Part shown: positions 1-45,499 of the stretch, piece by piece
Layout of the letters: the number at the start of each line of letters is the position of its first letter
Numbering within the stretch: the stretch's first letter is position 1
Source of the DNA: Rhypophila decipiens
Lineage: Eukaryota > Ascomycota > Sordariomycetes > Sordariales > Naviculisporaceae
Length of the DNA: 45,499 nt
Direction: 5' to 3'
NCBI GenBank assembly: GCA_033297075.1
Contig: MU858295.1
Location: 1-45,499 of the forward strand
Notes under the pieces: model-generated
What the model saw: the letters and a program-made list of their open reading frames with translations, nothing else
Told to the model about the DNA's origin: nothing
The model's database searches: none
Made by a program: the position numbers and the translations under genes

Positions 1-106
1 TGGCTTCACGTACTTTCGCGCTCGGTTTCGCGGTTCGCGTTGGCCGTCGGGGCGGCGTTGGCGGGTCGGACGTGTTGACCGTGATTTCGCCCTGCATCGC
101 CGCCAT
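1..106 (-). CDS. Possible 5' end of a gene running off the left edge
   Basis: Reading leftwards from an ATG at 106, with a second ATG at 97, the frame stays open to the window edge (about 35 codons). The predicted peptide is rich in Pro, Thr, Arg and Lys. The stretch is GC-rich, unlike the AT-richer DNA just to its right. No domain can be recognised from so short a piece, so this could equally be chance. Positions 107-431 hold nothing that I recognise. Confidence 0.2.
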   Translation of the reverse strand, partial: MAAMQGEITVNTSDPPTPPRRPTRTAKPSAKVREA

Positions 107-431
107 GCTGGCGCCAATCCGCAGGGAGACACTATCTTTTCAAATTTGAAGATTTCTCAAGTATCTGCTGCAAGTAGGTCTCTCTCCTACTGGTATATGT
201 ACGTGCTAATGTCACACAGGGACTTCCAAGTCTCACGTGACTGGGTAACGCACTCGGCAATGAAGTGGTGAAGAAGAGCTTTGGTGTCCACGGATGTAAC
301 GATTGCGTCAGAATTTGAAAGTCGGCTGTGTTAGACGAAACTTTATGGAATAGGGCATTAGGTCGGGGCCAAATTTGTAAGTCGTTGTCATTAACGTAAC
401 GTAGAAAACATGTAATTAACTACCAAAGAGA

Positions 432-1166
432 TTAGGGAGAAAAATTGACATCCCATAGAAAACCAAGAACTTGCTTCCTAAAAGCCTGGCAGTCGAGCTC
501 TCTGTCCAATCGGCTAAAGTCATGCCCTCCCCATCGCCAAATTTCCGGCTCGTTCTCATTTGGAGGGTCCAAACAGGTCAAGCATGCCTTGACCAGATGT
601 GCGTAACTCTCACCCATGGTCAACGGCAATTGCTTGCTTGCCAGCTTAACGAAGTTGTCCTTGATCTGACTGTAAGTTAATCGCCTGGAGAATCTCAACG
701 CCCCATCCTGTCGCCTGGTGAGTCTCGAGGACCCATCGGGGCGTACAAATGACTGCCAGAGTCCAATCTCGAGCAAGCAGACTCCAAGACTGTATATGTC
801 GTGACCCATGTTGACTTGTATGGTACCCCCGTGCATCTGTGGGTGTCGATAGATATCTATGGATGAACCCTCGGATTCCCTGATAATGCTGTATCCCCCT
901 TTTGTTAACGAGGCCCAGTTTATCAAATACAGGGAACCAAGGGGCGCCCGAGGGAGTTTTCCCGCCTCCTCAGGGACTCGGATGTTAGGCGTAGTTGTCA
1001 ATTGGTGTGTGTCCGTTATACGGCCTGGAGCTTCTGTGTAGTCGTTGTCATGTGCATCGTCCAAACCGCGTCTGGATTTCTCGTTACGAACGCTCGTCGG
1101 GCGTCTCTGTTTCCGGTGTGTTTTGCCGTCTTTACGTCTTCTGTTCTCGTCATCATGGAGCTGCAT
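432..1166 (-). pseudogene. Protein-kinase-like C-lobe remnant (244 aa)
   Basis: Residues 75-240 match the C-terminal lobe of the degenerate kinase-like domain common in filamentous fungi, often found behind prion-inhibition/HeLo-type effector domains. Visible landmarks are a YRHP segment at residues 106-109, where kinases have APE, and DIYSLGVCLLEIG at 123-135, kinase subdomain IX. The ATP-binding N-lobe, the VAIK lysine and the HRD and DFG loops are all absent. The first 70 residues are basic, low-complexity sequence, and a TGA lies four codons upstream of the ATG. The family is normally several hundred residues long, so this looks like the 3' end of a decayed gene. It could instead be the last exon of a gene whose upstream exons I could not identify in 1167-1648. 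Catalytic activity is not expected. Confidence 0.5.
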
Positions 1167-1648
1167 GTACCTGGATCATGAAAACGGATACAGCAACCAG
1201 GCTGGAGGAAGAGTATCGTTCTCCCTCTAGGCCACAGACTTGGTAGGTCACTGATACTACTTCCTCTTTGTGAGGGGGTACGAGCCTGTGGGGAGTTGAA
1301 TACGAACACCAACCAGCACGGATCTCAGGTATTTTCGATGCAGAGTTAAACACAACAATAGGCAACATTTATTTTCCATCCTAGCGGCGGTATATGTATT
1401 CGCCAGTCCCGTATTGCATCCTGTATCGTAGAAAAGCCCAAAAGATGACCAAGGACATTTTCACCATATCACAACAAATATCCAAAAACATTAAAACCAG
1501 CCAACCAAAGAAATCAAAACCAATGCCAAAAAGTAGAAGTACAAGCCAAGCCAAACAAAATAACGCAATCTATCCAAGTCCCATCCAAACTAATAAATCA
1601 ACAAAACACCAAAAAAACCAAACCAAGCCAACAAGGATTAGTGCCCCC
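1167..1648. other. Intergenic, about 480 bp
   Basis: Short overlapping minus-strand frames occur between 1153 and 1368, but none continues the kinase-like domain convincingly. From about 1480 to 1640 the plus strand is very A-rich with few G; this is probably the 3' flank of the gene ending at 1649. I recognise nothing else here. Confidence 0.4.
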
Positions 1649-3713
1649 CTAAGCGCCAACCTCAACAGTAGGACTAGCCCCCTCAATCAATCCCTGCACC
1701 TCCCCAACCCCAACCTCACTCTGCTCCTGCTCCTCCTCCTCTCCCGGTGCACTAATCCTATATCGATCAGAGCTATCAACCGTAATCCTAATATCCCCCT
1801 GAAACCCACAAATCTCCGCCACTGCGGCCCTCTTGGCCGTGATATTGGTGTGTATGGAGAGCATATTCTCGGTCGAGGCAAGGACGAGCGCCTTGGTGTA
1901 GGTTTGATCCTTTAACTTGGAGACGTCCACGCCGAGGCTGCCAAGGAGTTCCTTCTTTTGATCGCGGGACATTCTGTGCAGACGTACCTCGAGAACCTGG
2001 CTGCAAAAAAGGAATGCGAAGGCTAGTTGGGCGTCCCAAAGGGATTGGTGGAGGCGGAGGATTAGGCGGTCGACTTCGGTTATGTGGTACGTTTGTTAGT
2101 AAGTCAAGGGTATGGAAGGCTTGAATAACACCTGCCAGGGACAGCAAGGGAAGGGCTAAAGTCTAAAGAGGCAGAGGCTTACGTTCAGCAAGGGCAGTCT
2201 TTTGGCACTCATTGTCCGTGTTATCCTTGGTCTTATAACAGATGGTGATGATGGAGCTGACAATCCCGACCGCGCCGCAGCCACCGTTGAGCGCTGCTGC
2301 AAGACCGGCAGTCCCGGCGAGAATGGGGCCCGCGCCTGCCACCAGTAAGCCGACGGAGGCGAGCAGCATGGCTATGGAGGCGACCAGCTGCTTACGAGTC
2401 GCGTCGGACTTGACGCCGAGGACTTTTCCCGTGACGAGGGAGTTGAAATCGGACATTGCCTGCTGGTAGTGCGTGAAAAGTTGCCGTGCGGTGGCCATCT
2501 GGTATACCATTTGGTAGAGCTCTTGGTCTGTTGCTCCTGTATGTGAGTGAGGAATTGTTAGTGCTGTTATTCGTTAAGATTGAAGATTGATACAAGTGAG
2601 ACAAGTGTTACCTTTTTCATTCGATATGTTCTGTGCGAGGCTCTGCAAGTCGTTGACCATTTCCTCGAAGCCAGCAGTGTAGACCGCGGCTCTGACCCAA
2701 GCGTGGCGGACCTCTGCGTGCTGGGACGCGTCCTGCTTGGCGAGCAGCTGGATTTTAAACAAGGCTGTCAGTTTACAATCGGGCTGAACTGGTGTATCCA
2801 GAAATGCGGAAAAGGTCTTATTACCTGACTGACTGCGCTGTCAGAGTGCCATACAGCCGCTTCAACCATGTCCTTCATTGATTGTCCGCGCATCAGATTC
2901 TTAGGCATCTGTATGACGTATTCGAAGATGTTTCCGGCGATCAAGGTGGCAACCGGTGCCGCTGAAGCCACCTGGACCCTAAGAGAAGGATACAACAAGG
3001 ACAAGATCAGCAACTGAACACCAACAATTGTTCAGGGAAAGAGGACCCAAAGCCTGTCAAAGGAAGAACTTACAACGCACTCGCCACTGGTTGACCTGGA
3101 CGAGGAGTCGCTCTTGATTGGGTCTGATATTGTAGGTGCAGGCGGTTTTCAAAGAAAGGTTCCGGGGTATACATATCCCGTTCCTTGTCGGTGAGTCGAA
3201 CACCCTCGGGGGGGTCTAGCGGTGTATAGGTTATGTGGAGAAGATTGCGGCCACGCCATTCCGCAATCTGGTACGGGAGCCCCCCGCAGGGGTTGATAGC
3301 TGTCCGCAGAGTCTCGTGTGGTGGAAATCGCTTTCGTGGATTCGGGTCTCTGTAACGGTGGACCAAGTCGACCTGGCCATGAGAGGAAGGATAACGTGTT
3401 AAGCATGTACACTGGAAAGGGGGCGTGCTGGAGAAGTGACGGCAAGTCTGCGTCTGGCCCAGCATAAATGAGTACTTACCTCGACACATAAAAGCGTATC
3501 ATTTGGGTGGTGGTTTAACACAGTGGACGCCTGGGTCAGCTCGCACTGAGGACGCCAGTCACCTTTATTACGCCTTCTTTGCACTGTTCGCAAGTGATCG
3601 GCCAACTCTTGGTTGAGTTCAGTGCTGGTCGGGCCCTCGGCTTCGTAATACCATGCTTTCACCCGAACCGTGGGAATGGTTGGGGCTGTCGTTTTCCGTG
3701 ACGAACCAAACAT
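1649..3713 (-). CDS. Unknown six-exon protein with a long hydrophobic hairpin (about 533 aa)
   Basis: Splice signals and phases give exons 3713-3480, 3372-3074, 2978-2825, 2747-2612, 2536-2183 and 2073-1649 (complement), an unbroken frame of 534 codons. The last intron has a TTACTAAC branch site, and its acceptor at 2075/2074 keeps the frame. Residues 1-180 are polar, with no recognised domain. After that the protein is mostly helical. A stretch of about 50 residues near residue 350, from KQLVASIAM to SIITICYKT, is rich in Ala, Gly, Leu and Ile. It could form two membrane-spanning helices joined by Gly. It is followed by amphipathic helices (LDRLILRLHQSLWDAQ) and an acidic, Glu-rich tail. A long helical protein with one hydrophobic hairpin recalls alpha-helical membrane-inserting proteins, but that is only an analogy. 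The gene is on the same strand as the kinase-like remnant. No family is assigned. Confidence 0.75.
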
Positions 3714-4600
3714 GATCCGGATATCAGGAAGGCGGTAAGGTATAGCAGGCTGATGGGCAAGTTGAAGACAATGTTGTGAGGAATGACTAGTTCAGTTGAT
3801 GATACAGAAGGCCGGGATTAGCAACATGTTCCCATACTGTACGCTTGGAGTGGAGAACCGACACATTATATGTTCTCCATTCAATCCTCCAACTCAGCCA
3901 TATGGGTTTCGAACAGCCGTCCATCAACTGAACCAACATCACGAGTACTATGGTGCTACCATCCAGGAAACCTGAAACATATCTTCATGCAGCCTTCCAT
4001 CAGGTATGGAGGCTATGAATATGCCTCTGGGTTCTAAAATGGGACACCCATTGCTAGCATGACCACAATGAAGCCCTCATAACGAATGATTTTGCGCGCT
4101 GAGATATTCAGCCAAGCTGGCGGCCTGATAGGCGTTTAATGCCAGACATGTGGTAACATTTGTGGCGGTTTTAGTGTACCCGAACGTGCATATCAAGCTC
4201 CTTCTTCATGCTGAGCGCGAGGATTTCAACGTTGTGATTCGGTGAGGGGGGGGTTTCATCAACTCGAGGATGGGTGGGCTAATTGTGTGCTACTCGGCGC
4301 GACACGCGATTGGCAGGGGGCATGTCGGGATGCCTGAGGCAGTGAGAAGGAGGTCAGACAAAATGGGTCGATGGCCAGTAGTCTAAGCCCAAAATAGATG
4401 CCTGGCGGATAAAATGCGCATCCACCGCGCTTAAGAGGCGCAGCCAAGCGCGGGGATTCCAACCTCACATCAAGCTCCTCAGATCCCAGTTTCACCATGA
4501 TACTCATCAACTAATTGCTTCTGCCCGCATCGAACTCGAAGAAACCATCAAAGTTACCTGGAGAAGACCGCATATCAGTTCAAATTTATATCAAATCGCC
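3714..4600. promoter_or_regulatory. Divergent intergenic region (about 890 bp)
   Basis: This lies between the starts of a minus-strand gene (3713) and a plus-strand gene (4601), so it should hold both promoters. I see a short G tract near 4246 but no recognisable TATA box, binding-site cluster or repeat. Confidence 0.35.
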
Positions 4601-6023
4601 ATGAGCACACACACAGCGCAACGACTCGCTCAAGACGAGTCCGACGCGCTCCTCAACTCCCCGTCGCGGGAGTCCGTCGACGAGGAGTATCCAGCTGTTT
4701 CGAATGGAAATGGCACGCCAAACTTCAACATACCGTCCCTTTCCGATGAGGGCGAAACCGCCCTCGACCTCAGCACGCTCTATAGCATTTTTGATGCAAA
4801 GCGGGCCCAGGCCGAGTACTATACGGCTCACTATCTGCAATGGCACAACAAAGTGACAAACTTTCCGGGCAGCCTCACTCCCGTGAGCCCGGAGGAGGAC
4901 AGCAGCGCCGGTAAGACCCTGGAGGAGGTGCGCCGGAAGGTCACCCGGGACAAGGCGTATTCCTATCTTCAGGGGATGGAGACCATCCTCGCCTACATCA
5001 CCAACCTCCGAATGTCGGCGCTGCATCGGCCCAACCATCCTGTTCGTCCGAGTTGTGCCACTGCGACGGTGCCTCCCATGGCTGCCATGTGGTAAGTTGT
5101 CATTGATATTCGAGTTTCTCCAAGTTCGCCCTTGTTCACTAGTCATATCACTCATATCACTCATATCACCCAATTCATATCACTTACATCACACATTTCA
5201 TATCACCCGGTTCATATTGCTCTGTTCATATCCTCATCTCATATCACTTATGATATATTACTCCTTTCACATCGTTCATCTCGTACAGTACCTTTCATCC
5301 CACCCGTCTATATACTATCTCTTATCTTAAATTTCTCCTTGTATTTCTTTAATCTTATAGATCATATTTTATTCTTTTTGTAACTTAGTCTTATTCTTAT
5401 TCAAAACCTCTACTGTGATCCGAACTTCGCTCTTTCATCCAATCCCACTTCTATCTTCTTTTATTTCATCTTCCAATTATGTCCTTTCTTATACTATATA
5501 TTTTATACCTTTCATCCGATCCCTTTCTCCCATTCATCCGATCCTTTTCCTCCCATTCATCTCATCATTCATCCATCATCACCTCATCAAGATTTTAACT
5601 AACCATCCGACGAAAAAAAACAAAAGGACAACAGGCTGCGCAATAACAGCCCTGACCGTGCCCACAAAACTCACAGCAGGAATCTCGGCCGTCGGCGCAG
5701 CAGCAGGCGCCGTCTGTCTAACCTTGACCGGCCCAAGCGCATGGAAATGCTACCGCCGCTACAGCCAAGACAAGAAATTCGAAGATATCGTCTCCCTAGT
5801 GCGCAAAATACGATGTAACTTTCAGAAACTGGTGTTTGAAGATGACGATGACGACGAGGCAGAGTATGAGTTTGTTGAAAGTTCGAATTTAGAGCATGTA
5901 GTTGATATCGGTGATGAGATTGATACCAAGACTGTGGAGGTTCTGAAAGATGAAAAGAGGTTTGCTTTTCTTGAGGGCGAGATTGAACGGTTGAGGGAGA
6001 TTATTGGGGCCAGGTCTCCTTAG
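4601..6023 (+). CDS. Unknown two-exon protein with acidic coiled C-terminus (about 290 aa)
   Basis: Exon 1 (4601-5091) encodes a Ser/Glu-rich N-terminus, then a helical segment (STLYSIFDAKRAQAEYYTAH) ending in a strong GTAAGT donor. Exon 2 ends at 6023 and encodes a small-residue hydrophobic segment (ALTVPTKLTAGISAVGAAAG), a basic stretch, a DDDDDE acidic run and a terminal coiled-coil-like helix (FAFLEGEIERLREI). The acceptor is uncertain. AAAAG at 5622-5626 keeps the frame, whereas the more conventional ACAG at 5631-5634 does not. The intervening 535 nt are far longer than other introns here and almost pure low-complexity DNA. No domain is recognised. It may be a peripheral or single-pass membrane protein. 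The two halves could also be separate reading frames. Confidence 0.55.
5092..5626 (+). repeat. Long pyrimidine-rich intron with degenerate CATATCACT repeats
   Basis: From about 5140 to 5270 the plus strand is built from near-copies of CATATCACT or TTCATATCAC. This continues into a T/C-rich tract up to about 5590 with very few AG dinucleotides. The tract ends in a good branch site (TTAACTAACC, near 5595) and an A-rich acceptor region. It behaves as an intron joining the two halves of the 4601-6023 gene. Confidence 0.6.
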
Positions 6024-6533
6024 CTTGTGTTCTAGTTCACGTTGAAGTGGAAGTGGGAATGGTTTGTGGTTAAATTTCTTCTGTGGGATAATGTGGTATT
6101 ATTATTTTCGCTATCTGTATTCTCTTCATTTAAGCTACCAAGATGCTGCTTTAGTTCTTTCTTTTTTCTTTTTTTCTGTTTCCTTTTCTTCTCTCTTTCT
6201 CCTTCTTATGTGTTCTTCGTGGTTCTTAGCGTAATGCGGTGGATGCTATGCAAAGACTTACAGATTGCCAATAAAAGAAATGGGTTCCTAGCCGATTCAG
6301 TTTGGCTGACATACGTGATCACTCCGATCTTTTGCCAATTGAGCTAGTGATTGCAGCTGCTTATGGTTGGATCTCGTTGGTAGCTCTGCAAGGTTGGCAA
6401 GTAAGGGCATAACCTTCACTTGCCTGGTGTTGCCGGAGCTCCGGGACTGCGTGTGGCGTGGTACAAGGTGCTGTACTCTTCGGTGGATCTGTGGAAAACT
6501 CCCCCGTGATCCTCAGCCACTCGCTTTCTGGTA
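6024..6533. other. Convergent 3' region
   Basis: This separates the ends of a plus-strand gene (6023) and a minus-strand gene (6534). A T/C tract at about 6148-6210 is the only notable feature. No gene is seen. Confidence 0.4.
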
Positions 6534-8015
6534 TCATTGCACCGCGTAGAGCTGCTGCACGTCGTGAGGGCGCACGCAGCCATGCCACCACTCTCCTCTG
6601 AGCTTTCTCCAAGACTCAGGGGGGGCGTTCTCATCGGGATCGCATCTGGTAGGATCCCAGAGGACGTAATGCTCCCACAAAGTAATTCCTCGCTCGGGTC
6701 CAACGCCGACCAGCTAATCTGAGGACCGGCCCGAGGCAGGTGTGGATTATAGATTGTCCAAATTTGGCGGGCCCCGGCCGGGACAGTGTCTTGCTTTCTT
6801 AGGAACCACACCCGGCTAAAGACTTCCCATCGAACTTCTCTGCCCCATTTGCGGTACTGTCTTTCCCTTGCCAGGATAAGACTTCTTCGTTTCTGGGGCC
6901 GCGTCCATCAATAAGAGAGAGAATTCGAGACCGTGAAAGGCCAGGGACTGGGCAAATTCTCCCATGTTGCATTTTAGCGTTTCTGTGGGGTCGATATACC
7001 GCACCACCGGCAATTGAGCTGCTTGTTCTTTCGAGAAACAGACGCAGCGACCGCCGCCGGTTTCGGTCGCCCCGTCACGCGGACGGAGCCCCTCTCCCTT
7101 CCCTCCCAGTCGGTTCGCCGGGGCGGCCGAAAGCTTCCCGCGCTCGGCATTCCGCGAGCTTTCAGCATCACCTGGTGATATGGCAGCATCTTCGTGAAGT
7201 CCTTTTCTTGGCGTTGACTGGAACAATTGGCACGAGCTCAAAGCCTGAATGAACTGGTCTTCGATATCCATCATGTAGCCATTCGCTAGGTGGGCGAGAA
7301 AGTGTTGGATAGAGTCCACGTCACTGACCCAAAGAAAATTCCTTTTAAGCGTATTACTATAGAACCGCATCTGACTCTCCGCGGGAATGCGGAATTCGGG
7401 GCTTTTGGTATCAGAACGGGGTTCGAAAGGGAACATGGTCGTGAACAACTCGTATCTCAATAGTGTCTCCTGAATTGTGGCTCTTTCCATGGGAGATGTC
7501 GGATCTTTGAAGCACAACAAGGCGCGATTGCGAAAGCCCGGGAAGCAGGAAAAACCTGTCACGCCATGACGTCGAGTGTAGGCAAAGTATTCGTCAATGA
7601 GCCTGGCCACGATTTCAGTCAGTCGGCGCATGGCTGGGATATATTGATAAAAGTTGGCACGCAATTCCAACGTCTGGCCAGACCAATACCTGTCCAGGAA
7701 ATCAAGGATGATTTGCGTGCGAATGGCCTTTTTAGTATCCACATCATTGTGGCCGGCCGATTTGTCCATGTTGTCCCTAGCTTCAGCTAGGAGCGAGCGG
7801 ATATGGAAGATTGCAACAAAGTTCCGAAGCACGAAAGGATACATCTCCCTGGCGAGCACAGGGGGGAGAATGTATTTGGCCCACATTTTGAAGACGCAGT
7901 GGCAAGCGGGCGATACCATGGTCAAGGCGTGCACATCACGTAGTGAGTTTGCCGACGAGAGGATCTCGACCAGAAGTTCGGGTGGGAGATATTCGAGACC
8001 GTGATAGGTCGCCAT
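6534..8015 (-). CDS. F-box domain protein (about 445 aa)
   Basis: The N-terminus carries an F-box (LPPELLVEILSSANSLRDVH, about residues 9-28, continuing to about 55), which binds Skp1 in SCF ubiquitin ligases. The rest would recruit a substrate. The long first exon runs 8015-6858. The open frame meets stops, but it resumes in the same frame and phase at 6713-6534 after a 144-nt intron (GTACCG donor at 6857, TTAG acceptor at 6714). The second exon encodes GPERGITLWEHYVLWDPTRC and ends HGCVRPHDVQQLYAVQ. This is the conserved C-terminal block of a large mould F-box family, which supports the splice. Residues near 270-330 are a low-complexity Arg/Gly insertion. The start is taken at the Met just before the F-box; an upstream in-frame ATG at 8066 would add 17 residues. 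The substrate is unknown. Confidence 0.82.
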
Positions 8016-8171
8016 TGTATTTGCAGGTTGGGTCAAGCGGTCCGATATTTTGAGAAAGCTGGTCACTGGTGTGGGAAATGCATCGGAACTGGGGATCAGG
8101 GCGTTTTAAATAGGAGCGGTCCTGAATTTCCTGCTGAAGTTCATTCTCAAGATTTAGGAAATTCTGGAGAT

Positions 8172-8546
8172 TTAAAGGCCCTGATCGGAGCCTAACTGGT
8201 CACCCGTCAGATTGGCCCAGATAAAGCAAGCCGAGAAAAGCCACAAAAAGGTCAAAATAACTGAAATTATAGCCATTGTGGAGTATTGTGGAGCACAAGT
8301 CCCTAAAATCTAGCGACTATCTGAAGGCCTTTATACCTTTCTCTAAAAGTGGCTTTTTTTGGCTTTTTTCTCCAAAAATAGGGCTAAAACAGCACATAAC
8401 TCGCCAGTCCCAGAATTCAGAAAAACCCGAATTATGGGACTGACGACCGACTGGATTGGAGGTACTTGTACTACGCCCTACTTTTTCCAATTATATCTTT
8501 TTAACTAGATTGAATCTGGCGTAGAAGGCTCCGATCTGGGCCTTAA
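8172..8546. repeat. MITE-like element with imperfect inverted repeats
   Basis: Positions 8172-8193 (TTAAAGGCCCTGATCGGAGC, then CT) and the reverse complement of 8526-8546 agree except for one indel and one substitution. The outer ends both read TTAA. The roughly 375 bp between them are AT-rich, non-coding and fold back on themselves. CAGTCCCAGAATTC at 8405-8418 pairs with 8429-8442 across a 10-nt loop with one mismatch. This fits a miniature inverted-repeat transposable element. Target duplication cannot be separated from the TTAA ends, and no second copy is in the window. Confidence 0.45.
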
Positions 8547-8736
8547 CTAGTAATGAGTTTCCGACTATAATATTACAGACTAGGATTGTGGGAACAAACG
8601 CAACATCACAACCCCCACCACACTCCACCTATCACAATGACCTGCGCTACACCACATAGGGACCAACAGCGGGATGTTTGGTTGTTTTCCTTGCTTTGCC
8701 TATGCAGCGTGGGTGAGCCACTGCAGTCATGATGAC

Positions 8737-8798
8737 ATCGGTGCTGCACTGCTGGTCAACAGCAGTGTGCAGCACTGATGGCCTACTCTATGTAGGCC
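8737..8798. repeat. Two adjacent DNA hairpins
   Basis: 8737-8779 is an imperfect palindrome: ATCGGTGCTGCACTGCTG, a short loop, then its near reverse complement CAGCAGTGTGCAGCACTGAT. It is followed directly by GGCCTAC-TCTAT-GTAGGCC (8780-8798), a perfect 7-bp stem with a 5-nt loop. They lie about 150 bp left of the MULE end and are not bacterial-type terminators. They may be remnants of another foldback element. Confidence 0.5.
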
Positions 8799-8953
8799 AG
8801 TAGGTAGCAGGTCGATAGACACACTAGATTGAAGAATACACATGCACTACTAACGATCAGATTCACCAGAGCCCAAGAGGACTCTGTTGATATTGATCAC
8901 CAGTGCAACCAACAAGGATTGATCCTCGCCCTATGGACTAGGTATTACATTAT

Positions 8954-9038
8954 GGCGTTTGCTAGTCGCGCACCCCTCCTTTTGGCTACCCGCGCATCCC
9001 TCCTTTTGGGGGTTAGGGTTATGTATGGTAAAGTCAGG
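8954..9038 (+). repeat. Left terminal inverted repeat of the MULE (85 bp)
   Basis: It starts GGCGTTTGCTAGTCGCGCAC and ends GGTAAAGTCAGG, and is the exact reverse complement of 12357-12441. It contains two head-to-tail copies of a motif of about 20 bp (CGCGCA-C/T-CCCTCCTTTTGG), a plausible transposase-binding repeat. Confidence 0.92.
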
Positions 9039-9151
9039 GTGGCCCACCTTCGAGCCCACTGGGCCACCAAACTCCACCATTTAGACCTCACCGCCCCAAC
9101 TGCGCAGACAACAGCCAACAACCCCTCCATCACAGTCAATAGCCACGGTCA

Positions 9152-9177
9152 CGTTCAATCGCCGCGTTCAATCGCCG
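9152..9177 (+). repeat. Subterminal 13-bp direct repeat
   Basis: CGTTCAATCGCCG is repeated twice without a gap, inside the MULE between the left TIR and the transposase start. It could be a transposase-binding or promoter element. Confidence 0.6.
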
Positions 9178-9275
9178 CGCTCGCAACGGTCAGTACAGCT
9201 ATCTACAGCCCTGAATATAGCTAACATTGGCCCTCTAGAGCGCTGTACGCGTTGGTCCAGCGATTGCGCCGCGCC

Positions 9276-11928
9276 ATGGCGCCCCCTACCACTGAAGCCG
9301 ACGCCGCACGCGCCGCCGAATACAGCGAGTCTGACTGGAATGGATTCTCGGATTCGGACGCCGAATGCGCCAGCCTACTCGAGAGCCATCACGGCAGTCC
9401 ATCATGCCCTAGTGACCCTAGCCAACTGCCTAGCGATTCGTCGTTGAACACCTCGGATGACGACTCTGAGATCGAGGCCCCCCCCAGCGGTCACTTTGGC
9501 CCTGTCCCCTCAGTGAAGGAGCTCCAAGAGCTTGTCAACAAGTGGGCGAAGAGGAAAGGCTTCGCTGTGGTCCGCACCAATGGCCGCAGCAAGCGAGATG
9601 GCGAATACAGTCGGTACGATCTTACCTGCGATAGGTATGGCCAACCAAGACCGTCTGAGTCAGTAGGGCTCCGTACGACGGCCTCTCGCAAGTGCGGTTG
9701 CCAGTGGAAGGCGGCGGCGGAAAGGACCGCAAGGGGGTGGATGTTCGGTAACCACAGCGAGCCAAAACACCGCGTTCACAACCATGGACCCTCTCTTCAC
9801 CCCTCTGCCCACACCCAACACCGGAAAATGGACTCTGAGACCATAAGCACCGTTGCTGGTATCTCCAAGCATAATGGTATTCGTGCCAGGGAGGTGAGGT
9901 CTATCATCAAAGACCAGAACCCCGAAGCTGTATATACGAGGAAGGATATCTACAACGCGAGAGCGAAGATCCGCCTCGACGAGCTTGATGGACATACCCC
10001 AGCCGGCGCGCTAATCGAAGCCCTTGACAGGTGCGGTATCCGGTATCACGTCAAGTGGGAAGATCCGACTAAGACTCGCTTTGTTGGCGTAGTCTGGAGC
10101 TTTGAATGTAGTCTGGACCTTACAGACCAGTTCTCTGAAGTCATGAACATAGATCTGACCTACAATACTAACTGCCTCGGCTACCCTCTCTACCAAGTCA
10201 CAGGCATGACCTCTGTCAACAAGATCTTCAACTCTGTATTTGGCGTTATCGATAACGAGAAGAGGGAGGCCTTTGACTTCCTCTGTACGGCAACAAAGGA
10301 GCTCCGAGCTGAGAGGGGGATCGAGGAACCTCTTGTTGTTGTAACAGACCACTGCAAGGAGATGAAGGCGGCGTTTGCGGAGGTCTTTGACCGTACCCAA
10401 CAACAAATCTGCATCTTTCACATCCTCAAGAACGTTCACCTCAACGCCAAGATGAAGTTCAAATGCGATACCGAACCTGGCTCTGAGGATGAGGCCGTTG
10501 GCGAGGGTCTCAACGAGGTCGAGAGAGCTGCCATGGCTACATAACACCGCCAGCAAGAGGAACAACAAGAGGAACAACAAGATACGGCCAACGCCACCCC
10601 TAAGGTGTTTTCTCACCATCCTCAGGGGGTCCATGATATGTTCCAGGTCATGGTGTACGCTAGGGACGAGGCGCTATTCTTCGACGCCTAGAAGGCGTTG
10701 AAGGCGAAGTTTCTAGACCAACCGGCGGTCCTTCGGTATATCCAGAAACAGTGGATGCCCTGCCGTGAGCAGTGGGCGTACTGTCACACCAAGAACTATC
10801 AGAACTTCGGCGCCGTGGTGACCTCTCCTACAGAGACGGCTAACCTAACCGTCAAGAGCTATCTCCTTAACGGCAGAAGCAACGTATACCGGCTAATCAG
10901 CGCCATCGTTGAGATGGTTGACGAGCAGTGCAGAGTACTCGATGAGGTCGTCGCTAACGAAGCTGTACGGATACGCCGTGAGTACATCGGCCGCACCTAC
11001 CTTGGCAAACTGCCGTTGAAGATCTCATACAAGGGCCTTGAGCACATCAACCCCGAATACCTTCACGCCAAGGTAGCGATACCGACTTCTAGGCGGCGTA
11101 GCAAGCCCCTTAAGCCCTGCGATGATGACTGTACAGTTGGGTTTCAGTATGGCGTACCTTGCCGGCATAGGATCTACGAGTTGCTCCTCGAGGGAGAGAG
11201 CCTTCGCGTCAGAGACGTTCATCCGCACTGGTACCTCAAAGCACCACTTGTAAGTACCCTTGATCCTGCCTCGTTGGCTCTGCTAACCTTCATAGGACCT
11301 CCAAGATGCCTACCTTCGAATTCAGGATCCCAAGATAGCCGTGAGCAGGCGAGGAAGGCCCAAGAACAAGCCGATCGCACTACCTGCAGACCTCAGCGTA
11401 CCGCCGGCGCCGAAGCAGACCAAGCGTAAGAGAACAACCCCAGGGCTACCGAAGGGCAACGCGCCGAGGCTACAGCCAAGCATACGGCGGAGATTCTCAG
11501 CGTTCGAGATGCTGGATACAGATGAAGAGGAGGATACTATAAGGGCACAGGTGGTAGATACAGGCGCACCGGCGGCGAAGAAGTGTGGCAGACCGAAGGG
11601 GTCAAAAAACAAGCCCAAGCCTCCAGCTGACGAGATTCGGGAGCCAAGAACGACGTTGGTAATAGCCTCACGGCCGCGCAGTTCACTGTTAATCAGCGCA
11701 ACTGCTACTAGAACGGTTCCGCGGAAGCGCAAAAGGGCGGCGCCCTGCGAGGACTCACGGTCAGAGGGCGAGGCTGTGATAGCGGCTGAGCAAGCAACTG
11801 TCTCAACACCACGAGATGGCGCCTTACAGGCAACTGGAGATGTGGGGATAGCCTCAACTGCGGTTACAAGCACGGAGCAGCCGGCAGAGGTGCCTGTCAG
11901 CCCTATTTCAGCTGCTAGGGTTACTTGA
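9276..11928 (+). pseudogene. MULE transposase, interrupted by two nonsense codons
   Basis: The ATG at 9276 opens a frame that runs to 11249. It is spliced over a 46-nt intron (GTAAGT at 11250, CATAG ending 11295, GCTAACC branch) to a second exon at 11296-11928, about 870 codons in all. Domains in order: an acidic Ser-rich N-terminus; a FAR1-like zinc-binding region with Cys residues and HNH; the MULE core with a first Asp in NIDLTYNTN and a second in VVTDHCKEMKAAF; a SWIM-like Cys/His finger (PCDDDC, then GVPCRH); and AT-hooks (RRGRPKNKP, CGRPKGSKNKP). In-frame TAA at 10542-10544 and TAG at 10689-10691 cut it. Both would be Gln codons if the T were C, and the first lies at the edge of a Gln/Glu-rich run, so two C-to-T changes at CpA are the simplest explanation. 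The element is probably non-autonomous. Confidence 0.88.
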
Positions 11929-12152
11929 TCTGGCCGGCAGATACGGCTTACAGAGAAGGCGGCCGACGCCGCAGTTGCGCGCAAGTAGGCTCTGTCTGGT
12001 GTGTCCAGACTTGTGCGCTTGGTTGAGTGCGTTGGCGGAGATAAGGCCGATCTGGCCAATCAGAACGCTGCATTCAGGGCTTTATATCTGTGCGAGAGCC
12101 CCTCACAGCGTTGTGTCCAGATCGGTGCGCCCAGTCGGATCATGACTGGCTA

Positions 12153-12186
12153 CTCACGACTGGCCAACGCTCACGACTGGCCAACG
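12153..12186 (+). repeat. 17-bp tandem duplication inside the MULE
   Basis: CTCACGACTGGCCAACG occurs twice in perfect tandem, about 170 bp inside the right TIR. It is non-coding. It may be a subterminal binding repeat or a replication slip. The MULE sequence between the transposase stop (11928) and the right TIR holds no further gene. Confidence 0.75.
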
Positions 12187-12356
12187 CTGTGGAGGGGCAA
12201 GGAGAGCTTGTTTTGGTATGGTCTGTAGAGATAGAGTATCTAGATTATATAGAAAACACTAAGAAAACTAATGCTGCCCTGGATGTGGTGATACTGGCTG
12301 AGAATCGCTGTCCTTGGTGTTGTGGATATTGTGTCTAAGTTGGTAAAAAAACCTAG

Positions 12357-12441
12357 CCTGACTTTACCATACATAACCCTAACCCCCAAAAGGAGGGATG
12401 CGCGGGTAGCCAAAAGGAGGGGTGCGCGACTAGCAAACGCC
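12357..12441 (-). repeat. Right terminal inverted repeat of the MULE (85 bp)
   Basis: Exact reverse complement of 8954-9038, including the internal duplicated motif. I count no mismatch between the two ends. Confidence 0.92.
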
Positions 12442-12987
12442 GATTTAAAGACCAGCTACAGATTAGCGAGTCGTAAACGATAATAATAAATAATTGTTTG
12501 GAGAACAGGCTAAGGTAGTTATTCAAGGTCTTTCTATCAATTATAAGTACATGTTTTTCCAGAGCTTTATTGCTGGGACATTCCTCTTTCTCCTTTTATC
12601 CCTATAAAAACCTCTCCAGGGTCTCATGTCGGGCCCGTCTTAGTGATTAAAATTAAAATCAGTTAAAGTCATTCAGAAATGAAGGATCTTGGGGCACAGG
12701 TTATGGAGCTTGACCGTGTACAGGTTGTTGATAATGATCTCGATGTCCTGCACGTGAATGGCGGTTCGGAGGGCTTTATTCGACCAATATATCCGTCCCC
12801 CACACCCCTTTTACCAAATCGTCCTTTCCCTGCCCCGCCTTCACTCTTCATTCTCCCATGGCATTTTTCTTACCCCTTCCTGGTTTCCAGAAACAACTTT
12901 TGAACATAGTCTGTAATCAGTACTCCCCGAAGCAAGTTCGACAGATATCCCATCACCGAACGAAGCTATTGACCTTATCTTTGTAAA
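12442..12987. promoter_or_regulatory. Upstream region of the truncated P450
   Basis: About 545 bp between the MULE end and the P450 ATG. A C/T-rich tract at about 12792-12860 resembles the pyrimidine-rich promoters of filamentous fungi. No gene is seen. Confidence 0.35.
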
Positions 12988-14239
12988 ATGGAGAGAGATA
13001 TGGATATACTCACCAGTCGATTCATTACGATGTATCAATCCTTGATCGAGAAAAAAGACTATCCAGCTCTGCTAGCACTTCTTGTCCTGTCGTTTAGTGT
13101 GGTTTTATTTGTTCTATTACGGCTTTCAAGGTCCTCAGGACCACCCAGTCTCGCCGACCCCATCCCATTTGTCTACAATACCGCTCAGTTCGTGTTCAAC
13201 AACGACAAGTTCATGAAGCGGGCAATGTAAGTGACTTGCTTTCGCTCCTTTGCCATCATTTTCTTCCCCGGGCTGTTCTAACAATACTATTTTGACTTGG
13301 TATAGGAAAAGCGCACGCAACAAAACCGCCAATATCGTTCAATTCCATTTGGGCCCCACGCGAACATATCTCATCTCAGGACCACAAAATATCCAGGCAA
13401 TATTCTCACGCAGCAGCATGAAGTACGACCAAGTGATGCTGGAAATGGCATTTCCACGGTTGTACGGGTTCACGGCCGGCGAGTTGGCACGCTTCGCAAA
13501 CGACAAGTCAGGCCGCAAGACTAAACCAATACCAGGAACCGAACATATGCCCCCCGAACAACGACTCGGGCACGCATTCGAGCACGTCCACTACGATTTC
13601 ATGAGCAGATCGCATCACTTCAAGCCCGCGGTGGAGGCTTTTTCGCGGGAGTTACATAAAGCTTTGGAATCCAAGTACCCAGCCACCGGGGAATGGTCAG
13701 AGGTGGGGGTTGTCGAGTTGTGTCGACAAGAGGTCACCACTTGTGCGATTGCTGCGCTCTTTGGGCCGAATGTGTTGGCGCTGAACCCCGGATTCGTCGA
13801 TACGTTTTGGAAGTTTGACTCGTATGCTTTTACCTTGGTTCTGGGATTCCCGGCGTCGATTAACCCACGTCCGTACAAAGCCCATGATCAGTATGTGAAT
13901 ATGATTCAGAGGTACCTGGATGCTGGGCTGGAAAGTTTTGACTGGGATGGGAGCGATGTCGATGCACAGTGGGGGCCGCTTTTTGGTGCGCGAGTTTGTC
14001 GTGAGCTGGTCAAGTGGTTGCTTGGTGCTGGTTTTAAGGGGAGGTCGGTCCGGACAAAGACTTGCTCCCTGTATCCAATCGGGTCCTCACCTAACATTTG
14101 CTCACAACAACCAACGGTTGGACAGTTACAACCAACGGCAGAGCGGGACAGCGGGACACATGCAGGCAGGCCTTTCCATTCACCCACCCTCAGGCATTCC
14201 ACGGCCGTTAAAAGGAGAGGAAATATCGCGGGGGCGTAG
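12988..14239 (+). pseudogene. Truncated cytochrome P450 (N-terminal half only)
   Basis: Exon 1 is 12988-13226 and exon 2 starts at 13306 (GTAAGT donor, TATAG acceptor), giving a 390-codon frame to 14239. Residues 25-46 form a membrane anchor. They are followed by a short Pro-containing hinge (GPPSLADPIPFVYN) and sequence typical of the N-terminal half of fungal P450s in the 7-alpha-hydroxylase-like group (HLGPTRTYLISGPQNIQAIF; FEHVHYDFMSRSHHFKPAVE). After about residue 322 (near 14040) the sequence turns into Ser/Thr/Gln/Arg-rich junk. The I-helix, ExxR and haem-binding FxxGxxxCxG are all missing, where a complete P450 has about 500 residues. It cannot bind haem. Its broken end is about 300 bp from the dehydrogenase start, so a deletion probably joined P450 remains to that gene's promoter. 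Confidence 0.8.
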
Positions 14240-14344
14240 TCCGTCCACACGTCCGCCCACAAACAACCAAACAAATCTTAGTCTGTAACCGAAATCGAGC
14301 GTGCCTGCCCCCTATCAATCGCCGCCACCAAAGAATAATCCAAC

Positions 14345-15483
14345 ATGCCTTCTTTCTCGACATTTTGGACACACTTTTTCCCGCCAAAGCCCAAGTTTAC
14401 CGATCGTGACGTACCCGACCTCACAGGCAAGGTCTACCTCGTCACTGGCGCCAACACTGGCATCGGTAAAGAGGTGGCGCGTATACTCTACTCAAAGAAC
14501 GCCAAGGTAAGAAGAGACTTGTATCTTTTCTTTCTCAATCCACTCTTCCCAAACTAAGCTCACACACCAAAAACAAAAAGGTCTACGTGGCAGCCCGCTC
14601 AGAGGAGAAAGCCCAAGCAGCAATCGAGGAAATCCGCAAGTCCAGCAGTTCCTCAACAGGGACTCTCAAGTTCCTGCACCTCGACCTGAGCGACCTGACC
14701 AAGGTCAAGGCCGCTGCCCAAGCCTTTCTGTCTCAAGAACAAAAGCTCCACGTTCTCTTCAACAATGCCGGCGTCATGGTCTCCCCAGCCGAGCCACCGG
14801 CCAAGTCAGCCCAAGGTTTCGAGCTCGGTCTGGGAGTGAACTGCATCGGCACCTTTCTATTTACTCAACTCCTAACACCAACTCTCATCTCAACTGCCAA
14901 GTCAGAATCCCCTAATTCCGTCCGGGTCATCTGGTTATCTTCTTTTGGGCTGGAGCTTTTCGGTCAAGCTGGGGTAGGTCTGTCAACTGAGAACCTAGAC
15001 TACCATACGCCCGTGGACGCTACCGAGCGTTATGGGCAGAGTAAAGTCGGGGCGTGGGCTCTAGGCGTCGAGTATGCCAAGCGTCATCGGGCAGATAGTA
15101 TCGTCAGTGTGCCTGTTAATCCGGGGAACTTGCAGACTGAGCTGCCGAGGGACCAAAAGGCCATGGTCAAGCTTGTTGCCAAGTTGCTTTGTTACCCTGC
15201 TGTTAATGGTGCTTATACCGAGCTGTTTGCTGCCTTCTCGGATGAGGTCGCGATTGAAAAGGCTGATTGGTCCAAGACTTGGGGTAGGTTTCTCTTTTCT
15301 TTTGTGTATGGAATCTCTGATACAGTGCTGACATCATTTGTACCACTAGTTGCGCCCTTTGGACGTGTGTATCCCCTTCGGTCTGACTTGGTTCAAGCTA
15401 CCATGGCAGAGACTGAAGGCGGGACCGGAGGCACGTCCAAGTTCTGGGACTGGGTTGAGCAGCAGGTCAAGGCGTATCTTTGA
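14345..15483 (+). CDS. Short-chain dehydrogenase/reductase (332 aa)
   Basis: Exons 14345-14506, 14581-15283 and 15350-15483. The first intron has GTAAGA and AAAAAG borders. The second (66 nt, GTAGGT to CCACTAG with a GTGCTGAC branch) is a multiple of three and free of stops, so it looks coding. Removing it gives KTWVAPFGRVYPLRSDL, the usual family sequence. Landmarks of classical SDRs are TGANTGIG (34-41, NAD(P)-binding), NNAG (115-118), the catalytic Ser in WLSSFG (174/175) and Y205-x3-K209 (YGQSK). The closest described groups are retinol-dehydrogenase-like and WWOX-like SDRs, which reduce carbonyls or oxidise alcohols with NAD(P)H. The substrate is unknown. It could act with the neighbouring methyltransferase and UstYa genes, though SDRs are too common for position alone to prove it. 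Confidence 0.88.
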
Positions 15484-15980
15484 TGATTGTGATGGCTCGA
15501 TACCACCTGTATGGTCTTTGGGGGGCGGAAATGGGGACAGGGAATGGAAATGGGGGCCGAAAATGAAAGTGCGGAAGGTGGAAGAAGAAAACGAAACACA
15601 GTGCAAGAGAAGGCTGTCTCGAAAATAGTCTAAGTGGGAACCTCGGTACAGTACCACCTAGCGAGCGGGGCATAAACGGTTAGCTGAGGAGTTCGCCAAG
15701 GACCCAGTAACCCCTAATGCACGCTAAAGTACAGGGGTTAACGCTTGTTTGGACACCATGTGAGTCGGGGTATATATCAGGTTGGTGGGACACGGCTCGT
15801 TGGTTCTTGCTCAATTTCCAAATTTCCATTGACCGATCAGCAGTCTTTTGCATCTTCAATGTTCAGTGTGGTTGCAACCCCGGCTCGTTGGTGCCCGCCT
15901 CGCTCCCTCTACCAGACATATTCACACCCTGGACTGGCTGATGTGATTCCAGGTTACACAAACTCAGATCCGTACATCGT
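15484..15980. other. Convergent 3' region between SDR and methyltransferase
   Basis: About 500 bp between two stop codons on opposite strands. It is GC-rich at first and of mixed composition later. I see no gene or clear repeat. Confidence 0.4.
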
Positions 15981-17060
15981 CTACTTTTTGATCATTATCT
16001 CGCCGTGCATCATGGCCAGTACGCCATCCTCCATGCCGATCCATGCCTCAAAGTCTTTTTCCATCTCGTCAAAGTCATCCTCTGTAAGACCGGACTTGAG
16101 GCCAGCTTGACGCACTGGGCCGTGAAGCGCATCTCGAATAATGCCCTGGGCTGGAGATTAAAGTCATGTTATCAGTACACGCATTACCAAACGGTGGGCG
16201 AAATGCAGCCATATCAACGTACCGTAGATTTTCTTGAGTTCCGGGTCCGTGTAGGACCAGGTGCCGTAACTCGGCGTGATCTGGCTCCGTTTGGCTCCGG
16301 CGCGGAGTGCCCAAGACACAAGCTGCCGCCCCGCAGATTTCGTCCCGCCATGCCCTACCAGCATGCTACCGGCAAATCTGGACGAAAAAGGAAAAGTCAA
16401 TAATCTACAAAGACATGACATTTGGGGCCTGTTAACAGGCTTACATACCCATGAAACTTTACCAATCCGGGAAGCTGTGGCCAGCGGACTTCTGTCTCCC
16501 AGTCCCCTTCCCGAGCGGCAACTACCCCGCCGGGCTTGGTCATTCTCAGCATCTCACGCAGTGCATCCCACGGCGCGTTGACGTGAGTCAGGAGCTATTC
16601 ATTGGACTTGGTCAGTTGCATAATGTAGTCATGCTTTGGGTTTCTGAGCTGAACCAACCTGATGACAATGGACAATGTCGAAAGTGTTGTCCTCATACGG
16701 TAGCTTGTGGACTTCTCCCTGCTGAAAGGACATCATCTCTATAACGCCCATTTCCTCGGCGACGGCTTTGCATCGTGGGATGGTGGCCGGATTCAGGTCA
16801 AGAGCTGTCACGTGGCCCTTGGTCCCGATGATTTGAGCAAAGGTTGCCGAGATGGATCCGGAACCTGCGCCGACATCGAGGATGGTTATGGCGGGATTCG
16901 TTTTCTTCATGGACTCGATAACCGGTACGAGATAGGCGGCGCTGTTGTAGGCGGTGCGCCATTCCATGTGCTTGTAGACATTCTTGTTCGCTGTGGCCCA
17001 GTCCACGAGAGGGACGGCATCGGGATGGAGATGGGTCTCTTTTGCTTGATGTTCCGTCAT
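15981..17060 (-). CDS. SAM-dependent methyltransferase, UbiE/COQ5-like fold (290 aa)
   Basis: Four exons on the complement: 17060-16659, 16594-16449, 16377-16223 and 16150-15981. All borders are GT-AG with matching phases (0, 2, 1), and the first intron has a CAACTGACC branch. Residues 59-70 (TILDVGAGSGSI) are the glycine-rich SAM-binding motif I; ALDLNP at about 86-91 is motif II with the ribose-binding Asp; NTFDIVHCHQ (125-134) is motif III/IV. The second exon encodes LREMLRMTKPGGVVAAREGD, the motif V/VI region. The closest families are ubiquinone/menaquinone methyltransferase-like enzymes, which in moulds usually methylate secondary metabolites. Its start is about 1.3 kb from that of the putative RiPP precursor, on the same strand. 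It is a plausible peptide or small-molecule methylase for that cluster; its acceptor atom is unknown. Confidence 0.88.
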
Positions 17061-18040
17061 TTTGCAAGGTGCGTGATGGCTTCAATGTTGAAGATGTTGG
17101 AAGTTTCGGTGTAAGGAGAGGTGAGCTCTAGCTCACAGTGACGACTGCTCAATTCTTTCTAGTACCTGTTTACGCGGAGAGTCGGACAGTCGGCGACACC
17201 TTGCTGCGGGGACAGAATAACAAGCCCCGCTGTTACCGCCTGCCTTGACACTGTTTGTCCCGGGTGTTGAAACCCGGCTCGCCTAGTCTTGAACAAAGAC
17301 CTGCCAATTTCACAGCGAATAATGTTGTGTAACTACAACAATCACAGTGCGTTTGGTGCTCGCACAGTCTGAGGTGCATGATCAACAAGTCCTATGCGCC
17401 AACCGCAACAGCTCAGAATCATGATAAAATGGGAAAGAAAATTGATATCACCATCGATCGATTTGCACCACGGTAATTAACCTCATAGCCCTCTTGGTTG
17501 ACGTTCATGGTGCGTGCAAGTTTGGATCTCTGAGTGCCAGTCTTAACAGAGGACGGGAGCCTGAGAACGAATTGCGCTTCAGCGATCAGAGATACATGGA
17601 CGAGTTGGCGGGCATAAGGCCAACTATAAATACGTGTTGGTTCTCCATGTGCATTTATCCTTACTCGGGCGTCTCGGAAGATAAGAAGAGTGGACCAATC
17701 ACAAACCTATCACTACATAGAAGTACATTTATATATTACGCTCTGAGCAAGCTGTATCTAGGTAGGTATAATATTGACTCCTGGCGGTGATTAGAAGCCC
17801 CGAAGTGATAACGGACCATCTCCTGATTTCAGGGCCTCTAGTAAGCAGAACAGAAAGACGATTTTATCCATCACAGCACCTCACCTCAGAAGGGTAAGCG
17901 GGATTTTCAAGCCAATGCCACCGAAAGTTAGGTTAAAGCAGGTATGGAATTAAGTACAATCTCCTCCGCCCTCTGCTGTAGTACATAGCAAGCAGTTGAT
18001 CATGTCCGGGGCCTAGCTCTACCTGATCAAATCCGTCCGA
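17061..18040. promoter_or_regulatory. Non-coding region between methyltransferase start and precursor stop
   Basis: About 980 bp that must contain the methyltransferase promoter and the precursor 3' flank. A small perfect palindrome (ATCGATCGAT, about 17453-17462) is present. No supportable gene, RNA or repeat is seen; the plus-strand frame at 17494-17790 has no coding character. Confidence 0.35.
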
Positions 18041-18355
18041 CTAGACAGTGGCAGCCTCATCTTCACTGCTCGAGTATACCCACGCAGTGCGAGTAGCGTA
18101 CTCATCAACGAGGTTGTCCTTGACATTCCGGGCCTCTACCTTATCCTCCTTTACATAAAACCACCCAGAGCGAGTAGCGGCCCCGTCAACGATGTTGCCA
18201 CCGGCGGTCTCAACATCTCGGACCTTCAACTAGAGTACAGATCAGCATGGGTTCGATGGGAGGCTAGCTTGATCATATGATAATCTCACCTCGACAGGAA
18301 TTGCTCCGGCGTGGAGTATCATATAGACGATGGCAAGTGCTCCGGTGAACTTCAT
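18041..18355 (-). CDS. Putative secreted RiPP precursor with two core repeats (84 aa)
   Basis: Exon 1 (18355-18290) encodes a 22-residue signal-peptide-like leader (MKFTGALAIVYMILHAGAIP). A 60-nt intron (GTGAG to TCTAG, GCTGATC branch) separates it at phase 0 from exon 2 (18229-18041). The mature part has two related units. Residues 25-54 contain NIVDGAATR then SGWFYV then KED; residues 55-79 contain NLVDEYATR then TAWVYS then SSED. Trp, Tyr and the preceding ATR recur exactly 27 residues apart (W45/W72, Y47/Y74, R42/R69), and the DNA of the two units is also alike. A secreted peptide with short aromatic repeats, flanked by three UstYa-family genes, matches dikaritin precursors (ustiloxin, phomopsin, asperipin-2a). 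Unlike those, it has no KR or RR pair; the likely cleavage point is the single Arg of ATR. It could instead be a small effector or hydrophobin-unrelated secreted protein. Confidence 0.8.
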
Positions 18356-19722
18356 GGTTGATTTAGGCTGAGGAGGTGTTTGTAATGCAGTTTTTGAACT
18401 GTTTGTTTGACTGGAAACTGTCTGGCATTGAAAGAATTTTGCACAACGAAGTGGTTCCCACGTCCTGGTTATATACTATTTCTCTTTGGACAAACACATG
18501 CTTTGGCCCCGCGGATGATATGCCCAAACCTCGGCCGTGGATACATGTACGTCAATGTATTCGCGGCATCCCCAAAATTGACTCTCGTCGCCTTTGAAGA
18601 ACAGAAGCAAGAGAATACCTTGAAAGTCATTATGGAGACGAATATCTCACAGCTGTTCCAGATTGGATCTCGTCAACCCTCACATGCCCCTACCACAACA
18701 CTCTCACCGCCCCCCTAGCTCAACTAATCCCAGCTCCCGCTTGGTTCCACCATCACGATGGCAATAACACCTTCACTTCTCAAGGTCCTTCGAGTGGAGA
18801 GAATGACTTCGAGGATGACAAAAGATCAGGAATTTTGATAGCCATATTGCGGCCTTGGATCAAGTGGATGGTTCGCATAAGTCTGCCTAACTCATAAATG
18901 GAAGGTTATGTTATCCACTGCCCCCAAAACATAAGATTGGGACACATGGCCATAAATACCATGCATCCAAATTGGTGTTATAGTCTGTAGCAGCCTTTAA
19001 CTATCAAAATAGATAGAATTCCCTGCATGAGAAGTTTGAGGACATGTAATCGGACCGTTGGAAAGGTTGCCATTCAGAGAGTTCAGCATAGATACGAACA
19101 TCACGTAACACGAATTTTGAATAGCAAATGTCACCGTCTTAGTGTGGACGGGTCTAAGCCCGCATTCAACCCATCTGTCCAATTACAAGGACTGCCGTTG
19201 TTCATTTATCCAGGGCCAACCGCCAAATTGATTGACGTTATCACTCAGGGCAATTCGAAGTTGCCCAGGACGAGGCTCTAGTACCTAATCAAATGCCTAG
19301 ACTCGACCAATATATACGAAGGACCTGTTAATTAAATATTCATATATAGGTGGATAGCTAAAGCTGACACATCTGTCCTATATCAACAATGTCACGAACC
19401 ACTGCACGGTACTTTGGTGGCAATATAAAACGAAGTAGCTTCAGGGCTGAAATGTCAGCAGCATGCCAATCTTTAATGACGCCCGAGACATATTTCAGAA
19501 AAAGCTTTCACCGGTTGGAAATGGCCAGACCTAGACACAGTAACATACATAGTAGTAGTGCTTGTGTTCAGGGTCTCTCGAGTCCCCACAGTGACGACAG
19601 AGAGTCGTCGGTCTTGTTCTATCTCCCGCTCATTATTTTGGCTGCAACTCTGAGAAACCAGTTCGCCAAACCACCTAGCAAGTCAACTTAGTTCATTTAA
19701 CCTCATTGCTGTGATAGCTACC
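18356..19722. promoter_or_regulatory. Divergent region between precursor and first UstYa gene (about 1.4 kb)
   Basis: The precursor is read leftwards from 18355 and the UstYa gene rightwards from 19723, so this should hold both promoters and could allow co-regulation. It is AT-rich from about 18880 to 19400. Small plus-strand frames such as 19389-19691 show no recognisable protein features. I did not find a clear shared binding-site repeat by eye. Confidence 0.4.
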
Positions 19723-20700
19723 ATGGGTCTTTCTACTCCATTCTTCCACGGCGGCCGCAGTGCTAGTATTGAAGACTCGGAACCGTTCCTGGCCAACGAC
19801 GACTCAGCAATAAAGCCTGGAAACGGGAATCTGCACCGTGGTAGAAGATTGACATACTGCCTAGGCCTTTTGTCCTTCACTCTTGCTATCACCTGTCTTG
19901 GTCTCATCATAAAGCTCAACCATCAAAGTGAGCTTGCATGCTTCGGGGATAACCCAGTATACTGTGAGAGATCTGAATCCTCCCGGATCACTTCCTGCAG
20001 ATGAAGAGGTAAAACTAACGCTTGAAGCAGCACCGGCGCAACACGTTGTAAAATACAAGAATGTTGTCTTCACCAGCGGGTTTGGAGGCGAGAGAACAGC
20101 ATATCAGGGGCCTCCGACCCCGGAGAGAGACGGCTTGTGGGATGACCTGTATGGCTGTAAGTTGACCCAAACACCCAGAAACACAACGCGGAAAGCATTA
20201 TTCTCACAAAACATAAAGTCGGCGTTAGTAAAATTCCAATGTCATCGGCTGCCAAACTCGTCAACAAGACCGTGCCCATTCCTGGTCAGCCCGGACAGTA
20301 TGTCGTTGAGCTGAACGTCTTTCATCAGATACATTGCCTAGTAAGTCTACCGGTCTGTCCAGCCAACTCAACTACAAGTCAATAATCTGACAGTACTGGT
20401 CACAAGAATATGCTTCGAAAGAGACTCTACAGCAAGGAAGATTACCCACCAGACCATGAACTGATGGGCATTGAGCACCTCGAGCATTGTTATGATGCCC
20501 TGAGACAGAGCTTGATGTGTTCGGCTGACATTACTCCGCTCCCTTGGCAATGGGTCGAAAAAGAGCAGCAAGCAAAAGAGGTCGCCCGGGTAGCGCATAC
20601 TTGTCGTGATTTTGAGGCCGTGCGGACTTGGGGAAAGGAGAATGCTCTTGTGCACTTTGACAGGAAGATATATGTTACTGATCCGCTAAGGGCTTCGTAG
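19723..20700 (+). CDS. UstYa/DUF3328-family oxidase A (about 258 aa)
   Basis: Exons 19723-19927, 20001-20156, 20219-20340 and 20407-20700. The second and third introns have GTAAGT donors; the first has GTGAGC, and its acceptor is the least certain. Residues 43-65 form a single N-terminal membrane anchor after a short cytosolic tail, so the catalytic part faces the secretory lumen. The body has the family order: [18 protein letters not shown], then a GFGVSKIP segment, [13 protein letters not shown] and HLEHC. The two HxxHC motifs (156-160 and 185-189) are the signature of UstYa proteins, which oxidatively cross-link peptides in ustiloxin, asperipin-2a and related RiPP pathways. It is transcribed away from the putative precursor. 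Family assignment is firm; involvement in the proposed pathway is inferred from position. Confidence 0.88.
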
Positions 20701-20869
20701 GTGTTTCTCTGTTGTAATGCACCGGAAGCAACGCGGAATTGGAGAAATAGCAGGATGTCTTTATCATTGCATCTAATAATATTGAGCTGGCAGTGATATA
20801 TAGCAGTCGTGGAAGCTACTCCTGCTTAGGGGTTCCCGCTTTCTACCCTCAATATTTTATTCTCGTGTC

Positions 20870-21840
20870 CTAGAAGTACCCATCACCCTCGAAAAACTGT
20901 GCATCCTGCGGCATCTTCAAGTCGTGCCATCTATGCCCCAAATCCTGCACCGCGTTCTCCTGTACCCAGCCCAGCAGAGCATCAAAGTTGCGACACTTCT
21001 TGGTCAGGTTAAAGTCTGCCAACGGTTCGGCAAATGGTCTGGTTGGCTGGTCCTTGAGATCATAATGAACCCAGTTATGGGTAATGATGTCGACGTCCGC
21101 GTGGCACATGAGGTTCTGAAGAAGCATGTGGATGCAGTGGTTCTTGTGATCGATGTGCTCCCGCGGCTTGGACGTTCCATTCAACCTTGCATCCATACCG
21201 TAGTAGTAGTCGAAGTGTATCTCCTTGCGGAGCTCGTTGAGGCAGTGGATTTGGTGGAAGACGTCGACTTGAGCGATGTAAGCGTCTGGGCCACGATCCC
21301 AACTCAAGGGTGCCTTGACGCAAAGATCTGGGTTCTTTCCGGAATTTGACACAGATGACCGGTCAACTGTGATGATTTCGTATCCTTTGGCAGTGAGCCG
21401 AGTCCAAGCATTGTCGACTTCTGTAGATGGATCGAGGCGGAAGATTGACGTGTTGTCTTGAATGCGACCGTTCAGCTGCTCCCAATGTAAGGAGAGGTCG
21501 ACTTTGTCAAATAAAGGGGCTGGATACAAATTAGCCAATGGCCAGAGAAGGAAGGACACAGGAACAGTTCATTTCGGAACATACAAGAAGACGATGTGAG
21601 CTTCATAGCTTCTCTTTCGCCGCTTAAATTCCCCCTGTCTCCCGGCTGGACAGTGGCAGAGGGAGGTGATACAAGTATCACAACAATAACCAGCAACAGC
21701 AAGTTGAGCCCAACCGAAATCAACAAGAGACAAGGTGAAGTCAAAAGTCTTGCTGACGCTGTCGTGATTCTCCGAGTGGGCATTGAATCAACTTCTAGAA
21801 GATGCTTTTCCTCATCACGGCCCCCTTCTAGGGTTGCCAT
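20870..21840 (-). CDS. UstYa/DUF3328-family oxidase B (about 301 aa)
   Basis: Two exons on the complement: 21840-21585 and 21519-20870 (donor GTATGT, acceptor ATCCAG, phase 1). A hydrophobic anchor lies at about residues 30-58 (LLLISVGLNLLLLVIVVILV). The luminal part contains [20 protein letters not shown] and HIDHKNHCIHMLLQNLMCHA, giving HxxHC motifs at 174-178 and 210-214. It ends with FDALLGWVQENAV, the usual family tail. The gap between the two motifs is 36 residues, against 29 (156 to 185) and 35 (150 to 185) in its two neighbours, and it keeps only the anchor-proximal intron. It is therefore the most divergent of the three and may perform a different cyclisation. It is convergent with copy A (3' ends 169 bp apart) and divergent from copy C. 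Confidence 0.88.
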
Positions 21841-22581
21841 AATTCGTACGCGGCGGAACTCAGAATGCGCTAAGAATTTTTTTAGAAGACAAAAGACAAA
21901 CGCCAGTGAAGCACACTACTAAGGAGCACTGTGCTACATTGAACATGAAATCTGGAAGAAGCTTTCTGATGCTGAGTATTACATGTTGTGGCAAGTCGTT
22001 TAAAGCGGCGAGTGATAGTAACCGCCCGGGCTTGAAACTCGACGCCTGTTTCTAGCTGTTGCAACCACTAATTACTGGTCAGCAAACAGATATATTGGCT
22101 AATTACAAATCATGTCCACCTCCATTACAATGTCAAATTCTGGTAGTTTTGCAAAATCTCTCAAGGCTGCGCTGGCTGTTACAAATCATATTAAATCAAT
22201 TTAATCTTAAGACGACTTTGAAGGACCTGCTGCAGTCATTAAGCCGTGTTTCGTATTCGGCCCTTTATGACCTGATTCAAGTTAGCTGCGCCGCAAGTCA
22301 GCAGTCATCACCAGCCTGCATAAGCAGGTAAATTCACCTTCATCGGGCATATGGAAACTTCATCGGCTAGCTGCGAGGCATTGTTGGGTAATCTGAATAT
22401 CGTCACCTACGTGCCTGACCTCCAGGAGTCCAGAGGACGGGGATATTTCGAATAACTCTTTATTGGGAATAACGCTTCTGCTTCTAACCTATCTATTAAA
22501 AAAGTTCAAAACACAATACTCGAGGCCCACGCCCTCACAACCTTCCCACCTTTCAGGCCCTTCCTTTCAACAATACTAGCT
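21841..22581. promoter_or_regulatory. Divergent promoter region between UstYa copies B and C
   Basis: About 740 bp separating two start codons on opposite strands. It is AT-rich, with a C/A-rich tract just before 22582. No gene or clear binding-site cluster is recognised. Confidence 0.4.
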
Positions 22582-23568
22582 ATGTCTGGCTATTCAGAGG
22601 TCAAAGAATCCGATGAATTCTCAAGCGAAGACCCCTTTTTGACATCACCCTCACGGGAGCGTCCAAGATGGAAATTCGTCTTTCGGTTGCTCCTTCAGTC
22701 CACAATCGTGTGTTCTCTTTGCCTGGCGTCGTTCTTCATAGGAGCTGGGAACGCCGACAGACCTAATGAAGTGGCATGTGTCGACACTGCTTGGGGTTAG
22801 TAGGAAAAAAATCCTTCGCTTCAAGTTGTACTTTAGCAGCTTGATTACTGACTGCCATCTGTATGACAGACAAGGTCCGCGAGGGAATCTCGTTCAAGAT
22901 GCATGAGTTCAATCCAAGATTCGGGGGCCGTCCATCCCCATATATGGGTCATCCCAACCCGGGTGTCGACAAGCTTTGGTATCACCTTGCTGCCTGTAAG
23001 TCACAAATCCACGAGCTCTATCAGTTTGAGGAGAAATGCTCACTTATTGCGACAGTGCGCAACTTTGGAGTTCCAAAGGAGGTCCTGGTCACCATTAACA
23101 GAACCCGTGACGCGGTGAAGCTCCCTGGGAATGACGGTTACATGGCGGGTATGGAGGCCTTTCACCAGTTACATTGCCTAGTGAGTACCACAGTGATGTC
23201 CGATCAGCCCCGATTTGAATACTATAACAGACCACCAAAACTGACCGCATAGCGAATCCCAGAACTATATCCGCATGTACACATACATGGACCACTACGA
23301 AAAGATAGACACAGACATCAAAGCAGAGACCATGGAAGAGCGAAGGGAGCATGCAGACCACTGCGTCGAGACCCTTCGCCAGCGTCTGATGTGTAACCCC
23401 GATATGAACATCTACACCTACCACTGGATGGACGGGTACGATATGCCGGCGGGAAATCTGTTCTCAAGGCATAGATGCATCGATTGGGATCGTTTCGATG
23501 ATTGGGCGGGGGACAATGCGCTGCATTATCCGGCTCCCACTTCTCGGCCTGAGGGCTTCGAGGTGTGA
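22582..23568 (+). CDS. UstYa/DUF3328-family oxidase C (256 aa)
   Basis: Exons 22582-22795, 22870-22995, 23056-23180 and 23263-23568. Phases 1, 1 and 0 match copy A, and the last intron interrupts the same point (HCL|N) in both. The last acceptor is CCCAG at 23258-23262 rather than CATAG at 23248-23252, because only the former keeps the frame. A membrane anchor lies at about 33-55 after an acidic, Ser-rich cytosolic tail. The luminal part holds FKMHEFNPRFGGRPSPYMGH, a LRNFGVPKEV segment, and HxxHC motifs HQLHC (150-154) and HADHC (185-189), followed by ETLRQRLMCNPDMNIYTYHW. Shared intron positions suggest that A and C arose by duplication. Role as for copy A: oxidative tailoring of a secreted peptide is likely but inferred. 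Confidence 0.88.
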
Positions 23569-24507
23569 AGGTAGGCAATTATAGAATCATAGATTATCAG
23601 ACTCTTCTTGGGGATATCAGAACTTGGAGGAATCTACATAGTAGAGGGGGTTCGATACCAACTTGACGAAGGGGGTTACGTTTGTAACTGAGGTCGGTGA
23701 TGTAATCATCCCGCTAGATCAGTTACAGAACCATTTCGATTTGGAGGAGGAGCAACCCAGCAGGAAAGATCATGGATCTATCCGTGTGCTGGACCGGAAG
23801 AAGTGGGTCGTTCAGGCCATAGCCGCGGGAATGCGCCCGGGAGTGGCGGCTCTGATTGAAGCCATGGACGACGGTGAGGGTGAGTGGCCGGCATTGCTTA
23901 AAGGGGACAGCGATGTTGCATGAGTTTGAAGGTTCAGCTCTGCTCGGCCGTCCAGTGTTTGAGGTGGTATCCAATCTTCCTTCCATATTCTTAGTACTTC
24001 AGTATTTGTTTTGCTTTCAATGTAAAAAGATGATATTAATGACATTCAGGCAGCCATAGTCTAGTTCAAAAATGACAAAAAAAGGCAAAAGAATAAACAT
24101 ACAACACTGGGGATTCGCTGGTCATCACCGACCCAACTACTAGTCCAGCTATCAGTAGCTTATCTATAGAAGAGCAGACAGGATCCCGAGTTTTCCACTA
24201 CATATAGTCGTATATACCAGTTATTGTCAGCAGACCGTTCAAGTATAGAAATAGGGTAGTACAGTGATGTTGTATTCACAGTGTTCACCAGGGAAGTCTT
24301 CTAGTATTAATTCTCGTTATTCGTTACAGACAAACTACCTACCTATCCTACCAGCCCTTTGTGCCATTTCAGGCCTAACGATGTTAACTGGACCAGCCAG
24401 TCATACTCTCAATTCCCTTACCACTAGACCGGTATGATAATTCTTCCCAAGTTCCCATCCGTCAAACCACCATCACAACCATTCTGCCTGTCCTCTTCAC
24501 CCGGCAC
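23569..24507. other. Intergenic, about 940 bp
   Basis: This lies between the 3' ends of UstYa copy C and the minus-strand proline-rich gene. An open stretch at 23663-23923 (plus, no ATG, 86 codons) has a somewhat protein-like composition but no start, no family and no exon partners. The rest is AT-rich with no recognised feature. Confidence 0.35.
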
Positions 24508-26568
24508 TCAGTAAGGAGGATTCTGTCCATGTCCCTGTCCCTGGCTTGGATTGTAATAATCATGCGACTCCCCGCCAGGACGGTATGGCTGGGGGGTATA
24601 GCCCTGGCCCTGGCCCTGGTCTTGGTGATGAGGAGGACCACCAGGGGGAGGTGGCGGGTAGTGTTGTCCGCCATGCTGCTGGGCAGGCGTCGAGTCAAGT
24701 TCTGCAGCGGGAGGTCGGTACGGCTGGTACTGATGCGATGATCCAGACGAGTGTTGCTCCTGTTTGGGAGGAGGATAGCTCGAGGTTGGCTGCTGAGGGT
24801 GCTGCGGGCCTGGACCCTGGGATGGAGGACGGTAGGCCTGGTCCTGCTGCTGGTAGAGATTTTGCGTTGGATGGCTTGAAAGCGGGGACGGGGAGGGAGG
24901 CTTGTAACTTTGCTGGTGCTGCGAGGGAGCGGGACTCTGTGGGGAATAGTTCTGCGGAGGGGGCGGTGGGTAGTTCTGAGTAGGCGGTGGCGGGTATGTC
25001 GACTGAGGAGGAGGAGTGCACAATGGCTGTTGAGGAGGAGGAACATGCGAAGACCCGCCCTGCTGTGGAGGGGGCGCGTACGAGGTCTGCGGCGGGGGCA
25101 CATGAGAGGATGCCTGCTGAGGAGGAGCATATGACGTCTGCAGAGGAGGCTGGACATTCGATGATGCTCCCTGCTGAGTAGGAGGAGCAAACGACGTCTG
25201 GGGAGGCTTTTGCTGCGCAGCCGCAGGGATGGTCTGATGGCCGCCGCCCAGCTGGATATTGTTGGTCGGTGCCCCAACACTAACACCCTCGTCGCCAATA
25301 TCATCTGGCACGGTGATCTTGACCCTGGGCAGGTACTTCTGTACCTTTTGCTCGACCATGTTCTGCACAAACACCCAGCTCTGCCTCTCGAACTTGCGAT
25401 GTCCACCGTTGACCACACCCAGAATGTTCTCACGCAGCATCTCCTGCACCTTCTTGATAAGATTGCGGATCTTGCTGAGCAGCGTAGTCTTGATTTCGCC
25501 GAAGCCACGATCAGTGGTGGTCTCGCGATCCAGCTGCGAGTCGAACGGATTGCCGCCCAGAATCTTCTCCAGCGGCTTCTGGAACTTGTCGGGGAGCAGC
25601 TCAAACAACTTCTTCTCGATCTCGGCCAGGATCTTGCGGAACTCGAGACGGACCTCCCGATGGACCCTCGCCAGACCGGTGCTCAGCTTCTCGCTCAGCA
25701 TCTTGGAGAAGCCGATGCCTCCCTTTTCCTCACCGCTAGGACCAGCACGATCGCTATCGCCACCAAGGCCTCGGGAAGTGCCCTCGTCGTGATGTTTCTT
25801 GCCAAACAAACCACCAAGTCCCTTGACCAGACCTTTGACCTGGTCCTCGATCTCGCCGCGGGCACCGTCGCCCAGATCCCTCGTGGTTGTGTTTCCTCTC
25901 AGCCACTTCTTGATGTGTTCCAGCGCGATTTTGGTGAACCTCTCGGCAATGGGCTTGTGCTGCTCCCTCATCTCGGCCGCCACCTTTTCCTTGATCTCGG
26001 GAGTAATCATCCGGGCTTTCTCCTCAGGGTTCTTGGCGGCGTCCTTGACAGTGTTGCTGATGACGCCGAGCAGTCCGTCGAGCTCAAACTTTTGACCACC
26101 CTTCTTGTCGAACTGGTCTTGGACCACATCGACCGCGGCAGTGAGGAAGGTTTTGAAGCCATCACTTTTACCTCCACTAGCCCCTGCAACGCGATCCCGT
26201 GCATTGGTATTGCCATATCCACCGCTTCCCTCGGTAAGATCGAAAATATCCCTCAAGTCATCGCTTGCGCCGCTGGCCAGGCCGGTAAAGCTCCGGGTGA
26301 GCTTGGAGATCTCGTCGGCGAAGGGCAGCGACTGGTTGCCGTACGAGTCGGGGACGCCAGAGTCGAGGCCGCGCTTTCCGGACCCGTCGTCGTCTTTGTT
26401 GAACAGCGAGCGGAAGGCGTCGACGATCTGGTCTTCGAGGCTGTCGATGGTCTTGGTCTGGAAGGTCTCGAGCTCGGCTTCGACGCGGGGTTGGATCTGG
26501 GGGGCTAGCGAGTCGACGTACTCGTCCACCTTTTTCATGAGGACCTCGGGGAGGTGATGGCCGGACAT
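24508..26568 (-). CDS. Helical protein with long Pro/Gln-rich tail (686 aa)
   Basis: A single exon. The start is taken at the ATG at 26568, which opens MSGHHLPEVLMKKVDEYVDS; the frame is open 36 codons further upstream but that part is low-complexity. Residues 1 to about 430 are charged and helical, with a Gly/Ser spacer and repeated amphipathic segments (KDAAKNPEEKARMITPEIKE; EIEDQVKGLVKGLGGLFGKK). The last 240 residues are disordered Pro/Gln/Tyr/Ser sequence with PPPPQ, QQ and YxPP runs, resembling proline-rich tails that bind SH3 or WW domains or undergo phase separation. No signal peptide or membrane segment is visible, so it is probably cytosolic. I recognise the architecture as common in moulds but know no function. 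The long overlapping open frames on the other strand are composition shadows. Confidence 0.75.
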   Translation of the reverse strand: MSGHHLPEVLMKKVDEYVDSLAPQIQPRVEAELETFQTKTIDSLEDQIVDAFRSLFNKDDDGSGKRGLDSGVPDSYGNQSLPFADEISKLTRSFTGLASGASDDLRDIFDLTEGSGGYGNTNARDRVAGASGGKSDGFKTFLTAAVDVVQDQFDKKGGQKFELDGLLGVISNTVKDAAKNPEEKARMITPEIKEKVAAEMREQHKPIAERFTKIALEHIKKWLRGNTTTRDLGDGARGEIEDQVKGLVKGLGGLFGKKHHDEGTSRGLGGDSDRAGPSGEEKGGIGFSKMLSEKLSTGLARVHREVRLEFRKILAEIEKKLFELLPDKFQKPLEKILGGNPFDSQLDRETTTDRGFGEIKTTLLSKIRNLIKKVQEMLRENILGVVNGGHRKFERQSWVFVQNMVEQKVQKYLPRVKITVPDDIGDEGVSVGAPTNNIQLGGGHQTIPAAAQQKPPQTSFAPPTQQGASSNVQPPLQTSYAPPQQASSHVPPPQTSYAPPPQQGGSSHVPPPQQPLCTPPPQSTYPPPPTQNYPPPPPQNYSPQSPAPSQHQQSYKPPSPSPLSSHPTQNLYQQQDQAYRPPSQGPGPQHPQQPTSSYPPPKQEQHSSGSSHQYQPYRPPAAELDSTPAQQHGGQHYPPPPPGGPPHHQDQGQGQGYTPQPYRPGGESHDYYNPSQGQGHGQNPPY

Positions 26569-27312
26569 GATGGAGGTTTCTACTTTCTGATCGTGATTGC
26601 TAGTAGAAATGATTCGGCTTGTTTTAGGGATACGAAAGTGTTGATGCTGTGTCTTGGACCAGGAGCAACTTAGCAAGTGAACTTGAAGTGATCACTGATG
26701 GAGCCCTGAAACGCGGGGGGTCAAAATGCCCAGAGCCCAGCTTCACGCCAGACCCTCGGGTTTGGGCGTGCGTTGGGCTGACGTCAGGTTTCACAGTTTC
26801 AGCTTGATAGCGCTGCCAAGCGGACTAAAAAAGCCTCAGAGTTCCACCGGCAGCGGAGTTCAAGACCTTTTCCTTTTCGTCGCAGGCTTGAGTCGCATTT
26901 TCGTATTGCATTCCCTTTTCGGTGCGTTATAATCGCCAAAGGATAGCGTATCATGGCGAAATCTTAGAGGCCTCCAGGCATGGACAATCGCAACGTTGGT
27001 GCCTGGGGAGTTTTCATCATTCACTCGACGTCGCGAGGCGACCCATGAACAGATCCGGCCACAAGCTGGTATCAACGTTATCACGGTATCCGTATCCGTA
27101 CACGGCCCGGTATTCGGTACCCTTTCCCCTTACCGGCATGTCTACAAACAATCCACCTGTCGGCCCAGCATCGCAAGCTTTGAGCAAACAAAGACAAACC
27201 TCATGACTCATGCCGCAAAATCCACTTATTACCCTTGGTCCAACCACGGGAAGGGCGAAGAAAAACCCTCATATGGAACCACAAACTAATCAAAGATAAT
27301 TCAGAGGATCCG
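26569..27312. promoter_or_regulatory. Upstream region of the proline-rich gene and 5' flank of tRNA-Lys
   Basis: About 740 bp, GC-rich near 26700-26800. It should hold the proline-rich gene's promoter. No gene is seen. Confidence 0.35.
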
Positions 27313-27413
27313 CCCGGCTAGCTCAATCGGTAGAGCGTGAGACTCTTACTTCCTGTACCAACAGGTTAGAACGGATATCTCAAGGTTGTGGGTTCGACCC
27401 CCACGTCGGGCTC
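27313..27413 (+). tRNA. tRNA-Lys (anticodon CTT) with a 28-nt intron
   Basis: The acceptor stem GCCCGGC (27313-27319) pairs with GTCGGGC (27406-27412), followed by discriminator T. A-box-like GGCTAGCTCAATCGG and B-box GGTTCGACCCC (the internal RNA polymerase III promoter) are both present. The anticodon stem TGAGA/TCTCA closes a CTCTTAA loop, so the anticodon is CTT (27346-27348), which reads AAG codons. A 28-nt intron at 27350-27377 interrupts the loop one base after the anticodon, the canonical 37/38 position cut by the tRNA splicing endonuclease. CCA is not encoded, as expected for eukaryotes. Confidence 0.96.
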
Positions 27414-27844
27414 AATTCCCGGCGGCGATTCCTCTGAATTCTTTTTTAACTTTTCCTTTTTATCTCGCTTTTCCATTCGAGTTTATCCTGTTTCACTCCC
27501 TCGGTCAAGACTTTTTGGTCTGGCCCGTTACAAGGAGAGTCGCGGCATCACAAGGCAAAGCCACCTACATCTTCAGACAGACCATATAAATCTCATATGC
27601 ACATCACAAGCCCTCCTTGGCCGGTTCCTCATCACATCACATCGTGCCCTTCCAAGAAACGATAATGCAAAATTGGTTTAACGAAAGTCTATCCAGCAAA
27701 AGCCAACGCTCCCATATGCTGATGTTTGTATTACATGATGAAAAGAATGCTATGGGTATCTCGTCTCATCTCGTGGTCGTCATCGTCGTCTATGTATTTT
27801 GCCCGTCTCCCACCATCTGCCCCTTATGCACATATAAACGAAGG
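27414..27844. other. 3' flank of tRNA-Lys
   Basis: About 430 bp. A TTTTTT run at 27442-27447, some 30 nt past the tRNA, is a plausible RNA polymerase III terminator. The remainder is the downstream flank of the minus-strand gene ending at 27845. Confidence 0.45.
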
Positions 27845-29323
27845 TTAATCCCCCAGCGGCGCAAAATAATCCTTCTCAACCATCCACTGATCGCCCAATT
27901 TGAGTTTGGCACCATCGATCAAATCACAATCCTTGTGGCCCCATTTCATACGATATATCCTCCGGCCCGTCTCAATCATGACCTCAATAGCATCCTGCAG
28001 CCCCTGCGCGTTGTAATAGAATGGCTCGCCTTGGCCACCGCGCTGGCCCATCTGCCAGACGTACCGCTCTCGGGTCCCGCTGTTCTTGTACCGCACCATG
28101 GCGTGTGCTGTCTCTTCCAGGGCGCGAAATTTGGCTATCTCGGGGTCGGGTTTCTCGTCTGCGTCTCGTTTTGGTGATTGGTGCGTGCTGCTGCTAGCAT
28201 TCATCGTTTCGGCCCCAGCAAACCTCGTCCTCCTCCACGGGTCATTCTCATCCCTCTTCAATATCGGTCTTTCCTCCTCCTCTGGTGCATCTCTCCTCAA
28301 CTTTCCCCCTTTTTCCGGTGGCGGGGGATTAACATCACAGAAATCAGGCTTCACCTCCTCAACCCTGTACAAAACCCTGAGATCGGCCAAGCTCGAACCA
28401 ACATCCGTAATCAGCCCCGCCCGAGCATCTTTCAACGACCACCCGCGCATCGTCAATCGCGTGTGCATATCACAATCCGTGTTGTAATACGGGATCATGG
28501 TATCCCACCCGCCGACATCCTCATACGCCTCTGGGTTGACCAGCGCAAGATGATCGTACGCAAAGAAGCGGATCCCCCAGCGCGGATCAGTTTCCCTCGC
28601 TTCCTTTAATGCTGCTAGGGAGAGCTCGTAGATGGTCTTGTATCCGTCTTCGTTGTACCGCGGTAAACCGTCACCTCCGTTTTCCAAGGAAAAGGCGAGG
28701 ACATCCATGTGCGACCAGAAAAAGTAGGGCCAGTTGTGTTGGTACGTCAGCGAGTGGTAGAAGTTTTGTAGCTGGGCGAAGGATAATAACGCCGGGGTTT
28801 GGATGATGTTTACGCCCAACGTCTTGAGTTGCGTGTGGTTGAGGTAGAATGGATTTTGGAGGGTCAGCTGATTCCGGGCATTGGCTTGTTGTACCCCCGT
28901 GTTCTCGATTACATAGATTTGCGAAGCTGGCCATCCCGCCGTGATGTAAGACGTTACTGCTTGTAAGAGGAGAGGCCAGGCGCGGGTGAAGCCTATTAGC
29001 AATGGCGGTGCGAGGGGGAGGTCGTAGGATCTGTGCAGGTTTCGCTTTGGGACGTTCCAGGGCGGGATCGGGGGAAGTTTTGTTGTGGTCTGGAGGAGGG
29101 GGAAGTTATCTTTTATTGGTGGGGGGGCATATGTCGGTGGTTTTTTGTAGATTGGTCGTTGTTTTTGGACCTGGGGAAGGGAATCGTGGAGAGGGCCGAG
29201 AACGATGTCGTCGAGTCCTCGGTTTCCGGTGAAATGCTGTAGGGTGGTTACTGTGAGGAGGGCGATTAATGCGATCGTTATTATGCTCAGGACTTGCCGC
29301 TGGCTCGGCATGGTTATTAGCAT
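27845..29323 (-). CDS. Type II membrane protein, glycosyltransferase-like (492 aa)
   Basis: A single exon. The ATG at 29323 has a good CAACAATG context and puts one hydrophobic anchor (VLSIITIALIALLTVTTLQ) at residues 11-29. A Pro-rich stem (about 60-95) and a globular domain follow, the layout of Golgi type II glycosyltransferases. The domain holds WPYFFWSHMDVLAFS, followed later by YNTDCDMHTRL. Both are acidic motifs that could bind a nucleotide-sugar metal, in the order seen in GT-A folds; QIYVIENTG near residue 145 fits an early beta strand of such a fold. Residues near 370-430 are a charged, low-complexity insertion. An in-frame ATG at 29377 would only extend the cytosolic tail. The family is a guess from layout and motifs; donor and acceptor are unknown. 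Confidence 0.7.
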   Translation of the reverse strand: MLITMPSQRQVLSIITIALIALLTVTTLQHFTGNRGLDDIVLGPLHDSLPQVQKQRPIYKKPPTYAPPPIKDNFPLLQTTTKLPPIPPWNVPKRNLHRSYDLPLAPPLLIGFTRAWPLLLQAVTSYITAGWPASQIYVIENTGVQQANARNQLTLQNPFYLNHTQLKTLGVNIIQTPALLSFAQLQNFYHSLTYQHNWPYFFWSHMDVLAFSLENGGDGLPRYNEDGYKTIYELSLAALKEARETDPRWGIRFFAYDHLALVNPEAYEDVGGWDTMIPYYNTDCDMHTRLTMRGWSLKDARAGLITDVGSSLADLRVLYRVEEVKPDFCDVNPPPPEKGGKLRRDAPEEEERPILKRDENDPWRRTRFAGAETMNASSSTHQSPKRDADEKPDPEIAKFRALEETAHAMVRYKNSGTRERYVWQMGQRGGQGEPFYYNAQGLQDAIEVMIETGRRIYRMKWGHKDCDLIDGAKLKLGDQWMVEKDYFAPLGD

Positions 29324-31829
29324 TGTTGTTTTGGTGAAAAGGGGTTGGCGATGGCACGGCCTGGACCGGCGCACCACCCCGACGACGATGTGTGCCCAAT
29401 CCGGCGGTCAATTGATGGCGTTGAAATTGTTCGGTGTGATCAGGGGACTTTGCCGTCTGGTCGGTACACCCAGGCCCCGACCCAAGCGGTCGGTTTTCTC
29501 CTTTTCTCCGTGATCGCAGATCTGGGCAGGAAGATATCTCCGAATGGGCGTGGTAACCTCCCGCTTCCTTGCTCGATGTAAGCTCGACGTGTCCTCCTTT
29601 TCTCAAGACCAAATGCGCCAACAGCTGCCAAGTCAAATATCAGATCGACAAATGCGCGAGAGCTCAGGGGTCGTATGCGTCCAGGTCGATGTCGAGGTAT
29701 TGCCAATGTTCTGTTCGGTCGTAAGCTCTCCCCTCTAACTTTTGAGAGACCTCGGGTAATAAAGAAAAAGAACGTTTCGGGCCCGGGACAGAGAGGTCCT
29801 CAGTCTTTTTATTAAAATCTCACTTCCTGTGCAATGTACCGGGGTCTGTCAGCCCATTACCTCAACCCCTGCGACAGAGCCCCCAAAGGAGTGACATTTT
29901 ACGGGGAAGGATGGTGACACAAGGATTCCCCATTTCCATATTCATCGTCTAGATCCTGCGAAAATAGTTGCCAACAGTTAAAGAGACCGTCTGATTTGCT
30001 ACTCGCCGTGACGCAGGTCAAAGAGTCTGCGACTGGATGAGGGGTTCGTGTAACCTGTCACCGAACTCGAGCCCGATCCCGTCATGACTTGTTTGGTCTG
30101 ATTTGTTTCGTACCGTTCTTCCACTTGCTCCTCCGCTTGCGCAATCCCGTGCCATCAAGTTAGGCATCAGCATTTCGGTACACACCCAAGCCGGGCGTTG
30201 CGTAATTTCAAGACGTGCATCCCACCTTACCGGATCCTGCTCGGGGCTGCCCCGCATTTAAGGCCTTTGCAGGCGGAGACAGGCCAGGGGTTCGCTGCGA
30301 CTTTCGTGGGCTCAGCCCAGAAGCCAAGACGCTAAATAGCATCAATCTGGGGCTTGTCTACGCCTGTAAGCCGGTTAGTCTTCCGAGGGGATGGTGTTAT
30401 TCAGGGTCTCTGCACCCCAGGTTGAGGCTGGGAAGCAGTTGTCAGTTACTTTGAGTGAGAGGAAAGAACAAATCATGAAAACAGGAATGATCAGAGAAAG
30501 TTCTTTGTACTTATAAAACAGGGTTACCTGAGCCCGGTAATAGTATTGTACATGTACACGTACGTTTCGTACCGACTCTCTCCGTATGGTATTAGTGTAA
30601 CCCCAGCCCACTGACAGGGTACATACGAGAAGTAAATGATAGCAGCGACAGCTCAGCCATTGACCGTTGATCCGTCGTTCTTTTGAAGACGCCAAGGAGA
30701 TCTCTCACTGGACAGCTGCTTTTATTTCGTTCAGGAACCTCCACCGCAGGGGGCCGCGAGTGTGACCTTCTTGCTTGTTCATGATACGTACCTCCTGTAT
30801 CCTGTATCGCTTGCGTACTGTTAACTCAGTGTCAAACTTCCGCCTGCATCCGCCCTGTCGGGTTTTCTTCGAGATCACAAGTTCCAGTATTCGTATTCGG
30901 CAGCTGATGATTCCATCACCCTAGCAAAGGGCATTCTACCATTGGCCGAGTACCGGTATCGCACGTGCGTCGTGTGCAAAGCTTGACTGCTCAAGCTCAA
31001 AAGAAAAGTTCTGACGGCTGCATTGACGAGGAGCGTTGATCCTCGGGGCGCCAAGACTGAGCCCCTTCCTGGGATGTTGAGAACCTGGGAGGCTGGGAAC
31101 TTCGGTAACCGGTCAAGCTGTGCCGTATATCCGGATATTATTAAAAGCTTAAAATATTTACATGGGGGGGCTTCCAGCAACCTAGAAAGCGCAGGTTTCA
31201 TTGCTTACCAACCTGCACAGGCGGATTACGGTGCAGACCTGTTCCAGATAACCATTATAACTTCTACATACACTAGAGACTGTCTTCCATCGGACTTCGA
31301 GACACAGCAAGAGTACAGCCCTTGATTCACGATACTAAAGTTCCCGAGTAACCGGACATAAGCTGATGTTGGCTGACCTCGATCCTCGGATCTCGACCAA
31401 CCCCATCGAACACTCAGCCGCGATGATTGTCATACAGAATGCGAGCCAGCCTGTCAACTTGGTCACTCACTTACTCTCTTGGTCGGCAAAGGAAGGCCAA
31501 CAGTGCCATAAATATAGCTGGATCGTCGAGCTTATGATCCAACGGGAACTTGGAACAGTCTACAGGTTTAAGTCTGCGACCAACAATTTCTGCCTGTTCT
31601 ATTTATTATGAGGAATTTTGCTATCATTACCCAATACCCATTATGGCTATACATCAAATTATTCAGGACTCGAAATGGTATCCAAAACACCGTCTATCCA
31701 AATCACAAGACAAACAAGGAAAGAAGACTAGCTAAAACGCCTAAACTCACTATCCACTCTGACCACAGAGCGCATCCCAAACTCCAGTACACCAACAAAC
31801 AGGCTCCATCAAAGCCACCCAGCTTCAAA
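29324..31829. other. Gene-poor stretch, 2.5 kb
   Basis: The longest stretch here without a supportable gene, between the start of the glycosyltransferase-like gene and the stop of the TDT transporter. Frames of 80-110 codons exist on both strands, but none has a recognisable motif, plausible composition or splice partners. No tRNA, TIR or long repeat was noticed. Part of it must be the promoter of the gene starting at 29323. Confidence 0.4.
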
Positions 31830-33219
31830 TCAGCTAGAATCCTCATCATGACCAGGCCACATGATCTCGCGTCTCCGAACAGCCCTCAAACATCGCGCAG
31901 CAATAACAATCCAAGCAACAAACAAGCACGCCGTCATGACCGAACTGAACCACAACAACCCCTCGCTGCCAAAGACTTTCCCGACCCGAACAGTAGACAA
32001 CACAAACCCAACATTAGGGAATATAAAACTCCACCAACTCAAGTGAAACCTCCGATCCGGCATGCCAGCCACGACAGCCCCTACCGCGCTCACAAAGAAC
32101 CAGAAACTTAGTCCCCATAAGAAGACAGCCGACGTGAGGGCCACCAGACGGACTCCCGCGGCTACCATCTCTACCGGTATCGTATCGGGCCCTGCTGAAG
32201 CTGAAGCCAACCCCATTACCCAACTGACTTCCCTCCCCTGACTCGTCAACCCTCTCATAATCCCCTCGACCTGTTCCGCAAGACTGAGCAACGCAGCAGC
32301 CGTGAAACTGGGCGGCCCAACAGCAATAAACATACCCGGCCGTTGAACAGGCAACCCAAACGCCATAAGTCGACTCAAATACGTTGCGTAAAAGAACACA
32401 GAGACTAACATCCCGAGTCCCTGCGCAGCCAGTCCAGCAGCCACGATGCCCAGCGCCTGTCTGGCTGCCCTTTCCGCCCCCACATGAAACTCCCCGCCAA
32501 CTGGAACGGTTGTAGTCGTGTTGTTGATGTAACCCAAGAGCTGAAACTTGGCAGCACCACCAGCCAACGTGCCCGCAAGCATGACCGGAAAGATGGGCAA
32601 GATCCACGCCGGCGTCATGGCACTAACCTGTAACCTCCTCTCCTCCTTGACCGTAAATAAGAGGTGATACCCCACCACCGAGAAAAGAAACGTGACGCCC
32701 AAATAGATCCAAAACATGACTTTCAAGAATCCCGCCATGCCCATGTTTCCGTTTCCTCCTTCACCCTTGACATCAGCTGGCGGGAAGAATAACAGCGTGT
32801 ACTCGCCCGCGTTGGACAAGATGGCTGCGATGGAGAGAAAGAAGGTGGGTATGAATAGTGCTTCTGTCGGTCGGGTGAAGGCTCGACGGAAAGCATTCTT
32901 GTAGAGGATAAAGCGCAGGGTTATGGCGGCTGTTATGAATAAGAAGAAGATGAGGTCTAGGAGGTAGATTATTAGCCCGACGGTGGAGAGGCCGGGGAAT
33001 CGGTGGGGTGTTAGTGCTAGGAGGAGGGATATTCCCGAGGTTGACATCCTATTTTTGGTAGGTTAGTAAGGGCTTGAAGGGGAAGAGCCGGAGAAGGAAA
33101 GGCGGTCATGTCCATTGCTCAAGATCTGCACGACAAGATGACGATGAGTGAGATGAGCCATGGATTTGTTTACAAATAGGTACGCAGGTAAGTGAAAAAC
33201 GCTAAAGGGCACGACGACT

Positions 33220-33303
<84 letters not shown>

Positions 33304-33832
33304 TGATGGCTACAGAGAGACGACAAAGACGGCGACGAGAAGTAAGAGAAACGACTTACGTAACAGTGTACCAAGCAAACGTAAAATGCAGCAGTCGTTT
33401 CCGCCACGGAAGACTGGGCTGCAAATACGTCGGGACCCTCCGGAGGTCGCAGTCCTCGCCAAGCCCGTGTCCGGGCGGGCCAAGACCCGGAGTCGAGGGA
33501 TCTTCTTCGGCCTTGGCAGCGGCGATTGCGGATGTGATCGACATGGGCCCCGCTCCCGGAGCGGCGGCGGTAGTGGAGTGTGCCGCTAAAACCCCGGCTA
33601 CGGACGGCCGCCGATATGCAGCGGCATTGAGATTGGCGCTTGCAGAGGCATGGCCCGCCGATGATGTTGGGTTGGAGGACATGGACATGCGTCGCATCAT
33701 GATGGTTTGCACTGGCGGCTCGATTGGCTCACCGCCGATTCCTATTCCGATTCCGACCATGTTAGGGAGTGCACGGGTGAGAGCGGGAATCTGTATCGGT
33801 GGTGGTTGGTGGTCCATTCTGTCGGTTGCCAT
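31830..33832 (-). CDS. TDT-family (Mae1/SLAC1-like) anion or C4-dicarboxylate transporter (563 aa)
   Basis: Two exons on the complement: 33832-33360 and 33048-31830, joined at phase 2. Splicing rebuilds LLHFTFAWYTVTMSTSGISL, the start of the first membrane helix in this family; without exon 1 that helix is beheaded. About ten hydrophobic segments follow. TPAWILPIFPVMLAGTLAGG and QRPGMFIAVGPPSFTAAALL are hallmark segments of the tellurite-resistance/dicarboxylate transporter fold (malate permease Mae1, sulphite pump Ssu1, plant SLAC1). These are plasma-membrane carriers or channels for organic or sulphite anions. The RPGMF(I)VGP motif favours the malic-acid-transporter-like branch; the substrate is not provable from sequence. 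The cytosolic N-terminus (about 130 residues) is Ala/Ser/Pro-rich. The 311-nt intron contains a large microsatellite. The ATG at 33832 has an ACCATGG context. Confidence 0.88.
33220..33303 (+). repeat. (ATG)28 microsatellite inside an intron
   Basis: 84 bp of uninterrupted ATG triplets on the plus strand, read as CAT in the transcript. It lies within the single intron of the TDT transporter. Perfect repeats of this length are normally highly polymorphic. Confidence 0.97.
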
Positions 33833-34591
33833 GGTTGGGATGATTGAACAAATTCGTCTGAGGACTGTACGAGAGGGTGAGCTGGTTTTATCTGGCTGCT
33901 TTTTTTGCAAATGGTCAATGCATTCTGTCGTAGTTTCGACGGGATGAAAAGTTGGGAGGCGAGCTCTCAAAAGTGACGTCGGCCGGAGCATGGATCGTTC
34001 GAGGCCGCTCGTTATCACCGAGTTGGTGGAGCATCACTCACCCTGCCTACCCTGCATCAGTGGTCTGAGGTTCGTGCCCGGGTGGGCTCCGTGGAGGCCC
34101 GATTGTGCAACGTGGGGGTCATTTCGGCGAATAAACGGCCCCCATTGACAATATCATGACCTCTGACATGATGTTCCAATGCCTGCTATTTCCGTTCGGG
34201 ACGTGTGCGACCAGAAAACCTACCACCAATTGAGACATGCCAGACAAGACCTCATATGCTCGTAAACAGTCGCCATTCGCCAACACGGTCTGCCCATTCT
34301 CATATACGAAGTACTCAGCGCCTCACCATGTGCAACCTCGAGCAGTGGCTCATATTGGGACTATTGTGAGATGCCCTTTGTCCTCGTGAGCTGCGTGGTC
34401 TGTTCATTCTGGGACCAAATATAAAATTAGACGATTGGTATTATGGGATGGAAAGGGACAACCTCACAAAGGCCACGAATACGATCGAATGTACGACGAA
34501 CCCTAGAGGCCATAAACATGATTAAAAACACAGTATGAGAGACAGAAAATATACAAGGGCGCGGTTGTCCAAGGAGGGACTTGCGTCGAAA
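33833..34591. promoter_or_regulatory. Upstream region of the TDT transporter
   Basis: About 760 bp between the transporter start and the stop of the next minus-strand gene. No gene, RNA or repeat is recognised. Confidence 0.35.
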
Positions 34592-36841
34592 CTATGTCTT
34601 CTCCTTCGTCTCGACCGGAAAGGTACTGCTAGGACTGATACACGCCCCCGACCCGAAACTATACACGTCCTCATACACACCAGTCTTGTCCGTTTCCCTT
34701 TGTTTCTCATCGGCCACGATACTCTCCCCAAGGCTGCTCACATGCGTCAGTGTTCTTCTCTTCCTCCCTTCTCCGCTATTCATACCCCCCCAGCCCGTCT
34801 CTACTCGCCTGAGCAGCGGCAAGCTCCTCTCCCGTTCAAAGTCCAAGACGGCCAGTTTATCGCCCGCCCTCGTGACAGGCACGTCATCCGTCGCGCCTTT
34901 CCACTCTCCGGCCCCAACGCCCTGATGCGCCAGCCTCTGCAGCTGGAACGACGAGTTGGAAATCCACTCGTAGTAAGCATAGTCGTTATACTTGCCTCGT
35001 CTGTGGAACCAGCCGGCGATAGGCTCGAGGAGGTACGACAGCAAGATGATAATCATGCCCAGAATGGTGATGAACAAAAGCCCAAAAAGCGAAAACGAGG
35101 CATATGCATTGGATCTGATCTTTTGGTTCTGACACAGGTAAGTGGATTGTTCACTTGCAGGGGGGACGAGGAATTCGTCAAGGCCAGGCGCCTGCGGAAC
35201 ATTGGCGGCATGGACAAAGGCCTGTTGAACACTGGCGAGCAAGGTCGAAAACATGTGCTGCACCTCGATCTGCCATTGGTTGCCTGGCAATGGGCCCTGG
35301 GTATTTCTCGAGATGGAAAAGCGGGACTGCAAAGCCGTGGCGTGCAGGAATGAGATAGCATGGTTGAGCGTGTCTTGCGGCGTGATCCAAACGTTGTAGA
35401 ACCACTTGAAGTAGTTGAGCTCCCCGGGTTCTGGGTCGCCTTCGACGAGGGCCTCGGCATTGCCGGGGATCCCGCGCAAGCCTGCTAGAGGTGTGCAAAA
35501 GGGCGACACGCCGTCGGGGGCTTTCCGACGGTGGGTGCAAAACTGTCGCTGCTCCACGCACCCTAGGGGAGAAGCGGGCTCGTCCTGGAGGTAGGTTGTC
35601 GCACTGGTGGTGTTGTAGTTCCGGTGGGTAAGAGTCCGGAAAGGTGTCGTGGCCTGGTACCATTCATCAGTGGTGCGTCGCATGTAGGGCATGCTGTTGC
35701 TCGACAGGAAGAGGATGGTGATGTCCGATTGGGGATAGGCGCTGCTGAGCTCTGGTATGGGCGTGAAGCCGATCGGAGCCAAGGTGCCATCGATTCGGTA
35801 CCCTCCAGTGGAAGGATAGATCTCGCCTTTGTCAAGGTAAGCTGCAGTGGTATACAGATTGTAGGAGGCATCGCTGAGAGAAATATTGTAGTCCCAAAGG
35901 GGATCGTCGACATATTCGTACGTATAGTTGTCAGCCGTGTCCGGGGAAAGTGCAGCCCATTTGCCGTAGTGGTACCTCACCATTGGCTTGGGGGGCTTGT
36001 CGTCGACGGACTGGTTGTACAGACTCTTATAGCCTTCGGTGACGAGCGGCGCGCAATGGAGCGTCTTACGCCATAGAACACGATGCTCTGGCTTTGCGTT
36101 GAGGCCGACGTGCTCATGCGAGTCCAGAAGACCGGTGTCCAATTTGATATTTGCCGTCTGTGTTTTGCATAGACTCGGTTCAAAGGGGCAGGGTGCTTGT
36201 GTGTCCACAGTGAAGGGTAGAGACTTCTTGACAAACGTGTCGCATCCTAGGAGGCCTGATTCGTTCTTGCCATAACACTCTTGGGCATAGTTTGCGGCGT
36301 TGACAAACATCTTCGAGAGATATGGACTCAGCGTGCTTGCGAATGTGTCCATGCTTTTGCGGCTCTCCTCAAGGAATCCGCACCGCCCTCCCCTCATGAG
36401 AACCTCGTCGCCAGGGAGTGATGAAATGCGCGAGGAGAAACCACTGGCCACGATGAACGTCATGGAACACGTGCTGGCCAACAGAAGCGTAACCAGTAGC
36501 ATGCCAATGGGCCTCCCCCTGGCTGTCCTCCAAGCCCACAAGACCTGGACCAGAGCAACAACGCCGCTGGTGGCGGTTTCTGCGTTGCGCATGATGACTT
36601 GGTGCTGGTGGTAGGTTCCCTCACGAGCTTGACCTGTCCGCGACGAGACGATGGAGTGGCAGGCGAAGCAGAATATGCGCCAGAACCGTCTGCCTACAAA
36701 GGCAACGTAAAAGGCGACAAAGGCGATGAGAAGATCGGCATTGCTCCGTGTCATGGTCAACGTGAGCCCCATGACTGGGCCCCTCGACCAGTTGGTCCAT
36801 ACGCCTAGGTAGACCGGGTGAGGCGCGCTAGACGTCTCCAT
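34592..36841 (-). CDS. Large membrane glycoprotein of unknown function (749 aa)
   Basis: A single long exon. Hydrophobic segments lie near residues 34-53 (ADLLIAFVAFYVAFVG), 112-135 (IGMLLVTLLLASTCSMTFIV) and about 600-625 (SLFGLLFITILGMIIILLSY). Between the last two is an extracytoplasmic domain of some 450 residues with many Cys and at least six N-glycosylation sequons (for example NESG, NQSV, NYTY, NISL, NTTS). The C-terminal 120 residues are cytosolic and charged. The layout resembles other multi-pass mould surface proteins, including the DUF3176 protein 5 kb to the right, but I cannot name the family. It may sense or organise something at the plasma membrane; this is a guess from topology only. 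Confidence 0.75.
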   Translation of the reverse strand: METSSAPHPVYLGVWTNWSRGPVMGLTLTMTRSNADLLIAFVAFYVAFVGRRFWRIFCFACHSIVSSRTGQAREGTYHQHQVIMRNAETATSGVVALVQVLWAWRTARGRPIGMLLVTLLLASTCSMTFIVASGFSSRISSLPGDEVLMRGGRCGFLEESRKSMDTFASTLSPYLSKMFVNAANYAQECYGKNESGLLGCDTFVKKSLPFTVDTQAPCPFEPSLCKTQTANIKLDTGLLDSHEHVGLNAKPEHRVLWRKTLHCAPLVTEGYKSLYNQSVDDKPPKPMVRYHYGKWAALSPDTADNYTYEYVDDPLWDYNISLSDASYNLYTTAAYLDKGEIYPSTGGYRIDGTLAPIGFTPIPELSSAYPQSDITILFLSSNSMPYMRRTTDEWYQATTPFRTLTHRNYNTTSATTYLQDEPASPLGCVEQRQFCTHRRKAPDGVSPFCTPLAGLRGIPGNAEALVEGDPEPGELNYFKWFYNVWITPQDTLNHAISFLHATALQSRFSISRNTQGPLPGNQWQIEVQHMFSTLLASVQQAFVHAANVPQAPGLDEFLVPPASEQSTYLCQNQKIRSNAYASFSLFGLLFITILGMIIILLSYLLEPIAGWFHRRGKYNDYAYYEWISNSSFQLQRLAHQGVGAGEWKGATDDVPVTRAGDKLAVLDFERERSLPLLRRVETGWGGMNSGEGRKRRTLTHVSSLGESIVADEKQRETDKTGVYEDVYSFGSGACISPSSTFPVETKEKT

Positions 36842-37797
36842 GATATCGTCTTTCGTGATGGATCACGGAAACTCCTTGCCGTCAATGACAACAACGTCCA
36901 GGGTAATGATCCCAGAGGAATGACGGAGAGCTTGTGACGTTGAAAGAAGAAGCGAAGGAACAATAGGCTCCAATTACGTATGGGGCCCTGGTCCATCTTT
37001 GTCTGTGGCTCAGTCCTTGGAAAAGGGGGGTCATCGCTCGGATGCCCTGGGTGATCTCTTGTCGGTCCCAGAATCATGATTCGGATCGGTTTCCCCTGAT
37101 ACTTCCCAATTCTTATCCTTGGTGGGTTGTATCGCCAAAGATTACATCGCACTACCGGTGGCGCAGGGCAGATAACGGCATCACTATGGCCCGTTGTGAC
37201 GCTAGGGTGCCAGTATGGAACTGTACCTTCGGCCGACGACCCAACGAGATTTGCTAGGGCTGGCAGCTTCCAGGGTGGGACTCATTTGAGGGCCTTGGCA
37301 ATGTTATGCTGATTCCAGGCAGGCCATCTTGATAAAGGCCAAGTGCGAGATTGCTTCGAGTCCGAGCTGTTGATCATTTTTGCAATTACCCGATACCGGG
37401 ACGGAAGCCTGGTGGAATGGGATGGTTGTTTGGAAGGACGGTCAACGACCTAGAACTGAGGGAGAAGTCGTTAGTCTGGACGATTTGCAAGTGTTAAACT
37501 TTATGGACTTGAAGGCAACAATGAGCAATGAGAGTGGAACAAGAATTTCTGGTCGGGGTTGACCCTATCATCGCAGACCGGTGTGAGCCGGTAGCCCGGT
37601 ACATCATCGTTCTTGCCTGTTCGGAACACCAGACGTCGGGTTTCAAACGATGGAAGGAGCTGACATGACAGACTCCGGCGCCATCCTCGAATTTTCAATC
37701 ATTCATGAATGAGAGGGAATGACTCTTCATCGAGGTCACCTGCTCTCCCAGCACATGTGTAAGCAGACAGACATAAAATACCTCAAACCTGAAAGAA
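36842..37797. promoter_or_regulatory. Upstream region of the 749-residue membrane protein
   Basis: About 950 bp between two minus-strand genes. The frames present are short and unconvincing, and nothing specific is recognised. Confidence 0.35.
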
Positions 37798-38157
37798 TCA
37801 CCCAGTCTCTCCCTCGACGTCCCTATCGGTACTTCTAACGCTCCTGTTAAACAAAAATCCTCTCAACAACTGGAGAATATAAATCCAATTGAGAATATCC
37901 ACAACCTGTATCCTGGTGACAACCCCCTCGATCACCTTTCGGACCTTTCCCACAGCCCAATCAAAAGCCCACTCCATAAGCTCAACCTTGAAAGCAGCAT
38001 ATATCAAAAACGCTGTAATCACCGCTGAAACGGGGAACAAAACCTCAGAGACAGATCCCAGCGTCATCATGGGATCTCGTCCGCCTCCGCCGCCATTATT
38101 AGCATTACCATTGACATCATCGTGACTGACTATCGGTAGTACTGCTAGGTGAGCCAT
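37798..38157 (-). CDS. Small hypothetical membrane protein (119 aa)
   Basis: A single exon. The ATG at 38157 is preferred over the in-frame ATG at 38265 because the added sequence is His/Cys-rich and not conserved-looking. After an Asn/Gly-rich N-terminus (NGNANNGGGGG) comes a hydrophobic helix (SEVLFPVSAVITAFLIYAAF), an amphipathic segment, and a second hydrophobic stretch (VVDILNWIYILQLLRGFLF), then a charged tail. This could be a two-pass small membrane protein. No family is recognised. The length and the absence of introns leave real doubt. Confidence 0.45.
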   Translation of the reverse strand: MAHLAVLPIVSHDDVNGNANNGGGGGRDPMMTLGSVSEVLFPVSAVITAFLIYAAFKVELMEWAFDWAVGKVRKVIEGVVTRIQVVDILNWIYILQLLRGFLFNRSVRSTDRDVEGETG

Positions 38158-38640
38158 TCCGCTGGAACTCAGCAATAGGAATGGAGAAAAATGCAGCCAT
38201 ATCTCAAAATGATGGTGACTAGCGTGCTGCGTGAATGTGTAACACAAGTTACACAAAGCCAGCAAAAGCTATCATTTCACCATATAGATTTGTCCTGGGA
38301 ATTCAATCAATGATCCTTTGCTTATAAAACATCACACCTCTTACTATTAGTTGTGACATCTGTCTTCCTTCCTCAAGGCTCTTTGGGCAAACCGCTTGCG
38401 GTTTGCATCTCCTGTTATCAGTGAAAACGTCACCACTTGGTCGTACAAACCTCATTCAATCACGTGGTATGTGGCAATTTGATGCCTGATGAAGCCTGAT
38501 GACGGGTGGTTGCTGGATGAAAAAAGCAGAGGGTTTCTGAGGCCTACAGCGCCCCCCTCCCGTCATATTTCGCGAGTTCGTTCTTTTACTCTCTTCTCCT
38601 CATCCATCCAAAAGCACCCTCAAACAGCTAGGGAATTAAC
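38158..38640. promoter_or_regulatory. Divergent promoter region
   Basis: About 480 bp between a minus-strand start and the plus-strand ATG at 38641. CTTTGGGCAAACCGCTTGCGGTTTG near 38381 contains an AAACCGC/GCGGTTT palindrome (about 38388-38404). C/T-rich DNA precedes the ATG. Confidence 0.4.
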
Positions 38641-41494
38641 ATGGACCATTCTAGACTCACCACCACACGAGCCAAGGGCAAGCCCGCGAGCGACATCCGG
38701 ATTCCATGTCGATTTCACGCGCGAGGATCTTGCTCCAAGGGTGGCTCCTGCCCGTTTGCACATGGAGACTCGAACGGTGACGACTCGACCAACGCTGCAT
38801 CGTCCAATCCCGGCCATCCACTACCTGCTCCTCCACCCTCGTCGACTATTAGTTGCCGGTTCTTTTCGGCAGGTACATGCGCGAAAGGACCTTCCTGTCC
38901 GTTTTTGCACGCGGATGCTGCCCGGATTCCAGGCCCAAAGGGACCAACCATTTCCCAACATAATCTATCGTCGCTCTTGGATTCGCGTTCTCATATACCA
39001 TGTCAGTTTTTTGCACGGGGCAGCTGCAGGAACGGAGCTGCTTGTCCTTTCCAGCACGGGGGCACCAGCATGGGGAATGGAGACAATAGCGAGACATCGC
39101 CCCACGATGCGAATCAAGTATGTTTTTGTATCGAGCATCATACCATTAGAGTGTGTTCCTGATCCCTCGGGTTGATCGCCGAATAAATGCTAGGGCTAGT
39201 TAGCGAGACGGACTGACCCCGAATGTATCGCTAATTAATTACAGGATGACAACACTCCGGACGACTGGATTCGCGACATCGGCGGCGCTATCGTGGCGTT
39301 TGGCGACGGCGCGGCCGTCTCCAAGCTCTCGCTCCCGTCCGACTTTTCCGCGGTCCGTCTGAGTAACTTGCCGTCCGACAGCACGCCGACCTCAGTCGCC
39401 GCCCTCCTTCTCAAGACCATCGGGGACGACGTCGTCCGAGAGGAGCATGTAGTTCGTGTCTTTACAGTCCCAGGCGGAACCACCACCTGCAGCGCGGATA
39501 TCAAGATGGAAGATCCCATGTTTGCTACGACTGTTTGCGGCAAGCTGCGGTCCCAAGCCCGCTTGGAGGCAACCCCGATCCCTCCACCCATGCAAGGTGG
39601 CACATCGAATATCCATCGAGTAGACTGCAGGAAATTGCATTGCTCGTGGCATCGACCCACCCGGACGGCATGGCTGAACTTTGGAACAGAGGGGATTGCC
39701 CACAAGGTTCATGATAAGTTCAATGCGGGTGTGTACAAGATCCTCGGTAGTTCGGTCACGGCCGGTGCTCCGACCGGCGGAGAGGGCAGTGGATGGCGCA
39801 ACCCGCTGGCCTGGAGCGTCATGTTAACCGGTCTTCCCGGGAACGCCAAGAAGCAGGATGTCTTGCAGCCCATCCCCGATTACCACAGACCACGACATAT
39901 CGAGCTCGGGGATCCCAGCTACAAGATTGACCCAGTTGTAGCAAATACGATCGTGGAGTCGATGTTCTCGCAGTTCGGGCCGCTGGAATCCTGGAGGCTG
40001 GCGTCGGGTTCACAGGGAAAAAGAGTCAAAGCCCAAGCAAGATTTGTCGACGAGTCGCACGCGAGAGAGGCGGCGGCTGCTCTGAACAATAAATCTCTGC
40101 CGTTCGGCAAGACGACCAGGTTGACTGTGCAGCTCGTGACATCAACCAAGTTCAAAATCTGGGCTCAAACATACGACGTGGTGCGGGACCAGATCGAGGC
40201 TCAAAAGTCAGGATGGGAAAAGATGCATATTCAGTTCATTGTATACCCTCCCGCCAATGGATATCGTGTGCTGAAGCTCGAGGGGCAAGATAGCAAGCTG
40301 ATAGCCGCAGCAAAAGACACACTCGGACACATTGTTGGCGGCCAGGTGGTCGTCAAAGATGGCAAAACCCTCTGGAATTCGGCATTTAGGAGAAATACCA
40401 GCGACGAGTTGCAAAGGATCAAGCAAGTGGAGCAAGAATGTCGAGTTGTCATCCTCCGAGACAAGTTCAAGTCCCAGCTACGAGTGTTTGGATCGGAGCA
40501 GAGCTGCCAAAAGGCCACCAAGAGGCTGGCCACTCTCGTCGGGGAATTGGAACAAGTCAAAGATTCGGCCGATGGTCAGATAATCGAGCTTGACGCCGAA
40601 GAGTTCCAATGGGCTTGCCGTGGCGGGTTCGGGACGATGGTGTCGAATTTGGGGAGCAACAAAGCGATGTTCGACATTGTGTCGAGGCCAGCACGGATCA
40701 TCATCATGGGGTCGAGGGATGACTACCACACGGCGACTACGATGGTCAGGAGCAGGCAAGACACCACAAACACCCAAGGAAGTAGACCCACCAACCAAGA
40801 GACGCAGGATTGTTCAGTCTGCTGGACGGAAGCCGAAGACGCGATCCGAACCACGTGTGATCACGTCTATTGCCTGGGCTGCTTCATCGACTTGTGCCAA
40901 GCAGCAGGCTCATCGACGGCCAACGAGACTTTGATCTCGTGCGTCGGTGACCAGGCACGCTGCGGGAAAGTGCTGACCCTTGGTGAACTCCAAAATCACC
41001 TCTCTTCGGCCATCTTTGAGGACCTTCTGGCATCTTCTGTCTCATGCTACGTCGGACGTCGGCCCGACGTGTTCAGATATTGCCCGACGCCCGATTGTGG
41101 GCGTATTTATCGCTCTTCGGTTGCTGTTGACGAGAACGGCCGTGGTGGTAGCAAGGTCAAGACATTCACCTGTCCCCAATGCCTCATTCCAACGTGCACC
41201 GCCTGCCACGCACCCCATCCGGGAATGACGTGCGCGGAGCACAAGGACGTCGCATTGGATGGCGGAAAGGAGGCGCTAGAGCTGCTGAGGAAGAAACTGG
41301 GAATCAAAGACTGCCCAAAGTGCAAGACGGCCATGGAGAAGGTGGACGGGTGCAATCATATGACGTGCGGTGGATGCGGGACGCATATTTGCTGGGTGTG
41401 CATGGAGCATTTCGCCACGTCCAGGGAGTGTTATGATCATTTGAACAGGCAGCATGGGGGGGCTTTTGCTGTTGGGGACGATGGTCTGTTTTAA
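38641..41494 (+). CDS. CCCH zinc finger / RRM / RBR E3 ubiquitin ligase (about 908 aa)
   Basis: Exons 38641-39117 and 39245-41494 (GTATGT donor, TTACAG acceptor, phase 0). The N-terminus has three C-x7-C-x5-C-x3-H fingers (C23-H41, C72-H90, C121-H139), a type that binds single-stranded RNA. The middle has RRM-like segments (FSAVRLSNLPSDSTPTSVAA; VMLTGLPGNAKKQ, then FGPLESWRLASGSQGKRVKA). The C-terminus is a RING-IBR-RING module. RING1 begins at about C682 (CSVCWTEAED, CDHVYCLGCF), the IBR contains FTCPQCLIPTCTACHAPHPG, and RING2 begins at about C849 (CPKCKTAMEKVDGCNHMTC), with the expected catalytic Cys at about 862. RBR ligases form a thioester with ubiquitin before transfer. Together this suggests an RNA-guided or RNA-regulated ubiquitin ligase. 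The stop is 42 bp from that of the convergent DUF3176 gene. Confidence 0.9.
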
Positions 41495-41536
41495 TACGAC
41501 TGTCGTACTGATACTCGACTTGATACCTCGACCAAA

Positions 41537-44248
41537 CTACACCTCCTTAAACCGCCATCCTCCCTCGGTCCTATCCAGCCTCACCTTCATCTTCTTGCTC
41601 AACTCTTCAATTTCCCCAATCCGTTCGACAACACCATTGACCGCTGTCCCAGACTCCACAGCCCCTATATCAACCGTACTACTCGTAGTCGTACCACCAA
41701 CCGCCGCCCCCCGAGTGGCCGCCATCGACCCGCCATGCTGCTGAGCGGTGTCCTTGGTCTCGACACCATACAAAACCAGCGGCAAAATCCCATTCTTATA
41801 CCCCTGCCTCATGACACTCTGCCCTCCGCCCTCTTGAAGCCGCCCAAACATGCCCCGTCCTGACAGTATCGCACCAACCAAGAAGCCAAGCGTCACAAGC
41901 GCCAAAACCCCAGGATATAAAATCCAAAGCCACCGCACATCAACACAAGTATCCTGCCCCCAAACCTCCCCTTTTTCCTGCTCCACATATTGCCTCCCCG
42001 CCCGGCGATTAACCAACGTCATCCGATTAGCTACACTCTCAAAAATCTTTTCCAGACTCTTCGTGCTGAGATTCCCGTTCTGATAGATGGATTGCAGATG
42101 GGCAGGTCCATCTATGGAATTCCCTTGGGTAGGGAAGGTCACCCAGGGGTTAAAACCCGCCCATTGGGCGTTGAATATATTTATCAGGCCGCCTTGGATC
42201 GAGTTCATTGTGGGCGTGCAGACCTGGTATATACACTGATCTCTGAGACCATATTCGGGGAGGTAGTACTTGTCACGGTCTTCGTGGAATTCGAAAAGGG
42301 ATGAATCGTCCGGTTTGAGAATGTCGGGGTATGTCCACCCGCTGTAATGGTATTTCAGGAAGGAGTCGGAGTCGGAAAAGGTGTAGTTTATTTTGCGGAG
42401 GGAAGACTTCTCGGTGGAGTTGAGGCAGGATATATCGAGGATAGACCAGCATGTTGACTGGTAGGTTGCTTTTGGCCCGGAACCCCAGTCACTGCTTTCG
42501 GCGAGAACATTTTCGCGCATCAGGCCGTTTGTTACGGTAGAGTTGTATTTCCGCACGCAGGGGGAGAGGGAACATGTTGCTGCCGAGAATTTGTTGCGCA
42601 CCCAGGCGTCGGGGCTAAAGTAGGTTGGTGTTGTGCCGGGCATGGCGTCTTTGGGACCGTCGGACCCGAGGAGGAGCATTATCTCGGTAGAGGGCTTGGA
42701 GTTTGGCCTGGAGCGGAGGGCTGCGAATTGCAGGACTGGGGGCTGAGTTAGGGCTGCGGAGAGGTTAGCTGTGCTGAGGGGATCGAAGTATTCTTCGGGT
42801 TCGATCTTGGGTGTGTCGTTTGTTGAGCTGGGAATTGGGTCCGGGGGCGTGTCGTTGTCGCCGAATGTGGGACCGAAGTTGTCGGGGGGCGTGTCGTTGC
42901 TGCCGCTGTTGGAAGTGTCGCCGCCGTTGTCATTGTTGTTGCCAAATGTTGGACCAAAGTCGCCAGTTGGCGTGTCGCTACTGCTGCCACTGCTGCCGGT
43001 ATCACTATCAGTGCCGCCGCCGCCGCCAAAGGTTGGCCCAAAGTCGGACTGGCCTTGTCTTTTGCCAAAAGTCGGTCCAAACGAACCGCCGCCGCCGCCG
43101 CCCGAGTCCGATTCGGCATCATATGGAGGATCAGAGCTGGGGAACTCGGCCTGATATACAAGGGTGGCGTTTTTGTGTGCAGGGAGAGTAAAGTCTCCAT
43201 ATTCCCCTGCATAAAGAGCCGTGTAGTTGCTCTCAGGGACATCAACCACCTTGACCTGCGAGGTCAGATCGGTGCATTTTGAGCACCAGCCGGCCGAGAC
43301 ATACGGGACGGAAAAGGTACAGTTTCCGGTCGGGCAAAACGGCTTGATGGCTTCCAGCAGGGCAGCCTCGTAGTCGGGGTCGACACTCTTGGGGCTGTTG
43401 TAGATGCCGCTCATGATGGCGTCCTGCATCTCGCCCGAGATGGTCCAAGACCCGAGGACATCGGTGTCGGTTGCAGAGAGGCCGCCACCAGGGAATCCGC
43501 CGTCGACGAAGCGATTGCGCGTGACAGTCGCCGACAGACTCTCGCCGTTGGTTTGTGTCGCCGGGACCGCGCAAGGGTAGAAGCGGATGATTTGCTGGCC
43601 AAAGGGGTCCACGATGGTAGCCAAGACAATGGCAAGGGCGGCTACCGAGGGAAGAAAGGTGCGGCATCGCAACTTCCAGAGCAAGTTGAGAGAGCCCCAT
43701 GGTCCACGGGTGGCATTGTCGTAGGCGGCCAGGTGGTAGAGAGGGCGCGTCTGTCCGCTCGAGAACCAGCCCCATTTGAGCTGTCCAAGGCCCTCGGCGA
43801 GGATAAAGACCATGCAGGCTTTGATGACGGTAAAGTAGATGGACACCACCGTGTTGATCTGGAGGTGGTATGGCCAGTTGGGGAGCGGTTTGTCTTGGTA
43901 GGGATGGATGGTGCCGACGACTGCGCCAAACATGCCGAGGACGAGGACGCATGTCAGCATCTCGGGCCACCAGACACGCAGGGTGGACGGGAACGTCCTG
44001 GGAGATGGCTCGAGCAGTTTCTCGGTCTGTGTCTGTTGAGTTTGGGTCAAGGTCGGATCATTTACCGTGCTGGAGCTCGACGACGGATCATTGGGGTTGG
44101 GCTGGTTCCCGTCGTCCATGGGCGAGACCATGAGCGAGTCGAAGGAGGCATTTCGCGCCGGACGTTGGAACTGCCGAGTTTCCATTGGGCTCGGGGAGGC
44201 CTGAGGCACTTGGCCATGAAGAGCTGGGTAATCCCGCTCACTTGCCAT
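41537..44248 (-). CDS. DUF3176-family membrane protein with FGPTFG repeats (903 aa)
   Basis: The start is taken at the ATG at 44248 (MASERDYPALHGQ); the open frame extends 21 codons upstream through a hydrophobic stretch. After a Ser/Pro-rich cytosolic tail come membrane segments (PEMLTCVLVLGMFGAVVGTI; STVVSIYFTVIKACMVFILA). The family core follows: RGPWGSLNLLWKLRCRTFLP, VDPFGQQIIRFYPC and CPTGNCTFSVPYVSAGWCSK. A large Cys- and sequon-rich outer domain leads to a last helix (VLALVTLGFLVGAILSG) and a short tail. DUF3176 proteins are widespread in moulds and functionally uncharacterised; the topology suggests a plasma-membrane protein. The outer domain carries an Asp/Ser/Gly-rich insertion with four FGPTFG motifs, not part of the family core. 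Confidence 0.82.
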   Translation of the reverse strand: MASERDYPALHGQVPQASPSPMETRQFQRPARNASFDSLMVSPMDDGNQPNPNDPSSSSSTVNDPTLTQTQQTQTEKLLEPSPRTFPSTLRVWWPEMLTCVLVLGMFGAVVGTIHPYQDKPLPNWPYHLQINTVVSIYFTVIKACMVFILAEGLGQLKWGWFSSGQTRPLYHLAAYDNATRGPWGSLNLLWKLRCRTFLPSVAALAIVLATIVDPFGQQIIRFYPCAVPATQTNGESLSATVTRNRFVDGGFPGGGLSATDTDVLGSWTISGEMQDAIMSGIYNSPKSVDPDYEAALLEAIKPFCPTGNCTFSVPYVSAGWCSKCTDLTSQVKVVDVPESNYTALYAGEYGDFTLPAHKNATLVYQAEFPSSDPPYDAESDSGGGGGGSFGPTFGKRQGQSDFGPTFGGGGGTDSDTGSSGSSSDTPTGDFGPTFGNNNDNGGDTSNSGSNDTPPDNFGPTFGDNDTPPDPIPSSTNDTPKIEPEEYFDPLSTANLSAALTQPPVLQFAALRSRPNSKPSTEIMLLLGSDGPKDAMPGTTPTYFSPDAWVRNKFSAATCSLSPCVRKYNSTVTNGLMRENVLAESSDWGSGPKATYQSTCWSILDISCLNSTEKSSLRKINYTFSDSDSFLKYHYSGWTYPDILKPDDSSLFEFHEDRDKYYLPEYGLRDQCIYQVCTPTMNSIQGGLINIFNAQWAGFNPWVTFPTQGNSIDGPAHLQSIYQNGNLSTKSLEKIFESVANRMTLVNRRAGRQYVEQEKGEVWGQDTCVDVRWLWILYPGVLALVTLGFLVGAILSGRGMFGRLQEGGGQSVMRQGYKNGILPLVLYGVETKDTAQQHGGSMAATRGAAVGGTTTSSTVDIGAVESGTAVNGVVERIGEIEELSKKMKVRLDRTEGGWRFKEV
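42861..43080 (-). repeat. Four FGPTFG-encoding repeats in the DUF3176 gene
   Basis: FGPTFG is encoded at 43064-43080, 43025-43041, 42942-42958 and 42861-42877, each preceded by S, D or N and separated by Gly/Ser/Asp/Thr-rich linkers. The DNA copies differ at synonymous positions, so the peptide motif has been kept while the bases drifted. Confidence 0.8.
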
Positions 44249-45404
44249 GACTGCTGGCCCGCGGAATTTGATGCAATAGGCAAGGAGCGAAGAGACGAGA
44301 ACCAACAACAAGCTATGACAGGCAACACAATATTGAAAGGGCTGATATAAGAGAGCGGCGATTCACGGTCCTTTAAGAAGTTGAAACCAGCAGTTGTCTC
44401 CAGACATGGTCATGGAGTTTTCCCGTGGTCATGCCACGTCCGTGGGGGCCAAGTCTGCAAAGAATAAGGGGGAAATATTATCGTTTTGCATGGATATCCA
44501 GTCGAGCGCCTGAGCCCTAGGGGCGCCTAGATATCTGCCTTACAGCATCTAGCCACGGTAACCAATCAACGACCAGCCTATCCTTGTGAAACGGCGTTGT
44601 CGAAAATCACCATGCGACCCTAGACTCCTCCATGACTAATCTGTACTAGTAGATATCCAACTGAGCAACATCGGTGCTAGGGGACTGTCTATTTAGGGCT
44701 TACGTACGCGCGAAAAGTCCGAGGATTGCGACCTCCTGCTTGGTCTCCTCGGATCTCTTGTTCCTGCGCCACTCGACGGCAAAGTACTTTTGGCGGCCAA
44801 AAAGACCTGATGACTCCCAGTGGATGTCAACATGCAGTGATTGGCCCTATTTATGATTAAAGCTGAACGGTAGTGGTAATTGAGGTCAGCCCTACCGGCT
44901 GTGATACCTCAACGGGCATCAAGTTTCATGAGCCCCTGAATTTGCCAGTTCGGCACGACTACCGCGCTTACATATTCGTGCCTTTTGGGAATTTCCTCGA
45001 GTTAGGCCTTCCTTCTCGACGCGTCCAGGCTTATCACCTCATACCAGGTACGTACATGCCACGGATGTGCGTTGGGAAATAAAGGAAACATAAGAAGGGA
45101 AATGAATATCATCTCCCATGTTTCGCTTATGGGCCAACTGGGTCGACGAATAGGGGTGGAAGTTCTAATCATCTGCATGGGAAAAAGAACAAACCTCCGT
45201 GTAACAGAGAACTTAACAATGCCTAGAAATTTGTATCCTTGTCGAGACGGCTCCAAGGGAAGAGTGAATGATAGCAGGTAAGATGGTTACCTAGATACTG
45301 GTTTGGAGATCCCATCAATTTCTTTCGACCTAGCCATTAGCCAAGGTGCCTGTCCCTCAGTTACGTTGAATGCAGTCATTATACATACCTCTGGTAGGTG
45401 GCCT
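44249..45404. promoter_or_regulatory. Upstream region of the DUF3176 gene
   Basis: About 1.15 kb between the DUF3176 start and the terminal G run. Short plus-strand frames at 44674-44856 and 44873-45082 have no protein features. No RNA gene or repeat is recognised. Confidence 0.35.

Positions 45405-45499
<95 letters not shown>
45405..45499. repeat. Terminal run of 95 G
   Basis: Every base from 45405 to the end of the window is G, with no interruption. Such a run is rare in real fungal DNA. At a sequence end it is most simply a sequencing or assembly artefact, or filler next to a gap. Confidence 0.95.

Follow-up and report, generated by a model that had tools for sequence, protein, structure and literature searches.

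Rhypophila decipiens is a dung saprobe, and the window analysed here is an entire contig of its genome (C251, 45,499 nucleotides). A short-chain dehydrogenase (SDR; 14345-15483, forward strand; spliced model of 332 aa; adh_short, 2.6e-24) is followed on the reverse strand by a UbiE-like SAM-dependent methyltransferase (MT; 17060-15981; spliced model of 290 aa; Methyltransf_31, 4.1e-24) and by a small putative RiPP precursor (18355-18041). The 84 residues of the latter are encoded by two exons (18355-18290 and 18229-18041), separated by one 60-bp intron. This model is letter-identical to the public R. decipiens protein QBC37DRAFT_380080.

Three UstYa/DUF3328 oxidases are encoded beyond the precursor. 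U1 begins 1.4 kb away from it and runs on the forward strand from 19723 to 20700, in exons 19723-19963, 20031-20156, 20219-20340 and 20407-20700. Its final spliced model (260 aa; PF11807, 1.7e-52) agrees with its homologues upon sequence comparison. U2 (21840-20870, reverse strand; spliced model of 301 aa) is built from exons 21840-21585 and 21519-20870, the large exon matching PF11807 at 7.5e-46; a structure search returned no solved structure for its family (best E 0.44). U3 (22582-23568, forward strand; 256 aa; PF11807, 2.1e-50) is spliced from exons 22582-22795, 22870-22995, 23056-23180 and 23263-23568, and on its position it is perhaps a member of the same locus. Two HxxHC motifs are present in each of the spliced models: HQIHC and HLEHC in U1, HQIHC and HKNHC in U2, HQLHC and HADHC in U3. 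Chance matches to the UstYa family were ruled out by the E-values, which are 1e-45 or better.

The gene set and the HxxHC motifs given in the preliminary description are thus borne out by the spliced models and the Pfam matches. Its statement that no tyrosinase is visible holds as well, as none of the 60 tyrosinase matches in the genome is located on this contig. It had also seen no transporter, but a SLAC1-family anion transporter is encoded at 31830-33062, 8 kb away, and is probably unrelated to the locus. On the other side, a transposase gene lies 2.4 kb upstream of the SDR. The frame at 13235-14239 was considered as a P450 remnant and dropped, having no match in Pfam or PDB.

The precursor and its repeats

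The N-terminus of the precursor is hydrophobic, with a mean Kyte-Doolittle value of 1.67 over residues 3-18, and ends in an AxA-like AGA. From this hydropathy, secretion via a signal peptide is predicted. Two imperfect repeats, NIVDGAATRSGWFY and NLVDEYATRTAWVY, match each other with a score of 46, which was reached by none of 1000 same-residue shuffles (maximum 36). Yet when the 607 short stop-to-stop segments in the window are ranked by self-similarity, low-complexity ones passed over, the protein comes only fourth. The duplication reported earlier is therefore real but modest.

Each repeat contains an aromatic W-x-Y core. Core 1, SGWFYV (residues 43-48; 18152..18169, reverse strand), stands between ATR and KED, and core 2, TAWVYS (residues 70-75; 18071..18088, reverse strand), between ATR and SSED, with an ED after each core. 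All four arginines of the precursor are found at module borders (KVR, ATR, EAR, ATR). As a correction to the preliminary description, the precursor is free of dibasic sites: no KR, KK, RK or RR occurs among its 84 residues. Searching the precursor against its own genome matched just its own two exons, and no paralogue. A W-x-Y motif scan of 21 loci and the window (L031 included) gave a match in the window alone.

The computed [M+H]+ of SGWFYV is 758.351 in linear form and 756.335 with one cross-link; for TAWVYS, the values are 726.346 and 724.330. The arginine-bordered peptides would be found at 1713.860 (linear) and 1711.844 (cross-linked) for SGWFYVKEDKVEAR, and at 1615.712 and 1613.697 for TAWVYSSSEDEAATV. 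One methyl group adds 14.016 to these masses.

Related loci in this genome and in other fungi

The flanks of UstYa matches were read on 9 of the 29 other UstYa-matching contigs (20 loci, 196,503 bases), in a survey of frames and their best 60 scores that is a description and not a rate. Repeat-bearing frames with dibasic sites were identified near UstYa matches on six contigs (C53, C59, C71, C3, C326 and C156), the evidence on C156 and C326 being individual frames with two to three copies; none was found on C282, C155 and C167 among the best 60 scores. These candidate precursors mostly comprise several KR-bordered copies and are located 1.2-2.3 kb from the UstYa match, a range that includes the window precursor. 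The two closest paralogues of U1 outside the window are on C53 (44% identical) and C156 (43%), with KR-containing repeat frames at about 2.3 and 2.1 kb, respectively.

Among annotated proteins, a single further record has the precursor, Rhypophila V8F06, and none beyond Rhypophila. Across the repeat region the two records agree at 46 of 52 positions, and both retain W-x-Y in each core. Core 1 varies at F/Y and V/I, reading SGWYYI in V8F06, and core 2 is unchanged (TAWVYS). The annotated V8F06 protein differs from the window copy at both ends. The precursor, an MT homologue (96%) and U1 are all located on one 228,238-bp contig of V8F06. In Rhypophila sp. PSN 637, homologues of U1 and U2 share a contig; the former has HQMHY where HxxHC is expected, and about nine residues before HQIHC are missing in the latter.

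In other genera, homologues of U1 are 53-69% and those of U2 55-70% identical. Both are found on a common contig in five non-Rhypophila assemblies, as judged from equal contig sizes in protein listings, which on megabase contigs does not amount to adjacency. These are Camillea tinctor, Paramyrothecium foliicola, Penicilliopsis zonata (contig of 17,174 bp), an ENA contig (32,862 bp) and Tricladium, a weak case with a U2 match of 46%. Judged by this contig sharing, U1 and U2 appear to form a conserved pair. On the synteny check suggested in the preliminary description, the two oxidases share contigs outside the genus, and the precursor was not found there among annotated proteins. Scanning with a U1 alignment yielded 14 pattern stretches in viral contigs and 22 in bacterial and archaeal contigs, none of which was confirmed, as expected of a fungal gene.

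A candidate UstY-type pathway and its alternatives

The best explanation, to which we assign a probability of roughly 0.6, is a small UstY-type RiPP locus with the precursor, U1, U2 and probably U3 as its core, which would make a W-x-Y cross-linked peptide released at single arginines. A UstY-modified RiPP is supported by the UstYa trio, the repeat protein, the pairing of U1 and U2, and the occurrence of U1 paralogues beside Kex2-type precursors. It is likely that the precursor and the UstY genes belong together. The precursor would enter the secretory path through its predicted signal peptide, and membrane-anchored, copper-dependent UstY oxidases, with U1 and U2 acting as a pair, would cross-link the aromatic W-x-Y of each repeat. 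In the simplest case, the phenol oxygen of Tyr would bond to the beta carbon of Trp (in core 1, alternatively that of Phe), with two hydrogens lost per bond if known UstY chemistry applies. A UstY dicopper site is described as making a Tyr-O to Phe-Cbeta cross-link (PMC12186524). Release would take place at the single arginines bordering the modules, and not by ordinary dibasic Kex2 cleavage, after which the SGWFYV... and TAWVYS... peptides might be trimmed further.

The preliminary description had united all six genes in one dikaritin-like pathway. The UstY-type part of this claim stands, based on the UstYa trio, the repeat protein, the contig sharing of U1 and U2 and the KR-type paralogue loci, but a dibasic site is lacking, the repeats number only two, and the precursor is known from a single further record, also Rhypophila. 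In such a six-gene pathway, which we consider improbable, the MT would methylate the peptide, for example at its N-terminus, and the SDR would reduce an oxidised intermediate. The genes are indeed adjacent over 9 kb, no foreign gene is recognised between them, and the linkage of MT to the precursor and U1 is kept in V8F06. Methyltransferases also act in ustiloxin and phomopsin biosynthesis (PMC6514808), and the second-best solved relative of the MT is LahSB (PDB name SAM-dependent methyltransferase), a likeness at family level only. However, paralogues of the SDR and the MT (the latter 47% identical) are neighbours on C176, and neither that contig nor any further one in this genome, outside the window, that matches MT or SDR carries a UstYa match. 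No MT was seen on the non-Rhypophila contigs with both U1 and U2, among 120 of 353 matches listed; among the matches listed for Tricladium and Mollisia, the MT and UstY homologues are located on different contigs. The membership of both MT and SDR is therefore doubtful; in the favoured reading they would be a two-gene module of their own, with or without a part in tailoring the product.

The absence of dibasic sites and the presence of just two repeats would also fit a relict, a Kex2-type precursor stripped of most of its repeats and cutting sites, giving no product or only traces. The nearby transposase gene, the frame at 13235-14239 without assignment, the differing ends of the V8F06 precursor and the changed motifs of PSN 637 point in this direction. 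Against decay stand the conservation of the repeat region in V8F06 and the intact state, in the window, of the splice sites, the HxxHC motifs, the signal-like N-terminus and the W-x-Y of both cores, and we hold it to be about as improbable as the six-gene pathway. Similarly improbable is that the UstY proteins have a different substrate, either a small molecule or a precursor encoded elsewhere, and that the small protein is an unrelated secreted peptide, for example an antimicrobial or signalling one. DUF3328 proteins also work in polyketide and non-ribosomal pathways (PMC12048977), and homologues of U1 and U2 are widespread, whereas the precursor is confined to Rhypophila among annotated proteins. 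Against this, no NRPS- or PKS-sized frame exists anywhere in the 45-kb contig, the longest being 941 aa (DUF3176), the distance of the precursor from U1 is within the range seen at other UstYa loci read in this genome, and its cores contain both Trp and Tyr.

Comparison with known pathways

The locus resembles known fungal cyclic-peptide pathways, with an unusual precursor that has two cores and none of the usual cutting sites. Full-text searches (titles and abstracts) found no description of the present cluster. In a broader proposal, U1 and U2 would represent a widespread two-enzyme UstY cassette that forms a Trp-x-Tyr ring in tiny two-core precursors freed at single arginines instead of by Kex2; we regard this as speculative and rather unlikely. 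If true, genome mining would have overlooked a class of fungal RiPPs, since their precursors fail filters based on repeats plus dibasic sites. One survey, as described, finds precursors by at least three repeats between dibasic sites (PMC7329392) and another by repeats with kexin sites between them (PMC9632046); neither filter, in the form described, would pick up a two-core precursor that lacks dibasic sites. For many UstY loci, in lichens for instance, no precursor has been reported (PMC12048977). Should the pair work on such precursors, those loci would become searchable again with a looser filter, for which U1 and U2 provide a concrete query. Being small, the locus could also serve as a system for studying core selection by UstY enzymes.

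In the bacterial biarylitides and triceptides, a ring is formed between residues i and i+2, similar to the W-x-Y pattern proposed here. These rings are made by P450 or radical-SAM enzymes (PMC12186524), in contrast to the UstY proteins of the present locus.

DUF3328 and two HxxHC motifs are given as class-defining for dikaritins, or ust-RiPS (PMC12048977), and three genes of the locus encode such enzymes. Tandem core-bearing repeats are present in two imperfect copies only, and Kex2 dibasic sites are absent from the core borders. A tyrosinase, found in the ustiloxin and phomopsin pathways and not in that of asperipin-2a, is missing from the contig. In Aspergillus flavus, the ustiloxin B cluster (ust-RiPS) resembles the locus in having a repeat precursor near a UstY pair, with a signal peptide such as the one predicted here, an ED after the core and a methyltransferase nearby. 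ED and KR flank the ustiloxin cores, of which UstA carries 16 with KR sites, and the pathway includes a tyrosinase (PMC6514808), versus two cores, no KR and no tyrosinase on the contig here. The phomopsin cluster, the founding dikaritin, has a YVIP-type core and shares several DUF3328 genes and a methyltransferase with the locus. In comparison with the two KR-free repeats here, it has eight KR-bordered repeats and the tyrosinase PhomQ (PMC6514808).

The asperipin-2a cluster shares an aromatic-rich core, a DUF3328 enzyme without tyrosinase and an added reductase, and the chemistry proposed here is modelled on its Tyr-O to Phe-Cbeta cross-link (PMC12186524). It has a single UstY gene (AprY) and the core FYYTGY (PMC6514808), versus three UstY genes and W-x-Y. 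The Kex2-processed repeat proteins (KEPs) encoded beside DUF3328 genes are secreted repeat proteins near UstY genes with Tyr in the repeat, resembling in this the precursor with its predicted secretion. With its two repeats and no dibasic site, the precursor falls outside the KEP definition of Umemura, given as at least three repeats of at least 8 aa between KR, KK, RK or RR (PMC7329392).

The locus and its putative precursor

The window represents one entire contig (C251) of the 408 that make up the 45.74-Mb genome of Rhypophila decipiens, a dung fungus of the Sordariales (PMC12734299, in part). From left to right, the locus (14345 to 23568) is organized as a short-chain dehydrogenase (SDR, +), a SAM methyltransferase (−), the putative precursor (−) and three UstYa/DUF3328 oxidase genes, U1 (+), U2 (−) and U3 (+). 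All six genes of the preliminary description are thus present, and each UstYa protein lies far above the Pfam cut-off and carries two HxxHC motifs, as had been read from the sequence. A Mutator-like transposase is located upstream (9225-11429; MULE domain, 5.8e-25, in its first frame), followed by a 334-aa open frame with no match in Pfam or PDB, which stops just short of the SDR (13235-14239). A SLAC1-family anion transporter (31830-33062), an IBR-type E3 ligase-like protein with RNA-binding-like parts (39239-41494) and a DUF3176 membrane protein (41537-44362) are found further along.

What deserves attention is a two-core, dibasic-free precursor adjoining a conserved UstY pair. The precursor has the same sequence as R. 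decipiens QBC37DRAFT_380080 and consists of MKFTGALAIVYMILHAGAIPVE, followed by LKVR-DVETAGGNIVDGAATR-SGWFYV-KEDKVEAR-NVKDNLVDEYATR-TAWVYS-SSEDEAATV. The repeats reported earlier hold up: 8 of the 14 positions compared around the core match between the two modules, and none of 1000 shuffles reaches the repeat score. The dibasic sites KR, KK, RK and RR are absent from the precursor. Each of its four arginines (residues 26, 42, 56 and 69) falls precisely on a module border, suggesting cleavage at single arginines. ED follows each core; in the ustiloxin precursor UstA, ED and KR border the cores (PMC6514808, in the portion available).

A protein search with the precursor returned two matches, itself and V8F06_006005 (P0002), also deposited as R. 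decipiens, and none from Rhypophila sp. PSN 637. P0002 is identical at 46 of 52 residues over the repeat region, with SGWYYI as core 1 and the same core 2. As annotated, its N-terminus continues after ALAIVYM in another reading frame of the window DNA, and its other end extends beyond the position of the window precursor's stop; these deviations are either genuine or annotation errors. One strain kept under the name R. decipiens is reported to belong probably to R. myriaspora (PMC12734299, same partial text); it may or may not be V8F06.

A dicopper site is characteristic of UstY (DUF3328) enzymes, and the bonds they form include the Tyr-O to Phe-Cβ cross-link of asperipin-2a (PMC12186524, from an excerpt). 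Trp and Tyr are two residues apart in both cores, and each of the two records retains this W-x-Y in its two repeats. Our leading guess for the product is that a Trp-Tyr bond would be formed in each core.

Conservation of U1 and U2 and extent of the putative pathway

Homologues of U2 (55-70% identical) occur in Paramyrothecium, Camillea, Drechmeria, a Xylariales species, Apiospora, Penicilliopsis, Metarhizium and Aspergillus terreus. Those of U1 (53-69%, among the matches listed) occur in Camillea, Drechmeria, Apiospora, Paramyrothecium, Fusarium fujikuroi, Penicilliopsis, Cladorrhinum, Tricladium and A. terreus. In comparison, homologues of U1, U2 and U3 reach no more than about 24-35% identity with the other two window proteins. 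U1 also matches a Venturia inaequalis protein (57% over 267 residues). This 528-aa annotated protein (P0126) has two UstY parts, the second being U1-like, and is either a true fusion or a fused annotation of two adjacent genes.

Homologues were counted as sharing a contig when their contigs had equal size. This was the case in Camillea tinctor (1,115,567 bp), Paramyrothecium foliicola (507,297 bp), Penicilliopsis zonata (17,174 bp), an ENA contig (32,862 bp), Tricladium varicosporioides (588,761 bp) and Rhypophila sp. PSN 637 (159,683 bp). The Tricladium U2 match is only 46% identical, close to the 40-43% of within-genome paralogues on contig C282. The two smallest contigs place the homologues within 17 and 33 kb of each other. 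U1 and U2 are taken as a conserved pair. In PSN 637 (proteins P0125 and P0003), the U1 homologue has HQMHY at the first HxxHC position and the U2 homologue misses about nine residues ahead of HQIHC, reflecting either decay or annotation error.

Paralogues of the methyltransferase and SDR (47% and 64%) adjoin head to head on contig C176 (C176:22000-31500, stretch L031), where the SDR match is in two pieces with one stop in the second (these may be introns). A PF11807 search of the genome gave no UstYa match on C176 and, C251 aside, none on the five contigs with methyltransferase matches or the 21 with SDR matches (SDR listed to E 1e-10). A joint UstYa/methyltransferase protein search listed 120 of 353 passing matches (27 UstYa and 93 methyltransferases); none of these 93 lies on the five non-Rhypophila contigs common to U1 and U2. 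The contig with the methyltransferase homologue differs in length from the one with the U1/U2-like gene in Tricladium, Mollisia and Apodospora. Precursor, U1 and methyltransferase do share one contig in V8F06, as expected given close kinship. Because of the UstYa-free pairing on C176, and because no listed methyltransferase lies with U1/U2 outside Rhypophila, SDR and methyltransferase are treated as a separate pair, which may have been recruited into the locus.

We give a probability of 0.6 to a RiPP made by the precursor, U1 and U2, perhaps with U3. The single six-gene pathway proposed earlier is unproven and seems improbable. The UstY genes may instead serve a non-RiPP pathway, as some other DUF3328 proteins do (PMC12048977, in part), but none of the reading frames in the window has the length that an NRPS or PKS would need. 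For the RiPP reading, the assignment depends on the definition: the locus belongs to the dikaritins by the DUF3328-based one (PMC12048977) and falls outside them by the repeat-plus-Kex2 one (PMC7329392), as worded in the available parts of both papers. It is filed as a dikaritin-like variant.

Other UstYa loci of the genome

The PF11807 search gave 67 exon-level matches on 30 contigs, so some dikaritin-like locus was to be expected. Flanks were read on nine of the remaining 29 contigs, with distances computed from coordinates, and repeat frames with dibasic sites were found near UstYa on six of these nine (among the best 60 scores, and as a description rather than a rate). Contig C53 carries a complete, classic Kex2-type repeat precursor (C53:10811-11131; local 912-1232 of stretch L012, −) that opens with a signal-like stretch and has four cores of the AAGVVTWADVSKR type, at 2.3 kb from U1's nearest UstY paralogue. 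The other frames, in local coordinates of the stretches read, contain GPPPPSWKR on C59 (L021 6739-7062, 1.3 kb from the UstYa match), PLYSLTALVGPPQKR on C71 (L015 7059-7679, 1.5 kb), LLWNGLTWRYRASPERR on C3 (L025 5990-6283, 1.2 kb), EYNDNNAVEFKKR on C326 (L017 3232-3621, 1.6 kb) and GDDSNFINFLDKR on C156 (L020 2649-2870, 2.1 kb). W-x-Y is also present in the C3 precursor (TWRY). With 1.4 kb between its precursor and U1, and the nearest U1 paralogues on C53 (44%) and C156 (43%), the window locus shares the layout of these cousins without their dibasic sites.

Dikaritin-like loci seem to be abundant in this genome. A short frame near a UstYa match on C59 (L022 2206-2325, −) has three Tyr-bearing repeats of the DLDDLIVYPEP type but lacks dibasic sites, and may be another precursor of the dibasic-free kind. 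On C58, roughly 4.4 kb separates a tyrosinase match from a UstYa match (C58:57781-57885 and 62267-62790), which is the ustiloxin/phomopsin arrangement.
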